Of a stretch of DNA of 64,000 nucleotides, positions 1 to 64,000 are shown piece by piece (within the stretch, counting starts at the first letter, position 1; every line of letters starts with the position of its first letter). The stretch covers positions 558,001 to 622,000 of the forward strand of contig NZ_CP045920.1 of NCBI RefSeq assembly GCF_009660225.1. Reading direction: 5' to 3'. The notes under the pieces are model-generated. The model searched no databases, was not told the DNA's origin, and was given only the letters and a program-made list of their open reading frames with translations. The DNA comes from Pseudactinotalea sp. HY158 (GTDB lineage Bacteria > Actinomycetota > Actinomycetes > Actinomycetales > Beutenbergiaceae). Position numbers and translations under genes: made by a program.

Positions 1-1008
1 CTCCAGCTCGGCGGAGGTTTGCCGCATGACCCCGAGGAGGGTTCGCCTGACGGCGGGTGCGTAGGCGTAGACGGAACCGGACGGTGCGGGCGTCGCGCCC
101 AGCAGTCCGCTCGCGGTGAGCTCGCTGATCATGGCCCAGGCGTCCTCCTCGGAACCGAGGGCGCGGGCCGTCTGCAGGTCGAATTCGGACGGAACGGCGG
201 TCGAGAGGGCGAAATCCCGGAGGGCGGGGGAGGCCAGCTCGTGGAAGGCCGCCGCGATGTACTGGCCGGCGAACGACTCCGGCGGAGTCGATGGATCGTC
301 GGTGAGGATCGCCTGGTGGATCGCCGCCCGGACGAGCGCGGGCCAGCCGCCGAGCTCACCGGTCAGCCGCTCCGCCCCCCGCCGGTCGAGCGTCAACCCG
401 ATCGAGCGCGCGAGCTCCGCGGTCATGGTCGCCGTCATTCGAAGATCGTCCGCGCCGACGATGAACGCGTCGACGGACAGCGGCCCGAGCGAGTCGAGGG
501 CCCGCGGCCGGCGCCCGGCCACCATGATGAACACCTGAGGGTTCTGGCGCAGGAGGTCGACGAGCACGGCATCGATCTCGTTCGCCCCGGCCTGCGATCC
601 CGCCTCGTGGTAGTCGTCCAGGACGATGAGGGTCGGATCCGCCAGACCCGCCACCATCCGGATCGCCCGTTCCTGGGTCGCCGCGGACGTCGGCGCGGTT
701 CGGCCGCCCACCTCGGGGGCCCGGCCCTCGAGGCAATCGAGGAACTCCTGCCAGAACCCCGCACGGTCGTTGGCGGCCGTGGTCAGGCGGGCGAAACGTA
801 TGTCCACTCGGCCGCGCTGCGCCCGCAGCCACGTGACCGCCAGCGCGGTCTTGCCGTACCCCCGGGGTGCCTGGAGGATCCGCAGCGGGAACGCGGTGGC
901 GTCGCCCAACCGGTCGAGGAGGGCCGTGGCCGAGGCGTCGTGGTCGGCGATCCGGGGCAACGTGAACTGCCGGGACTGTTCCGGGTCGGACATTCCTGAG
1001 ACACCCAT
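1..1008 (-). CDS. MalT/LuxR-family STAND ATPase regulator, N-terminal part (runs off the window edge)
   Basis: The reverse-strand frame from an ATG at 1008 stays open to base 1, giving the first 336 residues of a larger protein. A Walker A motif (APRGYGKT, about residues 47-54) and a Walker B motif (LIVLDDYHEA, about 127-136) have the form seen in MalT-type ATP-dependent LuxR regulators, which sense a ligand through a STAND module and bind DNA with a C-terminal LuxR helix-turn-helix. That DNA-binding part would lie beyond the window, so the class is inferred from the ATPase half. An alternative ATG lies five codons downstream (993). The gene is divergent from the polysaccharide operon starting at 1443 and shares a 434-bp regulatory region with it, so it may be a local regulator. 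Confidence 0.8.
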   Translation of the reverse strand, partial: MGVSGMSDPEQSRQFTLPRIADHDASATALLDRLGDATAFPLRILQAPRGYGKTALAVTWLRAQRGRVDIRFARLTTAANDRAGFWQEFLDCLEGRAPEVGGRTAPTSAATQERAIRMVAGLADPTLIVLDDYHEAGSQAGANEIDAVLVDLLRQNPQVFIMVAGRRPRALDSLGPLSVDAFIVGADDLRMTATMTAELARSIGLTLDRRGAERLTGELGGWPALVRAAIHQAILTDDPSTPPESFAGQYIAAAFHELASPALRDFALSTAVPSEFDLQTARALGSEEDAWAMISELTASGLLGATPAPSGSVYAYAPAVRRTLLGVMRQTSAELE

Positions 1009-1442
1009 GGTGCGAACCTGCTACTGCGGTGGGCGGAGATACAAAGGGATGACTCGCGCGGACGACGGGCCCATCCCGGGTCACCCGCGTGAGCCGTAAG
1101 TCTATCCAGCAGGGGTGTCGATGTCGACGGAAGTGCCGGATTGTAAGTGCCTCGGGAGGCGTCGACTTCGACCGGGGCGACCCGCGTCCGGCTGCGTGAT
1201 CGGGCCGCCCTGGATGGTGGGGGTGAGCGGCGGGTGCGCGACGTCTCACCCTCGACCGGTCCGACGATCGTGCCGCGCCCCGGGCGGGCTCACCCGCGGT
1301 TCACCTCCGCGGGCCCTGCTCAAACGTCGTCCCCGGGAGTTGAGTTGAGGCTACGCGCTAGACGAAGGTCCGCATATCGGGACGAACGTCGCTGCGCGTG
1401 GTGGATCTTCGTCGGCGTAGTGGAGTGGAAGGCAGTCGGACG
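1009..1442. promoter_or_regulatory. Divergent intergenic region with two pairs of 11-bp direct repeats
   Basis: No convincing gene was found in these 434 bp. On the + strand two adjacent 11-mers, GCTCACCCGCG (1288-1298) and GTTCACCTCCG (1299-1309), face the glycosyltransferase operon. On the - strand GGGTG cores at 1221-1225 and 1232-1236 (CACCC when read on that strand) face the regulator gene. TCACC cores in an 11-bp register resemble Streptomyces PhoP direct-repeat units (G[G/T]TCAYYYR[G/C]G). Assignment to PhoP is inference; other OmpR-family regulators bind similar sites. No clear -10 hexamer could be fixed for either gene. Confidence 0.45.
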
Positions 1443-3020
1443 ATGGCGGTGTACGAGGGAGCCTACCCGGGGCCGAGGCCCGTGGGAGCCCCGCCGCCCG
1501 AGCCCGCCTACCCTGCCTACCCTGCCGGCTCGGCCTACCCTGCCGGCTCTGCCTACCCTGTCGACTCTGCCGGCTCCGCCCACCCTGCCGGTTCAGTGCG
1601 CGCCACGGCCCGGGCTGCGTGGCGCGGCGTCGCGACCGGCCGCCGCCCTCGATGGCTGCACCGGTCGGGCCGGAGCCTCACCGAGGCGCTCATCGCGGGA
1701 ACGGCCGTCGCGGTCGTGCTGGTCCCGGACGCCGCCCTCACCCCCGAGGGGCGGGCGCTCCTCGGACTCGCGGCCGGAGCGGGCTACGGGATCGTCTCGG
1801 CCGTCCTGGGCCGGACATCGCGTCGCACGTCGTCCCCCGGCGCGCGGGACCGGGCCCGTGTGCTTCGAGCGGGCGGCCTCTGGGCCCTCCTGCTGGTCCT
1901 GGGCTATCAACTCCGGTTCCGGGCTCCCGTGCCGGTGCCGGCCCTGCTGGCCACGGTGGTGCTCGCGAGTGGAATGGTCGCGGGACTGCACGTCCTCGGA
2001 TCGCTCGCGATCCGCCGCGCCCGCCGGCGCGGCCGGACCGGCTCGCCGACGCTCGTCGTGGGAGAGGTCGCCGAACTCGACCGGCTCGTCGGGCTGTGCC
2101 GGGCCGCGGGTGGGTCCGGTCTCGACGTCGTCGGAGTCTGCACGCCGGCGGGGACGACGGCCCTGCCCACGGCCGGCCCGCCCGTGCTCGGGGCCGTCGA
2201 GGACGCCGCGGACGTCGCCGTCGACGGCGGCATCCGCTCGATCGTCGTCGGGGCGGGGTCGATGGGGGCTGTGGAGTTCCGCCGCCTGTGCTGGCGCCTG
2301 GAGCGCCGCGATATCGACGTGTTCGTGGCCCCGGATATCGTCGACGTGGCATCGGAGCGCCTCGAGCTGTGTGTCGTGAACGGGACACCGATGCTCGCGG
2401 TCGCGACGGCCCGCGGCCCGGTGGAGGCCCTCGCGAAGTCGGCGATCGACCGGGTCCTGGCCGGAGTGCTCCTCCTCCTGTTCGCGCCCGTGATCGCCAT
2501 CAGCGCCGCGCTCATCCATCTCGACTCCCCCGGGCGGACCTTCTACCGGCAGCGGCGGATCGGGCGCCACGGTCAGCCGTTCGACATGATGAAGCTGCGC
2601 ACGATGACCGCGGACGCCGACCGCCGGCGCTCGGAGTTCGAGGCGCGCAACGACGGCAACGTCGTGTTGTTCAAGCTCCGCAACGACCCCCGCGTGACCC
2701 GGGTCGGGCGGCTCCTGCGACGGTACTCGGTCGACGAACTCCCGCAACTGTGGAACGTCGTACGCGGCGAGATGTCCCTCGTCGGGCCCCGCCCGCCGCT
2801 GCCCGGCGAGGCCGCCCGCTACGACGACGACATACGCCAGCGGCTGCGGGTGCGCCCGGGCATGACCGGGCTGTGGCAGGTGAGCGGCCGTTCGGATCTC
2901 GACTGGGCGCGGACCGTCCGACTCGATCTCGACTACGCCGACAACTGGTCGATCCGGGGAGACCTCGTGATCCTGTTGCGCACGTTCCGGGCGGTGTTCG
3001 AGGGTCGGGGCGCGTATTGA
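1443..3020 (+). CDS. Polyprenyl glycosylphosphotransferase (initiating sugar-phosphate transferase)
   Basis: This membrane enzyme would transfer a sugar-1-phosphate from a nucleotide sugar to undecaprenyl phosphate, the first step of repeat-unit assembly. The ATG at 1443 follows a purine-rich GGAAGG about 10 nt upstream and is preferred over the GTG at 1398. Of 525 residues, 15-50 are a low-complexity Tyr-Pro-Ala-Gly repeat, several hydrophobic segments follow, then a Rossmann-like middle domain. The conserved C-terminal sugar-transferase domain (PF02397 type) begins near residue 331, with a membrane anchor, the YRQRRIG and KLRTM motifs, [10 protein letters not shown] (about 446-455) and [12 protein letters not shown]. 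It is followed by the ABC transporter at 3120 and starts the cluster's + strand operon. Substrate sugar unknown. Confidence 0.9.
1506..1595 (+). repeat. 18-bp tandem repeat coding for a Tyr-Pro-Ala-Gly-Ser tract
   Basis: About four to five imperfect copies of an 18-bp unit (GCCTACCCTGCCGGCTCG and variants) lie in frame near the 5' end of the glycosylphosphotransferase gene. They code for a disordered N-terminal cytoplasmic tract. Such repeats can change length by slippage without breaking the frame. Confidence 0.7.
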
Positions 3021-3066
3021 CCGCCTGTTCGGGAAGGCCCGATCCCGCCGCCGGATTCGGGTACGA

Positions 3067-3082
3067 AAACGACGGGTCGTTT
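3067..3082. other. Short inverted repeat ahead of the ABC transporter
   Basis: AAACGA and TCGTTT are separated by 4 nt, between the glycosyltransferase stop (3020) and the transporter ribosome-binding site. It could be an operator or a weak attenuator. It is too short and AT-rich to be a convincing terminator. Confidence 0.25.
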
Positions 3083-3119
3083 GGTTGAATGAAGGTCGAC
3101 GCGTTGGAGGAGGCCCGGG

Positions 3120-4997
3120 ATGGCGGCTGACGGCGACGAGGACGTCGACCCCGTCACCCTGCGGGCGCAGGCGCGGGCACAGCGCCGGTCGATCGGCCGG
3201 CTCTCGTTGCTCATCCGGGCGAGCCTGCGCCTCGTGTGGGCCTCGGGCCGCGGGCTGTTCGTCGGGCTCCTGGCGCTCCAGGTCGTCGCGGCGCTCGCGC
3301 TCGCGGGCCAGGTGCTCGCGGTGCAGTCGGTGCTGGCGGCCGTGCTCGCGCTCGAGGACGCCCCGGTCGCTACGGCGTCACTGTGGGTGCCGGTGGTGCT
3401 GCTGGCCGCCCTGACCGCCGTCTCCTCGATCGTCGGCGCGGTCCAGGGGCACATGCAGCGGATGCTCGGCGAACTGGTCGCGCGCTCGATGTGGGACCGG
3501 GTCCTCGCCGTCTCGACGGGGGTCGGGCTCGCGAGCTTCGAGTCACCCGACTTCTTCAACCGGCTCCAACGGGTCCAGTCGAACGCGCTCTCGCGGCCCT
3601 ATCAGGTGACGCAGGGCCTCATCGCGATGGGGGGCGCGCTGGCCGCGGGCGTCGGCGTCGGCGCCGCACTCGTGAGCATCAGCCCGCTGCTGCTGCCGCT
3701 GCTGGTCCTCGGCGGCCTGCCGGTGCTGCTCTCGAGCCGCCGCGAGAGCCGGCTCGAGTTCGACTTCTCGGTCGCGCAGACGCCCGCCCTGCGCATGCGC
3801 CAGTACCTCACCCTCACCCAGACCGGTCGGGACGAGGCCAAGGAGGTGCGGGCCTTCCAGCTCTCGACCTGGCTCCACGGACGCTTCGCAGCGGTCTACG
3901 CCACCTATCTGGGCGACCTCGCCGCGCACCTGCGGCGCCGCGCGCGGCTCTCGGTGCTCGGAAACCTGGGCAGCGCGATCATGCTCGTGCTCACCTTCGC
4001 CGCGCTCGTGTGGATGATCCTCGCGGGGCGGGTCACCGTCGCCGGAGCCGGCGCCGCGATCGTCGCGATCAGAATGCTGGCCACCCAGGTGCAGGCGCTC
4101 TTCGCGGGGGTGCAGCGGATCTTCGAGTCCGGCCTGTTCCTCGACGACCTCGAGGGGTTCCTCCGGCTCGCCGGGCCCGCGCAGGAGGACACACGCGGGC
4201 CCGAGGCCCCGGCCGGATTCGGCCGGGTGAGCGGGGAACGGGTCGCGTTCACCTACCCGGGATCGGAGCAGCCGGCCGTCGACGGCGCCACGGTGGAGCT
4301 CCGGGCCGGCGAGATCGTGGCACTCGTGGGGGAGAACGGCTCGGGAAAGACCACCCTGGCGAAGCTCCTCGCCGGGCTGTACGAGCCGGAGGCGGGCGCG
4401 ATCCGATGGGACGGCACCGACATCCGCGAGTGGTCGCCGGCGAGCGTGCGGGCGCGGACCGCCGTCATCTTCCAGGATTTCGTGCGCTACGCGCTCAGCG
4501 CGGAGGAGAACATCGCGGCGGGCGACGTCTCGCAGCCGGCCGACCGCGCCCGGGTGGCCCGGGCGGCCCGGGCCGCCGGGGCCGCGGACGCGATCGAGGC
4601 GTTGCCCGGCGGCTACTTGACGCCGCTGTCCCGGCTGTTCGCGGGCGGCGCCGACCTCTCCGGTGGCCAGTGGCAGCGCGTGGCGATCGCCCGCGCGTAC
4701 TATCGGGACGCGCCGCTGGTCATCCTCGACGAGCCGTCGGCCGCCCTGGATCCGCGCGCCGAGCACGAGCTGTTCACGAGCCTGCGACAGACCCTCGAAG
4801 GACGGACCGCGCTCGTCATCTCGCACCGCTTCTCCACCGTGCGCAGCGCCGACCGGATCTACGTCATGGACGCGGGAGCCGTGGCGGAGCACGGCACGCA
4901 CGAGGAGCTCATGGCCGCCGGCGGCCAGTACGCCGAGCTGTTCCGGGTGCAGGCGGCCGCCTACCTGCCACCCGAGCGGAACGACGCGGCGCGCTGA
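3120..4997 (+). CDS. ABC exporter, fused permease and ATPase (peptide-exporter type)
   Basis: This is a 625-residue half-transporter: an N-terminal six-helix exporter domain (about residues 20-330) and a C-terminal ATPase. Walker A is GENGSGKTT (about 404-412), the signature LSGGQWQRVAIARA starts near 514, Walker B is LVILDEPSAALD (about 533-544), and the H-loop reads ISHRFSTVRSADRI. The Q-loop region (IFQDFVRYALSAEENI) resembles exporters of ribosomal peptides such as lanthipeptides and lasso peptides. A GGAGGAGG box sits 6 nt before the ATG. It follows the phosphoglycosyl transferase and precedes a convergent gene. It may export a glycan-locus product, or serve the lasso cluster at 28-33 kb, which has no transporter of its own. 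The cargo is inferred only. Confidence 0.85.
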   Translation: MAADGDEDVDPVTLRAQARAQRRSIGRLSLLIRASLRLVWASGRGLFVGLLALQVVAALALAGQVLAVQSVLAAVLALEDAPVATASLWVPVVLLAALTAVSSIVGAVQGHMQRMLGELVARSMWDRVLAVSTGVGLASFESPDFFNRLQRVQSNALSRPYQVTQGLIAMGGALAAGVGVGAALVSISPLLLPLLVLGGLPVLLSSRRESRLEFDFSVAQTPALRMRQYLTLTQTGRDEAKEVRAFQLSTWLHGRFAAVYATYLGDLAAHLRRRARLSVLGNLGSAIMLVLTFAALVWMILAGRVTVAGAGAAIVAIRMLATQVQALFAGVQRIFESGLFLDDLEGFLRLAGPAQEDTRGPEAPAGFGRVSGERVAFTYPGSEQPAVDGATVELRAGEIVALVGENGSGKTTLAKLLAGLYEPEAGAIRWDGTDIREWSPASVRARTAVIFQDFVRYALSAEENIAAGDVSQPADRARVARAARAAGAADAIEALPGGYLTPLSRLFAGGADLSGGQWQRVAIARAYYRDAPLVILDEPSAALDPRAEHELFTSLRQTLEGRTALVISHRFSTVRSADRIYVMDAGAVAEHGTHEELMAAGGQYAELFRVQAAAYLPPERNDAAR

Positions 4998-5021
4998 CGG
5001 CGCGGCGGCACAGGCCCGTGC

Positions 5022-5051
5022 GCCCCGTGTTTCCCGCGATGCCCACGGGGC
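5022..5051. terminator. Possible bidirectional hairpin between convergent genes
   Basis: GCCCCGTG and CACGGGGC form a perfect 8-bp stem with a 14-nt loop between the stops at 4997 and 5059. There is no U tract, so its function as a terminator is a guess from position. Confidence 0.35.
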
Positions 5052-5058
5052 CGCACCC

Positions 5059-6207
5059 TCACGAGGTCTCCACCCGGACGATCCGGTCGTCGGATCCTCG
5101 CGGGTCGCCGCGCCCGTCGGTGTTCGAGGTGACGACCCACAGCCCGCCGTCCGGGGTCGCGAGCACGTCCCGCAGCCGGCCCAGGTCGAGGTAGTCGCGC
5201 GGCTCGCCCACCGCGCCGCCCGGCTCGAGGGGCACGAACCAGAGCCGCTCGCCCCGGAGCGCCGCCACCCAGACGCCGTCGTCGGTCACCGCGATCCCCG
5301 ACGGCGACGCCTCGGACGTCGGCCAGGTGACGAGGGGATCGACGTACTGCGGGTCGCCCGCCCATCCCTCGACCGCCGGCCAGCCGTAGTTGCCGCCCGG
5401 TTCGATGAGGTTGAGCTCGTCGAAGCTGTTCTCCCCGAACTCCGAGGCGTACATCCGCCCGTCGTCCGTCCAGCCGATCCCCTGCACGTTGCGATGGCCG
5501 TAGCTCCAGACCTCGTTGCCGAACGGGTTCCCGGGTGCGGGCTCGCCGGTCGTGCTCACCCGCAGGATCTTCCCGGCGAGGCTGTCGATGTCCTGCGAGA
5601 GGCTCGGTTCCCGGGTGTCTCCCGTGGTGATGTACAGGTACCCGTCGGGGCCGAACGCGAGCCGCCCGCCGTCGTGATGGGACCCCGAGGGGATGCCGTC
5701 CAGCACGACCCGGGGATCGACGAGCCGCTCACCCTCCAGGTCCATCCGGATCACCCGGTTGTCCGCCGCCGTGGTCAGGTACAGGTAGATTCCCCCGTCC
5801 GGTCCGACGGCGATGCCGAGCAGCCCGTCCTCGGTCTCGTGATGCACCTGCGGCAGGGCGCCGTCCGGCCCACCGGCGTCGACCTGGGAGACCTCGTGGC
5901 CGGTGACGTGCAGCACCGTGCCGGAGTCGCGCTGGGTGACGAGCGCGGAGCCGTCCGGCAGGAACGCCACCGCCCAGGGAGATCGGAGGTCGGTCGCGAT
6001 CGTGTCCACGACGTCGACCTCCGTGAACGGGGATTCGGACGGGTCCTCGGGGGGCGTCGTCCGATCGTCCGCCGGCGACGGGGCGGGCGCCGGGCCTCCC
6101 GCCCGGTCCGGCTGTGGGTCGGACCCGCTGCAGCCGGCCGCCATCGTCATCGTCGCACTGAGGAGCAGCCCGGCCGCGACAGCTCGGGTGCGTGGGGATC
6201 GGCGCAT
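5059..6207 (-). CDS. PQQ-dependent sugar dehydrogenase-like lipoprotein (glucose/sorbosone dehydrogenase family)
   Basis: The 382-residue protein has a signal sequence ending in a lipobox-like MAAGC (Cys26) and a Ser/Pro/Asp-rich linker. A six-bladed propeller of the GSDH family follows (SPWAVAFLPDG, LLGIAVGPDGGIYLYLT, HDGGRLAFGPDGYLYITTGD, NVQGIGWTDDGRMYASEFGEN). Family members oxidise aldose sugars with PQQ outside the membrane, but many actinobacterial homologues have no proven substrate. The ATG at 6207 follows CGGAGG with about 5 nt spacing. It is the last gene of the minus-strand group wzz-like, polymerase, dehydrogenase, so an extracellular sugar-related role fits. The -3 residue of the lipobox is Ala rather than Leu, so lipidation is likely but not certain. 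Confidence 0.85.
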   Translation of the reverse strand: MRRSPRTRAVAAGLLLSATMTMAAGCSGSDPQPDRAGGPAPAPSPADDRTTPPEDPSESPFTEVDVVDTIATDLRSPWAVAFLPDGSALVTQRDSGTVLHVTGHEVSQVDAGGPDGALPQVHHETEDGLLGIAVGPDGGIYLYLTTAADNRVIRMDLEGERLVDPRVVLDGIPSGSHHDGGRLAFGPDGYLYITTGDTREPSLSQDIDSLAGKILRVSTTGEPAPGNPFGNEVWSYGHRNVQGIGWTDDGRMYASEFGENSFDELNLIEPGGNYGWPAVEGWAGDPQYVDPLVTWPTSEASPSGIAVTDDGVWVAALRGERLWFVPLEPGGAVGEPRDYLDLGRLRDVLATPDGGLWVVTSNTDGRGDPRGSDDRIVRVETS

Positions 6208-6274
6208 GAGGACCTCCGAACGGATTCCGGTGGGTGGCGGGTGCGGGTCGCGCGCGTGGCGTCCTTGCGTCGTC

Positions 6275-7882
6275 TCATTCTCTCGCGGGAGGGGCCTGCG
6301 GCATAGCGTCCCGACCCGTCGGCGACCCGAGGGGCGGGCCGGCCGGCGCGGCGTCGGACGGGGCCGGCGGCCTTCGCAGGAGGGCCCCGCCGCTCCAGCC
6401 CGCCCGGAGCCGTGCGCGGATGTCGGCCATCACCGGGGTGGCGACGTACCGGTCCCCGGGCGCGGCCGGCTGTAGCGGGGTGTGCACGCTGATCCCCTCG
6501 ACCCGATGCAGCGCGGCGATCGTGCCGAACACGACGAACATCGTGCCCACGAAGGTGGAGAAGGAGAACGAGTCGAACGTTCCGCTCGCCATGAACGCGG
6601 CGGGCAGCGTGACCGCGAGCGCCTGTCCGAGATGGCGGGTCTCCTGGTCCCGCGCCCGGAGCCGGATGCTGCGGGCCTGCAGGTACGGCACGAGGAACAG
6701 CAGGACGAATCCGGTCAGTCCGATCACCCCGCCGGCGAGGAGGGTCATGTAGAGCTGGTTGTCCAGCAGGATGTACCGCTCGGGGGTGATCATCCCGGCT
6801 CCGCGGCCGAGCCACGGGCGCCGGCTCCACAGGTCGATCACATAGCCGGTGCGGGCGATCCGGTCGAGCACGCTCGGATCGTCGTCCACGTTGAGGAACA
6901 GCCCCTTGATCGTTCCCAGCACCCCGCGATTGACGACGTGGAATGCGGCCGTGGCGAGCACGGCGACGACCGCGGCGTTGTACCGATGCCGCCACGGCCA
7001 CACCACGGCCAGCAGGCCCATCGTCATGACCACGGTGAGGATCGCGGATCGGGAGATCGACAACGGGATGCCGGACGCGATGAGGCCGACCGCGACCCAG
7101 CGCCATGCCCGGGTGCGCCCGCGGGGGGAGAAGAGCGCGTAGTGCAGCGCGATCGGCAGCACGATCGCGAGCACGACGCCGAATTCGATGTAGTGGTTCG
7201 CGGTGCCGGCCACCCTCGGGAAGTGGCCGTCGCCGCGCGCTCCGACGGCGATGAGGTCGGCATTGAGATGCAGTCCCGGAATGCGGATATACCGGGTGAG
7301 GTCCACGATCCCGGTGAACTGGAGCACCCCGACCACGGCCATCGCCGCCGCGACGGCCACGAGGGTCTGGAGGAGCCGGTCCACGTCGCGGCGGTCGTGG
7401 AGCCCGTCCGCGGCGGCGAGCGCGACCCCGGCCATGGCGACGATGAAGATGAGCCACATATTCGCCGCACTCAGTTCACCCGCCGTGGGGCCGCGATCGA
7501 CCCCGACCGCGTAGCCGAACAGCTGCAGGGCCACGAAGAGGCCGAGCACCAGTCGAATCGGCGTGACGCCCCCGGGCAGCCGGTGCGGGCGGACGGCGCA
7601 CAGGCACCACAGGAAGGCGATCATCACCCCGACCGCCACCGAGGGGCGCCCCACGGCCCCCATCCCGCCGATGACGAGCCGGGACGGGATGAGGAACTGC
7701 AGGGCGAGGAAGGCGACGAGCAGGCCGAGCACGGTGACCTGCCGGCGCCGGAGCAGCAGCGGGATCCAGTGCGTCCGGAGCCGCCGGAGTACGGTCGGCG
7801 TGCGCAGCAGCGCGGGGTCCCACTCGTCGCGGGATGCGGCGCGCGGGAGCGTGGACGTGGGCGCCCGGCCGGACCGGCTCAT
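6275..7882 (-). CDS. O-antigen ligase/Wzy-like polysaccharide polymerase
   Basis: The 535-residue protein is strongly hydrophobic, with about a dozen predicted membrane segments and one long periplasmic-type loop (about residues 200-340). Pieces such as AGTANHYIEFGVVLAIVLPIAL, ISRSAILTVV and SRRPWLGRGAG are typical of the O-antigen ligase/Wzy_C family (PF04932). The enzyme would join lipid-linked repeat units outside the membrane. The ATG at 7882 lies downstream of the Wzz-like gene on the same strand. No strong ribosome-binding site is visible, though GGGGTGAG lies 7-14 nt upstream. The 67-bp gap to the next gene contains that gene's ribosome-binding site. Ligase and polymerase cannot be told apart by sequence. 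Confidence 0.85.
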   Translation of the reverse strand: MSRSGRAPTSTLPRAASRDEWDPALLRTPTVLRRLRTHWIPLLLRRRQVTVLGLLVAFLALQFLIPSRLVIGGMGAVGRPSVAVGVMIAFLWCLCAVRPHRLPGGVTPIRLVLGLFVALQLFGYAVGVDRGPTAGELSAANMWLIFIVAMAGVALAAADGLHDRRDVDRLLQTLVAVAAAMAVVGVLQFTGIVDLTRYIRIPGLHLNADLIAVGARGDGHFPRVAGTANHYIEFGVVLAIVLPIALHYALFSPRGRTRAWRWVAVGLIASGIPLSISRSAILTVVMTMGLLAVVWPWRHRYNAAVVAVLATAAFHVVNRGVLGTIKGLFLNVDDDPSVLDRIARTGYVIDLWSRRPWLGRGAGMITPERYILLDNQLYMTLLAGGVIGLTGFVLLFLVPYLQARSIRLRARDQETRHLGQALAVTLPAAFMASGTFDSFSFSTFVGTMFVVFGTIAALHRVEGISVHTPLQPAAPGDRYVATPVMADIRARLRAGWSGGALLRRPPAPSDAAPAGPPLGSPTGRDAMPQAPPARE

Positions 7883-7907
7883 CCGCGACTCACCCCGCAG
7901 GCAGGGC

Positions 7908-7978
7908 CGGCATTGCCGGGATCAGCGGGATCGCCGGGATCGTTGGTATCGACGGCATCGATGGCACAGCGGGTGCGC
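7908..7978. repeat. Degenerate 9-bp tandem repeat between polymerase and Wzz-like genes
   Basis: About seven to eight imperfect copies of a 9-bp unit (GGGATCGCC and variants such as GGTATCGAC and GGCATCGAT) fill most of the 108-bp gap. Read on the minus strand they would code for an Asp-Pro-Gly tract like the tail of the adjacent Wzz-like protein, but in a different frame. Confidence 0.6.
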
Positions 7979-7990
7979 GGCGGCTCCCCT

Positions 7991-8827
7991 TCATCGCCGC
8001 TCATCCGTCCAGGAGGAGCCGGACAGGTCGAGTTCGCGTCCCGGGTCGGGGGCGGACTCCCCGGACGGGCGCGCCGGTGAATGCTCGATCGGGCCGGTCG
8101 CGACGCCTGGGGCCGGACCGGCGGGGGAGGTGGCCCCGGAATCGTCCGGATCGGCCGGATCGACGGGATCGACCAGCGCGCTCCCGGCCGGCGCACCCGC
8201 AGGCGCCTCCCGCCGGTCGCGCCCATCCTCCCGCAGGCCGCGGCGGCGCCGGACGAGCCCGACGATGTCGTCGAAGAGCACGGCGACGACGAGCGCCACA
8301 CTGGCGCCGAGCAGGCCGACGATGGCCTGGATGCGGGTCCTGCCGTCGTAGACGACGTCGAGCACGGAGGGGGGCGCGAGCACGGCGATGCCGAACCGGC
8401 TCGCCTTCGCCACTCCCGCCGCCTGCTGGCGGGCGGCCAACTCCGACGTCGCCAGATCGAGCACCGCCGCCCCGGTGGCGATCGCGGTGTCCGCGTCGTC
8501 GGCCCGCACGGTGAGCCGCATGATGGAGCTGCGCGTCTCGGGCGTGACCACATAGTCCGTACTCAGCCCCTGGGCGGCGATCGCCGCGTGGGACTCGGCG
8601 CTGTTGAGCACGATCCCGACGGCCTGGTTCGCGTCGTTGAGCGAACCGTAGGGATTCGGGATCGTCGCCTCGGCCTGCCCGGGGGTGAGCATCGCCGTGG
8701 CATCGACCTCGTACTCGGGATGGACACTGTGACCGGCCGACACGGCCGCCCAGCCGGTCAGGGCCAGCAGCGGAATGAGGATGTACCACCGCCGTAGTGC
8801 CGCAAGCGTGATTCGCCAGACGTCCAC
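7991..8827 (-). CDS. Wzz/chain-length-determinant-like membrane protein
   Basis: The protein (278 aa) has one membrane segment near the N-terminus (after DVWRITLAALRRW), an external alpha/beta domain and a second membrane segment near residues 160-185 (IVGLLGASVALVVAVLF). It ends in a long cytoplasmic tail rich in Asp-Pro and Gly-Pro. This is the layout of polysaccharide co-polymerases that set chain length. No tyrosine-kinase domain follows. I prefer the GTG at 8827, with AGAAGG 8 nt upstream, over the in-frame GTG at 8836, which abuts that box. The adjacent Asp-Pro-coding repeats lie in another frame, so the C-terminus may have been altered by a frameshift. Confidence 0.8.
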   Translation of the reverse strand: MDVWRITLAALRRWYILIPLLALTGWAAVSAGHSVHPEYEVDATAMLTPGQAEATIPNPYGSLNDANQAVGIVLNSAESHAAIAAQGLSTDYVVTPETRSSIMRLTVRADDADTAIATGAAVLDLATSELAARQQAAGVAKASRFGIAVLAPPSVLDVVYDGRTRIQAIVGLLGASVALVVAVLFDDIVGLVRRRRGLREDGRDRREAPAGAPAGSALVDPVDPADPDDSGATSPAGPAPGVATGPIEHSPARPSGESAPDPGRELDLSGSSWTDERR

Positions 8828-8955
8828 CGACGCCACCTTCTCTCACGATGAGCCGTGCTCCCTCGACTCCTGCCATCCTAGGGGCGGTCGGTGCACCGGG
8901 CGCAAGGTCGATGCGAAACCGGCACAGTACATTCCCACGAGCCACACCCGCGGCT

Positions 8956-8961
8956 CATACT
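8956..8961 (+). promoter_or_regulatory. Possible -10 element of a leaderless transcript
   Basis: CATACT lies exactly 6 nt before the ATG at 8968, and no ribosome-binding site is present. The same spacing is seen before the GTG at 19260 (GATACT). Leaderless mRNAs are common in actinobacteria; this reading is inferred from position only. Confidence 0.35.
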
Positions 8962-8967
8962 GGGCGT

Positions 8968-10275
8968 ATGTCCGGACTTCGGGTCGTGCTCGCCGGTGCG
9001 GCGATCGGCAACGGCAATCGGGGGGTCGAGGCCCTCGGCCGATCGGTGGCGGACGCGGTCGAGCGGAATGCCCCGGACAGCATCGTGAGCGTGCTGGACG
9101 ACGGCTGGGGCACCCGGCCGGATGTGGTGGTCGGGCCGGGCGGGCCGGGCTGGCACGGCGGGCGCAGCACGGTGGAATACGTCGGCGTCCGACGTTCGCG
9201 CCGCTGGTATCGCCCGGAGAGTTGGGCGCAGGTGCGTTGTGCGCAGGCCGTGGGCCCCTGGGCCAATCCGGTCGCGCGCCGGATCGCGCGCGCCGACGCC
9301 GTGCTGGACCTGAGCGCCGGGGACAGCTTCACCGACCTGTACGGTCCGGGCCGCCTCGAATCCGTCTCCGCCCCCAAGCGCGCCGCGCTCCGGGCGAGGC
9401 GGCCACTCGTGCTGCTGCCGCAGACCTACGGGCCGTTCACCACGATCGCGGGGCGCCGCCTCGCCGAACGGCTGGTCCGGGCCGCCACGCTCGCCTATGC
9501 GCGCGACGGCTGGAGCTACGACCGGTTGCTCGAGCTCGCCGGGCCGGACGCGGACGCCGACCGGCTCCGGCGCGGTGTCGACGTCGCCTTCGCGCTCGAG
9601 CCGCGCCGGCCGCCCGCCGAGGTCGCCATTCTCCTGGAGCGGCTCGCCGGGAACGCGGTGGCGGGGGTCAACGTGAGCGGGCTGCTCCACGGCCCGGCCG
9701 CGGCGGGACGGTTCGGCCTGGCGGGGGACTACCTCGCCACGATGACCGACCTGATCCGGGCGCTCATCGCGCGCGGAGCGCACGTCGTGCTCGTGCCCCA
9801 CGTGCACCTGCCCGGCGGGCGGGGGGAGAGCGACGTGACGGCGATCGCCGCCGTGCGCTCGGCATTGAGCGACGCCGAGCGGCGCCGCACCACCGTGCTG
9901 CCCGCGGAACTGGACGCGGCCCAACTCAAGTGGTGCATCGGACGGCTCGACTGGTTCGCCGGCAGCCGCATGCACGCCACGATCGGGGCCCTGTCCTCAC
10001 TCGTGCCCGCCTACGCCTACGCCTACAGTGACAAGGCCCGGGGGGTGTTCGAGACCTGCGGCATGGGCGACCAGGTGGGCGACGCCCGGGCCCTCACCGG
10101 GTCCGCGGCGGTGGCGGCGATGACGGCCGCCTTCGACGCCCGGGCGAGCACCGGGGCGGCGCTGTCGGAGGCCGCCCCCGCCGTGATCCGCCGCTCCCAC
10201 GAGCAGCTGCGCGAGGTGCTCGACGACGTCCGGCAGTGGCAGCAGGGGCCCGCGACCGCCCGAGCGATCGCATGA
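8968..10275 (+). CDS. Polysaccharide pyruvyl transferase family protein
   Basis: The 435-residue protein matches the pyruvyl transferase fold (PF04230/WcaK type): a start of the form VVLAGAAIGNGNRGVEAL, a Gly-rich VGPGGPGW segment, LVLLPQTYGPF and, near the C-terminus, the SRMHATIGALSSLVPAYAY block. These enzymes attach a pyruvate ketal from phosphoenolpyruvate to a sugar of the repeat unit and act in the cytoplasm. It opens a + strand operon of four genes joined by 4-base overlaps (10275, 11522, 12364). The start at 8968 is chosen because it removes a 40-residue extension of no recognisable character. Donor and acceptor cannot be told from sequence. Confidence 0.85.
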   Translation: MSGLRVVLAGAAIGNGNRGVEALGRSVADAVERNAPDSIVSVLDDGWGTRPDVVVGPGGPGWHGGRSTVEYVGVRRSRRWYRPESWAQVRCAQAVGPWANPVARRIARADAVLDLSAGDSFTDLYGPGRLESVSAPKRAALRARRPLVLLPQTYGPFTTIAGRRLAERLVRAATLAYARDGWSYDRLLELAGPDADADRLRRGVDVAFALEPRRPPAEVAILLERLAGNAVAGVNVSGLLHGPAAAGRFGLAGDYLATMTDLIRALIARGAHVVLVPHVHLPGGRGESDVTAIAAVRSALSDAERRRTTVLPAELDAAQLKWCIGRLDWFAGSRMHATIGALSSLVPAYAYAYSDKARGVFETCGMGDQVGDARALTGSAAVAAMTAAFDARASTGAALSEAAPAVIRRSHEQLREVLDDVRQWQQGPATARAIA

Positions 10276-11522
10276 GCAACCGCGACCTGAGCTCGATCGA
10301 CGGCATCGTCGACGCGCACCTGTGCACCGGCTGCGGCGTGTGCGCCCACCTGCGCCCGGACGCGCTGCGGATGGTGGACGTCCCCGACGTCGGTCGGCGC
10401 CCGCTGCCGATCGCGGGGATCACCGGCGCAGTCCGCGGCGAGGCCGTGGCGGCGTGCCCGGGGGCCCGCCTCGAACACGCGGCCGGGACGCTCGACGGGG
10501 CCCCCTTCGGCGGGGAGTGGGGGCCGATCCTCGCCCTGTACGAATGCTGGTCCACCGATCCCGCCGTCCGGCACCGGGGATCCTCCGGGGGCGTGGTCAG
10601 CGCGCTCGCCGCCCACTGCGTGACCTCGGGCCGCGCCGTCGGCGCGCTGCAGGTCCAGGCGCGCGCCGACCGGCCGCTGCTCAACGAGACCGTGCTCAAC
10701 CGCACCTACGACGAGATCGTCGGGGCGGCCGGCTCACGGTATTCGCCCGCGAGCCCCGGGGAGCGCCTCGACCTGGTCGAATCGGCGGACGGTCCGTGCG
10801 TGGTCGTCGGCAAGCCCTGCGACATCGCGGGCATCCGCACCGCGGCCGACCTGCGGCCCGAGCTCGCCGCGAAGATCGCCCTGTCCATCGGGATCTTCTG
10901 CGCCGGCACGCCCTCGACCCGCGCCACCGAGGAGATGGTCCGGCGCCTGCAGGCCGATCCCGCCGAGGTGACGAGGCTGGACTACCGGGGCGAGGGATGG
11001 CCCGGACGGTTCCGGATCCGCACCCGGGCCGGCACCGCGCGCTCGGCGAGCTATGAGGAGTCCTGGGGCGAGGTGCTGAACAAGCACCGGCAGTGGCGGT
11101 GCATGATCTGCCCGGATCACACCGGAGAGTTCGCGGACCTGTCGGTCGGCGATCCCTGGTACCGGACGGTGCGCGAGGGGGAGCCCGGCCGGTCCCTCGT
11201 CGTCGTGCGGACCGAGCGCGGCCGCGCCGCCCTGCTGGCCGCCCTGGCCGCGGGCGCCGTCGCCGGCAGCCCCCTGCCGATGCCTCGCCTGCCGGAGTCG
11301 CAACCGAGCCTGGTGAGCACCCGCGGCGCCGTCTGGGCGCGGGTGCTCACCCTGCGCCTGGCGGGCGTGGCCGCCCCCACCTACCGGGGAATGCCCGGGT
11401 TCCGGCCGTGGCGCCGGCTCCCGTTCCGCCGCAAGCTGGCCTCGGTCGGCGGCACGCTCCGCCGGATCCGGGTCCGCGGCCTGCGCCGACCCGAGTTCGA
11501 CCGCGACGAGGCGACCCCGTGA
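10272..11522 (+). CDS. Coenzyme F420 hydrogenase/dehydrogenase beta-subunit family protein
   Basis: The 416-residue protein begins with an incomplete ferredoxin-like cluster motif, CTGCGVC (Cys18, 21, 24) with a fourth Cys near residue 62 (AACPG). The FrhB-type domains follow (RGSSGGVVSALA, VVGKPCDIAGIR, IGIFCAGTPS, and a CMICPDHTGEFADLSVGDPW block with further Cys residues). Members bind flavin and Fe-S clusters. In polysaccharide loci they usually accompany a pyruvyl transferase and a glycosyltransferase and are thought to carry out a redox change on the glycan or its precursor. The ATG overlaps the upstream stop by 4 nt (ATGA). The electron donor is unknown. Confidence 0.85.
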   Translation: MSNRDLSSIDGIVDAHLCTGCGVCAHLRPDALRMVDVPDVGRRPLPIAGITGAVRGEAVAACPGARLEHAAGTLDGAPFGGEWGPILALYECWSTDPAVRHRGSSGGVVSALAAHCVTSGRAVGALQVQARADRPLLNETVLNRTYDEIVGAAGSRYSPASPGERLDLVESADGPCVVVGKPCDIAGIRTAADLRPELAAKIALSIGIFCAGTPSTRATEEMVRRLQADPAEVTRLDYRGEGWPGRFRIRTRAGTARSASYEESWGEVLNKHRQWRCMICPDHTGEFADLSVGDPWYRTVREGEPGRSLVVVRTERGRAALLAALAAGAVAGSPLPMPRLPESQPSLVSTRGAVWARVLTLRLAGVAAPTYRGMPGFRPWRRLPFRRKLASVGGTLRRIRVRGLRRPEFDRDEATP

Positions 11523-12364
11523 CCCGGCGCGCGGACGTCGTCATGATCACCTACCGCAGCGCCGGGTACCTCCACCTGAGCCTGCCCCGCCTGCTCGAGA
11601 CCCTCGGCTCCGGCGACCGGGTCTGGCTCTGGCACAACGGCGACGACGAGGCCACCATCGAGGCGCTGCGCCCGTTCCGCACGGATCCGCGGGTAGAGCG
11701 CTACCACCACAGCCGCGAGAACGTGCGCCTGCGGGAACCGACGAACTGGCTGTGGCAGGAATCCACCGCGGACTTCGTGTCCAAGGTGGACGACGACTGC
11801 CTCGTATCGCCCGGATGGCTCGACACGTTCGAGTCGGCGCACGCGGCGAATCCGGAGTTCGGGGTGATCGGAAGCTGGCGCCATCCGGCCGAGGACTTCC
11901 GTCCGGCGCTCGCGGAGAAGAAGATCGAGGCCTTCGCCGGCGGGCACCGGCTCATGCGTAACCACTGGGTGCAGGGCAGCGGCTACCTGCTGCGGCACGC
12001 GCTCGTCGACCGGCACGGCGGGCTCCGACCCGAGGAGTCGTTCACGGGCTACTGCCTGCGGCTCGCCCGTGCCGGCGCGGTGAACGGCTTCTACTACCCG
12101 TTCGTGGCCGAGGAGCACATGGACGACCCCCGCTGCGCGCACACCCTCATCCATACCGAGGCCGACCTCGTCGCGAGAATGCCGCTGTCCGCCCAGGCGA
12201 ACGGGGTGCGCACGGTGGCCGACTGGACCGCGCAGCTCGTGCGGAGCGCGCTGCTGCTCCAGGCCGCATCCCTGGACCTGCGCGCATACGAGGGCTGGCG
12301 ACACGCGGTGGCCTCGGCGCGGCGCCGGATCAACCTCGCGCTCGGGCGGACGGCGCGTTGGTGA
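11519..12364 (+). CDS. Glycosyltransferase (GT-A fold, family 2-like)
   Basis: This 281-residue protein starts with a GTG that overlaps the preceding stop (GTGA). Its N-terminal DVVMITYRSAGYL strand and the acidic KVDDDCLVSPGWL motif (near residue 92) are those of a metal-dependent GT-A glycosyltransferase. The DDD triad would bind the nucleotide-sugar diphosphate. The VAEEHMDDPRCAH segment may hold the acceptor-site base. It lies between the F420-hydrogenase-like gene and a second glycosyltransferase in one operon, so both probably extend the same repeat unit. Sugar donor unknown. Confidence 0.8.
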   Translation: MTRRADVVMITYRSAGYLHLSLPRLLETLGSGDRVWLWHNGDDEATIEALRPFRTDPRVERYHHSRENVRLREPTNWLWQESTADFVSKVDDDCLVSPGWLDTFESAHAANPEFGVIGSWRHPAEDFRPALAEKKIEAFAGGHRLMRNHWVQGSGYLLRHALVDRHGGLRPEESFTGYCLRLARAGAVNGFYYPFVAEEHMDDPRCAHTLIHTEADLVARMPLSAQANGVRTVADWTAQLVRSALLLQAASLDLRAYEGWRHAVASARRRINLALGRTARW

Positions 12365-13386
12365 GCGGGCCCGTTCCGCCGCCGGCCGGTGCCCCCGCCG
12401 GCGCCGCCCCCGGCGGGGCCCCCGACGTCGTCCTCCTCGCCGTCACCTACGATTCGGCGGCGATCGTGCCGGAGTTCCTGCGGGCGCTCCCGGCGGCGCT
12501 CGCCGGGATCGACAGCGCCCGGGTCGTCGTGGTCGACAACGCCTCCACGGACGGCACGGCCGGGCTCGTGCGCACGATCGCACCGTGGGCGGAGGTGGTG
12601 GAGGCGGGCGCCAACCTCGGATACGGGGCGGCGATCAACCTCGGCCTGCGGCACGCGCGCCCCCGGCGCGGGGCCTACATCCTCAATCCCGACGCCGTGC
12701 CCTCGCCGGGGAGCGTGCTGACGCTGCTGCGGGCCGTCGAGGCGGACCCCCGAATCGGGATGGCCGTTCCCCGGATCCTCACCGATGCCGGCGACCTGAA
12801 GTACTCGCTCCGGCGCGAGCCGACGCTGCTGCGCGCCCTGGGGGAGGCGCTGCTGGGCGGGCGCCGCGCCGCCGCCTTCGCGCCGCTCGGCGACCTGATC
12901 CGGGATCCGGCGTACTACGTCGACGGCGCGAGCGCGGATTGGGCCACGGGCGCCGCGATGTTCGTGCCGGCCCACGCCGCACGCACCGTGGGGACGTGGG
13001 ACGAGCGGTTCTTCCTCTACTCGGAGGAGACGGACTACGCCCTCCGGCTGCGGGACGCCGGGCTGCGGGTCCACCTCGTGCACGCCGCGTCGGTCGCCCA
13101 CCCCGGGGGCGAGATGTCGAGCTCGCCCTGGCTGTGGAGCCTCGTGGCCGTGAACCGGACGCGGCTGTACTCGAAGCGTCACGGCCGCCTCGCCGCGGGC
13201 GCGTACTGGCTCGTCGTGCTCGGGAACGAGTCGGTGCGCTCCCTGCTCGGCCGCCCGACCCACCGGGCGGCGGCCATCGCGCTCGTGCGCGGCCATCCCG
13301 CGCTGCGCGAACGGGGCCTGACCGGGCTCAGCCGGCGGCGCGCGCGTGTGCCCGCCACTCCCCGGCCCGGCGCCGATAGTCGTTGA
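12361..13386 (+). CDS. Glycosyltransferase family 2, rhamnosyltransferase-like
   Basis: The 341-residue protein contains VVVVDNASTDGTAGL, NLGYGAAINLGL and YILNPDAVPSPGS, the pattern of family 2 enzymes such as dTDP-rhamnosyl transferases, plus FFLYSEETDYALRLRDAG with the catalytic acidic residues. dTDP-rhamnose genes lie in the same locus (34.4-37.8 kb), which supports but does not prove the donor. The GTG overlaps the previous stop by 4 nt. The N-terminus is a short Pro/Ala/Gly tract. The 3' end overlaps the convergent asparagine-synthetase-like gene by 59 bp, so the last 19 or so codons are read on both strands. Confidence 0.85.
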   Translation: MSGPVPPPAGAPAGAAPGGAPDVVLLAVTYDSAAIVPEFLRALPAALAGIDSARVVVVDNASTDGTAGLVRTIAPWAEVVEAGANLGYGAAINLGLRHARPRRGAYILNPDAVPSPGSVLTLLRAVEADPRIGMAVPRILTDAGDLKYSLRREPTLLRALGEALLGGRRAAAFAPLGDLIRDPAYYVDGASADWATGAAMFVPAHAARTVGTWDERFFLYSEETDYALRLRDAGLRVHLVHAASVAHPGGEMSSSPWLWSLVAVNRTRLYSKRHGRLAAGAYWLVVLGNESVRSLLGRPTHRAAAIALVRGHPALRERGLTGLSRRRARVPATPRPGADSR

Positions 13387-15208
13387 GCCAGGCCCCCGCG
13401 GCCCCGATACGGGCGAGGGCGAGCGCGGGGGTCGGGGACGAGCCCGCCCGCACGGCCGCGGCGGCGGCCGCGATCGCGTCGTCGTCGAGGAGCGAGCCGG
13501 ATCCCAGCCCCGACTCGAGCAGGTCGGCCAGCCGGCCCGCGTACGCCGGCCGGCTGCGGAGGAACACGTCGGCGGGGAACACCGCGCGCCGGCCGTCCAG
13601 CCGATCCGCGGCCCGGTCGAGCGGGGGATACCCGCGCAGCCGCGCCGCGCCCACGTCGAGCACCCTGCGGCCGCCGCGCCGCACCCCGGCGACCGGGTGG
13701 CGGGCGGTGAGCGCGACCATCTGCGCCGCGATCGACCGGTCCCCGGACCAGTAGACGTGATCGAGGGCGCGCGGCGGGTTGCCGTCGTCGCTGCGTTCGA
13801 TGTCGGCGGCGGCCGAGAGCACCTCCCGATGCACCCGCAGGTACAGGGTCCCGTTGAGCCGCTGAGCCGGGGTCAGCCGGGCCGAGTAGGCGGCGAAGCG
13901 CCGGTCCAGGAACGGGGCCTCGAGCCGGATCCCGGCGCGGCGCAGGCTGTTGGTCAGCATGCTCCCCCAGCGCAGCATCTTGTTCGCCTGCTTCCAGAAC
14001 ATGACCATGTCGGCGCGCTCGCCGAAGTCCCAGCCCCGCAACGCGGCGTCGATGCCGGTCGAGACGATGCCGGCGAGACCCGGTCCGCCTCCGGTGCGGA
14101 CGTAGGGGGTCGCGGCGCGCAGGGCCCCCGCGAACCGGTCCCGCAGCTGCCGCGCGACCGTGTCCGGGTCGCTCATCCCCATCGTCTTGTCGTCGCCCCA
14201 CATCGGGCCCGCGATCATCCCGTTGACGACGACGTCGGCGAAGGAGCGCAGCGTGTCGTCGAACCAGGACTCGTACATCTCGCCCGGGCTGTGCGCGCCG
14301 TCCAGGGCGTCGAGGATGCGGGGCGCCCCGCGCAGCAGCCGGTCGTCGGTGACGGGCACGACCGTGTGCGGCAGGCGCAGGCGCTCGGCGACCCGCGTCG
14401 CGGTGCGGGTCTCCTCGTTGCGGGAGGAGCCGTACGTGTACGCCGTCGGGCGCCAGCCGATGCCGGCGGCGCCGACCGCGATCGCCCGGCTGTCCAGCCC
14501 CCCGCTCAGAGCCAGCACCGTCCGGCTCGCACCGCCCCGCTCGCGCACGCGGTCCAGTAGCTCCGGCCACAGGGCGGCGAACTCGGCGACGGCCTCCGCA
14601 TCCGTCATCGCCTCCGCGCTCGGGGTGTAGAGCGGGCGCGCCTCCACCCGGACCGGCTCGCCGGCCCGCCAGCGCACGAGACCGCCGGGGGCGAGCAGCC
14701 GGGCCCGTTCGAGGAGCGTGCGATGGCCCCACGGGTGCATGTGCACGAGGTATTCCGCCACGGCCTGCTCGTCGATGTCGGCGGGCAGGCCGAGGCTGAC
14801 GAGCGAGGCCAGGTGCGTGGAGAGCACGAGTCCGTCGTCGGTCCGCCCCCAATACGCGGGCACGAACGCGAGCCCGTCGGTCGCCACCGTGAGCCCGTCG
14901 GGCCCGATCCGGGCGAGCACGTGGCCCGCCTCGGCCCCGAGCTCGTGCGGCCGGTCGGTGTCGACGGCCGCGCGCAGCCCGTCCTCGGTCACGGCGAGCG
15001 CCGCCAGCACGCGCTCGCCGTCGCGTTCGAGGACCGCGCTCGAGCCGCCGGCCGGTTCGGTGTGGACCAGGGCCACGGCCGCGAGCGGCGTCTCGACGAG
15101 CTCGTGGCGGACGGCGCCCGGTACCCGGCGCGCCGCGTGGGCGACCCGATCGAGCCGGTCGGCGTGCAGCCCCGGCGCACCCGCGACGAGGAGAAGTTCG
15201 TGGCTCAT
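13328..15208 (-). CDS. Asparagine-synthetase-like protein lacking the Cys2 glutaminase nucleophile
   Basis: This 626-residue protein has the two-domain layout of class B asparagine synthetase. The ATP-pyrophosphatase loop is LALSGGLDSRA (about residues 231-241). The N-terminus begins MSHELLL, with no Cys at position 2, so the N-terminal domain cannot hydrolyse glutamine in the usual way. Such proteins activate a carboxylate as an acyl adenylate and pass it to an amine, and occur in polysaccharide and peptide loci. Its ATG overlaps the stop of the beta-helix lipoprotein gene (ATGA at 15205-15208), so both are probably co-translated. The substrate may be a glycan carboxylate such as glucuronate, made through the ugd gene at 33 kb. 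That last link is inference. Confidence 0.8.
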   Translation of the reverse strand: MSHELLLVAGAPGLHADRLDRVAHAARRVPGAVRHELVETPLAAVALVHTEPAGGSSAVLERDGERVLAALAVTEDGLRAAVDTDRPHELGAEAGHVLARIGPDGLTVATDGLAFVPAYWGRTDDGLVLSTHLASLVSLGLPADIDEQAVAEYLVHMHPWGHRTLLERARLLAPGGLVRWRAGEPVRVEARPLYTPSAEAMTDAEAVAEFAALWPELLDRVRERGGASRTVLALSGGLDSRAIAVGAAGIGWRPTAYTYGSSRNEETRTATRVAERLRLPHTVVPVTDDRLLRGAPRILDALDGAHSPGEMYESWFDDTLRSFADVVVNGMIAGPMWGDDKTMGMSDPDTVARQLRDRFAGALRAATPYVRTGGGPGLAGIVSTGIDAALRGWDFGERADMVMFWKQANKMLRWGSMLTNSLRRAGIRLEAPFLDRRFAAYSARLTPAQRLNGTLYLRVHREVLSAAADIERSDDGNPPRALDHVYWSGDRSIAAQMVALTARHPVAGVRRGGRRVLDVGAARLRGYPPLDRAADRLDGRRAVFPADVFLRSRPAYAGRLADLLESGLGSGSLLDDDAIAAAAAAVRAGSSPTPALALARIGAAGAWLNDYRRRAGEWRAHARAAG

Positions 15209-16251
15209 GAGGCCGGCTCCCGGATCGGCTCGCCCGTCTCCTGCCAGACGTTGCCCCGCCACTCGTTCCCGCGGGAGCCCGCCGCGAACCCCGCCACCGG
15301 GCCGTACCGTCCGCACGTCGGGAAGTACCTGGTCGAGAACCTGTTGTCGATGAACCGGACGTCCGCGCCGTCCGGGAAGCTCTTCGACTCCACGCTGCCG
15401 CCGTAGGCGCAGTAGGAGCCCGTCGAGGCGATCACGTTGTGTTCGACCAGCACGCCGTCGACGGGGGCGTGGTCCCCGTACATCGTGATGGCCGCCGAGC
15501 AGCCGACGTTCTCGCAGATGATGACGTTGTTCCGCAGCACGATGTGCTCGCCCCCGTGCGTGCTCACCCCGCTGCGATGGGCACCCTCCCAGGTGCGGGT
15601 GAGGAAGATATAGGAGTTCTCGACCACGACGTCGTTCGCGATCCGGATTCCGCGGCCGACATGATGGACGAGGCCGTGATCCAGGGTGAATCCGCATTCC
15701 GGGGAGTAGATGGGGATCGAATCCGCCGGGGCGCCGGAACCGTCCACCTCGACGTACTCGAGCCGTACATTCTCCGGGCACCCGCCCCCGGACTTCTCCT
15801 GCACGTAGATCATGTAGGTGCCCGTTCCGCGCACCGTGACGTCGCGAACCGTCGCGTCGTCGTGGCTGATCGTCAACCGCCCGGTGATCGTGGTCCCCTC
15901 GATCGTCTGCCCGGCGCGGTCCGTCGCCACCGGGCCCGTGCTCCGGGCCGGGTCGCTGCGCGGACCCGTCGTGCTCACGGAGGGGACGGCGGTGCCGCTC
16001 GTCGAGGCCTCGGCGCCCGGCTCGGGAGCGCTCGAGCTCGCGCCCGCGGGGCTCGGGCTCGCTCCGTCGTCCGTACTCGAGGTGCACGCGGCGAGGGTGG
16101 CCGCGAGGGCGACCAGAGCGACGACGCCCCTCGCCCCCGCCCGCGGGACGGCCCGTGGCGCCGGGCCACCCGCGCGTTCACGCCTCGCCCCCGCCCGCTC
16201 GCGTGGCGGGTGTCGGCGGCGCGGCGGGACGGTCCGCGCGCACCTCCTCAT
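15205..16251 (-). CDS. Exported beta-helix lipoprotein, paralogue of the protein at 20214-21698
   Basis: The 348-residue protein has an Arg-rich N-terminus, a hydrophobic stretch ending in lipobox LAAC (Cys56), a Ser/Pro/Gly linker and a right-handed beta-helix of about 220 residues (ITGRLTISHDDATVRDVTVRG, NNVIICENVGCSAAITMYGDHAP). That helix closely resembles the C-terminal half of the protein at 20214-21698, including paired Cys and the GPRS and CGRYGP blocks. Parallel beta-helix proteins near glycan genes are often polysaccharide lyases, hydrolases or epimerases. No catalytic residues can be named here. The ATG at 16251 lies inside the flippase gene (74-bp overlap), and its signal peptide is unusually long, so the true start could be further downstream. 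Confidence 0.7.
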   Translation of the reverse strand: MRRCARTVPPRRRHPPRERAGARRERAGGPAPRAVPRAGARGVVALVALAATLAACTSSTDDGASPSPAGASSSAPEPGAEASTSGTAVPSVSTTGPRSDPARSTGPVATDRAGQTIEGTTITGRLTISHDDATVRDVTVRGTGTYMIYVQEKSGGGCPENVRLEYVEVDGSGAPADSIPIYSPECGFTLDHGLVHHVGRGIRIANDVVVENSYIFLTRTWEGAHRSGVSTHGGEHIVLRNNVIICENVGCSAAITMYGDHAPVDGVLVEHNVIASTGSYCAYGGSVESKSFPDGADVRFIDNRFSTRYFPTCGRYGPVAGFAAGSRGNEWRGNVWQETGEPIREPAS

Positions 16252-17755
16252 CCGCGCGTCGTCGCGGACTGCGGTCGGCCCCCGGCCGCCGGCGCCACGC
16301 GCGCTGCAGCACCCCCCGCACCTCCCGGTCGAGGGCGACGAGCGTCGCCGCGGCGCACAGCAGCCCGGCCACCCCGCCTGCACCCGCCGCGGCGACCGGG
16401 GCGGCCGGGCCCACGGCGTGGACGACCGCGCCGGCGGCCACGGCGGTGCACACCGCGCTCACACCGGCCGGGACCCACGAGCGCGCGACGGTGCGCACGC
16501 GGATCCCGAGGGTCCGGGCGCTGACGATCGTGATCACCGTCGAGCTCAGCGCGGTCGCGCCGATCATGGCCAGGCACAGCGCCGTGAGCTCGTCGGGGCC
16601 GCCACCCGCGAGGAGCCACGCCCCGACGAGGGCGGCGGCCTTGATCCCGCCCGCGGACCAGAGCAGGATCGCGAGCGTGCCCGGATGGCCCCGGGCCTGG
16701 AGCGCCGGGCCGAGCAGGAGGGTCGCGGCGATGCAGAGCTGGACGAGTGCGAGCAGCTGGATCGCCCGCGCGGTGCCGTCCCACTCGGGCCCGAGGACCT
16801 GTTCGACGGCGGGGGCGACCCCCGCGACGAGGCCGAGCAGCGGAAACGCGAGCGCCGCCGTGATCCGCTGCATTCCGGACAGTCGCGTGGAGAAGGCGTC
16901 GCGGTCGTCCTGAACCTCGGCGAGGCCCGGGAGGGAGACCGACTGCATTCCCCGGGCCGTCACGTCGACCACCATGGCGGTGAGCCGCTGACCCATCCGG
17001 TACGTGCCGATCACGATGGGGCCGAAGAACGCCCCGGCGAGCACGATGTCCAGCCGGCCGCTGACGAACAGGCCGATGCTCGAGCCGGCGGACCGCATCG
17101 AGTACGAGCGGAGCTCGCGGGCCGCCACCCGGCTGAAACGCAGCCGTGGCCGCCAGGGGGAGACCCCCCACAGGGTGAGGGCCGCGACCGCCGCCATGAC
17201 CATCTGCTGCGTCACGAGCGACCACACGCCCCAGCCGAGGATCGCCGCAGCGATGCCCGCGACCCCGCCCGCGATGACCGACGCCCACGTTCGGATCGTC
17301 AGCTTCCTGAACTCGAGACTGCGACGCAGGAGGGCCTCGTGCACGACGACCGTCGAGGTGAGGGGGACGGTGAGCGCGAGCACCTGGATCACCGGCCCGA
17401 GCTCGGGCAGGCCGTTGATCTCGGCCCAGAGGGGCGCCAGCGCGATGCCCGCGGCCGTGCACACGAGGCCGAATCCGGTGACGAGCCAGAACGCCGTGTC
17501 CGCGTGCTCGTCGCGGAGGACCTTGCGGGAGATGATCGCGGGCATGAGCCCCTGCTTCTGGAGCATCTCGATGAAGTTGGTGAACACCAGGGCCATCGCG
17601 ATCACACCGAAGGCGCGCGGCCCGAGCATGGCGGCCAGCACGAGCGAGAGGCCCAGGGTGATGACCATCTTGCCCAGGGAGAGCGCATAGGACCACGTGG
17701 CCGCGGCCCGCAGGCCACCGCTCGCGGGCCGGGCCTGGGTGGCGGGTGCCCTCAT
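16178..17755 (-). CDS. Wzx-like lipid-linked oligosaccharide flippase (polysaccharide transporter family)
   Basis: The 525-residue protein has about 14 hydrophobic segments and begins with the SYALSLGKMVITLGLSLVLAAMLGPRAFGVIAMALVF pattern of the MOP/PST exporter superfamily (quoted in part: LGPRAFGVIAMALVF). It would flip undecaprenyl-linked repeat units across the membrane for the polymerase at 6275. The last 40 or so residues are a charged, Pro-rich cytoplasmic tail. The ATG at 17755 overlaps the stop of the glycosyltransferase gene by 4 nt (ATGA). The 3' end overlaps the proposed start of the beta-helix lipoprotein gene by 74 bp. Confidence 0.85.
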   Translation of the reverse strand: MRAPATQARPASGGLRAAATWSYALSLGKMVITLGLSLVLAAMLGPRAFGVIAMALVFTNFIEMLQKQGLMPAIISRKVLRDEHADTAFWLVTGFGLVCTAAGIALAPLWAEINGLPELGPVIQVLALTVPLTSTVVVHEALLRRSLEFRKLTIRTWASVIAGGVAGIAAAILGWGVWSLVTQQMVMAAVAALTLWGVSPWRPRLRFSRVAARELRSYSMRSAGSSIGLFVSGRLDIVLAGAFFGPIVIGTYRMGQRLTAMVVDVTARGMQSVSLPGLAEVQDDRDAFSTRLSGMQRITAALAFPLLGLVAGVAPAVEQVLGPEWDGTARAIQLLALVQLCIAATLLLGPALQARGHPGTLAILLWSAGGIKAAALVGAWLLAGGGPDELTALCLAMIGATALSSTVITIVSARTLGIRVRTVARSWVPAGVSAVCTAVAAGAVVHAVGPAAPVAAAGAGGVAGLLCAAATLVALDREVRGVLQRAWRRRPGADRSPRRRADEEVRADRPAAPPTPATRAGGGEA

Positions 17756-19011
17756 CGCCGGACCGCCCGACGGCGGGGCGCGTCGCCGAGCAGCGCGTCG
17801 AAGACCCCGACATAGGCCCGGGCCTGGTGGGACCACGCGAGTTCGCCCTCGATCCGGGCCCTGCCGATCCGGCCCATGCGCTCCCGTGCGGCCGGGTCGT
17901 CGAGGAGGTCGGAGATCGCTGCCGCCATGGCGATCGGTTCGCCCCCCGGAACGTAGACCGCGGCATCGGCGGCGCACCGGGCGGTCTCGCGCAGCCGGGT
18001 CGCGACCGTGGCCAGCTCGTGGGCCATGTACTCGAGCGTCTTGTTCATCGTGGAGCGGTGGTTGAACTCGTTCGGGGGATCCGGGGTCACCCCGAGGTCG
18101 GCGCTGGAGAGCCAGCGCCCGAGCTCGTCGTGGTCGACCCGCCCGGTGAACGTGACCCACGGATCGAGCCCCCGGCGGGTGCAGTCGGCGCGCAGGTCGG
18201 CGAGGGAGTCGCCGAACCCGAGGAGGGCGAACGTCGTGTCCGTGCGGCCCCGCTCGTGCACGAAGTGATCGATCGCGGCGAGCAGCCGGTCCACGCCGTC
18301 CTGCGGGCCCATGATCCCGACGTAGGTCACGAGGTGGCGGCGCCCCCGGCGCAGCTCGCGGCACGGTGCGCCCCGCCTCATCCGGGCGGCGTCCGGGGTG
18401 CTCATCACGACGGCGGTACGCCCGAGCGGGACCCGGCCGCGCTCCAGCGCCACGGCCTGATAGGCGGGGTTGGGGCACACCACCCGGTCCGCCACCCGGT
18501 AGGTCAGGGCCTCGAGCCCGAGGAGGACTCGGAACGGCACCCCGCGCCGGCCGAATCGAGCCTCGTACACCTCCGGGCACAGGTCGTGCTGATCGAAGAC
18601 GTACGGCCGGCCGCGCAGCCGCCACAGCGCGCCGAGGAGCCAATAGGTGTCGGGTGGATTGCACGCCTGCAGCACGTCGAACCCCTCGGCGGCGGCCACC
18701 CGGCGGGAGAGCCGGGCGGTGCGCACCCAGCACACGAGGAACTCCCACAGATAGCTCCACAGGCCCCGGGATCCGGAGGGGGCCGGATAGCTGTGGACGA
18801 CGACCCCGTCGAGCTCGTGCCGGTCGGGCTCGCCGGCATGCTCCTTCGGGCAGATGACGCTCACCCCGTAGCCGGCGTCGATGAGGGCGCGGCACTCCGA
18901 CCGGACCCGCCGGTCGATGCGCAGCGGCAGGTTCTGGATGACCACGAGGACGCGGGGCGAACGCTCGGCCACGGTGGCGGCCGAACCGGTGCTCTCTCCG
19001 TTTCGCCACAT
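17752..19011 (-). CDS. Glycosyltransferase family 4
   Basis: The 419-residue protein has a GT-B layout: an N-terminal VLVVIQNLPLRIDRRVRSE segment, VFDQHDLCPEVYEARFG in the acceptor domain and a C-terminal donor domain with VTYVGIMGPQDGVDRLL and TFTGRVDHDELGRWLSSADLGVTPDP. The NHRSTMNKTLEYMAH stretch precedes the nucleotide-sugar-binding loop. This is a retaining glycosyltransferase of the WcaI/WbuB type. The ATG at 19011 follows a GGGAG with about 10 nt spacing. A GTG at 19050 is an alternative with no ribosome-binding site. It heads the minus-strand operon GT4, flippase, beta-helix lipoprotein, asparagine-synthetase-like protein. Confidence 0.85.
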   Translation of the reverse strand: MWRNGESTGSAATVAERSPRVLVVIQNLPLRIDRRVRSECRALIDAGYGVSVICPKEHAGEPDRHELDGVVVHSYPAPSGSRGLWSYLWEFLVCWVRTARLSRRVAAAEGFDVLQACNPPDTYWLLGALWRLRGRPYVFDQHDLCPEVYEARFGRRGVPFRVLLGLEALTYRVADRVVCPNPAYQAVALERGRVPLGRTAVVMSTPDAARMRRGAPCRELRRGRRHLVTYVGIMGPQDGVDRLLAAIDHFVHERGRTDTTFALLGFGDSLADLRADCTRRGLDPWVTFTGRVDHDELGRWLSSADLGVTPDPPNEFNHRSTMNKTLEYMAHELATVATRLRETARCAADAAVYVPGGEPIAMAAAISDLLDDPAARERMGRIGRARIEGELAWSHQARAYVGVFDALLGDAPRRRAVRR

Positions 19012-19163
19012 CTGGTGCTGCTCCCGTCCGGGGCCGTCCACGATCGACACTTGTCAAGGCGGCCGGCGTCGTCGGACGTCCCGCGCCCGCGGGCTCGGCA
19101 CGCCCGGACCCAGCTGGTCCTCCCCAGGCTAGGCGAGGCCCGCCGATCCCGGCCGGCCCGTGT

Positions 19164-19185
19164 GGGTGGAGCACGGGTGAACCTG
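19164..19185 (-). promoter_or_regulatory. Pair of 11-bp-spaced repeats in a divergent promoter region
   Basis: GGTG cores at 19165-19168 and 19176-19179 (TTCACCC and CCACCC on the minus strand) are 11 bp apart and face the GT4 operon. Further GGTG cores at 19199 and 19221 are 22 bp apart. This matches the repeat type seen at 1288, 28291 and 31681. The bound regulator is unknown. Confidence 0.4.
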
Positions 19186-19208
19186 GACCGCCCGAGCCGG
19201 TGGCGACC

Positions 19209-19227
19209 CCTCACCCCCGGGGTGAGG
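19209..19227. promoter_or_regulatory. 9-bp perfect inverted repeat with a 1-nt centre
   Basis: CCTCACCCC and GGGGTGAGG flank a single C. The site lies about 20 bp upstream of the proposed -10 of the glycosyltransferase at 19260, where an operator would be expected. It also contains one TCACC core on each strand. If the upstream GTG at 19200 were the true start, the repeat would be coding. Confidence 0.35.
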
Positions 19228-19247
19228 CGGCGCGGGCCGCGCCCTGT

Positions 19248-19253
19248 GATACT
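19248..19253 (+). promoter_or_regulatory. Possible -10 element of a leaderless transcript
   Basis: GATACT is followed by 6 nt and then the GTG at 19260, the same arrangement as CATACT before 8968. The GGAG directly abutting the GTG is too close to act as a ribosome-binding site. Confidence 0.35.
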
Positions 19254-19259
19254 TCGGAG

Positions 19260-20081
19260 GTGGTCTCGATCGTCATTCCTGCGCACGACGAGGAACGCGT
19301 GCTCGCCCGGCTGCTCGACGCGCTGGGGGGCGGCGAGGTGCCCGGCGTGGAGATCGTCGTCGTGGCGAACGGCTGCACGGACCGGACGGCGGATGTGGCC
19401 CGCCGGTACCCGGTCGTCCTCGTGGAGACGCCCGTGCCGTCGAAGATCCGGGCGCTGGCCCTCGGAGACGCGCGCGCCTCCTCCTTCCCGCGGCTGTACG
19501 TCGACGGCGACGTCGTGCTGGGGATCGCGGACGTGCGGGCGCTCTGCGGGGCGCTCGGCGGGGAGGTCCATGCCGCCGGGCCGACCCGGTTCGTGCCCAT
19601 GACGGGCGCCTCCCTCCCCGTGCGCTGGTACTACGACGTCTGGCAGCGCCTCGACGGCACCCGGGCGGAGCTCTACGGTCGGGGGGTGCTCGCCGTGGAC
19701 CGGGCCGGGCACGAACGGGTGAGCCCGTGGCGGGAGGCGATGTCCGACGACCTGATGATCGCCATGAGCTTCGCCCCGGCGGAACGCCGCGTGGTTCCCG
19801 GTGCGACCGTGGTCATCATGCCGCCGCGCACGTACCGGAACCTCCTGCGGCGCCGGGTCCGGGCGATGACGGGGAATCGGCAGCTCGCCCATGACGGTGG
19901 TGCCCACCTGCGCCGGCCGGCCCCGCCGGGCCCCGCCCTGCGCCGGCTCGCCGCGGCCGAGCCCCGGCTGATCCCGCGGATCGCCCTGTTCCTCGCCACC
20001 GCGGCGATCGCCAAGGCCCGCGGTGTGGTCGCCGCCCGGCGGCCCGGGCAGACGTGGCTGCGGGACGACAGCCGGTCCTGA
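19260..20081 (+). CDS. Glycosyltransferase family 2
   Basis: The 273-residue protein begins VVSIVIPAHDEERVL, the classic GT2 start, followed by IVVVANGCTDRTADVARRY and the metal-binding YVDGDVVLG. The C-terminal part has several Arg-rich amphipathic stretches. The GTG at 19260 puts the first beta-strand at the very N-terminus, as usual for the family. An in-frame GTG at 19200 would add 20 residues of unrelated sequence. The gene is monocistronic and convergent with the second beta-helix protein gene, from which a strong hairpin separates it. Donor and acceptor unknown. Confidence 0.8.
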   Translation: MVSIVIPAHDEERVLARLLDALGGGEVPGVEIVVVANGCTDRTADVARRYPVVLVETPVPSKIRALALGDARASSFPRLYVDGDVVLGIADVRALCGALGGEVHAAGPTRFVPMTGASLPVRWYYDVWQRLDGTRAELYGRGVLAVDRAGHERVSPWREAMSDDLMIAMSFAPAERRVVPGATVVIMPPRTYRNLLRRRVRAMTGNRQLAHDGGAHLRRPAPPGPALRRLAAAEPRLIPRIALFLATAAIAKARGVVAARRPGQTWLRDDSRS

Positions 20082-20115
20082 CCGGGGCCGCAGGAACGCC
20101 ACCGCACACACGAAC

Positions 20116-20147
20116 GCGGCCCCGCTCCGTGCAGGGAGCGGGGCCGC
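20116..20147. terminator. Strong bidirectional hairpin between convergent genes
   Basis: A perfect 13-bp GC-rich stem (GCGGCCCCGCTCC with GGAGCGGGGCCGC) encloses a 6-nt loop between the stops at 20081 and 20214. There is no U tract, as is common in high-G+C actinobacteria. Position and stem strength support termination in both directions. Confidence 0.75.
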
Positions 20148-20155
20148 GTGGGTGG

Positions 20156-20206
20156 GAGTCCGTGGGTGCGGAGTCCGTGTGTGGTGTCCGTGTGTGGGTG
20201 TCCGGG
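20156..20206. repeat. Short tandem repeat downstream of the hairpin
   Basis: Three to four imperfect copies of a roughly 15-bp GAGTCCGTGNGTG-like unit lie in the non-coding gap just before the 3' end of the beta-helix gene. No function is evident. Confidence 0.5.
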
Positions 20207-20213
20207 CCGGTGA

Positions 20214-21698
20214 TCAGCGGCGGACGGGCTCTCCCGACTCGTGCCAGACGTTGCCGGTGAACGTGTTCCCGCGCTCACCCGTGTCGTGGCTGGTGATCGG
20301 ACCGTAGCGGCCGCACGTGTCGAAGTACTTGGTCGAGAAGTGGTTGTCGACGATCTTGACGTTCGACCCGTTCGGGTAGTTCTTCGACCCCACGCTGCCG
20401 CCGTAGACGCAGTAGGAGCCCGTGGTGGCGATGAGGTTCCCCTTGAGCAGGTAGCCGTCGACCGGGGCGTGGTCACCGTACATGGTGACGGCCGCGGAGC
20501 AGCCGGTCTTCTCGCACATGATGACGTTGTTCGTCACCTTGATGTTCTTGCCGCCGTGGGTGCTGATCCCCGCGCGGTGCGCGCCGTCCCAGGTCTTGGT
20601 CAGGTGGAGGTAGGAGTTGCTGATCGTCACGTCGTTCGCGATCCGGATGCCGCGGCCGATGTTGTGGACCAGGCCGTGGTCGAAGGTGAATCCGCATTCC
20701 GGTGCGTACATCGGGATCGCCGTGGCGGGCGCGTTCTTCCCGTTGATCTCCGTGTGCTCGACCCGGACGTTGGTCGGGCACGTGCCGTCGGCCGTCTTGA
20801 CCACGTAGATCATGTAGGTGCCCGTGCCGTTGACGGTGACGTCCCGAACGGTGACGTTGTCATGGCGAATGGTCAGCCGGCCGTTCACCTCGGTGCGCTC
20901 GATCACCTGGCCGTCACGCGAGGTCTTGAGGGAGCCGGTCGTCTGCGTGGCCGCCGAGCGCGGGCCGGTCGTGGCCTTGGTCGGGAAGTCGCCCGAGGGC
21001 TCCGGGTCCGGCGTCGGGTCGGGGGTCGGCTCGGGGTCCGGCGTGGGCTCGGGGTCCGGGGTGGGCTCGGGGTCCGGGGTGGGCTCCGGGTCCGGCGTCG
21101 GGGTCGGATCCGGCGTGGGCTCGGGGTCCGGGGTGGGCTCCGGGTCCGGGGTGGGCGTCGGCTCCGGGTCCGGGGTGGGCGTCGGCTCGGGATCCGGCGT
21201 GGACGCCTCGGTCGAGAACGGCACGCCGTCGACCGAGCTGTCGATCACCGTGGCGGGGTTCTTCTCGGAGAACATGAAGTCGTTGCGACAGCCCTCGAGG
21301 CTGACCCGCTCCGCGGTGTAGCCGCCGAAGACCACGCCGTTGGTCCGCGGTCCGGTGCACTCGACGGTGGTGTCGACGATCCGGGTGCCGGTGACCCCCG
21401 GGTAGATGCGAATGCTGTGGTATCCGCCGTAGGTGACGGTGGTGTTGCGGATGGTCACGTTGTCGGCGCGGACGGCGATCGAGCCGTTCACGTGCTTCGA
21501 ATCGATCACCGTTCCGGCCTCGCGGACCGCGATGCTGTCCGACGGGGTCAGCTCGGCGGCGGCTGCGCCATCGGCCTCCGGCTGGGAATCGAACGGGTGG
21601 GCGGAGGCGGTGACGACGCCGGCCCCGGCGAGCAGCAGCGATGCTGCCATCGTGATGCCGGCGCGCAGGCGCCGATGAATTCGGACGTGGTTGGTCAC
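20214..21698 (-). CDS. Secreted two-domain beta-helix protein with Pro-Asp-Pro-Glu linker
   Basis: The 494-residue protein has a Sec signal (RRLRAGITMAASLLLAGAGVV then ASAHP), a first beta-helix domain (about residues 50-160) and a linker of TPDPEP repeats (about 163-236). A second beta-helix domain (about 245-494) is clearly paralogous to the lipoprotein at 15205-16251 (GTGTYMIYV, CGFTFDHGLVHNIGRGIRIANDV, CSAAVTMYGDHAPVDG). Conserved Cys pairs suggest disulphides outside the cell. The GTG at 21698 follows GAGAGA at suitable spacing. The fold suggests a glycan-binding or glycan-cleaving role next to the polysaccharide genes, but no catalytic residue can be assigned. A separate promoter region with direct repeats lies upstream. 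Confidence 0.8.
   Translation of the reverse strand: MTNHVRIHRRLRAGITMAASLLLAGAGVVTASAHPFDSQPEADGAAAAELTPSDSIAVREAGTVIDSKHVNGSIAVRADNVTIRNTTVTYGGYHSIRIYPGVTGTRIVDTTVECTGPRTNGVVFGGYTAERVSLEGCRNDFMFSEKNPATVIDSSVDGVPFSTEASTPDPEPTPTPDPEPTPTPDPEPTPDPEPTPDPTPTPDPEPTPDPEPTPDPEPTPDPEPTPDPTPDPEPSGDFPTKATTGPRSAATQTTGSLKTSRDGQVIERTEVNGRLTIRHDNVTVRDVTVNGTGTYMIYVVKTADGTCPTNVRVEHTEINGKNAPATAIPMYAPECGFTFDHGLVHNIGRGIRIANDVTISNSYLHLTKTWDGAHRAGISTHGGKNIKVTNNVIMCEKTGCSAAVTMYGDHAPVDGYLLKGNLIATTGSYCVYGGSVGSKNYPNGSNVKIVDNHFSTKYFDTCGRYGPITSHDTGERGNTFTGNVWHESGEPVRR
21002..21205 (-). repeat. Pro-Asp-Pro-Glu linker-coding repeat array
   Basis: About 200 bp of short in-frame repeats code for PDPEPTP units between the two beta-helix domains. 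The array is a likely site of length variation and assembly error. Confidence 0.8.
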
Positions 21699-21814
21699 GT
21701 GAGTCTCTCTCGGTTGCTCGGGTGTCCGTCGCGATGGACGGCCCGCCGGTGCACCTCGTTCGGGCGGACAAGCCGGCGGTCGGCTCCGGTCACAGAACCG
21801 GAAGCGCCATATTT

Positions 21815-21886
21815 GTAACGAGACCGTAACAGCCGAGAAAACGGTGCCGACCGGAGGGGTGACCGCGACCAATCGTCATGGTGACC
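21815..21886 (-). promoter_or_regulatory. Promoter region with GTTAC and GGTCACC direct repeats
   Basis: GTAAC occurs at 21815-21819 and 21826-21830 (GTTAC-N6-GTTAC on the gene strand), an 11-bp period like MtrA or GlnR boxes of actinobacteria. Further upstream GGTGACC at 21858-21864 and 21880-21886 (GGTCACC on the gene strand) are 22 bp apart and fit the PhoP-type unit. Both sets face the beta-helix gene starting at 21698. The 286-bp gap (21699-21984) holds no convincing gene. Confidence 0.45.
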
Positions 21887-21984
21887 AAGAGGAATGAACC
21901 GGCGCGAACGCGTGTGAGGTGCCTAACAGAATCGCACGGCTCAAGTCCTTGACGGCTCGGAGCCGGCCGGCGGCGAGCCTCGGT

Positions 21985-22245
21985 TCACCGGGAGTCGGCG
22001 CGCTTCCGCTCGACGAAGCGGGCGAGATTCTCGATGCTGTCCAGGTTCGCCGGGACGGTCTCGTGGTCGGCGACCGGCACTCCGAGGTCGTCCTCCAGGA
22101 ACTCCACGAGCTCGAGCACGCCCGTGGAATCGACCACGCCGGCGGCGAGCAGCGACTCCGCGTCCCCCGGCATCCGGGCGGTGTCCCCGAACAGGAAATT
22201 GGCGACGACGAATGCCCTCACCTCGTCGATTACTGCGGTGTCCAT
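21985..22245 (-). CDS. Acyl carrier protein (phosphopantetheine-binding)
   Basis: The 86-residue protein has the four-helix carrier pattern with the attachment site DSTGVLELVEFLEDDLGV, in which Ser (about residue 40) would carry 4'-phosphopantetheine. The ATG at 22245 lies downstream of a G-rich AGTGGGGG. An ATG nine codons upstream (22272) is less likely. It is divergent from an adenylate-forming ligase gene (22356) followed by a holo-ACP synthase gene (23881), so loading, modification and priming functions sit together. It is shorter and more acidic than fatty-acid ACPs usually are and is probably a dedicated carrier for an acyl or aminoacyl group. Confidence 0.8.
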   Translation of the reverse strand: MDTAVIDEVRAFVVANFLFGDTARMPGDAESLLAAGVVDSTGVLELVEFLEDDLGVPVADHETVPANLDSIENLARFVERKRADSR

Positions 22246-22355
22246 GTTGCCCCCACTGGCGATCCGACCCATGCTGCGATGTGACCCAGGTTACTCTATG
22301 AAGGTACGGCCGTGATGAGCGTGCGTCCGTGCAGCTTCCGGACGGAGGAGGGCAG

Positions 22356-23876
22356 ATGGTCGAGGATCCCGCCAATGTCGGTGACTACCTCCTGGGCACC
22401 GGGCGCGGGGACGACGTCGCGCTCATCGACCGAACGGGAGCGCACACCTACGCGGATCTTCGCCGCGCGACCGCGGCGCTCGCGGGGCATTTCGCGGGCT
22501 GGGGACTCCCCGCGGGATCGCGGATCGCCCTGCTGAGCCGGAACTCGCTCTTCTGGGCCGCGGCCTACCTCGCCATCCTGCGTTCGGGTCACGTGGCGGT
22601 GCCGCTCGCCACGGCGCTGACGGCGCGGGACGCCGTGCGCAACGCCCGATTCGTCGACTGCGCGGCCGTCGTCGTCGACTCGGCCCTCGCCGGCCGATTC
22701 GCGCCGCTGCTCCGGGTCGCCGATCACGTCGCCGACGAGCGCGCGATGACCGGCCCGGTTCCGGGTGCCGGCGGCCCCGTTCGCCAGGCGGGCACCACGG
22801 CCCCGGACAGTGACGCCGTCCTCGTCTTCACGTCGGGAACGACCGCCAGCCCGCGGGCCGTGCGGGTGAGCCATCGCAACATCCGCGCGAACACGGACTC
22901 GATCATCCGGTACCTGGAGCTGACGCGGGCGGACCGGGTCCTCGTGGTGCTGCCGTTCTCCTACTGCTACGGGGCCTCGCTGCTGCACACCCACCTGCGC
23001 GCCGGTGGCGGGCTCTCCATCTGTGACACCTTCGCCTATCCCGAGACCGTGATCGAGGCGATCGAACGCGACGGGTGCACCGGGCTCGCCGGAGTCCCGT
23101 CGACCTATCAACTGCTGTTGCGGGCCAGCTCGTTCGAGAGCACCCGGTTGCCGACGCTGCGCACCCTCCAGCAGGCCGGTGGGAGGCTGGCTCAGCCGCA
23201 GGTCGATCGGGTCGCCGCCGCCCAGCCGCAGGCGAGGCTCTTCGTCATGTACGGCCAGACCGAGGCGACCGCGCGCTTGTCCTACCTGCCGCCCGAGCTG
23301 CGGGAGGAACGGCGCGGCTCGATCGGGCGCGGAATCCCCGGGGTCTCGCTCACCGTCGTCGACCCGGACGGCCGCGAGGTCGCGCCCGGCGTCGTGGGGG
23401 AGATCGTCGCCCACGGCGAGAACATCACGAACGGCTACTGGAACGACCCCGAGGGGACCGCCGCCAGGTTCGTCGACGGCGGGCTGCGCACCGGGGATCT
23501 CGCGCACGTCGACGAGGACGGCTTCGTCTATATCGACGACCGCCAGGCCGACTTCATCAAGTCCTGGGGCTTTCGGGTCTCGACCCACGAGATCGAGGAC
23601 TCCGTGCTCACGCTCCCGGGCGTCACCGGCGCCGCGGTCGTCGGGCGCCCCGACGACGAGGCGGGCGAGGCCGTCGTCCTGTTCTACGTCACGGCGCCGG
23701 CGGGCGAGGTGACGCCCGCGCAGGTCCTCGCCCACTGCCGGACGGCGCTCGCCCGCCACCTCGTTCCCCGGGAGGCACGCCGGGTGCCGGGGCTTCCCCT
23801 GAACCAGAACGGCAAGGTCGTCAAGGCGACCCTCAAGGAGTGGGCCGCGCGCGCGGACGGCCCCGGCGGGGAGTGA
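22356..23876 (+). CDS. Class I adenylate-forming acyl ligase
   Basis: The 506-residue protein contains the AMP-binding core LVFTSGTTASPRAVRVSHRN, the YGQTEAT motif, the hinge-region TGDLAHVDEDGFVYIDDRQADFIKSWGFRVS (in part) and the C-terminal catalytic Lys in NQNGKVVKATLKEW. It would activate a carboxylic acid with ATP and transfer it to a thiol, here most likely the carrier protein coded at 21985. The ATG at 22356 is chosen because GGAGGAGG ends 5 nt before it. A GTG at 22329 would place that box inside the gene. The AcpS gene follows 4 nt after its stop. Substrate unknown; D-alanine-type and fatty-acyl-type enzymes cannot be told apart safely here. Confidence 0.85.
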   Translation: MVEDPANVGDYLLGTGRGDDVALIDRTGAHTYADLRRATAALAGHFAGWGLPAGSRIALLSRNSLFWAAAYLAILRSGHVAVPLATALTARDAVRNARFVDCAAVVVDSALAGRFAPLLRVADHVADERAMTGPVPGAGGPVRQAGTTAPDSDAVLVFTSGTTASPRAVRVSHRNIRANTDSIIRYLELTRADRVLVVLPFSYCYGASLLHTHLRAGGGLSICDTFAYPETVIEAIERDGCTGLAGVPSTYQLLLRASSFESTRLPTLRTLQQAGGRLAQPQVDRVAAAQPQARLFVMYGQTEATARLSYLPPELREERRGSIGRGIPGVSLTVVDPDGREVAPGVVGEIVAHGENITNGYWNDPEGTAARFVDGGLRTGDLAHVDEDGFVYIDDRQADFIKSWGFRVSTHEIEDSVLTLPGVTGAAVVGRPDDEAGEAVVLFYVTAPAGEVTPAQVLAHCRTALARHLVPREARRVPGLPLNQNGKVVKATLKEWAARADGPGGE

Positions 23877-23880
23877 GGCC

Positions 23881-24300
23881 GTGGACATCGTCGGCGTCGG
23901 CACGGATCTCGTGGAGGTGGCCAGGTTCGAACGGCTCCTCCGGCGGGGCGGACTGCGCTTCCTCGACCGATGGTTCCGGGCGGCCGAGATCGCGTACTGC
24001 ATCGCCCAGAGCGATCCGCACCGGCACGTCGCGGCCCGGTTCGCGGCGAAGGAGGCGGTGCTCAAGTCGCTGCGCCTGCCCCGGCCCGGCCCTGCCCGCT
24101 GGCGGGAGATCGAGGTCACCCGCGACGTCGACGGGCTGCCGGGCGTGGCGCTCCACGGATCGATGCGGGAGGCGGCCGCGGCGGCGGGCGTCGTCACGGT
24201 GCACGTCTCGCTCTCGCACAGCGGGACCTACGCGAGCGCCACGGCCACGGCCGTCGGCCGATCCGGCGGGCCCGAGCCGGCTCAGCCGCCGGGGTCGTAG
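23881..24300 (+). CDS. acpS: Holo-[acyl-carrier-protein] synthase (4'-phosphopantetheinyl transferase)
   Basis: The 139-residue protein shows AcpS motifs: VGVGTDLVEVARFERL near the start with the metal-binding Asp, RFAAKEAVLKSL with the catalytic Glu/Lys pair, and VSLSHSGTYASATA at the end. It would transfer phosphopantetheine from CoA to the carrier-protein Ser. A GTG start at 23881 follows GGGGAG at 7 nt. It sits directly behind the ligase gene and is probably dedicated to this cassette, since the general AcpS is usually coded elsewhere. Its end overlaps the convergent acyltransferase gene by 19 bp. Confidence 0.85.
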   Translation: MDIVGVGTDLVEVARFERLLRRGGLRFLDRWFRAAEIAYCIAQSDPHRHVAARFAAKEAVLKSLRLPRPGPARWREIEVTRDVDGLPGVALHGSMREAAAAAGVVTVHVSLSHSGTYASATATAVGRSGGPEPAQPPGS

Positions 24301-24920
24301 GCGTCGATGAAGCCCTGGACGTCGGTGGACATGATCCGGCCCATCGCCCCGGTGAGCCGCTCCTCGCTCCAGTCCCACCAGCGGATGCGCAGGAGGGCCG
24401 CGATCTGCTCGGGCTCGAACCTGAATCCCGCGACCCGGGCGGGATTGCCCGCCACGATCGCATACGGCGGAACGCTCTGTCGCACGACGCTTCCGGCCCC
24501 CACGACGACCCCGTCGCCCAGGGTCACGCCCGAGAGGACGATGCTCCCGTGGCCGATCCAGACGTCGTTGCCGATCGTCACGTCCCCGCGGCTCGTCGAG
24601 GTCTCGGCGGCGAGGAGCCCGGCCGGGTCGCGGAACGGCGCGTACGCCCCGAATCGATAGGTCGAGACGAAGTCCGTGCGGTGCTCGCCGCCGAGCAGCA
24701 CGTGGCAGCCGTGGGCGAACGAGCAGAACCGGCCGATCCGGAGCGTGCAGCCGGGAGTGCGGGAGGTGACGCTCAGGTGGCCCCACGAGTATCGCCCGAT
24801 CTCGTACCGGCGCAGGTCCGGGCGCAGATCGAGTCGCTCCCCGGGCGGCAGCATCCCGGTTCCGCGGCGCTCGAGACGTCGCCGAAGCCGGCCGAGGCGG
24901 GCCCGCGCGCCGGTGAGCAT
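24282..24920 (-). CDS. Hexapeptide-repeat (CatB/LbH) acyltransferase
   Basis: The 212-residue protein has left-handed beta-helix hexapeptide repeats (CTLRIGRFCSFAHGCHVLLGG, DVTIGNDVWIGHGSIVLSGV, VVVGAGSVVRQSVPPYAIVAGNPA), the pattern of the CatB xenobiotic/sugar O-acetyltransferase group. It would transfer an acyl group from acetyl-CoA, or possibly from the local carrier protein, to a sugar. The ATG at 24920 lies 2 nt after the stop of the NAD-synthetase-like gene. It is the last gene of the minus-strand operon that starts at 28095. Confidence 0.85.
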   Translation of the reverse strand: MLTGARARLGRLRRRLERRGTGMLPPGERLDLRPDLRRYEIGRYSWGHLSVTSRTPGCTLRIGRFCSFAHGCHVLLGGEHRTDFVSTYRFGAYAPFRDPAGLLAAETSTSRGDVTIGNDVWIGHGSIVLSGVTLGDGVVVGAGSVVRQSVPPYAIVAGNPARVAGFRFEPEQIAALLRIRWWDWSEERLTGAMGRIMSTDVQGFIDAYDPGG

Positions 24921-24922
24921 CG

Positions 24923-25903
24923 TCAGATCTCCGGCACGGCGCCGGCGAGCACGGGCGCCAGGTGCAGATATTCGGTCGTGCTCCGCTTCTGATCGATGTC
25001 GCGGAACACCCGGTCGACCTGGTCGAGGGTGAGCCCGGCCGCGCGGGCGACCTGCTCGCGCGGCACGGCGTTGTTCTTGCCGTACAGGCACAGGTCCATC
25101 CGGTCGTGGGGGAGGGAGAAGTAGAACTCCTCCTGGGACTGCGGCAGGGAGTAGGTGTCGGTCGTCGAGGGGCGGGTGCGGATCTCCGCGGGCACGCCGA
25201 GGTGTGCGGCGAGCGCGTAGACCTGGCACTTGTACAGGTGCGCGATCGGCTTGACGTCGGCCGCGCCGTCGCCCAGCTTGACGAAGAAGCCCTGGTCGTA
25301 CTCGAGCCGGTTCGGGGTGCCGGCGACCGCGTAGTTGAGGCGGTCGGCCCAGTGGTAGGCGAGCATCGTGCGCACGCGCTGCTTGAAGTTCGTGGCGGCG
25401 ACGATCCCCAGGTAGGCCTCGGGCGAGAGCCGGTACTGCTCCTGCCCGCCGTCGGGGTCGACCACCACGACCGAATAGAGCCGGTAGCGGTCGGAGTCGA
25501 TGACCGAGGGCAGCACGATCTTCGATCGGTAGCCGGGCCCGTAGTCCGGGCACACGAGCCGGATGGCGTCGTCCCGGCGGGCGTAGGCGCCGACCGCCTC
25601 GAGGATCGCGGTGATGTCCTCCACCTCCGAGCCGATCCCGAACGCGTCCGAGAGGCTCGTGCTGATGCGCAGGGTCTCGGGGGAGGACTCCCGCTCGGGC
25701 AGGTGGAGCCCGACGACCCGGTCCGGCCCGAGCGTCGTGGCGGCGAGCGCGGCGACCACGCTCGAGTCGATTCCGCCCGAGAGCGCGACGACGACGCCGC
25801 GTCGCCTCGTGCGTTGCAGGTAGCGCTCGAGCTGCTCGCCGATTCGCTCGGTCTCCGCCGCCGGGTCGATGTCGAGCGTCTCCCGCCCGAAGGGTGCCGC
25901 CAT
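24923..25903 (-). CDS. NAD synthetase-like ATP-pyrophosphatase
   Basis: The 326-residue protein has the PP-loop VVALSGGIDSSVVAALAA (about residues 37-54) and later NAD-synthetase-type segments (NRLEYDQGFFVKLGDGAADVKPIAHLYK, quoted in part; RPSTTDTYSLPQSQEEFYF). NadE adenylates deamido-NAD and amidates it with ammonia. Paralogues in surface-glycan loci use the same chemistry to form amide or related bonds on sugar intermediates. Co-transcription with AsnB and a hexapeptide acyltransferase fits such a role better than housekeeping NAD synthesis. No nitrilase-type glutaminase domain is attached. Substrate inferred only. Confidence 0.8.
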   Translation of the reverse strand: MAAPFGRETLDIDPAAETERIGEQLERYLQRTRRRGVVVALSGGIDSSVVAALAATTLGPDRVVGLHLPERESSPETLRISTSLSDAFGIGSEVEDITAILEAVGAYARRDDAIRLVCPDYGPGYRSKIVLPSVIDSDRYRLYSVVVVDPDGGQEQYRLSPEAYLGIVAATNFKQRVRTMLAYHWADRLNYAVAGTPNRLEYDQGFFVKLGDGAADVKPIAHLYKCQVYALAAHLGVPAEIRTRPSTTDTYSLPQSQEEFYFSLPHDRMDLCLYGKNNAVPREQVARAAGLTLDQVDRVFRDIDQKRSTTEYLHLAPVLAGAVPEI

Positions 25904-25912
25904 GTCTGTCTC

Positions 25913-27892
25913 CTACCAGGTTGTCACCAGATCGGTCACTGTCATCGGCTCGGCCGGGGCGTGGTCCGCCGGCGAGGATCCGTCGCCGTCGATGAACTGG
26001 CGATGCAGGAGCTGGGTCGAGAGCACGGCCAGGATGCGCATGTTGTCCGTGTTGCTCATCCGCACCCCGCCGGTGCGCCGGCACTTGGCGACGAGCGCGG
26101 CGACGGCCCGTGGCTGGAAGATCCCGGCGGCGGCGACGGCCTCGGGCCGGGTCGCCTCCTCGATCCAGGGCGGCGGGTCGGCGCCGAAGAAGGCGGCCGC
26201 GTCCGGCGCCCGGTACGGCTGCTTCGGGCGGGTGAGGATCTCGTCGGGGAGGAGGTCGGCGAACGCCCGCTTGAGGATGTGCTTCTCGTCGAGCCCCTGC
26301 AGCTTGTGGCGTCCCGGCAGCCGGCCGGCGAGGTCGACGACGTCGCGGTCGAGGAACGGGAAGCGCCCCTCGACCGAGTGCGCCATGAGCATCCGGTCCC
26401 CCTGGGAGGCGAGGATGTAGCCGGGCAGGAGCGTCGACATCTCCAGCCACTGCGCGCGGCTGAGCGGGTCCCAGCGGCGATGCGAGGGCGGCATGCGCTC
26501 GAGCAGCCCGGCCGTCACGTCCGACTCCCAGTCCGGGTGGGGCACGGTCATCCGCAGCAGGGCCGAGGTCGTATCCCACCGGGGCCGGTGCGAGAGCGCC
26601 GGGTCGGCGACGTCCAGGTGGCGGCCGAAGAACTCCCGGGCGAAGGCGGGCGCCGCCCCGGGGGAACGCGCCAGCCACGGGTAGAGCAGCTCGAGGCCGC
26701 GCGCGCGGATCCGCGAATCCGGATCCCGTGCCAGGAACTCGCGCAGCCGGGCCTCGCGGAAGAGGTCGTAGCCGGCGAACACCTCGTCGGCGCCCTCCCC
26801 GGTGACCACGACCTTGTAGCCGTGCTCGCGGGCGAGACCGGACAGGAGGAACATCGGCACCGGCGCGGCCCGCAGCATGGGCGCCTCTGCGTGGCGGACC
26901 ACCTCGGGGAAGGCCGCGCCGATGTCGCCGGCGCGCACCGTCACCTCGTGATGCTCGGTGCCGAGCCGGGCGGCCATGACCGACTGGAACGCACCCTCGT
27001 CGAAGTCGGCGTCGGCGAACCGCAGCGAGAACGTCTGCAGCGGCACGTCGGTGTACCGGGCGATGACGGCGGCCGTGATCGCGGAGTCGAGCCCGCCGGA
27101 GAGATAGGCGCCGACGGGCACGTCGCTGCGCAGGAACCGCAGCCGCACCGCCTCGACCACCCGGTCGCGAACGGCCGCCGTATTCTGCGTCAGGTCCTGC
27201 AGGGGCTCGGTGCCGCGCTCGGGGAAGTCGGGCTGCCAGAACGGGAAGAGCCGTTCGCCCCGCTCGTCGATGATCGCCACGTGTCCCGGCGGCAGCTGGC
27301 GGATCCCGGCGAAGACCGTCCGGGGGGCGACGGTGCTCCAGAAGGTCATCGTCTCGGCGAGTCCGACGCGGTCGAAGGCCCTCGGCAGCCGCGGATCGGC
27401 GAGGAGCGACTTCACCTCGGAGGCGAACAGCAGCCGGTGCCGGTCGCGGGTGAAGTACAGGGGCCGGACCCCGAGCCGGTCCCGGCACAGGATGAGGCGG
27501 CGGCTGCCGCGTTCCCAGATCGCCAGCGCCCACTGGCCGTTGAACCGTTCGAAGCAGTCCTCCCGCCACTGCTCCCAGGCGTGCACGATCACCTCGGTGT
27601 CACTCGCCGAGACGAATCGATGGCCGAGGCCGATCAGTTCCCGGCGCAGCTCGACGTAGTTGAAGATCTCGCCGTTGAACGTGACCCACACCGAGCCGTC
27701 CGCGTTGCCCATCGGCTGGGCGCCGCCGTCCGCGTCGATGACGGCCAGCCGCGCATGGCCGAGGGCCACGTGCTCGTCCCGGAAGAGGCCGCTACCGTCC
27801 GGGCCGCGGTGCGGCACCCGCGAGAGCATGCGGATCGCCAGGTCGAGGTCGGGGGCGCCGTCGAACGAGCGCACCCCTACGATGCCGCACAT
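25913..27892 (-). CDS. asnB: Glutamine-hydrolysing asparagine synthetase
   Basis: The 659-residue protein begins MCGIVGVRSFDG, so the Cys2 nucleophile is present. RGPDGSGLF and NGEIFNYVELR complete the glutaminase domain. The synthetase domain has YLSGGLDSAITAAVI and GEGADEVFAGYDLFREA. It can transfer glutamine-derived ammonia or another amine to an activated carboxylate. The ATG at 27892 is fixed by the need for an N-terminal Cys. It overlaps the carrier-like gene by 16 bp and is followed 9 nt later by the NAD-synthetase-like gene. In this setting amidation of a glycan or carrier-bound acid is more likely than asparagine synthesis. Confidence 0.88.
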   Translation of the reverse strand: MCGIVGVRSFDGAPDLDLAIRMLSRVPHRGPDGSGLFRDEHVALGHARLAVIDADGGAQPMGNADGSVWVTFNGEIFNYVELRRELIGLGHRFVSASDTEVIVHAWEQWREDCFERFNGQWALAIWERGSRRLILCRDRLGVRPLYFTRDRHRLLFASEVKSLLADPRLPRAFDRVGLAETMTFWSTVAPRTVFAGIRQLPPGHVAIIDERGERLFPFWQPDFPERGTEPLQDLTQNTAAVRDRVVEAVRLRFLRSDVPVGAYLSGGLDSAITAAVIARYTDVPLQTFSLRFADADFDEGAFQSVMAARLGTEHHEVTVRAGDIGAAFPEVVRHAEAPMLRAAPVPMFLLSGLAREHGYKVVVTGEGADEVFAGYDLFREARLREFLARDPDSRIRARGLELLYPWLARSPGAAPAFAREFFGRHLDVADPALSHRPRWDTTSALLRMTVPHPDWESDVTAGLLERMPPSHRRWDPLSRAQWLEMSTLLPGYILASQGDRMLMAHSVEGRFPFLDRDVVDLAGRLPGRHKLQGLDEKHILKRAFADLLPDEILTRPKQPYRAPDAAAFFGADPPPWIEEATRPEAVAAAGIFQPRAVAALVAKCRRTGGVRMSNTDNMRILAVLSTQLLHRQFIDGDGSSPADHAPAEPMTVTDLVTTW

Positions 27893-28095
27893 CGCTCCCC
27901 TCCGGCGAGGGTGCACAGGAGGGACTCGATCGCCTCCGACCGCCCGAGGTGGACGACGTCGATCGCGTCCTCGGGGAGCGTCACGCCGCAGGCGTCCTCG
28001 AGTGCGATCGCCATGCGGATCGCGTCGAGCTCGCCCGCATCCGGCCCGAGCGGGAGCGGGAGTTCGGCCAGAATCCGGCGTCGGTCGACGGTCAT
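27877..28095 (-). CDS. Acyl-carrier-like protein without the phosphopantetheine Ser
   Basis: The 72-residue protein follows the ACP helix pattern, and its second-helix region reads AGELDAIRMAIALEDACGV. In true carriers the position before Leu-Asp is Ser (DSLD); here it is Glu. It therefore probably cannot be primed by AcpS, and may act as a docking or allosteric partner, or be a relic. The ATG at 28095 follows GGGAG at about 8 nt. It is the first gene of the operon that continues with asnB. The other carrier protein of the locus (21985-22245) keeps the Ser. Confidence 0.65.
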   Translation of the reverse strand: MTVDRRRILAELPLPLGPDAGELDAIRMAIALEDACGVTLPEDAIDVVHLGRSEAIESLLCTLAGGERCAAS

Positions 28096-28426
28096 CCGCT
28101 CAGCTCCCGTTCCTGCGGTGTGAGGGCAGCACGTGCTCACCCCAAGGATGACACGCGGGGCGCCCGATCCGGCAGGGGGTGAGGGCCACGGATTCCGGAG
28201 CGCCCCGGCTCCGTGCTAGGTCCGTGCAGGCCTGTGCCGGGCCTGTGCCGGGATCCGGGCGCGGATCGCCCGCCTCGGCCCACCCCCACCTCACCCCCGC
28301 CTCACCTCGAGCCGCCGTGAGGTTCACCCCTCGATCATGCGCCCGGGCGGCGGAGTCTGGGCTAGCTTCTCGAGTAGCCGGCGACGCCGCGGGGCGGGGC
28401 CGCCCGGTCGGCGATGGGAGGCCGAG
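28096..28426. promoter_or_regulatory. Divergent control region between the carrier/AsnB operon and the lasso-peptide + operon
   Basis: No convincing gene was found in these 331 bp. Going right, four in-register repeat cores (28280-28328) precede a TAGCTT hexamer at 28363-28368 and the first lasso gene at 28427. Going left, the palindrome AGCACGTGCT (28128-28137), overlapping a TCACCCC, lies 33-42 bp upstream of the carrier-like gene. A single GGGGTGAG half-site occurs near 28178. Confidence 0.5.
28280..28328 (+). promoter_or_regulatory. Array of TCACC direct repeats in exact 11-bp register
   Basis: Cores start at 28280 (CCACC), 28291 (TCACC), 28302 (TCACC) and 28324 (TCACC in GTTCACCCC). The 28313 position is the only gap in the register. 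All point towards the lasso operon. The last core begins 39 bp before a plausible -10 (TAGCTT, 28363-28368). In the precursor-gene promoter the comparable distance is about 50 bp, one repeat period longer. This is the form of OmpR/PhoP-family activator sites. Confidence 0.55.
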
Positions 28427-28729
28427 ATGAGGCTGCGGGTCGATGATGTCAGTTGTCGTGAGATCGACGACGAGATGGTGCTGCTCGACCTGAGGACGTC
28501 GACCTACCTCACGGCGAACCGGGTCGGCACGACGCTCCTGCGCCTGCTGGCCGAGGAGTGCTCCACGGCGGACCTGGCCGACGCGCTGGTCGCCGCGTTC
28601 GGGATCGAGCGAGCGGCCGCGCTCGCGGACACCCGCGCGTTCCTGGGGGATCTGCACCATCGCGGCCTGCTCGAGCGCGCCGAGCCCGGGATCGCCGCCG
28701 GGACGCCGGGGCATGACTCCGATCCGTGA
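28427..28729 (+). CDS. Lasso-peptide PqqD-like protein (RiPP recognition element, B1)
   Basis: The 100-residue protein has the PqqD/RRE winged-helix pattern: paired strands (VDDVSCREIDDEMVLLDLRTSTYLTAN in part), then GTTLLRLLAEECSTADLADALVAAFG and a C-terminal helix ending DLHHRGLLER. In lasso systems this protein binds the precursor's leader and brings the B2 protease to it. The ATG at 28427 follows GGGAGG at about 5 nt. An upstream in-frame extension reads as low-complexity Arg/Gly and is rejected. The B2 gene overlaps its end by 17 bp. The precursor with the matching YxxPxL leader motif lies at 31415-31555. Confidence 0.88.
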   Translation: MRLRVDDVSCREIDDEMVLLDLRTSTYLTANRVGTTLLRLLAEECSTADLADALVAAFGIERAAALADTRAFLGDLHHRGLLERAEPGIAAGTPGHDSDP

Positions 28730-29144
28730 GGTGCCCGCGGTCGCCGCGGCGCTCCTGGTCGCCTGCGCCGTCGAGGTCGCCCTGCACCTGCTGTCGTTGC
28801 CGCGCACGGCCCGCGCGGTGGGCGCCCCGCTGCGCCAGGGGGGAGGCGCCGCCCCGGCCGCCCGGGGAAACGCGCGGCTCGGCCCGCGCGGCCGCCGCCG
28901 GGTGCGAGCGGTGCGGCGCGTCATGCGGCACTGGCCGTTCGGGGACACGTGCCTGCGGCACGCGCTCGTCGCCGGCCAGCGGCTCCGCCGACTCCACCCG
29001 GAGCTCGTCGTCGGGGTGAGGAAGACCGGTGGCGTGGTGCGGGCGCACGCCTGGCTCGAGTTCGAGACCGGGCTCTACGATCCGCTCGGTGTCGCGCGGG
29101 CCTACCTGCCGCTCGAGCCGCTTCCGGGCGAGGAGGGCACGTGA
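28713..29144 (+). CDS. Lasso-peptide leader peptidase (B2, transglutaminase-like)
   Basis: The 143-residue protein has the B2 layout: a hydrophobic N-terminal helix, then WPFGDTCLRHALVAGQRLRR with the catalytic Cys, VRKTGGVVRAHAWLEF with the catalytic His, and a final Asp in YDPLGV. This is the Cys protease of lasso biosynthesis that removes the leader after a Thr at position -2. The ATG at 28713 overlaps the PqqD gene by 17 bp, indicating coupled translation. The kinase gene begins in its stop codon (TGATG, 29142-29146). All catalytic residues seem present. Confidence 0.88.
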   Translation: MTPIREVPAVAAALLVACAVEVALHLLSLPRTARAVGAPLRQGGGAAPAARGNARLGPRGRRRVRAVRRVMRHWPFGDTCLRHALVAGQRLRRLHPELVVGVRKTGGVVRAHAWLEFETGLYDPLGVARAYLPLEPLPGEEGT

Positions 29145-30247
29145 TGCGCACCGGGGCGCCGGGCCGCTCCCGGCCGACCCAGCCGACCCGGCCGACCCGG
29201 CCGACCCAGCCGACCCGAACGACCCGGCTGTACCGGCTCTACGGGCTCGTGATCGACAGCGAGATCGACCTGCACCAGGATCGGCCCGCGACGGGGCGGG
29301 CCGACCTCACGGTCCGGATCGGCGCCGCCATGACGGCGACCACCGCGCCACCGATCGGGCGCAGGCTGCTGCACCTGGAGACCGCGGAATCGGTCCTCGC
29401 CACGGCGACCACGACCGGGTCGGGCTATCACCTGCGCTTCTACGGAACGTGCGACGTCGAGATCGATCGCGCGCTGACCACGGTGGTGACGCACGCGGTG
29501 ACCGGGGCGGATCCGGACACGGTGGCCGTGCTCGTCTCGGGAACCGTGCTCTCGTTCGTGCTCGCGATGCGCCGCGAGGCGGTGCTGCACGCGAGCGCGG
29601 TCGAGGTCGAGGCCGGCGCGGTGGCGTTCGTGGGCGGGTCCGGGATGGGCAAGTCCACGATGGCGACCCTCCTGTGCGCCGCGGGCGGCCGACTCGTCAC
29701 GGACGACGTGTTGCGCGTGGACCTGCGTGGGGCCCGGCCGCGGTGCTACCTGGGCGGGACCGCACTGCGGCTGCGCAAGTCGGCCGCCGAACTCTCCGCG
29801 CTCTTCGACACGCGTCCGGCCCGCCGGGTCACGGGGGACGGGCGGGATGCGCTGACGATGGCGCCCGCCGTTCGGGAGCTGCTGCCGCTGGCCGCGATCG
29901 TCATTCCCGTGCCGCGCCACGACGCCCCCGGGAGCCGGCCCGAACTCGTGCGGCTGGACCCGGCGCGGGCGCTGCTCGCGCTGCTCCGGTTCCCGCGCAT
30001 CGTCGGTTGGGAGGATCCGGACACGCTCGATCGCCAGTTGCAGGAGCTCGGGGCGATCGTCGAGGCCGTGCCGGTTCACGTCGCCGGCCTCCCGTGGGGG
30101 CCGCCGTTCCCGGACTCGCTGGCCGCCGACGTGCTCGAGGGGGTCAGGGGCGAGGCGGAGCCGCGGGCGGGATCATCGGCAGGCCCTCCTCGTGCAGCCA
30201 GGCCATCTGCGCGAGGAAATAGCTCACCGGATGCGGCCGGTCGCTGA
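29144..30247 (+). CDS. HPr-kinase-like protein, predicted lasso-peptide kinase
   Basis: The 367-residue protein has a P-loop GGSGMGKST (about residues 164-172), preceded by VLHASAVEVEAGAVAFV and followed by the HprK-type acidic motif VTDDVLRVD (about 185-193). In the paeninodin lasso system a kinase of this family phosphorylates the precursor's C-terminal Ser, and the precursor at 31415-31555 also ends in Ser. The N-terminus carries a PTQPTR repeat not needed for the fold. An ATG in the overlap TGATG with a GAGGAGGG box upstream sets the start; a GTG one codon earlier is possible. The last 104 bp overlap the convergent cyclase gene, so the two 3' ends are read on both strands. Confidence 0.8.
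   Translation: MRTGAPGRSRPTQPTRPTRPTQPTRTTRLYRLYGLVIDSEIDLHQDRPATGRADLTVRIGAAMTATTAPPIGRRLLHLETAESVLATATTTGSGYHLRFYGTCDVEIDRALTTVVTHAVTGADPDTVAVLVSGTVLSFVLAMRREAVLHASAVEVEAGAVAFVGGSGMGKSTMATLLCAAGGRLVTDDVLRVDLRGARPRCYLGGTALRLRKSAAELSALFDTRPARRVTGDGRDALTMAPAVRELLPLAAIVIPVPRHDAPGSRPELVRLDPARALLALLRFPRIVGWEDPDTLDRQLQELGAIVEAVPVHVAGLPWGPPFPDSLAADVLEGVRGEAEPRAGSSAGPPRAARPSARGNSSPDAAGR
29174..29227 (+). repeat. 9-bp tandem repeat in the kinase gene
   Basis: Six near-identical copies of CCGACCCGG/CCGACCCAG code for Pro-Thr-Gln/Arg units at residues 11-28 of the kinase-like protein. The repeat belongs to the same class as those at 1506-1595 and 7908-7978. Confidence 0.7.
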
Positions 30248-31412
30248 GCCAGACGGCACGGAGGCGTTCCTCGTCGATGAAGTCCGGGGAGAAGGCCCCG
30301 CCCCGGAAGCCCTCGGCGAACCGGCGCTCCCGCTCGCCCCACCGGGAGGCGTTGAAGGCCGCCTTCGACCGGCGAGCGAGGATCGCATCCGGGAGCAGGT
30401 CGGCGCCGAGGAGGCGGAAGAGGTTCGTCCGGCCCCGGAAGCCCCAGCCGCCCCCGGCGCGTGCGAGCGCGGCGACCACGGGGGCCTCGGCGATCGGATG
30501 CCGCAGGGTGAGCCCGTACTCGGCGGCGCTCGCGGTGGCGTTGTCCAGGCCGAGCCTCGTCGCGCGCCGGGAGTAGATCGCCCAGGTGGCCTCGTCCCAG
30601 CGCAGCGGGCCTCGTTCCGCCGCCTCGTCCCGGGCGAGGATGTCCCGTGCCGCCGGTCGCAGCCACCCGAGCGCGGCGGGGTCGGCGAACCTGCGCCGCG
30701 ACTGCCGCCGCGCGACGACGGCCGGGCTCAGCGCCGCGGCCGCCGCCCGCACGAGCGCCCCGCTGGGGCGGCGACGCCGGCCGAGGAGCAGGTACAGGGG
30801 CGTGATCCGGCGTCCCTCGATGAACGCGTCACCGCCCTCGCCGGTGAGCACGGTCCCGGGGTCGAGCTGGTCGAAGAAGAGTGGTTGGGTATGAACGGCC
30901 TCCGGCCAGACGAGCCCGCGCCGGCGCAGGTGTCGGGTCGCCAGGTCGCCCAGCGTGGACCGCTCATGGGTGACCGGCACGACGATCCGCTCGGTGAGAC
31001 CGAGGTGGCCGAGCACCAGGTCCTGCCATGCGGACTCGTCGGCCCGCGCGTCCCCCGGATACACGGCCGTGACCGGCACCGGATCCGGGACCCCGAGCGC
31101 GCGGGCAGCCCGGGTCGCCAGAGCGAGCACGAGGGAGGAGTCCCTCCCCCCGGAGAACAGCACGTAGCACGGGCCGTCGGCCACCGCTTCGCGGGCGGCG
31201 TGGTCCAGGGCGTCGCGGACCGTTCCGCCGTCTCGGACCGTTCTGCCGTCTCGGACCGTTCGACCGGGGACCACCGCCTCCCACGGCACGGGCATCGCCC
31301 CCAACGGCGCGCCGACGTCGAGCTCGCGGCCCGCGAGCCGCTCATACGTCGCGGCACGGTCGCGACGCGACGCCGCGTCCCGATCACGATCGGCACGCGG
31401 CGTCGTGGCCAC
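30144..31412 (-). CDS. Lasso-peptide cyclase (C), asparagine-synthetase-like, short form
   Basis: The protein (about 422 aa) has the ATP-pyrophosphatase loop CYVLFSGGRDSSLVLAL, then ESAWQDLVLGHLGL and GEGGDAFIEGRRITPLYLLLG, as in AsnB-like cyclases that adenylate an Asp/Glu side chain for macrolactam formation. The N-terminal region before the PP-loop is only about 85 residues, so the full glutaminase-like domain of most lasso C proteins is missing. The GTG at 31412 lies 2 nt behind the precursor's stop. A GTG at 31454 inside the precursor gene is also possible. The start is therefore uncertain, but translational coupling with the precursor is clear. A TVRDG repeat lies in the N-terminal region. 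Confidence 0.82.
   Translation of the reverse strand: MATTPRADRDRDAASRRDRAATYERLAGRELDVGAPLGAMPVPWEAVVPGRTVRDGRTVRDGGTVRDALDHAAREAVADGPCYVLFSGGRDSSLVLALATRAARALGVPDPVPVTAVYPGDARADESAWQDLVLGHLGLTERIVVPVTHERSTLGDLATRHLRRRGLVWPEAVHTQPLFFDQLDPGTVLTGEGGDAFIEGRRITPLYLLLGRRRRPSGALVRAAAAALSPAVVARRQSRRRFADPAALGWLRPAARDILARDEAAERGPLRWDEATWAIYSRRATRLGLDNATASAAEYGLTLRHPIAEAPVVAALARAGGGWGFRGRTNLFRLLGADLLPDAILARRSKAAFNASRWGERERRFAEGFRGGAFSPDFIDEERLRAVWLSDRPHPVSYFLAQMAWLHEEGLPMIPPAAPPRP
31216..31266 (-). repeat. 18-bp tandem repeat in the cyclase gene
   Basis: Three imperfect 18-bp copies (TCTCGGACCGTTCTGCCG and variants on the + strand) code for GRTVRDGRTVRDGGTVRD-like residues just before the PP-loop domain. 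The repeat replaces part of the region where other cyclases have a glutaminase-like domain. Confidence 0.65.
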
Positions 31413-31414
31413 GG

Positions 31415-31555
31415 TCAGCTGAACGTGCCCGGTGCAGGCACCGTCCACTTCCACAGCCGGATCTCGTCCGACCAGTCCTGCAGGTTGTGACCACCGAGGG
31501 TCATCTCGCGCACGCTGCCGACTTCGGTCAGCTTCGGTGCTTCGTAGTCATTCAC
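31415..31555 (-). CDS. Lasso-peptide precursor (A), 46 residues
   Basis: Minus-strand translation from a GTG at 31555 gives a leader of about 20 residues (MNDYEAPKLTEVGSVREMTL) and a core beginning at Gly21 with Gly22, His23, Asn24, Leu25, Gln26, Asp27, Trp28, Ser29 and Asp30, and ending in PAPGTFS. The leader has the lasso signature YxxPxL (residues 4-9), Gly13 and Thr19, the -2 Thr. With Gly21 as residue 1, Asp27 would close a 7-residue ring; with Gly22, Asp30 would close a 9-residue ring. The core has three Trp and a C-terminal Ser, a predicted target of the neighbouring kinase. An AGGAAGG box lies about 7 nt upstream. The cyclase gene follows 2 nt after the stop. Confidence 0.9.
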   Translation of the reverse strand: MNDYEAPKLTEVGSVREMTLGGHNLQDWSDEIRLWKWTVPAPGTFS

Positions 31556-31630
31556 GTCGTTCCCTTCCTTCTTCTCGTGCGAGGGACGCGCTGCCGCGCC
31601 TCATCGGATGGATTCCCAGGCGATCGACTC

Positions 31631-31725
31631 AGCCTAGGAGGCGGCCTGCTCCCGTGTTCGGGCGAAGCCGGATTCTCCGCGGGTGAATCGTGGGTGCGCG
31701 GGCGAGTGGCGGGGGGTGAGCAGGG
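31631..31725 (-). promoter_or_regulatory. Promoter and 11-bp repeat array of the lasso precursor gene
   Basis: GGGTG cores (CACCC on the gene strand) start at 31681, 31692 and 31714, all in one 11-bp register with 31703 missing. The first reads GATTCACCCGC on the gene strand. A TAGGCT hexamer at 31631-31636 is a plausible -10, followed by about 75 bp of leader to the GTG at 31555. The match in spacing and core to the array at 28280-28328 suggests that one regulator drives both halves of the lasso cluster. The 212-bp gap holds no other gene. Confidence 0.55.
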
Positions 31726-31767
31726 TGAGGTCGTTGGGCCCGCTGTGTCCTCCGGGTCCGCAGCCGG

Positions 31768-32934
31768 CTACGACGACCGGATCGCGCCCTCGACCCGGTC
31801 GAGATAGACGCCGAGGGCGCGCTGGCCGGCCACGACGCGATCGGCCCGGCCGGACCGGGCGGCCTGGGCGGCCCGGTCCCGCTGCAGCACGTGGCGGGCC
31901 ACGCCCCGGGAGGCGGCCAGCGCCGTGCGGGCCGCCCCCGGCTGCGCGGCCCGGGCCACGAGCCGGGCGATGCCGGGCTCGGACCGGGCGCCCGGCACGG
32001 GGGCGATGCGGTCGACCGCACCTGTCAGAGCCCGGAACGCCGGGGAGGACCCGAGGAGGCGGTCGAGGCCGATGGGCAGATCGCCCCCCAGGCCGGACCG
32101 GGCGCGTCGCAGCACGAGCGAGACGTGCGGGGCGGCCTTCCACGCGGCCGCCCGCCGGGCCACCTCGGCCCAGTCCGTGACCCGTGCGGCACTGCGTTGG
32201 GCGTCCACGAGGTAGAGCAGCCTGTTGGCGCCCGTGAGCGCGGCGTGCAGGCAGACGTGGATGAGCGTGTCCGCGGGGTCGAGGGTCCACCCGGGCACGA
32301 ACCCGAGCCGGATCGGTACCCGCCGCTCGAGGATCCGGGCGGTCGGCACGTCGAGCCGCCGCCGCCGGCCGGCCGTGTTGATCATCGACCAGTGCAGGTC
32401 CATGAGTGCCCCGGACGGGCTCCGCCAGTGCATCTCGCCGGGGACGTCGGGATTGCCGAGCATGTCGTCGAAGTCGGCGATCGTCCACCCCGCCTCGAGC
32501 AGCCGCGCGCTCGCCGTCCGCAGGTCGCCCGGGGCCACGAGGAGGTCGAGGTCCCCGTAGCTGCGCAGGCCGGCCACGGGGTGGGCGACCTCGGAGAGCA
32601 CCGGCCCCTTGAACACGACCCACGGGAGGTCCTCGAACAGGTCGCCGAGCGCCCCGACGAGGGTCGTCATGTGCAGGTGGGTCGCCCGCGCCCGGTCCCG
32701 GTCGTCCTCGACGAGCCGCGCCAGGTCCCCGGCCGTCTCGCGCAGCAGCGTGTGCGCCAGCGGGGCCAGGCGGTGGTAGCGGACGGCGCCCGCGAACGCC
32801 TCGGGGCGGGCCCGCACCGACGGCGCGATCACCGGGGTCTCGCCCCGTGCGATCTGCACGAGCGCGTGCGAGAGGGCGGAGCGGGCTCGGCGCCGCGGGG
32901 GGCGGTCCGTGACCGTGCTGCGAGCTGACACCAT
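31768..32934 (-). CDS. Nucleotidyltransferase-like protein of the lasso cluster (PF14907 type)
   Basis: The protein (388 aa) has the pattern of the uncharacterised nucleotidyltransferase family found in RiPP clusters: WVVFKGPVLSEVAHP, then LRSYGDLDLLVAPGDL with the metal-binding Asp pair (about residues 121-123), and MDLHWSMINTAGRR with a third acidic residue. Such proteins sit beside HprK-like kinases and AsnB-like cyclases and may transfer a nucleotidyl or other phosphate-containing group to the peptide, but no reaction is proven. The start is uncertain: GGGAGGA abuts the ATG at 32934, suits the GTG at 32931 better, and a GTG at 32952 has no ribosome-binding site. It lies upstream of the precursor gene on the same strand. 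Confidence 0.72.
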   Translation of the reverse strand: MVSARSTVTDRPPRRRARSALSHALVQIARGETPVIAPSVRARPEAFAGAVRYHRLAPLAHTLLRETAGDLARLVEDDRDRARATHLHMTTLVGALGDLFEDLPWVVFKGPVLSEVAHPVAGLRSYGDLDLLVAPGDLRTASARLLEAGWTIADFDDMLGNPDVPGEMHWRSPSGALMDLHWSMINTAGRRRRLDVPTARILERRVPIRLGFVPGWTLDPADTLIHVCLHAALTGANRLLYLVDAQRSAARVTDWAEVARRAAAWKAAPHVSLVLRRARSGLGGDLPIGLDRLLGSSPAFRALTGAVDRIAPVPGARSEPGIARLVARAAQPGAARTALAASRGVARHVLQRDRAAQAARSGRADRVVAGQRALGVYLDRVEGAIRSS

Positions 32935-33008
32935 TCCTCCCGGTTCGTCCACAGTGCGAGCGGGTCGGCGCTGTTCGCGATCGTCTGTGGTATGAGACGA
33001 TGCTACCT

Positions 33009-34325
33009 ATGCGCGTCGCCGTCGTTGGTTGCGGATATCTCGGTGCCGTGCACGCCGCTGCCATGGCCGAGTTCGGGCACGACGTCATCGGCTTCGACGT
33101 CGACGCGCGCAAGATCGCGGCGCTGCGGGCCGGTGAGCCGCCGATCTTCGAGCCCGGCCTGCCCGAGCTCCTCAGCGCGGGGATCTCCTCGGGCCGGCTG
33201 AACTTCTCGAGCGACGTCGCGGACATCGCCGGCGCCTCGCTCATCTTCCTCACCGTGGGCACGCCGCAGCTCAAGGACGGCCGAGCGGCGGATCTCAGCT
33301 ACGTCGACGCGGCCATCACCGCGCTCGCCGGACAGCTGCGCCCGGGCGACGTCGTCGTCGGGAAGTCGACCGTGCCGATCGGCACGGCCGCCCGCCTCGC
33401 CGCCCGCCTCGACGACCTCGCCCCCGGCGCCGTGCTCGCCTGGAATCCCGAGTTCCTGCGGGAGGGGTGGGCGGTCCAGGACTCGCTCGCCCCGAATCGG
33501 CTCGTGTTCGGCCTCCCGCCGGCGGCGGATCGGGCCCGCCGCGCCGAGGCGGCGCTGCGCGAGGTGTTCGCCCGGCCGCTGGCGAACGACACGCCGCTCA
33601 TCGTCACGGACTACGCGACCGCGGAACTGGTCAAGGTCTCCGCCAACGCGTTCCTCGCCACGAAGATCTCCTTCATCAACGCCATGGCGGAGATCGCCGA
33701 GGTGACCGGCGCCGACGTCACCCAGCTCGCCGACGCGATCGGCTACGACGACCGGATCGGCCGGCGGTACCTCGGCGCCGGGGTGGGATTCGGCGGCGGC
33801 TGCCTCCCGAAGGACATCCGGGCCTTCCGGGCGCGCGCCGAGGAACTGGGGCGCGGGGAGTCGGTCGCCTTCCTCGCGCAGGTCGACGCGATCAACCTCC
33901 GCCGCCGCAAGCGCCTCGTCGCCCATGCCATCGACCTGCTCGACGGGACGCCGCACGGCAAGGTCGTGGCGGTCCTCGGGCTCGCGTTCAAGCCGCAGTC
34001 GGACGACGTGCGCGACTCTCCCGCGCTCGACATCGCGGTGCGGCTCCACGGCCTCGGCGCGGTGGTCCGGGCCACCGATCCGAAGGCGATCGAGAACTCC
34101 CGGGCACTCCACCCGCAGCTCGACTACCGCGAGTCCTTCGAGGACGCCGTCACCGGGGCGGACGTCCTCGTGCTCGTGACCGAGTGGGACGAGTACCGGT
34201 ACCTCGATCCGGAGGCCGTGGGCGAGCTCGTGGCCGGGCGCAACGTGGCGGATGGGCGCAACAGTTACGATCCCGCCCGGTGGCGGGCGGCGGGATGGCG
34301 ATACCGGGGACTCGGCCGGCCCTGA
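33009..34325 (+). CDS. ugd: UDP-glucose 6-dehydrogenase
   Basis: The 438-residue protein shows the full UDP-glucose/GDP-mannose dehydrogenase layout: MRVAVVGCGYLGAVHA (NAD-binding), VGKSTVPIGT, EFLREGWAVQD, KVSANAFLATKISFIN and the catalytic Cys in GVGFGGGCLPKD, then the C-terminal FKPQSDDVRDSPA. It oxidises UDP-glucose to UDP-glucuronate in the cytoplasm, giving an acidic sugar for the polysaccharide. The second ATG (33009) is taken because it gives the usual family N-terminus. An ATG at 33000 would add three residues. No clear ribosome-binding site is visible for either. It precedes the dTDP-rhamnose genes. Confidence 0.92.
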   Translation: MRVAVVGCGYLGAVHAAAMAEFGHDVIGFDVDARKIAALRAGEPPIFEPGLPELLSAGISSGRLNFSSDVADIAGASLIFLTVGTPQLKDGRAADLSYVDAAITALAGQLRPGDVVVGKSTVPIGTAARLAARLDDLAPGAVLAWNPEFLREGWAVQDSLAPNRLVFGLPPAADRARRAEAALREVFARPLANDTPLIVTDYATAELVKVSANAFLATKISFINAMAEIAEVTGADVTQLADAIGYDDRIGRRYLGAGVGFGGGCLPKDIRAFRARAEELGRGESVAFLAQVDAINLRRRKRLVAHAIDLLDGTPHGKVVAVLGLAFKPQSDDVRDSPALDIAVRLHGLGAVVRATDPKAIENSRALHPQLDYRESFEDAVTGADVLVLVTEWDEYRYLDPEAVGELVAGRNVADGRNSYDPARWRAAGWRYRGLGRP

Positions 34326-34340
34326 GTCCCGGCCGGAATA

Positions 34341-34380
34341 GTCGAAACCGGTCGGAACCGGCCGAAACCGGTCGGCGGAG
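34341..34380. repeat. Four 10-bp tandem repeats ahead of rmlA
   Basis: GTCGAAACCG, GTCGGAACCG, GCCGAAACCG and GTCGGCGGAG follow one another between ugd and rmlA. They contain overlapping CCGGTCGG/CCGGCCG half-palindromes and could be an operator or an attenuating structure. No terminator-like stem stands out. Confidence 0.55.
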
Positions 34381-34416
34381 TAGTCGGTCGGATCGCCCGG
34401 TGGACAGGAGGACGGA

Positions 34417-37816
<3,400 letters not shown>

Positions 37817-37846
37817 CGCGGTCCTTCCGCCTCGACCGCTGACGTA

Positions 37847-38317
37847 TCAGGCGCCGCGCTCCCAGTCGCCGGACTTTCCGCCGGTCTTCCGCAGCAGCCG
37901 CACGCCGGCGATCTCGGTTCCCTTGTCCATGCCCTTGACCATGTCGACCACGGTGAGTGCGGCGATGCTCGCGGCGGTGAGCGCCTCCATCTCGACCCCG
38001 GTGCGGTCGGCGGTGCGCACGGTCGCCTCGATCCGCACGCCCGCGTCGGTCACCTCGAGGTCGACCGTGGCCCCGTGCACCCCGATGACGTGCGCCAGCG
38101 GCAGCAGTTCCGCCGTGCGCTTGGCGCCGGAGATCCCGGCGATCCGCGCCACGGCGAGCACGTCCCCCTTGGGCACGGACTCGTCCCGCAGCGCCGCCAC
38201 GACGCGGTCGGCGCAGGCCACGAAGGCCTCGGCCGTCGCGGACCGCACGGTCGGGGTCTTCTCGGTCACGTCGACCATCCGGGCGTGCCCGGCAGCGTCG
38301 AGATGGGTCAGGGTCAC
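37847..38317 (-). CDS. moaC: Cyclic pyranopterin monophosphate synthase
   Basis: The 156-residue protein has the MoaC pattern: MVDVTEKTPTVRSATA, KGDVLAVARIAGISGAKRTAELLPLAH (in part), then GVEMEALTAASIAALTVVDMVKG (in part) and LLRKTGGKSGDW at the end. With MoaA it turns GTP into cyclic pyranopterin monophosphate, the first molybdenum-cofactor step. A GTG at 38317 overlaps the moeA stop by 4 nt. It is the last of four overlapping genes (SDR, moeB, moeA, moaC). moaA is not in the window. Confidence 0.93.
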   Translation of the reverse strand: MTLTHLDAAGHARMVDVTEKTPTVRSATAEAFVACADRVVAALRDESVPKGDVLAVARIAGISGAKRTAELLPLAHVIGVHGATVDLEVTDAGVRIEATVRTADRTGVEMEALTAASIAALTVVDMVKGMDKGTEIAGVRLLRKTGGKSGDWERGA

Positions 38318-39540
38318 AGCTGATCTCCGTCCTGCCAGTACTGAACGACGTCGCCGGCGCGCACCGCCTCGACCTCCGCCGGCACCCGCACGAGACCGGT
38401 CGCCCGCGCGAGCGTGCCCACGAGATGCGAGCCGGATCCGCCCGCCGTCGCGGGCACCGCCGTGCCGTGCTCGATCCGGGCGGGAAGGTACTGCGCCCGT
38501 CCCGGCGGCGTGGCCCAGTCGGCGCCTGCGGGCACGTCGGCGAAGCGGGGAAGTTCAGCGCCGGCACCGGCGAGCGCGCGCAGGGCGGGCCGCACGAGCA
38601 TCTGCGTGGACACGTACACGCTCACCGGGTTCCCCGGCAGCGCGAACACGCTCACGCCCCGGTACGTGCCCGACCCCTGCGGCTTGCCCGGCTGCATCGC
38701 GACCGGACCGAACCACATGTCCGGCTCCGGGGCGAGCACCTCCTTGACCACGTCGTAGGCCCCCACGCTCACCCCGCCGCTGAGCACGACCGCGTCGAAG
38801 CGCGGCGCCCCGGTCTCGTCCCGCGTGGAGACGGCGTCCAGCAGCTCCCGTAGTGCACTCGCCTCGTCCGGCACGAACCCCAGGTCGACCGTGGTGGCCA
38901 CCGGCGCGAGGCAGGCCGCCACGAGCGTCGAGTTCGAGTTCGGGATCTGACCGAATCCGCATGCCTCGCCCGGCCCGCGCAGCTCCGAGCCCGTGGCGAT
39001 GACGGCCACCCGGGGGAGCGGGTGGGCGAGCACCTGCCCGTGTCCCGCGGAGACGATCGACGCGAGCGCCCGCGCGGTGAGCCGCGTTCCGGCCCGGGCG
39101 ACCACGTCGCCGGCCGCCAGGTCACCGCCGGCGCGGCGCACGAATCGGCCCGGCTCGCTCGCCCCGTGCACCTGGACCCGGTCCGTGCCGGCGTCGGTCA
39201 GCTCGACCTGCACCACGGCGTCGGCGCCGGCCGGCATCGGGCCCCCGGTCATGATCCGGGCCGCCGAGCCGCGGGGCACCGTCGTCGGCGCGGTGGCTCC
39301 GGCCGGGATGTCGCCGACGACCGGCAGCGTCACCGGCGCGGCCTCGCTCGCCCCGGCGACGTCGGCCGCGTGCACCGCGTAGCCGTCCATCGCCGAGTTG
39401 TCGAAGAGGGGGATGGGGTGGACCGATCGCACGTCGCCGGCGAGCACGAGTCCGTGGGCCGCGGCGACGGGCACGGTCCGGGCCGCCAGCACGGGTTGCG
39501 AGCGAATGAGGTGGTCGCGGTACTCGAGGTCGGATCTCAT
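38314..39540 (-). CDS. moeA: Molybdopterin molybdenumtransferase
   Basis: The 408-residue protein has FDNSAMDGYAV, GGPMPAGADAVVQVE, PNSNSTLVAACL, LSGGVSVGAYDVVKEVL and ALPGNPVSVYV, the ordered blocks of MoeA. It inserts molybdate into adenylated molybdopterin. The ATG at 39540 overlaps the moeB stop (ATGA). No MogA-type fusion is present; the adenylation enzyme is not in this window. Molybdate-uptake genes lie at 54-57 kb. Confidence 0.93.
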   Translation of the reverse strand: MRSDLEYRDHLIRSQPVLAARTVPVAAAHGLVLAGDVRSVHPIPLFDNSAMDGYAVHAADVAGASEAAPVTLPVVGDIPAGATAPTTVPRGSAARIMTGGPMPAGADAVVQVELTDAGTDRVQVHGASEPGRFVRRAGGDLAAGDVVARAGTRLTARALASIVSAGHGQVLAHPLPRVAVIATGSELRGPGEACGFGQIPNSNSTLVAACLAPVATTVDLGFVPDEASALRELLDAVSTRDETGAPRFDAVVLSGGVSVGAYDVVKEVLAPEPDMWFGPVAMQPGKPQGSGTYRGVSVFALPGNPVSVYVSTQMLVRPALRALAGAGAELPRFADVPAGADWATPPGRAQYLPARIEHGTAVPATAGGSGSHLVGTLARATGLVRVPAEVEAVRAGDVVQYWQDGDQL

Positions 39541-40727
39541 CGGGCGCCCGCCCGCGCCGGCTCCCCGGGGTGGGCACTCGACCACGCAGACCAGCCCCCC
39601 GCGAGCACGCTCACGTCGTAGCCGTCGGCGGCCAGTTCCGCGGCGGCGCGCTGCGCGCGGGGGCCCGTGCGGCAGTAGACGACCACCGGCTCCCGCCGCG
39701 ACAGCTCCGCGCGGCCGACCGTGGTGAGCACCCGCGCGAGCGGGATGTGCACCGAGCCGGGGATCGCGCCGCCGGCGACCTCGTCCGGCTCACGCACGTC
39801 GAGGAGCGTCACCCCGGCGGGCACCTCGGCCACGACCGGGACGCCCGTCGGCTCAGGCGGCCCAGTCGGCAGAGTGGGTACTGCGGTCGGCGTGGACGGG
39901 CCGGACCCTGCGGCCGGCGCGGTGGGCGCGGGGGTGAGCGACGTCGTCCGTAGGCCGGTGCGGCGGCGCAGCGGCAGCTCGCGCCAGGCGGCGGCGAGCG
40001 CGTCGAACACGAGCACCCGCCCCAGGAGCGGGTGACCGATACCGGCGATGAGCTTGACCGCCTCGGTGGCCAGGAGGGAGCCGACCTGCCCGACCATCGC
40101 GCCGACCACCCCGGCCTGCGAGCACGAGGGCACGGCGCCGGGCGCGGGCGGATGGGGGAACAGGTCGCGCAGCGTGACCCCGTCGCCGGCCGGCGGGCGC
40201 GACCAGAACAGGGAGACCTGCGCGTCGAAGCCGAGCACGGAGGCCCACAGCACGGGCAGGCCGAGCTCGGCGGCGGCGTCGCTCACGAGGTAGCGGGTGG
40301 GGAAGTTGTCGGCGCCGTCGAGCACGAGGTCGTAGTCCGCGAGGATCCCGGGGGCGTTCTCGGCCGTGAGGCGCAGGCCGTGGGTGCGCACCCGCACGTG
40401 CGGGTTGAGCGCGGTCACGGCCGCGGCGGCGCTGTCGACCTTCGCCCGGCCGATGTCGGCGGTCGCGTGGATGACCTGGCGTTGGAGGTTGGACTCCTCG
40501 ACCACGTCGTCGTCGATGATCCCGAGGGTTCCCACCCCGGCGGCGGCGAGGTACTGCAGCGCCGGCGCGCCGAGGCCGCCCGCGCCGAGCACGAGCACCC
40601 GGGCCGCCTTGAGCCGGCGCTGGCCCGGCTCGCCCAGCTGCGGCAGCAGCACGTGGCGCGAGTAGCGGGCGAACTCGGCCTCGGTGAGCGGCGCGGCGGG
40701 CTCCACCAGCGGGGGCAGGGCGATCAT
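39537..40727 (-). CDS. moeB: MoeB/ThiF-type sulfur-carrier adenylyltransferase with rhodanese domain
   Basis: The 396-residue protein has an N-terminal E1-like domain (FARYSRHVLLPQLGEPGQ, VLVLGAGGLGAPALQYLAAAG, DDDVVEESNLQRQVIH) and a C-terminal rhodanese domain with the active-site Cys in VVVYCRTGPRAQRAAAELA. A Pro/Thr-rich linker joins them. It would adenylate the MoaD sulfur carrier and supply sulfur for molybdopterin synthase. The CxxC zinc pairs of some MoeB proteins are not obvious; PSCSQAGVVG is the usual segment. The ATG at 40727 overlaps the SDR stop by 4 nt. Confidence 0.9.
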   Translation of the reverse strand: MIALPPLVEPAAPLTEAEFARYSRHVLLPQLGEPGQRRLKAARVLVLGAGGLGAPALQYLAAAGVGTLGIIDDDVVEESNLQRQVIHATADIGRAKVDSAAAAVTALNPHVRVRTHGLRLTAENAPGILADYDLVLDGADNFPTRYLVSDAAAELGLPVLWASVLGFDAQVSLFWSRPPAGDGVTLRDLFPHPPAPGAVPSCSQAGVVGAMVGQVGSLLATEAVKLIAGIGHPLLGRVLVFDALAAAWRELPLRRRTGLRTTSLTPAPTAPAAGSGPSTPTAVPTLPTGPPEPTGVPVVAEVPAGVTLLDVREPDEVAGGAIPGSVHIPLARVLTTVGRAELSRREPVVVYCRTGPRAQRAAAELAADGYDVSVLAGGWSAWSSAHPGEPARAGAR

Positions 40728-41494
40728 GGCCTCACCGTACCGCCGGGCGGCATGCGCAAGGCGCCGTCGAGCCGGATGACCTCGCCGTTGAGCATCGGGT
40801 TGGCCACGATGTGGCACACGAGGGCCGCGAACTCGGCCGGGTCGCCGAGGCGGTGCGGGTGCGGCGTGAGCTCGGCGAGGGCGGCGCGGGCCTCCTCGGG
40901 CAGGGAGGCCATGAGCGGGGTGTCGAACGTGCCGGGGGCGATCGCCATGACCCGGATCGCGTCGCGGGCCAGGTCCCGGGCCGCGGTGATCGTGAGGGAG
41001 GCGACCCCGCCCTTCGACGCGGCGTAGGCCACCTGCCCGATCTGCCCCTCGTAGGCGGCGACGGAGGAGGTCATGACCACGACCCCCCGCTCGCCTCCCG
41101 CCTCCTGCTGGGCGGCCATGACCTCCGCGGCGAGGCGCAGGGTGTTGAACGTGCCCACGAGGTTGATGGCGACGACCCGCTCGAAGTCCGCGAGCGGCAG
41201 CGTGCCGCGGGAGGACCGGATGCGCCCGGGTGGGGCGACCCCGGCGCAGCACACGACGGCCCGCAGCGGGAGCGACGGCTCGCCCGTCCGCATCGCCGCC
41301 GCGAGGTCGGACTCGGAGCGCACGTCGGCCGGGGCGAACGTGCCACCGAGCCCGGCGGCCACGGCGGCGCCCTCGGAGGCGGGAAGGTCGGCGATGATCA
41401 CGTGCGCGCCGGCGGCGGCCAGCGCCCGGGCGGTCGCCGCGCCCAGGCCGGAGGCGCCGCCGGTGACGAGGGCACGGGTTCCGGTGAGATCCAT
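40724..41494 (-). CDS. Short-chain dehydrogenase, 3-hydroxyacyl-CoA dehydrogenase type
   Basis: The 256-residue protein has the Rossmann TGGASGLGAATARAL, the VCCAGVAPPGR block, the catalytic Ser (MTSSVAAYEG) and YAASKGGV (Tyr-x-x-x-Lys). HIVANPMLNGEVIRLDGALRMPP at the end is typical of type 2 3-hydroxyacyl-CoA dehydrogenases (HSD10-like). It would oxidise a hydroxyacyl-CoA with NAD+. It is the first gene of the moeB-moeA-moaC operon, a link with no obvious pathway reason. A TAGATT hexamer lies 7 nt before the ATG at 41494, suggesting a leaderless transcript. Confidence 0.85.
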   Translation of the reverse strand: MDLTGTRALVTGGASGLGAATARALAAAGAHVIIADLPASEGAAVAAGLGGTFAPADVRSESDLAAAMRTGEPSLPLRAVVCCAGVAPPGRIRSSRGTLPLADFERVVAINLVGTFNTLRLAAEVMAAQQEAGGERGVVVMTSSVAAYEGQIGQVAYAASKGGVASLTITAARDLARDAIRVMAIAPGTFDTPLMASLPEEARAALAELTPHPHRLGDPAEFAALVCHIVANPMLNGEVIRLDGALRMPPGGTVRP

Positions 41495-41501
41495 GGGATC
41501 G

Positions 41502-41507
41502 AATCTA
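41502..41507 (-). promoter_or_regulatory. Possible -10 of a leaderless promoter for the SDR-moe operon
   Basis: TAGATT on the minus strand is followed by 7 nt and the ATG at 41494, with no ribosome-binding site. The -35 region shows no clear match. This point also marks the right edge of the molybdenum-cofactor operon next to the lower-G+C catabolic cluster. Confidence 0.4.
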
Positions 41508-41607
41508 GCCCTGGGTGACGCGGTTCGGCTGTCTCGCACGTGGTCGTGATCGCCGTGCGGAGCGCATCGAAGGACGTGGACAGGGGTGTAGGGCCGAACC
41601 GGCTGGA

Positions 41608-42480
41608 TCAGCCGGATTCGATGAATCGCTTGGTGACTGCGAGGTCGTCATCGCCATATCCCCGTGCGACGAGTTTCGCGTAGGCGTCCGCCAACGGCCC
41701 GAGCAGGACCGTCGTCGTGTTGGTCGCAGCTGCCACACCTGCGGCCGATTCGAGATCCTTCGACATGTACTTGGCTGCGCCACCGGGGGCGTAGTCATCG
41801 TTCACGATCCTGTCTCGCTTGACCTCGAGAAGTGCGCTGCCGGCGTATCCGTGACCCAGGAGATCCCACAGGGCGCCCAGGTCGATCCCCGAGCGTGCTG
41901 CGAGGACGCTGGCCTCGCCGATGGCCATCATCGTTGACGCCACGACCAGTTGATTGCAGGCCTTCGCGACTTGCCCTGCACCGATCGGCCCGACCCTGAC
42001 GGGCTCCCCACACGGTCGCAGGACTCGCGATGCCGTCGTCGTGTGCTCCACCGTTCCACCCAGCATGATGGACAATTGGCCCGTCGACGCCCCCTCCGTG
42101 CCTCCGGATACCGGGCAGTCGACTACTCCGATGCGGCCGTTGCTCAGTTGTTCGACTCGTGTTGCGAACGCGCCTGTCTCACTCGCATCGACGGTCGCCC
42201 CGATCATGAGCAGGAAGCGCCCCTCGGACGCCAACACGCCGTCCGGCCCTCCGCATACCTGTTCGATCTCCGGGAAGTCCGGCACCATCAGCAATACGGT
42301 CGAGCACTGGTCTCCCAACTCACGGGGGCTGTCGAACCACTGCGCACCCGCGGTGAGCAGATCGTTCTTCGGTCGCCGCGACGTCACCGCGACCCGCAGT
42401 CCGGCAGCGAGCATCCGGTGCGTCATCGGTGTGCCCATGGCCCCGAGACCGATGATTCCTACATCACATTCTTGGGACAT
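41608..42480 (-). CDS. NAD(P)-dependent 3-hydroxyisobutyrate/tartronate-semialdehyde-type dehydrogenase
   Basis: The 290-residue protein has VGIIGLGAMGTPMTHRML (Rossmann), DCPVSGGTEGASTGQLSIMLGG (substrate-binding) and KACNQLVVASTMMAIGEASVL with the catalytic Lys. This is the beta-hydroxyacid dehydrogenase family that includes 3-hydroxyisobutyrate, tartronate-semialdehyde and gluconate-type enzymes. The ATG at 42480 is used; upstream in-frame residues are unlike the family. It is the last gene of the lower-G+C catabolic cluster on the minus strand. A small hairpin overlaps its stop (41599-41615). The exact substrate is not clear. Confidence 0.85.
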   Translation of the reverse strand: MSQECDVGIIGLGAMGTPMTHRMLAAGLRVAVTSRRPKNDLLTAGAQWFDSPRELGDQCSTVLLMVPDFPEIEQVCGGPDGVLASEGRFLLMIGATVDASETGAFATRVEQLSNGRIGVVDCPVSGGTEGASTGQLSIMLGGTVEHTTTASRVLRPCGEPVRVGPIGAGQVAKACNQLVVASTMMAIGEASVLAARSGIDLGALWDLLGHGYAGSALLEVKRDRIVNDDYAPGGAAKYMSKDLESAAGVAAATNTTTVLLGPLADAYAKLVARGYGDDDLAVTKRFIESG

Positions 42481-42620
42481 GGCGCGATGTCCGCCTCTCT
42501 CGTGTCGGTGCGTGAACTGCACCTCGGTGACTCGCTCGATCCTGCCCGTCAATGGCTGCCGGCGGATAATGCGTCGGTTGTCACGGCCGGCCGTCGTGTC
42601 GAGCCGAATGGGGACAAGGG

Positions 42621-43676
42621 TCAGTAGAACTCGACCGTGTCGACCACATTGCGCAGGTCGCGGCCCTCGATGAGGCGAGTCGCGTTGTCTGCGAACAACC
42701 GAGCGATCCGTTCCTCCTCGCTGTTGTTCAGGGCGGCCGTATGCGGACTCACAAGGACGTTCGGGTGACTCCAGAGTGGGCTCTCAACTGGAAGCGGTTC
42801 GACTGCGAAGACGTCGAGTGCGGCGAAGCCGACCTGACCACTGTTGAGAGCGTCGATGAGGGCGTCCTCGTCGATGACCGACCCCCGGCCGACGTTCGTC
42901 ACGATCAGGCCCGGTCGCGCCGCGCCCAGGATTGCGGCGTCGACGAACTTCTCGGTCTGGTCTGTTCCGGGAAGGGTGGCGACGATCGCATCGACGTCGC
43001 TCATGACGGCCTCCACGTCCTCGGGGCGGACGAGCCGGCTGACACCGTCGACGGCTGCATCGGTGCGCGTCGTGCCCCAGACCGTTACACCGAGGCCCGC
43101 GAGCCGGCGGGCAACGGCTGTCCCTATGCCGCCCAGGCCGAGCACCAGAACCGTGAGGTCGGCCAGCTGACGCATCTCCCACCTGCTGCTCCAGTGGCTA
43201 TCGGCCTGTTGGTCCAGGAGCCTCCGGAGATCCTTGACCCCGGCCAGCAATCCGAAGAGCGCGAACTCCGCAAGGTAGTCGCCGTGAACGCCCGCGCTCG
43301 TGGTGAAGGTGATGCGCTCGAGTGCCTCCGAATCCAGGTTGGCCGCTCGGACCTGGCTGCCCCCGCCGGCGGCCGTAGTGTGCACCCAGCGGAGCCTCGG
43401 GTTGGCGGCGACGGTGCGTGCCAGGGCCGTGGGGTCGACGTCGGGAAGGCTGAACAGGGCATCGGCGGAATCGACCATGCGCTCGAATCGCTCTTGTTCG
43501 TTCGTGGAGCGAATGTGGTTGGGGTCCCCGCTCCAGTCCGCTGCAACCTGCATCGGGCGGTAGAGCTCGTGGTCGCAGACCACCTCACAGCGGGGCTCCA
43601 ATTCCGAGATCAACGTGCAGAGCTCTCTCGGTAGGTCGGTTGCGACGACGACGCGCAGATTCGTGGTCTGAGACAT
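42621..43676 (-). CDS. D-isomer-specific 2-hydroxyacid dehydrogenase
   Basis: The 351-residue protein has an NAD-binding VLVLGLGGIGTAVARRLAGLG, the catalytic Arg region VTNVGRGSVIDEDALIDAL, LDVFAVEPLPVESPLW and the final His in VLVSPHTAALNN. These enzymes reduce 2-keto acids or oxidise D-2-hydroxy acids. The ATG at 43676 has GGAG 6-8 nt upstream and is preferred over one four codons earlier. Gaps on both sides (140 and 102 bp) suggest partial independence from neighbours, but all lie on one strand. Within this sugar-acid cluster it may act on a keto-acid intermediate. Confidence 0.85.
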   Translation of the reverse strand: MSQTTNLRVVVATDLPRELCTLISELEPRCEVVCDHELYRPMQVAADWSGDPNHIRSTNEQERFERMVDSADALFSLPDVDPTALARTVAANPRLRWVHTTAAGGGSQVRAANLDSEALERITFTTSAGVHGDYLAEFALFGLLAGVKDLRRLLDQQADSHWSSRWEMRQLADLTVLVLGLGGIGTAVARRLAGLGVTVWGTTRTDAAVDGVSRLVRPEDVEAVMSDVDAIVATLPGTDQTEKFVDAAILGAARPGLIVTNVGRGSVIDEDALIDALNSGQVGFAALDVFAVEPLPVESPLWSHPNVLVSPHTAALNNSEEERIARLFADNATRLIEGRDLRNVVDTVEFY

Positions 43677-43778
43677 GTAATGCTCCAAAAGAGTGATAGG
43701 TAGGCAGGAACGACTCAGGGAAGCGATCCGCGTTCGTGCAGGATGGTCCTATGGTGGGTGAGGTGAGGGTGGGGATCG

Positions 43779-44801
43779 CTAGCGGGTGAGTTGCGTCGGA
43801 GGCGCATCTCCTGGATACCGCAGGCCGATCTGCGATCGGATCTCGTCCATTGCCGCATGGATGTCCGCAGATTCGGCCATGGTCATTCGCGGACTTTCCG
43901 TGAGGCCCGCGACAAGGCATCGTTCGACCTCTTCGATCTCGAAGAGCTTTCCGTGGTGGTCGAACTGCGCATCGAAGTCCTCGACGACGCGGTCGGACGT
44001 GTCGATCAGCCGCATCCGTCCGGAGTCGTAGAAGCGCCCGGCGACCTCGAATCGCCCGGCGGTTCCGATGAGGATGGCGCGGTTCGAGCCGCGCGCCGCC
44101 ATCCCGGTGCCGAAGGTGGAGTGGGCGCCATCCGGGTGCGTCATCTGGACGGCGGTCTCGACGTCGACGCCCGTCGGCGTCATGCGTGCCAACGCGTTGA
44201 TTTCGCTGGGTAGGCCGAGGAAATCCACCGTGAATGAGAGGTTGTAGATTCCCAGATCGAGCAGCGCGCCACCACCCAACTCCGGATTCCAGAGCCGGCC
44301 CTCAGGGGTGGAATCCAGTGATTGAAAATGATCGGAGAGCAGGAATCGGACATCCCCGAGCGCGCCGGCTGCGATCAATTCATGCATTCGTCGCGTGTGG
44401 GGCATGAAGCGAGTGCGCATTGCCTCCATGACGAATCGGCCATGCTGCTGGGCGGTGGCGTGCACTCGACGCACCTGGGCCGCGTTGAGGGCAAGGGGCT
44501 TCTCGATGAGCACGTGCTTGCCGCCTTCGAGCATCATGATCGCATGCTCGGCGTGGAATGCGTGCGGGGAGGCGATGTACACGACGTCGACGTCCTCGCG
44601 CCGGGCGAGTTCGGCGTAGGTACCCAGCGCCGTCGGAATGTCGTATCGCTGGGCGAACGAAGCGGCACGGTCCAGCGACCGGCTCGCGACGGCCGTGAGC
44701 TGCCTGCCGTTGCTCACCAGATCGCCGGCGAAATCTTCTGCGATTCCGCCTGGGGCAAGGATTCCCCATCTCAGGTGCGTGTCAACGTGGGGATCGGTCA
44801 T
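43779..44801 (-). CDS. Gfo/Idh/MocA-family oxidoreductase
   Basis: The 340-residue protein has an N-terminal Rossmann segment (RWGILAPGGIAEDFAGDL), VDVVYIASPHAFHAEHAIMML and the diagnostic HVLIEKPLALNAAQ (EKP, Lys essential). The C-terminal domain includes GGGALLDLGIYNLSF, where the Asp and a nearby residue act in catalysis. Members oxidise or reduce sugars, inositols and their derivatives using NAD(P). The ATG at 44801 follows AGGAG at 7 nt. It lies between an alpha/beta hydrolase and a 2-hydroxyacid dehydrogenase in the catabolic cluster. Substrate unknown. Confidence 0.88.
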   Translation of the reverse strand: MTDPHVDTHLRWGILAPGGIAEDFAGDLVSNGRQLTAVASRSLDRAASFAQRYDIPTALGTYAELARREDVDVVYIASPHAFHAEHAIMMLEGGKHVLIEKPLALNAAQVRRVHATAQQHGRFVMEAMRTRFMPHTRRMHELIAAGALGDVRFLLSDHFQSLDSTPEGRLWNPELGGGALLDLGIYNLSFTVDFLGLPSEINALARMTPTGVDVETAVQMTHPDGAHSTFGTGMAARGSNRAILIGTAGRFEVAGRFYDSGRMRLIDTSDRVVEDFDAQFDHHGKLFEIEEVERCLVAGLTESPRMTMAESADIHAAMDEIRSQIGLRYPGDAPPTQLTR

Positions 44802-44841
44802 CGTTGTTCTCCTGTCGTCTGGGCGATGTGGCGGGGCGGGG

Positions 44842-45990
44842 CTACCACTGTGCCTGCATCCAATTGAATGCCTCGTCTTGCATGTCCCGGTTGAAGCAGT
44901 GGCCGGCGTCGTGCAGCGACGCGCTGAACCGTGAGGGGGAGCGGGCTCGTTCATAGGTGGCCCTGATGATCGAGACGCTCGTGCGAACGCCTGCGGCCGT
45001 GAACATCTCGTCGGCCTCCCCGGCCTGGACCAGAAGTGGCTTCGGGGCGGCGGAGGCGGCGACCTGCGGCCAGTCGTATGTCCTGCTCAGTCCAGGTGGG
45101 AACATGATCTGGGTGTGCGGCGCAACGAGGTCGTCCAGAAGGTCGTCGTAGGTGCTCATCATCGAGACGATCCCGGTCGCCTTGATGAACGGCTGGGATG
45201 CCAGGTAGGCGGCACGCGCACCACCGCCGGAGAAGCCCAGGCACCCTACGCCCCCGGGTAGGACGTCCGGTCGGGACGAGAGATAGGCCGCTGCCAGACG
45301 GTCCTCGCTGGCGACCATGCCCGCGAGCGAGGTGCTGAGAAGATTCGCATACTTGCCGAGTACCAGTTCATGGTCCACGGCGCAGCGGTCATACATGTCG
45401 GCGGTCAGCGCGCCGTCTCCACGTGAGACGTCGGGGTGACCGGTCACCCGTCGCACCAGCTCCGACGGAAAGGTCGAACTGTCGAATCGGCGGCTTCCCC
45501 ACATGAAGACATCGTGGACGAGGACCATGAAGCCCTGCCTCGCCAAGGCGTCCGCCCACGGTCTACCACCGTAGAACTCCTGCCAGATCCGAGGCTCGTT
45601 CGCGCCCGGGGTGAGCGGGCCGGTGGCGATCTTCTCCTTACCGTAATACTTGATGTGCGAATGGCAGTGGAGGGCCACGACTCCTGGGAGCTGCTCCGTG
45701 GAGCCCGAGGGTTTGAGGAGCCACGCCCGGGTCCGGGGGCCGTAACCGACCGACCACGAGAGCTCGACGCCGTCGATTCCGTCGCCGTTCCAGGTGCCGT
45801 GTTCGGTCACAGACAGGGCATCGACGATGCCGTCGAAGGCGAGGACATCCAGGAGCGCTCCGGAGGTCGACTCATGTGGGTCGCCGGCCCGGCGCCTCGC
45901 CGACGTGACTGCGGCGGGCCAGTCCGAGTAGGAGCCGAGGCCCCGATAATGTGGTGGATCCTGCTCTGTTGCAGCGGCCTCGCGATTCAC
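44842..45990 (-). CDS. Alpha/beta hydrolase (acetyl-xylan-esterase/dienelactone-hydrolase-like)
   Basis: The 382-residue protein has a nucleophile elbow GFSGGGARAAYLA, an oxyanion segment near GVVALHCHSHIKYYG and a likely catalytic His in HDAGHCFNRDMQDEAF, with an Asp in QAGEADEMFTAAG. It resembles the Abhydrolase_7 group of cytoplasmic esterases. The GTG start at 45990 overlaps the permease stop by 4 nt (GTGA), so it belongs to the transporter operon. It may remove an ester or lactone from the imported sugar derivative. No signal peptide is seen. Confidence 0.8.
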   Translation of the reverse strand: MNREAAATEQDPPHYRGLGSYSDWPAAVTSARRRAGDPHESTSGALLDVLAFDGIVDALSVTEHGTWNGDGIDGVELSWSVGYGPRTRAWLLKPSGSTEQLPGVVALHCHSHIKYYGKEKIATGPLTPGANEPRIWQEFYGGRPWADALARQGFMVLVHDVFMWGSRRFDSSTFPSELVRRVTGHPDVSRGDGALTADMYDRCAVDHELVLGKYANLLSTSLAGMVASEDRLAAAYLSSRPDVLPGGVGCLGFSGGGARAAYLASQPFIKATGIVSMMSTYDDLLDDLVAPHTQIMFPPGLSRTYDWPQVAASAAPKPLLVQAGEADEMFTAAGVRTSVSIIRATYERARSPSRFSASLHDAGHCFNRDMQDEAFNWMQAQW

Positions 45991-47003
45991 TTCACGACAC
46001 CCCACTTCTTCTTGTCGATCGTGATGGCCACGGCGATGATGATCGCGCAACCGTAGATGATCTGTTCGATGGCGGGATCGACGCCGGCAATGCCGAGCCC
46101 GACACGGAGCACCGCGATCGTGAGCGCGCCGACGAGCGATCGCAACGGGCCGCCGATACCACCCGTCAGGGCTGTGCCGCCGAGCACGACTGCGGCGATG
46201 ACCGGCAGCAGGAGGGAGTCGGCGAGGGTCGGGGCACCGCTGTATTGGGTCGACGAGATGACCAACGCGGCAATCCCGGCGGAGAGTCCCGCGGCTCCGA
46301 AGGCCAAGATCCGCGCCCTCCTCGTTGCGACCCCTGCCAGTTGCGCGGCCGCTTCGCCCAGGCCGACATAGTGGATCGCTCGCCCGCCCCGTCCGTACTG
46401 AATGACCAGTGCGACAAGGACAGTGAGGGTGATCGCCAGGAGTGGGGCGACGGTCAGGCCGCTTGTGATGCGCGCGGTGATCCAGGCGATCGCGCCATGA
46501 GAATCGCCCAGGGGGAGAGTCGTGGCCCCGGAGATGACCATGGCGACGGCTCCCCACACCGTCAGCCCGCCGAGGGTGACGATGAAGGTGGGAATCTGCG
46601 CCCAGACGGCGATGACGCCGTTGAGGACGCCGATAAGAGTGGTGCACAGCAGGACGAACACGATACCGAGTCCGCCCAGACTCGGGAGCGTCAGGGCGAT
46701 GATGACGGTGCCGAGTGAGGTGACCGCGGCCTGCGACAGGTCAATCCCTCCGGTGAGAATCGGAAACGTCTGCCCGACGGCGAGGATGATGATCGGAGCC
46801 GCCACGTTGAGGACGGTGGTGAGCGAGTTGACGCCCAAGAACGCTGGATGTGCGACAGTCACGCTGGCGACGGCCACCACGAGGACGATGAGCGGCATGA
46901 GCAGCCGAACGATCTCCTTGACCTCGAGTCGGCCCGGCGCGAGTACTGGCTTGCCCGCGGATCGGGCCGGACGGGTGGTGGTTGGCACGTTGGGCCGGCT
47001 CAT
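45987..47003 (-). CDS. Sugar ABC transporter permease (RbsC-like), second of two
   Basis: The 338-residue protein has about ten hydrophobic segments and the family signature around FPILTGGIDLSQAAVTSLGTVI and AQIPTFIVTLGGLTVWGAVAMVISG (in part). It would form half of the membrane channel with the permease coded at 48520-49551, fed by the binding protein at 49684. The ATG at 47003 follows GTAGGAGGA at good spacing and overlaps the ATPase stop (ATGA). Two different permeases in one CUT2-type system suggest a heterodimer. Confidence 0.88.
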   Translation of the reverse strand: MSRPNVPTTTRPARSAGKPVLAPGRLEVKEIVRLLMPLIVLVVAVASVTVAHPAFLGVNSLTTVLNVAAPIIILAVGQTFPILTGGIDLSQAAVTSLGTVIIALTLPSLGGLGIVFVLLCTTLIGVLNGVIAVWAQIPTFIVTLGGLTVWGAVAMVISGATTLPLGDSHGAIAWITARITSGLTVAPLLAITLTVLVALVIQYGRGGRAIHYVGLGEAAAQLAGVATRRARILAFGAAGLSAGIAALVISSTQYSGAPTLADSLLLPVIAAVVLGGTALTGGIGGPLRSLVGALTIAVLRVGLGIAGVDPAIEQIIYGCAIIIAVAITIDKKKWGVVK

Positions 47004-48523
47004 ACCATTCCTCCTACGAGATCGATCGGGCGTGGCTTGGCCGTGGGGGGCGCGTCGATGGCCGCAGTGATCTCGCCGTCGCGGAAGACGAGCAGCCTGT
47101 TGCACAGGCCGATCGCCTCCTCCAGGCTGTCCGCGACCAACAGAATGGTGACGCCCCGGTCACAGGCGTCACGGATCGCCTGGTACACGTCCTCTTTGGC
47201 TCCCACGTCCAAGCCGCGGGTCGGGTGGTCCAGGACGAGCACCTTGAGCTTGTCGGAGAGGAGCCATCTGCCGAGAACGACCTTCTGTTGATTGCCGCCG
47301 CTGAGGTTCATGATGTCCGTCGACTGCTTCGGGGTGCGGATGGTCAGCTGGTCGATCCACTGTGCGACGAGCTGACGAGCCTTGGACTTGTTCATGACGA
47401 GCCCATTGGCGGCTTGAGCCGGGGCGCCCAGGAGCATGTTCTCATCGACGCCGGCGCCATTGATGATTCCTTCTACCTTGCGTTCGGCGGGTACGTATCC
47501 GATGCCCGCCTTCACCGCAGCGACGGTCGACGAGAGCTTCGCCGGTTTGCCGTCGATGTTGATCGTGCCCGAGTCGAACGGCTCGGCACCGACGAGTGCG
47601 CGGCTCAATGATTCTCGCCCGGAGCCGACGACGCCCACGAGGCCGAGGATCTCTCCCGGGCGCACGGAGAAGGAGATGTCCCCGTACTCTCCACGCCGCG
47701 TCAGGTGCGACACCTCGAGAGTAGGGGGGACGTCAGTGACGTCCCGTTGCCGCGTCGTGAGGTAGAACTCCGACGAACTGCTCCGCCCCACCATGAGGCG
47801 ATGGAGGTCGGCCTCCGTGGTGTGGGCGGGATCCTCCTGTGCCACGACTTTGCCGTCCTTCATGACGACGAGGCGGTTCGATACGCGGAGCACCTCGTCG
47901 AGGCGATGGGCCACGAAGATGACCGAGCCGAAACTGCGAATGTGGTCGATCAGGGCGAAGAGGGTTTCCAGATCCTGTCCTTCGAGGACGGAGGTGGGCT
48001 CGTCGAGGATGAGGATGGGTGTATCGCTGCCGCTCATCGCCACAGCCGTGGCCTTGGCAATCTCCACCAGCTGTCGCTGGACGAAGGAGAGGTTACGCGT
48101 GGGCACGTCGGTCGGCAGTGACACGCCGAGAACATCCAGGGCGGCCCGGGCACGCGCATGGAGGCTCTTCCACCGGAAGACACCGGACTTGAGCGCGTCG
48201 CCTTCGATCCCGAGCATGATGTTCTCGGCCACGGTGATGGCCCCGACGAGCGACTGCTCTTGATGCACGATCCCGATTCCGTACCGAGCGGCATCCTTCG
48301 GCGAGCGAATCGTAGCCTGGGCGCCGTGCACTGCCAGGGAGCCCGCGTCGGCCGAGTACGCCCCGGAGAGAATCTTCAGGAGGGTGGACTTTCCGGCCCC
48401 GTTCTCGCCGACGAGCCCGACGACCTCACCTTTCGGCAGCTGGAACGAGACGTTGTCCAGTGCCCGGACGCCGGGGAAACTCTTGTCGATGCCCTGGGCT
48501 TCGAGCGCAATCTCAGCGTTCAC
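47000..48523 (-). CDS. Sugar ABC transporter ATPase (RbsA/MglA-like)
   Basis: The 507-residue protein has two ATPase domains. The first has Walker A GENGAGKST (about residues 39-47), RNLSFVQRQLVEIAKA as a variant signature and LILDEPTS. The second has a degenerate Walker A (VGVVGSGRESL), a normal signature LSGGNQQKVVLGRWL and VLDHPTRGLD. This asymmetry is usual for CUT2 sugar importers, but the first domain lacks LSGGQ and the second has His for the Walker B Glu (LDHP for LDEP). The GTG start overlaps the upstream permease stop (GTGA). It energises the import system for an unknown sugar. Confidence 0.9.
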   Translation of the reverse strand: MNAEIALEAQGIDKSFPGVRALDNVSFQLPKGEVVGLVGENGAGKSTLLKILSGAYSADAGSLAVHGAQATIRSPKDAARYGIGIVHQEQSLVGAITVAENIMLGIEGDALKSGVFRWKSLHARARAALDVLGVSLPTDVPTRNLSFVQRQLVEIAKATAVAMSGSDTPILILDEPTSVLEGQDLETLFALIDHIRSFGSVIFVAHRLDEVLRVSNRLVVMKDGKVVAQEDPAHTTEADLHRLMVGRSSSSEFYLTTRQRDVTDVPPTLEVSHLTRRGEYGDISFSVRPGEILGLVGVVGSGRESLSRALVGAEPFDSGTINIDGKPAKLSSTVAAVKAGIGYVPAERKVEGIINGAGVDENMLLGAPAQAANGLVMNKSKARQLVAQWIDQLTIRTPKQSTDIMNLSGGNQQKVVLGRWLLSDKLKVLVLDHPTRGLDVGAKEDVYQAIRDACDRGVTILLVADSLEEAIGLCNRLLVFRDGEITAAIDAPPTAKPRPIDLVGGMV

Positions 48524-49551
48524 TTGACGACCCTTCCTCGTTTGCGAAGCTTCCAGGACGTCACCACGATGGCCACCACGATCACCGCGCCACGGACGCC
48601 CAGTTGGACGTGCTGATCGACTTCGCTGAGGATCAGTCCATTCGTCAGGATTCCGATGATGATGGTTCCCAGGAGGGTATTGACGACGCCTCCACTGCCC
48701 CCCTGGAGTAGCGTCCCGCCGAGCACGACGGCGGTGATCGCCGCGAACTCCTGACCCAATCCGATGTCGACTGCGCCGACGCCTACCTGCACCGATGCCA
48801 TGATTCCTGCCAGTGCGAACAGTGCCCCGGCGATCATGAAGGTGAGGACCTTGTATCGGTTGACCGCGACGCCCGCCAGGGTGGCGATCCGCTCGTCCCC
48901 ACCGATCACGTAGAGCATCCGGCCGAACCGGCTGTTGTTCTGCAGCCACCAGAAGGCGAGGGTGATCACGAGCGCGATCACGATGAGATACGAGACGCCG
49001 CCGATCCTGCCGAGGCCCAGCGTGCGCATCTCCGGATCGAGGATTCTCGGGGTGCTCGAACCGTAGAGGAGTGTGGCAATGCCGATGGCGATGGTGCCGA
49101 CCCCGAGCGACGACATGAAGGATGGCACCTTGAACTTCACATTGACAACACCGGTGAGCGCGCCGATCGCGGCACCGAGCCCGAGTACGATGATGATCGC
49201 CAGCACACCGAGGTTTTGCGAATTTCGATCGTTCAATACGAGCAGCGTGAATGCCAGTGATGCCAGCCCCATGACACCCGGCACGGAAAGATCGATCCCG
49301 CCGACCAGGATGACGAGCGTCATCCCTATCGAGATCACCAGCAGGATGGCCGACTGGTTGGCCACCGCCTGGAAGTTCCCGAGAGTGAAGAACGAACTGT
49401 TGAGCGCGGAGAACGCAGCGATGAGCACGAGGATCGCGGCGACCTGAGCCAGGAGGAGAGCGTGCCCTCCGAATCGCGCCCGCGGTACGTGGGCGTCACC
49501 ACGTGCCAGCTCACTGGCGGGCACGGACGGTTGCTCTTGAATGGTTGACAT
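48520..49551 (-). CDS. Sugar ABC transporter permease (RbsC-like), first of two
   Basis: The 343-residue protein has eight to ten hydrophobic segments, with TLVILVGGIDLSVPGVMGLA and VKFKVPSFMSSLGVGTIAIGI, as in ribose-type permeases, and the VVLGGTLLQGGSGGVVNTLLG loop near the C-terminus. The ATG at 49551 follows GGAAG at about 7 nt. Its stop overlaps the ATPase start. It is the second gene after the binding protein, 132 bp away, and the gap shows no gene. It pairs with the permease at 45987-47003. Confidence 0.88.
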   Translation of the reverse strand: MSTIQEQPSVPASELARGDAHVPRARFGGHALLLAQVAAILVLIAAFSALNSSFFTLGNFQAVANQSAILLVISIGMTLVILVGGIDLSVPGVMGLASLAFTLLVLNDRNSQNLGVLAIIIVLGLGAAIGALTGVVNVKFKVPSFMSSLGVGTIAIGIATLLYGSSTPRILDPEMRTLGLGRIGGVSYLIVIALVITLAFWWLQNNSRFGRMLYVIGGDERIATLAGVAVNRYKVLTFMIAGALFALAGIMASVQVGVGAVDIGLGQEFAAITAVVLGGTLLQGGSGGVVNTLLGTIIIGILTNGLILSEVDQHVQLGVRGAVIVVAIVVTSWKLRKRGRVVK

Positions 49552-49683
49552 GTACACACTTCCGTAGGGTCTGCATGTGAATCGCGGTGGTGCCAGGAAG
49601 CCCGCCACCGGCGTGGCGGACTTCCTGGACCGGCGAGCCGGCGTCTGATCGCCGGCGCCCGTGAGTAGCCGTCAGACTGACGA

Positions 49684-50802
49684 TCAGCGCTGGATCGGGC
49701 TCACCATCCGGGCGAACGGATCGTCGATGTCGTCCTTCAGGTCGGCGAACGTGGGCGACTTCTGGAAGTCGGAGGCGTTCTCGGCGGTGACGAGGAACTG
49801 CTCGGCGTTGAAGGCACGCTCTTCATCCGTCATGCCGGCGACATCGAGCTCGCCGATCGCCGCCTTGTAGGCGATCGCAAGGCTCGCGGCGCCCTGCCAT
49901 GCGGCATCCGGCGACACTGTGGCGACGAAGCCGCTGTCGCCGTCCGAGATGAGTTGGATCGCCTCGGGTGTCCCGTCGACTCCGGCGATGGGAACGTCCC
50001 CGACGAGGCCGGCCGCGGTGAGTGCCTCGACGGCTCCGAGTGCCATGTCGTCGTTGGAGGACCAGATTCCGTCGACCTGTCCGGAGAACTTGTTGAGCAG
50101 GGTGGTCGTCACGTCGAAGCCGCGTGTGCGGTCGAAGTCTGCAGTCTGAACGTCGAGGAGTGTGATGTCGGGATATTCTTTCAGGGCCTTCTCGAGCCCC
50201 TCGAACCGTTGTTGATCGGTGGGGGTGTCGAGGATGCCTCGCAGCGCGATGATGTTGCCGCTGCCGCCCATCTCATCGAAGACTGCAGTCGCGATGTCAT
50301 AGCCGGACACGACGTTGTCGAAGGAGATGTGACTGACCCAGTTGTCGCCGACGTCCGTCGGCCAGTCCTGGTCGGTCTTGTTCATGAGGGTGACGACATA
50401 GCCGCCGGAATTGGCGACCGCTTCGACGATGGGGCGGGCGTCCGAGGACGTCTGCGGCTCAACCGCCAGGGCGATCGTGCCGCCACCCGCGACGAGAGTC
50501 TGAATCTGGGACATCTGCTTTTGGGAATCGCCGTCGTTCGCCAGCACTTGCAGTTCCTTGCCGACGGTTTCGGCGAACATCTCGGCTCCGCTGACCATGT
50601 CTGCGTGGTACGGATTCGAGGTGTCTCGCAGCGACAGGACGAGTGTGACGTCGTCCGTGCCGCCGGCATCGTCGCTTCCAGAACCAGTCGGGTCGCCTCC
50701 TGCGGCGCTGCTGCACGAAGCAAGGGCGAGGGCTGCGCTCGCTGTCAGTGCAAGGAATGCCGCTCGGCTGACGGTGCGGGACTTGAAATCGGTGGCGTGC
50801 AT
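49684..50802 (-). CDS. Sugar ABC transporter substrate-binding lipoprotein (periplasmic-binding-protein type 1)
   Basis: The 372-residue protein has a signal with lipobox LASC (Cys30) and a Gly/Ser/Asp-rich linker. The PBP type 1 fold follows (LSLRDTSNPYHADMVSGAEMF, VAGGGTIALAVEPQTSSDA, GIWSSNDDMALGAVEAL, PIAGVDGTPEAIQLISDGD). It would capture the substrate outside the cell for the two permeases and the ATPase coded next. Aromatic and acidic residues in the pocket fit a sugar or polyol, but the ligand is unknown. The ATG at 50802 has AGGTGA about 8 nt upstream. Confidence 0.88.
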   Translation of the reverse strand: MHATDFKSRTVSRAAFLALTASAALALASCSSAAGGDPTGSGSDDAGGTDDVTLVLSLRDTSNPYHADMVSGAEMFAETVGKELQVLANDGDSQKQMSQIQTLVAGGGTIALAVEPQTSSDARPIVEAVANSGGYVVTLMNKTDQDWPTDVGDNWVSHISFDNVVSGYDIATAVFDEMGGSGNIIALRGILDTPTDQQRFEGLEKALKEYPDITLLDVQTADFDRTRGFDVTTTLLNKFSGQVDGIWSSNDDMALGAVEALTAAGLVGDVPIAGVDGTPEAIQLISDGDSGFVATVSPDAAWQGAASLAIAYKAAIGELDVAGMTDEERAFNAEQFLVTAENASDFQKSPTFADLKDDIDDPFARMVSPIQR

Positions 50803-50888
50803 CGTTGAATCACCTGTATTTCGTGGGGATGGGTGGAATGGGAAGGTTCCGTCACGGATGCTCGGATCGGGAACGGGGTGTGGAGGAT

Positions 50889-51899
50889 TCAGGCACGGAG
50901 GTCGACGAGGACCTTCCCCGAACCTTCGGAATCTTGGGCGGTGTCGAAGGCCTCGACGACTCGTGAAAGGTTGAACGTGTGCGTGACGACCTGGCCGAGT
51001 CGTTCGTCTTCGGCGAGCAGGCCGATGGCATCGTCGATCTCGTCGTTGAATCGGAACGAGCCCCGCATCGTCACTTCCTTGGAGATGGCGGGGGCGAGGT
51101 TGATCGCGGACGGCCGATCGGCGACCATGCCGAGCTGGACGTAGTGGGCAGCGCGGCGAGCGGCGAGGAGGCCCGCGTTGATTGATGCCGGGGCGCCGGA
51201 GCACTCCAGCACGACATCGAAGGCTTCGAGCGGAACCTCGTGCGTCGTGACGTCGAGAGTGGCAGTGGCGCCCAGAGCCTCGGCCCGCCGGAGCGGGCCC
51301 GGGAGCACGTCGGTGACCGTCACCTCGGCAGCCCCCTCGGCCAGGGCTGCTCCCATCGCCAGCAGCCCGATCGGTCCAGCTCCGGCGACGAGCACTCGTG
51401 CTCCCCGCACACCACCGGCTTGGTTGATGCCGTGGAGGGCGACCGCGAGTGGCTCGGCCAGGGCGGCTCGCTCCGCCGGCAGACCATCTGGGAGCCGCCG
51501 CACCATCGGCGCATCGACGACGAGGTAGTCGGCCATCGCTCCCTGGGTATGGGGCCAGGTCGAGGCGCTACCCAGATAGGAGCCGCCGGGCCACAGGTGT
51601 GGCTTGTCGTCGATCCCCGGGCGGGTTGTGCCGAAGGTCGCTGGGTGGACGGTCACGGGAGTGCCCGCGCCGAGCCGCCCCGACGGATCGAGGTCCACGG
51701 TCCCCGACAGTTCGTGGCCGGGAACCAGCGGCTCTCGTATCTGGAACGCCCCGTTTGCTCCGTCGACGTAGTAGTGCAGGTCGGATCCGCAGATCCCGAC
51801 ATGGGTGACGCGCAGTCGGACCTGACCGACGGCGGGTACCGGAGTCGGCAGTTCGCGGATCTCGAGGGACCCCTTGCCGTGAATGATGGCGGCGCGCAT
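50889..51899 (-). CDS. Medium-chain zinc alcohol dehydrogenase (L-idonate 5-dehydrogenase/sorbitol dehydrogenase-like)
   Basis: The 336-residue protein has the catalytic zinc region GICGSDLHYYVDG and PLVPGHELSG, the Rossmann VLVAGAGPIGLLAMGAAL and an E-x-x-x-L region LAEPLAVALHGINQ, as in L-idonate 5-dehydrogenases. The four-Cys structural zinc loop is absent: the stretch about residues 85-115 contains no Cys. It would oxidise L-idonate to 5-keto-gluconate or a related polyol or sugar acid. The adjacent SDR gene resembles a 5-ketogluconate reductase, which supports the pairing. Substrate inferred. Confidence 0.85.
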   Translation of the reverse strand: MRAAIIHGKGSLEIRELPTPVPAVGQVRLRVTHVGICGSDLHYYVDGANGAFQIREPLVPGHELSGTVDLDPSGRLGAGTPVTVHPATFGTTRPGIDDKPHLWPGGSYLGSASTWPHTQGAMADYLVVDAPMVRRLPDGLPAERAALAEPLAVALHGINQAGGVRGARVLVAGAGPIGLLAMGAALAEGAAEVTVTDVLPGPLRRAEALGATATLDVTTHEVPLEAFDVVLECSGAPASINAGLLAARRAAHYVQLGMVADRPSAINLAPAISKEVTMRGSFRFNDEIDDAIGLLAEDERLGQVVTHTFNLSRVVEAFDTAQDSEGSGKVLVDLRA

Positions 51900-51923
51900 G
51901 ACGCTCCTATCGAATCGAAGCTG

Positions 51924-52688
51924 CTAGACGACGGCGGTCATGCCGCCGTCGACGAAGATGTTCTGCCCGGAGACGAAGCGCGACGCGTCGGAGGCGAGGT
52001 AGACGAGCGTGCCGACCAACTCCTCGGGAAGGCCCCATCGCTGTGCCGGGGTGCGGGCGAGGACCCATGCGTTGAAGTCGTCGTCGGCCACGAGGGCGGC
52101 GTTCATCTCCGTCTTGAAATATCCCGGCGAGATCGCATTGACCTGGATGTTGAAGCGTGCAAGGTCTGCGGCCATGCCCTTGGTCAGCATCGCGAGGCCG
52201 CCCTTGGATGCCGTGTACGGCGCGATTGTCTGACGCCCGAGCAGACTCTGCACCGACCCGATGTTGATGACCTTGCCACTGCCGCGCTGCGCCATCGCGC
52301 GGGTGATCGGCTGCGAGACGTAGAAGGCACTGGACAGGTTGGTGGCGATGATGTCATCCCAGTCGGACGGATCGAAGTCCGTGAATGGAGCGCGGCGTTG
52401 GATGCCGGCGTTGTTCACGAGGATGTCCGGGGTGCCGTGCTGCTCGATGACGTTGGCGATCGCCTCGCGCGCAGCCTGAGCATCTGTGACGTCGAAGGAC
52501 ACGGTCGGCGCGGAGCAGCCGGTCGTCTGCGTGACGAGGCTGCTCGCCACGGCGAGCGTGTCGGAGTCCCGGCCGTGGAGCACGACGGACGCACCCGCTT
52601 CGGCGAGCCCGACGGCCAAGGCCAGGCCGAGGCCTCGAGATGACCCGGTCACGAGGGCGACCCGGCCAGAGATATCGAATTGAGACAC
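51924..52688 (-). CDS. Gluconate 5-dehydrogenase-like short-chain dehydrogenase
   Basis: The 254-residue protein has TGSSRGLGLALAVGLAEAG, the VNNAGIQRRAPF block (typical of gluconate 5-dehydrogenases), catalytic Ser in INIGSVQSLLGR and YTASKGGLAML. It would reduce 5-keto-gluconate to gluconate or a similar keto sugar. The GTG at 52688 follows GGAGG at 7 nt. A TTG two codons upstream is less likely. It is the first gene of the minus-strand catabolic group and is divergent from the IclR gene, with palindromic sites between them. Confidence 0.87.
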   Translation of the reverse strand: MSQFDISGRVALVTGSSRGLGLALAVGLAEAGASVVLHGRDSDTLAVASSLVTQTTGCSAPTVSFDVTDAQAAREAIANVIEQHGTPDILVNNAGIQRRAPFTDFDPSDWDDIIATNLSSAFYVSQPITRAMAQRGSGKVINIGSVQSLLGRQTIAPYTASKGGLAMLTKGMAADLARFNIQVNAISPGYFKTEMNAALVADDDFNAWVLARTPAQRWGLPEELVGTLVYLASDASRFVSGQNIFVDGGMTAVV

Positions 52689-52734
52689 TCCCAAACCTCC
52701 GCGGTGAGTAGGGGTACACGGTGTGTGACGCTGC

Positions 52735-52764
52735 CTACTGTACAGTAGATGGAACAGAGTTCAA
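52735..52764. promoter_or_regulatory. Two palindromic sites in the SDR/IclR divergent promoter
   Basis: CTACTGTACAGTAG (52735-52748) is a perfect 14-bp palindrome. TGGAACAGAGTTCAA (52750-52764) is a near-palindrome of the TGGAAC-N3-GTTCCA type seen with some IclR-family regulators. Both lie 47-76 bp upstream of the SDR gene and about 170 bp upstream of the iclR gene. They are the natural operator candidates for the adjacent IclR protein. Confidence 0.5.
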
Positions 52765-52933
52765 TGGACTGTAGCCGAATCGTTACCGCCTGGGTGCCGC
52801 AGTTGGGGTGCGGGCGGGTCTCGGCCAGTAGCCTCGCAAGTGAGCGACGCACTGGCGCGAGCGAGTGTGGCCGACCCCGGTGCGTGGCAAGGCTCGCTGC
52901 GATGCCGACAAGACCTGTAAGTGAGGAGTGACG

Positions 52934-53728
52934 ATGGTCAGAGGCGATGTGCTGGTGGAGCGCGACCTCGCGCCCGCGCTGACTCGTGGGATCCGGATAC
53001 TGGAGGTGCTCGCGGACGCGTCCGGGCGGCCGGTCACTCTGAGCGACATCGCACGCACCCTCGGTGCCGCGAAGTCGTCCACGTCGAACCTGTGTGGCGT
53101 GCTCGACGCGGCGGGACTCATTCGACGCGTCGAAGGTGGGTACGCCCTGGGGCATCGGACGGTCGAGTTCGGCGGCGCCTACCTGCGAACGTTCAACGAG
53201 GTGCGCGAGTTCTACGACTTCTGTAGTGCCTCGCCCGCGCTCTCCAGGGAGGTCGTGCAGATTGCGATGCTCGACGGTTCAGACGTCGTCTATCTGGCGC
53301 GCCGCGAGGGGCATGCGCCACTGCGCCTGACGGCGACCATCGGGGAGCGGTTTCCCTCGGCGCCGACCGCGGTCGGGAACGTCCTCTTGGCGGCCCTCCC
53401 GGATGTCGAGATCGAAGGACTGTTCCAGGATCCGGCCGCGTTCCCTCGTCGTACGGGGCAGAGTGTGCGAACTCTCGACGATCTCAAGGCGAAGCTCGCC
53501 GCCGTCCGTGAGCGCGGCTACGCCGTGGACGAGAACGAGGTGCACCCCGGCATCTCCGGCATCGCCGTCCGAGTCCCGCCGCGCTCGAGTGCGGCGCCGC
53601 CGCTCGCGATCGGCTGCACGTTCATCACTGCGGTGACCACGGACGAGCAGCGCGCGGAACTGGTCAGTGAGCTGCTCGACCTCAAGCGACTCCTCGAGAA
53701 TCCCATGCAGCCGGCGTATCTGGAGTGA
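52934..53728 (+). CDS. IclR-family transcriptional regulator
   Basis: The 264-residue protein has an N-terminal winged helix (TRGIRILEVLADASGRPVTLSDIARTLG in part, KSSTSNLCGVLDAAGLIRR) and a C-terminal IclR effector domain (YLARREGHAPLRLTATIGERFP, VRERGYAVDENEVHPGISGIAVRV). Such regulators usually repress a neighbouring catabolic operon until a metabolite binds. The ATG at 52934 has GAGGAG 5-6 nt upstream. It is divergent from the gluconate-5-dehydrogenase-like gene, so it probably controls this cluster. A stem-loop follows its stop. Confidence 0.9.
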   Translation: MVRGDVLVERDLAPALTRGIRILEVLADASGRPVTLSDIARTLGAAKSSTSNLCGVLDAAGLIRRVEGGYALGHRTVEFGGAYLRTFNEVREFYDFCSASPALSREVVQIAMLDGSDVVYLARREGHAPLRLTATIGERFPSAPTAVGNVLLAALPDVEIEGLFQDPAAFPRRTGQSVRTLDDLKAKLAAVRERGYAVDENEVHPGISGIAVRVPPRSSAAPPLAIGCTFITAVTTDEQRAELVSELLDLKRLLENPMQPAYLE

Positions 53729-53733
53729 CGCGT

Positions 53734-53768
53734 CGGCCCGCCCAGGGCGGCGCCGTCGGAGCGGGCCG
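53734..53768. terminator. Hairpin between convergent iclR and a small gene
   Basis: CGGCCCGC and GCGGGCCG form a perfect 8-bp stem around a GC-rich 19-nt loop between the stops at 53728 and 53771. The position suits a bidirectional terminator. There is no U tract. Confidence 0.5.
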
Positions 53769-53770
53769 GG

Positions 53771-53899
53771 TCAGTGCTCGTCCGGCTCGGCGCGCAGCAG
53801 GTCGGCGATCTCCTCCTCGGGCCTCGGGGGGATCGTCTCGTCCGGCTCGAGCATCGGCAGGTCGTCGTGGTGGTCCGGGGGGTCGGCTGGTGTCGACAT
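53771..53899 (-). CDS. Small acidic protein of 42 residues, function unknown
   Basis: An ATG at 53899 with a strong GAGGAGG box 5 nt upstream opens a 42-residue frame. The protein is rich in Asp, Glu and Pro (about one third acidic) and ends RAEPDEH. It has no signal peptide or membrane segment. The DLPMLEPDE and PEEEIADLLRAE stretches suggest a short C-terminal helix. It lies between iclR and the molybdate operon. I do not recognise a family. The ribosome-binding site and clean end between hairpins support a real gene. Confidence 0.6.
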   Translation of the reverse strand: MSTPADPPDHHDDLPMLEPDETIPPRPEEEIADLLRAEPDEH

Positions 53900-54010
53900 C
53901 GCTACCTCCTCACGCGTCGACCGTAGCGCGGCGTCGGCCCGCGCGTCAGTGGTTCAGGGGTGCCATTCGGCGCGGCGCCTCACCGGCCCGGCGAATGCGG
54001 AGCCACGTGG

Positions 54011-54038
54011 TGAACAATCCCGCATCTACGGACTATGC
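54011..54038 (+). promoter_or_regulatory. Sigma-A-like promoter of the molybdate operon, probably leaderless
   Basis: TGAACA (54011-54016) and TATGCT (54033-54038) are separated by 16 nt, close to the ideal for -35 and -10. The ATG at 54048 lies 9 nt after the -10, so transcription probably starts at or next to the initiation codon. Confidence 0.55.
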
Positions 54039-54047
54039 TCTCGAATC

Positions 54048-54440
54048 ATGACGCATTATCGGATCAGCGAGGCGGCGCGGCTGCTCGGGGTCTCCGACGA
54101 CACCGTGCGCCGGTGGATCGACGGCGGCCGGCTCGCCTCCGTGCCCGACGAGTCCGGGCGGGCGGCGATCGAGGGCGCCGCGCTCGCCGCATGGGCCCAG
54201 GAGCTCGCGCGCGCCCCGGAGGCGAGCGGACGCTCGAGCGCTCGGAACCGGTTCGTCGGCCTCGTCACCTCGATCCGGTCCGACGAGGTGATGGCCCAGG
54301 TCGACCTCCAGTGCGGCCCCTTCCGCGTGGTCTCGCTCATGTCGGCCGAGGCGGTGCGCGATCTCGGGCTCGAGATCGGCTCCCTGGCCACCGCCGTCGT
54401 CAAGGCCACCACCGTGATCGTCGAGACCCCCGAGCGATGA
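54048..54440 (+). CDS. Helix-turn-helix and Mop (TOBE) domain molybdate-binding protein
   Basis: The 130-residue protein joins a MerR/excisionase-type helix-turn-helix (YRISEAARLLGVSDDTVRRWIDGGRL, in part) to a Mop domain (ARNRFVGLVTSIRSDEVMAQVDL and GSLATAVVKATTVIVE), which binds molybdate or molybdopterin. It may be a molybdate-responsive regulator of the following modA-modBC genes. The ATG is closely preceded by a -10 hexamer and has no ribosome-binding site. Its stop overlaps the modA start by 4 nt (ATGA). Confidence 0.88.
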   Translation: MTHYRISEAARLLGVSDDTVRRWIDGGRLASVPDESGRAAIEGAALAAWAQELARAPEASGRSSARNRFVGLVTSIRSDEVMAQVDLQCGPFRVVSLMSAEAVRDLGLEIGSLATAVVKATTVIVETPER

Positions 54441-55216
54441 GGACCCCGATGCGGCTGGTGCCCCCGGTGCTGCTGGCCGCCGCCCTGACCCTCGCCGCAT
54501 GCGGCGGCCCCGGCGGATCCAGCGGCCCAGGCGCTGCCGCCGAGGGGCCCGCGCCGGCCGACACCCTGACCGTGTTCGCCGCCGCCTCCCTCGGGGCCGC
54601 CTTCGACGACCTCCTCGAGGCGTTCGGGGCCGACCACCCGGACGTGACGATCGAGCCCGCCACCTACGACGGCTCCTCCACGCTCGTGACCCAGCTCATC
54701 GAGGGGGCCCGGGCCGACGTCCTCGCCACGGCCGACCAGGCCACGATGGCCACGCTGCTCGACTCCGACCTGCCGACCGGCGACCCGGTCGACTTCGCCA
54801 CGAACACCCTCGTGATCGCCGTGCCTGCGGGCAACCCCCACGGCGTCGAGGACCTGCCCGACCTCGCGGGCCGCACTTACGCGATCTGCGCCCCCGAGGT
54901 GCCGTGCGGCGCCGCCGCCGGGCGCCTGTTCGCCCAGCGCGGGTTCGAAGCGGACGCGGTGAGCCTCGAGCAGAACGTCACCGCGGTGGCCCGGCGGGTC
55001 GCCTCCGGCGAGGTGGACGCGGGGCTCGTGTACGCGACGGACGTCGCCGACCGCGCGGGCGAGCTCGAGGCCGTGGTCCCCGCCGGCGATCCGATCGTCA
55101 ACACCTACCCGATCCTCACCCTGACGTCCGATCCCGCAGCACGCGCATTCGCCGACTACGTGCTCTCCGACGCCGGCCGGGAGATCCTGGCAGAGCACGG
55201 CTTCGGCGCGCCGTGA
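54437..55216 (+). CDS. modA: Molybdate ABC transporter substrate-binding lipoprotein
   Basis: The 259-residue protein has a signal with lipobox LAAC (Cys22), then LTVFAAASLGAAFDDLLEAF, YDGSSTLVTQLIEGARADV and a C-terminal half with VPAGDPIVNTYPI, the ModA pattern. The Ser residues of the AAASL and GSS loops bind molybdate or tungstate oxygen atoms. The ATG overlaps the upstream stop and the stop overlaps the modBC start (GTGA). Molybdate supply fits the moa/moe genes at 37.8-40.7 kb. Confidence 0.93.
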   Translation: MRTPMRLVPPVLLAAALTLAACGGPGGSSGPGAAAEGPAPADTLTVFAAASLGAAFDDLLEAFGADHPDVTIEPATYDGSSTLVTQLIEGARADVLATADQATMATLLDSDLPTGDPVDFATNTLVIAVPAGNPHGVEDLPDLAGRTYAICAPEVPCGAAAGRLFAQRGFEADAVSLEQNVTAVARRVASGEVDAGLVYATDVADRAGELEAVVPAGDPIVNTYPILTLTSDPAARAFADYVLSDAGREILAEHGFGAP

Positions 55217-57165
55217 CCCGGGGGCCGATCCTCGCCGGGGACGCCGCCGGCCGGCGCGCGGTCTCCGCTCGCGCGGCTTCCGGGCGTGCGGGCTCCGGGG
55301 CGCGGCCACGGCGCGGGCTGCCGGCCTTCGTGCTCGTGCCGGCCCTCGCCGGGCTCGCGTTCGTGCTCGTTCCGCTGCTCGCCCTGCTGCCGAAGGTCGA
55401 ATGGGGCCGCTTCATCGCCGACGTGACCGATCCGGTCACCCTCGCGGCCCTGGGACTGTCCGTGCGCACCGGGGCCGTCGCGACGATCTGCTGCCTGGTG
55501 CTCGGCGTGCCGCTCGCGCTGCTCATCGCCCGCGCCGCGCCGCGCCGGGCCACCGTGCTCCGCACGATCGTCACCCTCCCGCTCGTGCTGCCGCCGCTCG
55601 TGGGCGGGGTCGCCCTGCTCGCCGTGCTCGGGCGCACCGGCCTGTTCGGTCCGGCGCTCGAATCGGTCGGGGTGAGCATCCCGTTCACCCCCGCCGCCGT
55701 CGTGTTCGCCCAGACCTTCGTGGCCATGCCCTTCCTCGTCATCTCCGTCGAGGGGGCGCTGCGCAGCGTCGGCACGGACTACGAGCGGGTCGCCGCGGGC
55801 CTCGGCGCGGGCCGCTGGCGCGTGCTCACCCGCATCACGCTGCCGCTCGTGGCCCCCGGCCTGCTCGCGGGAATCGTGCTGTGCTTCGCTCGTGCCGTCG
55901 GCGAGTTCGGCGCCACCGCGCTGTTCGCCGGCAACAAGCCCGGCGTCACCCAGACCATCCCGATGGCGATCTACACCGCGTTCAACGGCGCGGGCGTGAG
56001 CCGGCAGGCCGCCCTGGCGCTGTCCGTCCTGCTCATCGCCACCTCCCTCGTGGTCATCCTCGCCTTCCCCACGGGCCCGCGCCTGTTCGGCGGCGCCCGC
56101 CCGTCGCGTCGCGCCCGCCCGATCAGGGACGACGCAGCGCACCTCCCGCCCACGACCCCCGAGCCCGCGGCGACGCCCGCGCACGGCGACTCGGGCGCCG
56201 TCCTCACGCTCGACCTCGCCCACACCCGCGGCACCTTCACGCTCGAGGCGACACTCGACGTGCCCGCGGGGCGCACCCTGGCGGTCGTCGGCGCGAACGG
56301 CGCCGGCAAGTCCACCCTGCTCGACCTCATCGGCGGCACCCTCACCCCGGACCGGGGAACGATCCGCGTGGGTGCGCGCGAACTGAGCCGCGGGGGAGGG
56401 CGGCCCCGCGTCGTCCCGGCGGAGGAGCGCCGGATCGGCACGCTCACGCAGGACGCCCTGCTCTTCCCGCATCTGAGCGCGGTCGAGAACATCGCGTTCG
56501 GGCCGCGCGCGCGGGGCATCCCGGCCCGGGCGGCCCGGGCGGAGGCGGCCGACTGGCTCGAGCGCGTCGGCCTGCCCGGCACCGATCAGCGCCGCCCCCG
56601 GGAGCTCTCCGGAGGTCAGCAGCAGCGGGTGGCGCTCGCCCGGGCGCTGGCCACCCGCCCCGGGCTCCTCCTCCTCGACGAGCCGCTCGCCGCCCTCGAT
56701 GTGGCCACGGCCCCGCAGATCCGACTCCTGCTCGCCGACGAGATCCGCCGCACCGGCGTCACCGCGGTCGTCGTCACCCACGACCTCCTCGATGCGATCG
56801 TGCTCGCCGACGAGGTCGCGGTGCTCGCGGCCGGGCGGATCGTCGAATCCGGCCCGACCCTGCACGTCGTCGAACGCCCCCGCACGCCGTTCGCGGCCGC
56901 GCTCGCCGGCGTCAACCTGCTCACCGATCCGGCCACCGGCGACCTCCTGCGGATCCGGCCGGCGGACCTCGCGCTGCACGCCGAACCCGGCCCCGGCCGA
57001 TGGGCCGCGCGCGTGCTGGCCACCGAGGCGGCCGCGAGCGGGGTGCGGGTGCGGCTGATCATGGACGACGGGGCTCACCTCGCCGCGGACGTTCCGGCGG
57101 CCGCGGGGGCCGGCTACCGTCCGGGCGGCCGGGTGCACCTGTCGGTTCGGGGCATGGACGCCTGA
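55213..57165 (+). CDS. Fused molybdate ABC permease-ATPase (ModB-ModC)
   Basis: The 650-residue protein has a permease half (about residues 30-295) with the EAA-like GLGAGRWRVLTRITLPLVAPGLLAGIV (in part) and VGEFGATALFAG. A linker leads to an ATPase half: Walker A GANGAGKST (about 361-369), signature LSGGQQQRVALARA, Walker B LLLLDEPLAALD, and a C-terminal TOBE-like region. ModB and ModC are separate in most bacteria; the fusion occurs in actinobacteria. The GTG at 55213 overlaps the modA stop. It ends 15 bp from the convergent histidine-kinase gene. Confidence 0.92.
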   Translation: MTRGPILAGDAAGRRAVSARAASGRAGSGARPRRGLPAFVLVPALAGLAFVLVPLLALLPKVEWGRFIADVTDPVTLAALGLSVRTGAVATICCLVLGVPLALLIARAAPRRATVLRTIVTLPLVLPPLVGGVALLAVLGRTGLFGPALESVGVSIPFTPAAVVFAQTFVAMPFLVISVEGALRSVGTDYERVAAGLGAGRWRVLTRITLPLVAPGLLAGIVLCFARAVGEFGATALFAGNKPGVTQTIPMAIYTAFNGAGVSRQAALALSVLLIATSLVVILAFPTGPRLFGGARPSRRARPIRDDAAHLPPTTPEPAATPAHGDSGAVLTLDLAHTRGTFTLEATLDVPAGRTLAVVGANGAGKSTLLDLIGGTLTPDRGTIRVGARELSRGGGRPRVVPAEERRIGTLTQDALLFPHLSAVENIAFGPRARGIPARAARAEAADWLERVGLPGTDQRRPRELSGGQQQRVALARALATRPGLLLLDEPLAALDVATAPQIRLLLADEIRRTGVTAVVVTHDLLDAIVLADEVAVLAAGRIVESGPTLHVVERPRTPFAAALAGVNLLTDPATGDLLRIRPADLALHAEPGPGRWAARVLATEAAASGVRVRLIMDDGAHLAADVPAAAGAGYRPGGRVHLSVRGMDA

Positions 57166-57179
57166 GCCGGGCGGGCCGG

Positions 57180-58649
57180 CTACTCCGGGTGGGCCGCCGC
57201 CGGCGGCGGGGCCGCCGGACCGCTTCCGGGCGGCCGGGTCGGCAGGAGCACGACCATCGTCGCCCCACCGCCGGGGGTGGGTTCGTGGAAGACCCGGCCA
57301 CCGTGGGCGGCGATGATCGTGGCCACGATCGCGAGGCCCAGCCCGGAACCGCCGTGGGTGCGCGCGCGGGCGGAGTCGGGCCGGTAGAACCGTTCGAACA
57401 CCCGCCGGGAGTCGTCCTCGGAGATGCCGGGGCCGTGGTCGACGATCCGGATCATGGCGGTGCGGTCGTCGGCCCAGCGCACCTCGACGTCGACGGCCGT
57501 GCCCGGGGGAGTGTGCTGCACGGTGTTGCCGATGAGGTTCATCACCACCTGGCGGATCTTGTTCTCGTCGGCGGGCACGATCACGGGCTCGGAGGCCTTG
57601 AGCTCCGCCGGCCGGGTGGGATCGAGGGCCCCGAGGTCGGCCACGCCGTCGTGGGCGATGGTCACGAGGTCGACCGGCGCCAGCGCGAGCCCCTGCCGCT
57701 CGTCGAGCCGGGTGAGGGCGAGGAGGTCGGCCACGAGCGCGCCCATCCGGGCGGCCTCGTTCTCCATCCGGCCCATCGTGGCCGCGACCTCCTCCGGCGG
57801 CACCGCGCCCATCCGGTACAGCTCCCCGTAGCCCCGGATCGAGGCGAGCGGCGTGCGCAGCTCGTGCGAGGCGTCGGAGACGAACTGGCGCATCCGCGCC
57901 TCGCTCGCCTCCTGCTCGGCGAAGGAGTGCTCGAGGTTGGTCACCATCGTGTTGAAGGTGCTGGCGAGCCGGCCCACCTCCGTGTGCGGATCGTGCACCT
58001 CGACCCGTTGGCTCAGGTCCCCGGCGGCCACCGCCTGGGCGGTCCGGTCCATCCGCCGCAGCGCGCGCAGCGAGCGCTCCATCACGAGCGAGCCCACCAG
58101 TGCGGTGAGCACCATGACCCCCGCGCCCACGATGAGGACCGTGCGCGTCATCGCCTCGATCGTGCGGTTGACCGACGTGAGCGGCAGCGCGACGACGCCC
58201 CACGCGACCAGTTCCTGATCCGACTTCTTGTAGATCGGGAAGGCGCGGATGCGCCACTGAGTGGTCGATGGGGAGACGGAGCCGACCGTGGCGTACTGGT
58301 TCTCGGAGGCGAGGTCGAGGAGGCGGTCGAGGGTCGGCAGCTCCGGCTGCGCCATTCCCGTGGTCGTCGCGTAGGAACGGCCGATCTCCGAACCCTGAAG
58401 GTCCCAGAACTCGAAGAAGTAGTCGGTCGGACGGATCGCGCTCAGGCTCGGGTCCGGGGCCCACTGGGAAAGGGCGGCCGCGGTGAGCGGATCGGTGGCG
58501 GCACGCAGTTGCAGGTCGGACTGCTGGACGAGCGAGCTGCGCAGCAGCATGATCGCGGCACCCGAGGAGATTCCGAGGGCGATGAGCACGAGCACCGCGG
58601 TGATCGCCGAGAGCCGGGCCCGCAGCGAGAGGCGTCGCCAGACCGTCAT
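57180..58649 (-). CDS. Two-component sensor histidine kinase
   Basis: The 489-residue protein has two membrane segments (near residues 15-37 and 170-195) flanking an external sensing domain of about 130 residues, then a HAMP domain, the H-box FVSDASHELRTPLASIRGYGEL (phospho-accepting His262), the N-box NLIGNTVQHTPPG, DHGPGISEDD and GGSGLGLAIVATI. It ends in a Pro/Ala-rich tail. It is paired with the regulator upstream (58716-59417, 66 bp away). The signal is unknown; the layout resembles actinobacterial envelope-stress or phosphate-type kinases, but the class cannot be fixed. Confidence 0.92.
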   Translation of the reverse strand: MTVWRRLSLRARLSAITAVLVLIALGISSGAAIMLLRSSLVQQSDLQLRAATDPLTAAALSQWAPDPSLSAIRPTDYFFEFWDLQGSEIGRSYATTTGMAQPELPTLDRLLDLASENQYATVGSVSPSTTQWRIRAFPIYKKSDQELVAWGVVALPLTSVNRTIEAMTRTVLIVGAGVMVLTALVGSLVMERSLRALRRMDRTAQAVAAGDLSQRVEVHDPHTEVGRLASTFNTMVTNLEHSFAEQEASEARMRQFVSDASHELRTPLASIRGYGELYRMGAVPPEEVAATMGRMENEAARMGALVADLLALTRLDERQGLALAPVDLVTIAHDGVADLGALDPTRPAELKASEPVIVPADENKIRQVVMNLIGNTVQHTPPGTAVDVEVRWADDRTAMIRIVDHGPGISEDDSRRVFERFYRPDSARARTHGGSGLGLAIVATIIAAHGGRVFHEPTPGGGATMVVLLPTRPPGSGPAAPPPAAAHPE

Positions 58650-58715
58650 GCCCCAGACCCTACGTCAGCGACTCGGCTCACGCGGACGCGCCTCCGTCGG
58701 GTCCGGCGGTCCGGG

Positions 58716-59417
58716 TCAGGCCTGCTCGCGCAGGACGTAGCCCACCCCGCGCTTGGTGTGGATGAGCGGTGGGGAGTCCGGGGCGAAGGGCGCATCGATC
58801 TTGCGACGCAGGTAGGAGATGTAGGACTCGACGATCGCGCCGTCGCCGCCCCAGTTGTAGGCCCACACGTGGTCGAGGATCTGGGACTTGCTCAGCACCC
58901 GGCCGGCGTTGAGCATGAGGTAGCGCAGCAGCGTGAACTCGGTGGGGGAGAGCTCCACGAGCTGCCCGCCGCGGCGCACCTCGTGGGCGTCGTCATCGAG
59001 CTCCAGGTCGCCCACGCGCACGACCGAATCGTCCTCGCCGGCGGTGGCCCGGGCCCGGCGCAGCACGGCGCGGATGCGGGCGATCACCTCGTCGAGGCTG
59101 AACGGCTTGGTCACGTAGTCGTCGCCGCCGACCGTCAGGCCCGCGACCTTGTCGGACGTGCCGTCCCGGGCGGTGAGGAACACGACCGGCATGTGCTTGC
59201 CCTGCTCGCGCAGCTTGCGCGTGATCGTGAAGCCGTCCATATCCGGGAGCATCACGTCGAGCACCACGAGGTCGGGGCTCGACTCGAGGGCGCGGCGCAG
59301 CGCCGTCTGGCCGTCGCCGGCGGTGTCGACCTCGAATCCGTTGAACCGCAGCGATGCCGCGAGCAGTTCGCGGATGTTCGGTTCGTCGTCCACTACGAGC
59401 AGCTTGGCCTCAGACAT
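58716..59417 (-). CDS. OmpR-family response regulator
   Basis: The 233-residue protein has a receiver domain (LLVVDDEPNIRELL, phospho-accepting Asp54 in VVLDVMLPD, Thr in FLTARDG and Lys in VTKPFS) and a C-terminal winged helix (VELSPTEFTLLRYLMLNAGRVLSK in part, VESYISYLRRKID, IHTKRGVGYVL). It would bind direct repeats as a dimer once phosphorylated by the adjacent kinase. It is a possible, unproven candidate for the 11-bp repeats found in the polysaccharide and lasso regions. The 166 bp upstream show no gene. Confidence 0.92.
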   Translation of the reverse strand: MSEAKLLVVDDEPNIRELLAASLRFNGFEVDTAGDGQTALRRALESSPDLVVLDVMLPDMDGFTITRKLREQGKHMPVVFLTARDGTSDKVAGLTVGGDDYVTKPFSLDEVIARIRAVLRRARATAGEDDSVVRVGDLELDDDAHEVRRGGQLVELSPTEFTLLRYLMLNAGRVLSKSQILDHVWAYNWGGDGAIVESYISYLRRKIDAPFAPDSPPLIHTKRGVGYVLREQA

Positions 59418-59583
59418 GGCACCAGTGTGCGCCGACAGCCTGGACGTTCCCTGAGAGTCCGCTGGAGTGTCTCTGGCAGATGGTCGCGAACCCGCGGCGG
59501 TTCGGCTACCTGCCGGCCCCGGCGCGACGGTCGAGGTCGTCGACGTCGGACGCGAGGCGCTGACGCGCCGGGCGAGGCCGAGA

Positions 59584-60144
59584 TCAGTCGAGGAAGCGTG
59601 CCGGGTCGAAGGAGGCGAGCGGGATGATGCGGACACGGGGAAGGGGCGCGTTGAACGCGGCGACGTCGTCCTCGAGGTCGTAGATGCGCAGCCCGCGCTC
59701 GGTCAGCTCCGAGAGCTTGGCCGAGACGAACTCGCGGAAGCAGACCACGCCCATGCGCCGGTCCGTGCCGAGCAGCGATTCCACCTGGGGAACGAAGTCG
59801 CCGTCGTGGCTCACGAGCAGGACGTCGCCCGGGCGATCGTGCAGGGCCTCGAGGGTGCGCTGGATGCCGATGTCGACGACCGACTCGTCCTTGCTGCCCG
59901 AGAGTGGGATGGGGTGGAAGTCGAGGGCGAGCAGGGCCTGCACGAACGACATCGGCATCTGGCCGTTCGAGGCGTTGAGGAAGAAGAGCCCCCGCACGTC
60001 CTGCGCCCAGATCCGGTGGGCGAACTCGAGGATCCGGTCCCACCGGGGCCGTTCCTCCGGCGCCGGGCGATGGCCCAGCACGCTCATCCCGAGCGTTGCA
60101 TCGATGTTCTCACCGTCGACGAGGACGTAGGTTGGCCGGCTCAT
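59584..60144 (-). CDS. NYN-domain (LabA/DUF88-type) protein
   Basis: The 186-residue protein has the PIN-like NYN pattern: TYVLVDGENIDATLG with the first metal-binding Asp, SKDESVVDIGIQRTLEAL and VLLVSHDGDFVPQVESLLG. NYN domains are predicted metal-dependent ribonucleases acting on RNA, but few bacterial members have been tested. The ATG at 60144 has GGAGCCC just upstream, slightly close. An in-frame extension to 60183 is not supported. The gene lies alone between the response regulator and an amidotransferase gene. Confidence 0.82.
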   Translation of the reverse strand: MSRPTYVLVDGENIDATLGMSVLGHRPAPEERPRWDRILEFAHRIWAQDVRGLFFLNASNGQMPMSFVQALLALDFHPIPLSGSKDESVVDIGIQRTLEALHDRPGDVLLVSHDGDFVPQVESLLGTDRRMGVVCFREFVSAKLSELTERGLRIYDLEDDVAAFNAPLPRVRIIPLASFDPARFLD

Positions 60145-60251
60145 GGGCTCCAGCGTAGCCACCCGGCCGCTCACCGGCGTCACGGCGCCGTTCGCCGCCC
60201 CGGACGCACCGGTGGCGCCGGCCGTCCCCGGGATTAGGAACTATCAGGTAC

Positions 60252-60971
60252 GTGGAGTACCGTGCACCCGTGTTTGAATCGACTGCAATTCCCACGATCG
60301 TTCAGTTGGACGCGAGCGCGCCGGCGGCGCTGCTCACTCAGACCCTCCCGGATGCGCGGATCATCCGCTTCGGTGAGGGCGAGTTCCTGCCTCCGCTCAC
60401 CTCGATCTCCCACCTGGTGGTCCTGGGCGGGGAGTCCTCCGCCTACGACAAGGCCCTCGCGCCCGTGGCCCAGCTGCTCACGCAGGCCGTCGACGCCGGC
60501 GTGCCCACCCTCGGGATCTGCCTCGGGGCGCAGCTGCTCGCCGTCGCCACCGGCGGCGCGGTCGAGGTGGACGCCCCGAGCGGCCCCGAGAACGGGATCG
60601 TCGAGATCCGCCTCCGCCCGGACGCCGCCCAGGACTCGGTGCTCGGGCGCGTGGCCGAGCGCCTCGGCCGCGACCTCCCGGTCGTGACCATGCACGCGGA
60701 CGCGATCACCGACCTGCCCCCCAAGGCGACGTGGCTCGCGAGCTCGACCCAGTACCCGTTCCAGGCGTTCCGCATCGGCTCGGCGCTCGGCGTGCAGTTC
60801 CACCCCGAGGCCGACGCCGGCACGTACGCCGGCTGGCTCGAGCGCAAGACGGGCGCCGACCCGAGCGCCGCCCGCGCCGAGTGGGCCGCCCACGCCGACT
60901 CCCTCACCGCGCTCCTCGAGAGCCTCACGGCCGGCCTCCTGGCCACCGAGCCGCTCCACCTGGCGAACTGA
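60252..60971 (+). CDS. Class I glutamine amidotransferase family protein
   Basis: The 239-residue protein has the GATase-1 triad: nucleophile Cys in GICLGAQLLAVATGG and His-Glu in GVQFHPEADAG, with an intermediate VVTMHADAITDLP segment typical of the GMP-synthase-like stand-alone group. It may release ammonia from glutamine for a partner, or hydrolyse a gamma-glutamyl compound. A GTG at 60252 is used; a GTG at 60270 gives a shorter N-terminus and is possible. It converges on the XPB-like gene with a 6-bp gap. Partner and substrate are unknown. Confidence 0.85.
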   Translation: MEYRAPVFESTAIPTIVQLDASAPAALLTQTLPDARIIRFGEGEFLPPLTSISHLVVLGGESSAYDKALAPVAQLLTQAVDAGVPTLGICLGAQLLAVATGGAVEVDAPSGPENGIVEIRLRPDAAQDSVLGRVAERLGRDLPVVTMHADAITDLPPKATWLASSTQYPFQAFRIGSALGVQFHPEADAGTYAGWLERKTGADPSAARAEWAAHADSLTALLESLTAGLLATEPLHLAN

Positions 60972-60977
60972 CCGACC

Positions 60978-62627
60978 TCAGCCCGGCTGCCCGGGCGAGG
61001 TGCCGGCGTCCATGATCCGGTAGGCGTAGCCCTGCTCGGCGAGGAACCGCTGCCGGTGGGCGGCGAAGTCCGCGTCCACCGTGTCGCGGGCGACGACCGT
61101 GTAGAAGTGGGCGGTGCGCCCGTCCTTCTTCGGGCGCATGATGCGGCCGAGTCGCTGGGCCTCCTCCTGTCGGGAGCCGAACGTGCCCGAGACCTGGATC
61201 GCGACCGCCGCCTCGGGCAGGTCGATCGAGAAGTTCGCCACCTTGCTCACGACGAGCACCCGGATCCGGCCGGTGCGGAACTCCTCGAACAGCTCCTGGC
61301 GTTGCTTGACGGTCGTGGCCCCCGTGATGAGCGGGGCCTCGAGATGACCCGAGAGCTCCTCGAGCTGGTCGATGTACTGGCCGATCACGAGTACCTGATC
61401 GTGTGGATGGGCCGCCACGAGTTGCTCGACCACCCGCACCTTGCCCGGCGCGGAGGCGGCGAGGCGGTACTTCTCCTCGGGCTCCGCGCTCGCGTAGACC
61501 ATCCGTTCGCCCTGGGGCAGGTCGAGGCGCACCTCGACGCAGTCCGCCGGCGCGATATAGCCCTGCGCCTCGATGTCCTTCCACGGGGCGTCGTAGCGCT
61601 TCGGGCCGATGAGCGAGAACACCTCGTCCTCCCGGCCGTCCTCGCGCACGAGCGTGGCCGTGAGCCCGAGCCGGCGCCGGGCCTGCAGGTCCGCAGTCAT
61701 CCGGAAGATCGGGGCGGGAAGCAGGTGCACCTCGTCGTAGAGGATGAGGCCCCAGTCGCGGGCGTCGAGCAGGTCGAGGTGGGTGTAGACGCCCTTGCGG
61801 CGGGTCGTGAGCACCTGATAGGTCGCGATCGTCACGGGCCGGATCTCCTTGCGGGCACCGGAGTACTCGCCGATCTCGTCCTCGGTCAGGGTGGTGCGCC
61901 GGAGCAGCTCGTCGCGCCACTGCCGCGCCGAGACCGTGTTCGTCACGAGGATGAGGGTGGTCGCCTCCGCCCGGGCCATCGCCGCCGCGCCCACGATGGT
62001 CTTGCCCGCCCCGCAGGGAAGCACGACGACGCCGGAGCCGCCGTGCCAGAACCCCTCGACCGCCTCCTCCTGGTAGGGCCGCAGCGCCCACGTGTCGGTC
62101 ACGAGGCCGATCGCGTGCGCCTCGCCGTCGACGTAGCCCGCGAGATCCTCCGCGGGCCAGCCGAGCTTGACGAGCACCTGCTTGAGGTGGCCCCGCTGGC
62201 TCGGGTGCACCGCGACGCTCACCTCGTCGATCCGCTCGCCCACGAGGCCCGCCATCCGCTTGGACCGCAGCACCTCGGTGAGCACCGCCACCTCCACCGC
62301 GTGCAGCACGAGGCCGTGGGTGGGGTGGGCCACGAGCTGGAGCCGGCCGTAGCGGGACATGGTCTCCGCGACGTCGACGAGCAGCGAATGCGGCACCGGA
62401 TAGCGCGAATACGTGATGAGGGCGTCGACCACGTGCTCGGCGTCGAAGCCCGCGGCCCGTGCGTTCCACAGCCCCAGCGGCGTGAGCCGGTAGGTGTGGA
62501 TGTGCTCGGGCGCCCGTTCCAACTCCGCGAACGGCGCGATCGCCCGCCGGCAGGCGCCCGCATCCGGGTGGTCGACCTCGAGCAGGAGGGTCTTGTCGGA
62601 CTGGACGATGAGCGGGCCGGTGGTCAT
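60978..62627 (-). CDS. XPB-type DNA repair helicase
   Basis: The 549-residue protein has the superfamily 2 helicase motifs of bacterial XPB: VVVLPCGAGKTIVGAAAMA (motif I), TNTVSARQWRDELLRR (Ia), ILYDEVHLLPAPIFRM (DEVH, II), GLTATLVREDGREDEVF (III), VSKVANFSIDLPEA and RLGRIMRPKKDGR (VI). The N-terminal 190 residues form the damage-recognition-like domain of the family. XPB homologues are common in actinobacteria and unwind damaged DNA 3' to 5'. No Bax1-type nuclease gene is adjacent in the window. Confidence 0.93.
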   Translation of the reverse strand: MTTGPLIVQSDKTLLLEVDHPDAGACRRAIAPFAELERAPEHIHTYRLTPLGLWNARAAGFDAEHVVDALITYSRYPVPHSLLVDVAETMSRYGRLQLVAHPTHGLVLHAVEVAVLTEVLRSKRMAGLVGERIDEVSVAVHPSQRGHLKQVLVKLGWPAEDLAGYVDGEAHAIGLVTDTWALRPYQEEAVEGFWHGGSGVVVLPCGAGKTIVGAAAMARAEATTLILVTNTVSARQWRDELLRRTTLTEDEIGEYSGARKEIRPVTIATYQVLTTRRKGVYTHLDLLDARDWGLILYDEVHLLPAPIFRMTADLQARRRLGLTATLVREDGREDEVFSLIGPKRYDAPWKDIEAQGYIAPADCVEVRLDLPQGERMVYASAEPEEKYRLAASAPGKVRVVEQLVAAHPHDQVLVIGQYIDQLEELSGHLEAPLITGATTVKQRQELFEEFRTGRIRVLVVSKVANFSIDLPEAAVAIQVSGTFGSRQEEAQRLGRIMRPKKDGRTAHFYTVVARDTVDADFAAHRQRFLAEQGYAYRIMDAGTSPGQPG

Positions 62628-62703
62628 CCACCCATTGTCTCAGCCTCCGCCCACGCGCCGGGTGAGTGATCGCACACCCCCGGACGAGCCTCGGCCCCGG
62701 CCC

Positions 62704-63983
62704 TCAGAAGATCCAGTCGACCACGGGCGCGACGGGCCACGACAGCGCCGTCGACGCCGCCGCGAGCGCCCCCGGGTCCGCCGCCGCGACGAGCCCGGCG
62801 GCGCGAGCGCCGCGAGCGACGTCCCGCCCAGGTACGCCGCGCTCAGCTCGCGCACGTCGAGCGAGAGGTGAGCTGCGTCGTCCGTACGCGTGACCTCGGG
62901 GTGGTCCCACGCGCGCCCGCGCAGCCGCCAGCGCCCGGCGCTCGCGGGCAGGAGGTCGTCGGTCAGCTCGAGGACGACGTCCACGTCGCCCGCGAGCGTG
63001 CGCGCCGTGAGCGCCCCGGGCACGTCGACGAGGCGCAGCCAGGAGTTGTCCTGGTAGGTCGGGCTGCAACGGCGCAGGTCGAGCAGCCAGTCGAGCAGCG
63101 GATCGTCGAGCGCGAGCATCGGCGTGCGGATCGTCGTCATGAGGTCGAGGTCGAGGAGCACCCGCCACAGCCGGTGGGTCGCGGCGGGGTCGAGGCCCAC
63201 GGCCCCGCCCACGCGCACGACCCCGGTCGGGCCGGCCGCCTCCCAGGCGAGCGAGCGGCGGAACGTGGCATAGGCGCGCACCTCCGCACCGCGCACGAGC
63301 ACGACCTTGCGGGCCTCGAGACCGCCCCGCAGGGCGGGGGTGTCGGCGGCGCGGGAGGCCGCCAGCGCCGGGGTCTCCCACGTGGCCCAGCCCGGACGCC
63401 CCAGGCCCCGGCGGCCGTGCTCGCGATGCACCCCGGACACGAGGTCGGCGTGCACCGCGGGGTCCCAGTCGGCGATCTCGACGGTCAGCTCCGCGGCCTC
63501 GCGCGCGGCCGGGCCGGGCAGCGGGCGCAGCTCGGCGGCGCGCGGGATGGTCAACTCGAGGTGGCGGGTGGCCAGGCCGTAGCCGAAGCGGCCGTAGATC
63601 GCCGGCTCGGCGGCCGTGAGCCCGGAGACCACCTCGCCCGCCTCGACGCAGCCGGCCAGGTGCCGGGTGATCATCGCCCGGAGCAGTCCCCGGCGCCGAT
63701 GCCCCGGATGCACGCCGACCCACGTGAGCCAGCCGCAGCGGGCGTGTCCGCCGGGCACGGGGTAGGCCGCGAGCGGGTGGGTCGAATGGATCGCGGCGAG
63801 CGGGCCGCCGGGTTCGGGGCCCGATTCGATTCCCCACGTGCGCTCCCACGTGAGCGGATCGGGCGCGGTGAGCTGGTCCTCGAGGCTCGTGCCGGTGGGG
63901 AAGACCATCGTGTCCAGGCCCACGACCTCCCGCCGGCGCTCGGGTCCGAGCCGGACGAATCTGTACGGTGCGGGCACGGTCAT
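62704..63983 (-). pseudogene. Eis-like GNAT acetyltransferase with a C-terminal frameshift
   Basis: The protein begins with an Eis-type GNAT domain (LTWVGVHPGHRRRGLLRAMI, acetyl-CoA binding) and a second GNAT-like fold, then a sterol-carrier-like C-terminal part. The frame from the ATG at 63983 reads normally to about 62820 (LGGTSLAALA), then turns into an Arg-rich tail ending at 62640. The expected end (AGLVAAADPG to a terminal VVDWIF, stop 62704-62706) is in the next frame. One missing base near 62805-62822 would explain it. Eis proteins usually need the C-terminal carboxylate for catalysis, so activity is doubtful unless this is a sequencing error in a GC-rich run. Confidence 0.75.
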
Positions 63984-64000
63984 GGGCCCAGTCTGGCGAG

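Follow-up and report, generated by a model that had tools for sequence, protein, structure and literature searches.

What peptide would the lasso genes in this 64-kb window (the whole stretch of DNA that was analysed) produce, and how large would its ring be? Considered as a whole, the locus is likely to be explained by a class II lasso-peptide cluster whose predicted product would be phosphorylated at the C-terminus, probably carry sugar and be closed into a ten-residue ring.

Gene content and precursor

All six genes recognized in the initial annotation (A, B1, B2, K, C and N) occur where it placed them. B1 (28427–28729, forward strand) encodes a PqqD-type leader-binding protein (RRE; PqqD PF05402, 55 bits), which stays under the cut-off of the lasso_PqqD_Strm model (52.4 bits; cut-off 70). 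B2 (28713–29144, forward strand) encodes the leader peptidase (lasso_biosyn_B2, 54.8 bits; cut-off 33), and the Cys, His and Asp residues assigned to it previously are retained in 35 of the 36 aligned B2 sequences, that of the window included, the sole exception being L084, with Thr in place of the catalytic Asp. No B2 was matched within locus L039 itself, but the adjacent cluster L038 of the same genome contains one. B1 and B2 overlap by 17 bases and B2 and K by one base, and C begins 2 bases past the stop codon of A. The complete A-B1-B2-K-C-N set is retained in seven other cyclase-bearing genomes of the window's family, and such recurrence in relatives argues against a chance arrangement. 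The two named kinase-bearing relatives are actinobacteria.

The precursor gene A (31415–31555, reverse strand) has a GTG start behind AAGGAAGGG and encodes 46 residues, comprising the leader MNDYEAPKLTEVGSVREMTL and the predicted core GGHNLQDWSDEIRLWKWTVPAPGTFS. It scores 30.8 bits with the NCBIfam model lasso_leader_L3 (cut-off 19) and is the sole match to the strict leader pattern within the 64 kb. The YxxPxL motif, Gly13 and Thr19 had been read correctly, and Thr occupies leader position −2. Homologues of A in L012 and L013 are 83% identical and lie in the equivalent place. The core mass previously calculated by hand agrees with ours, that is, 2978.446 Da for Gly21–Ser46 minus water and 3058.413 Da with phosphate. 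With one hexose on top of the phosphate the calculated mass would be 3220.465 Da, whereas an unmodified cyclised core starting at Gly22 would have 2921.425 Da. Considering these leader features and the intact motifs of B1, B2 and C, as expected for class II clusters with a split B protein, the locus almost certainly represents a class II (cysteine-free) lasso-peptide cluster, as judged from its sequence. That it is decayed and non-functional appears highly improbable, given that the catalytic motifs are all intact and that the gene set and the terminal Ser of the precursor are kept across several genera.

The cyclase C (30144–31412, reverse strand; Asn_synthase PF00733, 67.8 bits) is unusually short, with 422 residues, and lacks the N-terminal glutaminase-like domain. 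About 86 residues precede its SGGRDS motif, versus 214–330 in 22 control lasso cyclases, so that the long region typically found ahead of SGGxDS is missing. The 22 were judged to be lasso cyclases among 29 motif rows; the rows dropped were one further each of L118, L121, L130 and L137 (with a different motif or almost no sequence downstream), and those of L122, L143 and L127, the last having the motif VSGGTDS with no residues before it and 517 after it. A wrongly assigned start was rejected as the cause of the short C because of the position of A immediately before it, and close upstream in relatives. Long upstream open frames were found in 3 of 35 cyclase rows (the second locus of L010, L037 and L041), as upper bounds only. 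Residues 1–62 of C are not confidently modelled in a weak AlphaFold model, and among open-licence papers we found none on a lasso cyclase that mentions a glutaminase domain.

Kinase, nucleotidyltransferase and the C-terminal serine

The HprK-like kinase reported initially is borne out by the H-K-D-D motif, which is intact in K (29144–30247, forward strand; H149, GxSGxGKST, D187–D188), in all 35 loci compared and, additionally, in L166 and L167. Against HPr kinase profiles, K scores 26.3 bits, under the cut-offs of Pfam (33.3) and TIGR00679 (240), and is therefore HprK-like rather than a canonical HprK. Foldseek matched the weak AlphaFold model of K (pLDDT 63) to the PEPCK/HprK fold; the models (pLDDT 63 and 57, from alignments of 3 and 4 rows) were used for fold only. 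A PDB sequence search returned only weak P-loop matches for K and nothing for C or N. Homology of K to most relatives stops near residue 335–345, and the last ~100 bases of its gene overlap the 3′ end of C.

To which residue the phosphate would be added is suggested by the precursors themselves. Where the locus has a kinase of K's type, Ser is the last residue in 43 of 49 precursors and the other six terminate in Gly-Ser-Arg; neither ending occurs in the 22 control precursors from lasso loci without such a kinase, which excludes chance as the source of the terminal Ser. This residue is kept although the length (20–35 residues) and sequence of the core vary widely. The kinase survey comprised 39 sequences, 38 with a kinase match (window included), and precursors were recognized in 35; none was recognized in L085, L086 and L087, also on a repeat scan. 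Spurious matches in L014, L016, L071 and L074 were left out, and the related locus L011 (one of three found), with no kinase match, was not counted. The precursor of L168, where kinase, B1 and B2 were undetectable within 17 kb, also ends in Ser but is not part of this count. Of 40 control loci, 19 supplied the control precursors and 21 yielded none or implausible reads only; the implausible ones were L121, the second of L122, L143, L144, L145 and L151. Six loci with distant HprK-like genes (27–34% identity; L148 and L149, both among the control loci, and L174–L177, the last four being the weakest kinase matches of the search) contained neither a YxxPxL precursor nor a cyclase match, and encode a few short WxAP peptides ending in Tyr, Val or Pro. 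Thus, the Ser rule extends no further than kinases with an identity of about 38% or more.

This conservation gives good support to the earlier proposal of a kinase directed at the C-terminal Ser, and Ser46 (codon 31418–31420, reverse strand) is very probably phosphorylated, in line with the activity that a review ascribes to lasso kinases (PMC9266682). The presence of a kinase is not in itself proof of the site, given that BsfK of Bradymonas sediminis, an HprK-like lasso kinase aided by B1 and acting on the YxxPxL-containing BsfA, is described as modifying core Ser3 rather than the C-terminus (PMC10368454). According to the same source, BsfA differs from the window precursor in having Ile at −2 and a C-terminal Asp. 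By this precedent, K and N might act elsewhere than on the terminal Ser, but the last residue is the only Ser in cores such as that of L037; together with the related scenario of a polysaccharide function discussed below, this alternative is improbable.

N (31768–32934, reverse strand), described from the outset as nucleotidyltransferase-like, matches PF14907 with 118 bits and is the counterpart of pseudomycoidin PsmN, which, according to a review, is required for hexose addition (PMC9266682). Its YxDxDxxV motif is found in most aligned relatives. The presence of N beside the core genes makes pseudomycoidin the better model, so that another 162 Da may be added to the product. The phosphorylation proposed on the model of paeninodin is supported, whereas paeninodin itself gives way to pseudomycoidin, in which phosphate and then hexose are attached. 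Given K and N together, pseudomycoidin (psm, Bacillus pseudomycoides), which is described with a kinase for the C-terminal Ser and a nucleotidyltransferase-family N, is the closest characterized system; it comes from a firmicute, and the window differs in the short cyclase, Asp10 of the core and the gene order, a comparison based on reviews rather than sequence (PMC9266682, PMC8498205). Paeninodin (pade, Paenibacillus dendritiformis) shares the H-K-D-D kinase and the Ser-ended precursor, but no N is described for it in these reviews; this comparison, too, is by description rather than by alignment. We lean towards N acting on the phosphorylated Ser, and sugar is probably added to the product. 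Phosphorylated lasso peptides are reported in the reviews from Firmicutes and Proteobacteria, and the Ser-ended precursors analysed here would add another bacterial group to these, its named members being actinobacteria.

Ring size

The acids of the window core are Asp at positions 7 and 10 and Glu at 11. Positions 8 and 9 hold no acid, which makes an ordinary ring doubtful. By contrast, with the canonical leader register, an acid is found at position 9 in 38 of the 39 other kinase-linked precursors and at 8 or 9 in 20 of 22 control precursors, the two exceptions, L122 and L124, possibly not being ordinary lasso precursors. The window and eight related clusters, with 10 precursors and 9 cyclases, form a group in which Gly1 and Asp10 are present in 10/10 precursors and an acid at 8 or 9 in 0/10; no other residue is invariant over positions 1–12. 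The Fisher value for this comparison, 2e-12, ignores relatedness, many rows being close relatives and hence not all independent. The nine cyclases fall on one side of a branch with support of 98/97, recovered in 96% of 200 bootstrap trees, and belong to two families; L082_0, a truncated frame, was excluded from the trees because of its length. Like C of the window, the cyclases of the group are missing the N-terminal domain. L166 and L167 (the latter with 61% cyclase identity) were found after the pattern had been noticed, and both fit Gly1/Asp10. In L042 and L166, Asp10 is the sole acidic residue within core positions 1–13. Outside the group, L168 has Asp9, and L081 lacks an acid at 8, 9 and 10. 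N adjoins A in all nine clusters of the group, and six members end in Ser-Arg, so that Ser is not terminal there.

We moderately favour a ten-residue macrolactam between Gly1 and Asp10 (Gly21 to Asp30; 31466–31495, reverse strand), as predicted from this invariance. A ring of seven residues closed at Asp7, as in huascopeptin, is unlikely: rings of this size are known (PMC13352647) and position 7 is acidic in all four members of the window's own sub-branch (Asp in the window, L012 and L013, Glu in L167), which makes such closure possible there, but the residue is Pro or Ala in 6 of the 10 group members, is exchanged from Asp to Glu in L167, and only Asp10 is an acid common to all ten; the acid at 9 elsewhere in the kinase-linked family also argues against it. 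Marginally less probable still is a leader cut one residue later, with Thr at −3 and a nine-residue ring from Gly22 to Asp30, a size that matches the spacing typical of kinase-linked precursors and is compatible with the window, where position 2 is also Gly. However, when precursors are anchored on Tyr at −17, all 47 place Thr at −2, and position 2 varies freely among Gly, Lys, Arg, Ser and Leu (Lys or Arg in 5/10) while Gly1 is fixed, which argues against a core start at position 2.

Returning to the Gly1–Asp10 ring, characterized native lasso rings span seven to nine residues according to reviews, with ten reported only in an engineered analogue; in fusilassin/fuscanodin, for instance, the ten-residue macrolactams are engineered variants of a native nine-residue ring (PMC13352647, PMC8498205). 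Other than the review of the engineered analogue, we found nothing on a ten-residue ring among open-licence papers. We slightly favour the existence of a natural group of cyclases that lack the usual N-terminal domain and would close Gly1–Asp10 rings, larger than the characterized native ones, on peptides phosphorylated at the C-terminal Ser and possibly glycosylated. Ring size is a defining dimension of the lasso fold; if the prediction is correct, the native machinery would not be limited to seven to nine residues, engineering would gain cyclases suited to larger rings, and comparison of the Asp9 and Asp10 groups could reveal the residues by which the cyclase gauges ring size.

Proposed pathway and genomic neighbourhood

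In the pathway that we propose, B1 would bind the leader at Tyr−17, Pro−14 and Leu−12 and present the precursor. K would phosphorylate Ser46 on the linear peptide. B2 would cleave after Leu20, and C would activate Asp30 (core Asp10) with ATP and couple it to the Gly21 amino group, so that the ten-residue ring closes around the tail. N would decorate the phosphate with one or more sugars, and the product would be exported by an ABC transporter. The candidate for the latter, D (3120–4997, forward strand), lies 24 kb away, shares 47% identity with the ABC gene adjacent to the L009 kinase cluster and is present in 8/8 lasso-bearing genomes of the family versus 1/16 others. It was rejected as a proven exporter because this co-occurrence is not specific, a polysaccharide gene of the same region having the identical distribution.

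The region also contains genes for a pyruvyltransferase, a Wzy-like protein, a flippase and dTDP-rhamnose synthesis, and the pyruvyltransferase is found in all eight family genomes with the cluster versus 1 of 16 others. This association would fit the other form of the improbable alternative introduced above, namely, that the cluster serves the polysaccharide locus, with the peptide anchored to a glycan via its phosphate. We found no tie between lasso peptides and exopolysaccharides in open-licence papers. The functional link, seen within the window's family, was rejected since it is absent from the three outside loci checked, in which the cluster is flanked by rpoA (L043), phoH/uppS (L167) and cysQ/D/N (L069), respectively.

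Gene set and distribution of the cluster

All six genes of the lasso peptide cluster lie where the initial annotation had placed them. The forward strand carries the RRE protein B1 (28427-28729), the peptidase B2 (28713-29144) and the kinase K (29144-30247) in a single, tightly packed operon; the precursor A (31415-31555) and the cyclase C (30144-31412), 2 bases apart, and the nucleotidyltransferase N (31768-32934) occupy the reverse strand. In profile searches of the window, the lasso_leader_L3 and B2 models both scored over their curated cut-offs. The kinase is HprK-like: it reached 26.3 bits, under the cut-offs of 33.3 (Pfam) and 240 (TIGR00679), but it keeps His149, the GGSGMGKST loop and Asp187-Asp188. 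The same motif pattern was matched in 35/35 loci as well as in L166 and L167, two clusters found later, and the weak predicted model of K matched phosphoenolpyruvate carboxykinases and HprK. The genome (one contig, 3.65 Mb) contains one lasso B2, one kinase of this type and, at E 0.001, one match to the window's cyclase.

The cyclase was detected in 8 of the 24 family genomes, the window's own included, and the other seven all encode the complete six-gene set. With the kinase as query, matches were found in 16 of the 396 genomes searched at order level and in 24 of the 394 at class level (own genome included in each). The named relatives with both kinase and cyclase, Actinophytocola xanthii and Prauserella muralis, belong to the Pseudonocardiaceae.

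Terminal serine of the kinase-linked precursors

Precursors were recognized in 35 of 38 kinase-bearing loci, including the window (47 precursors); with L166 and L167, the set grew to 49, of which 44 are different. Ser is the terminal residue in 43 of the 49, and the remaining six end in Gly-Ser-Arg, versus neither ending among 22 control precursors, recognized in 19 loci without a kinase match out of 40 loci collected with the B2 model. Conservation of the precursor C-terminus in relatives, which the initial annotation had proposed as a check, is thus borne out. Given that the cores span 20-35 residues and vary widely in sequence, the constancy of the terminal Ser suggests that the kinase selects for it, and we infer that this residue, Ser46 in the window, is the phosphorylation site of K. 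A caveat is BsfK from Bradymonas, whose target is Ser3, although its precursor ends in Asp (PMC10368454). In the Gly-Ser-Arg precursors (L039, L042-L044 and L166), Ser is penultimate, and modification would require carboxypeptidase trimming or a relaxed kinase.

Six loci with much more distant HprK-like genes (27-34% identity; L148, L149 and L174-L177) yielded neither a precursor with a YxxPxL leader nor a match to the window's cyclase, and WxAP short peptides in two of them, L175 and L176, terminate in Tyr, Val or Pro. By these sequence features, the six look like another system, which limits the Ser rule to kinases at least ~38% identical to K. The WSAP/WQAP peptides (L175, 6853-6972; L176, 8355-8627) adjoin the distant HprK-like gene and PqqD-like and N-like genes, with no window-cyclase match at either locus, and may be precursors in another type of peptide system that includes a kinase.

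Ring size and the cyclase

With the Tyr of YxxPxL set at −17, its place according to PMC10368454, Thr falls at −2 in all 47 precursors. Of the 39 kinase-linked precursors that do not belong to the window's group, all except the one from L081 have an acidic core position 9 (38 of 39), and 20 of 22 control precursors carry an acid at position 8 or 9. Neither position is acidic in the window, L012, L013, L039, L042, L043 (two precursors), L044, L166 and L167. Within positions 1-12 of these ten precursors, only Gly1 and Asp10 are invariant, a pattern expected of two residues that would be joined; position 2 varies between Gly, Lys, Arg, Ser and Leu, and position 7 between Pro, Asp, Ala and Glu. 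Asp10 is the single acid in the first 13 residues of the L039, L042, L043, L044 and L166 cores.

In the cyclase tree (37 rows, rooted for drawing only), the nine cyclases of this Asp10 group share one side of a branch (support 98/97; 96% of 200 bootstrap trees). Their hosts represent two families, and L014-L018, from other members of the window's family, are placed elsewhere. The pattern was first seen in seven cyclases, and both later additions fit it. L167 is the more stringent test of the two, because L166 shares its genus with four earlier members whereas L167 represents a new genus and combines a 61% identical cyclase with a core of very different sequence. L168, in the genome of L167 but outside the group, has Asp9. 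L039 lacks its own B2 match, and the neighbouring cluster of that genome, L038, has one.

Structurally characterized lasso rings comprise 7, 8 or 9 residues, and in fusilassin engineered ring sizes from 7 to 10 residues are tolerated (2026 review, PMC13352647); a ten-residue ring is known as an in vitro analogue (2021 review, PMC8498205). Our literature search of open-licence papers found no native ten-residue ring, and from the Gly1/Asp10 pattern we lean, if only somewhat, towards the window belonging to the first natural group with such rings. Alternatively, the window's ring may comprise seven residues closed through Asp7, as each of the four members of its own sub-branch carries an acid there, or its leader may be cut one residue later, since position 2 is Gly in the window; neither explains the Asp10 group as a whole. 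Three other precursors, L037, L040 and L041, combine Glu at position 1 with Asp9, so that either their N-terminal residue is unusual or the cut is shifted and the ring has eight residues. The kinase-linked L081 precursor has two Cys, Glu7 and terminal Ser, with no acid at positions 8-10 and no cyclase match within the stretch.

In 32 of 35 rows from kinase-linked loci, at most 127 residues, to the first possible start, precede the SGGRDS motif (111-132 in L166-L168, counted to the upstream stop), versus 214-330 in the controls (22 rows judged lasso cyclases out of 29 motif rows). Kinase-linked cyclases are thus missing the long N-terminal region, which corresponds to the glutaminase domain of asparagine synthetases. 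The model of C resembles asparagine and beta-lactam synthetases, with residues 1-62 lacking a confident fold.

Probable sugar addition and the surrounding region

A homologue of N (PF14907 in the window) adjoins the precursor gene in 9/9 Asp10-group clusters; in L069, it adjoins an ABC transporter. For pseudomycoidin, PsmN, which may or may not itself be the glycosyltransferase, is required for the addition of one or two hexoses to the phosphorylated Ser (PMC9266682). The initial observation of the cluster is confirmed and its interpretation as a phospho-lasso system is well supported, with a ten-residue ring modestly favoured: the product is predicted to be a new member of the phosphorylated lasso peptides and is probably phosphoglycosylated. 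Directly upstream of B1, L069 carries inositol-phosphatase (cysQ-like), cysD and cysN homologues, which may indicate sulfation; a CysD-like motif also occurs in L070, L071, L074-L076 and L078-L080.

A candidate ABC exporter, D (3120-4997, forward strand), lies 24 kb from the cluster. D-like transporters are present in 8/8 lasso-bearing family genomes versus 1/16 others, but a pyruvyltransferase of the polysaccharide region has the same distribution (the eight plus one other of 24), so that only block inheritance of the region is shown. The polysaccharide locus around the cluster (1398-38000) encodes a sugar transferase, an ABC transporter, Wzy-like, pyruvyltransferase and FrhB-like proteins, glycosyltransferases, a flippase, UDP-glucose dehydrogenase and dTDP-rhamnose genes. 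Five genes adjoining the cluster (22329-28095) encode an AMP-binding enzyme, an acetyltransferase, an NAD synthase family protein, an asparagine synthase and a small unassigned protein that by eye appears acyl-carrier-like. The last four were compared with relatives: L012 retains them, but they were not seen in L013. At 13328-16087, reading frames conflict: an asparagine synthase fragment lies inside a 919-residue frame, which overlaps a beta-helix protein at 15205-16383.
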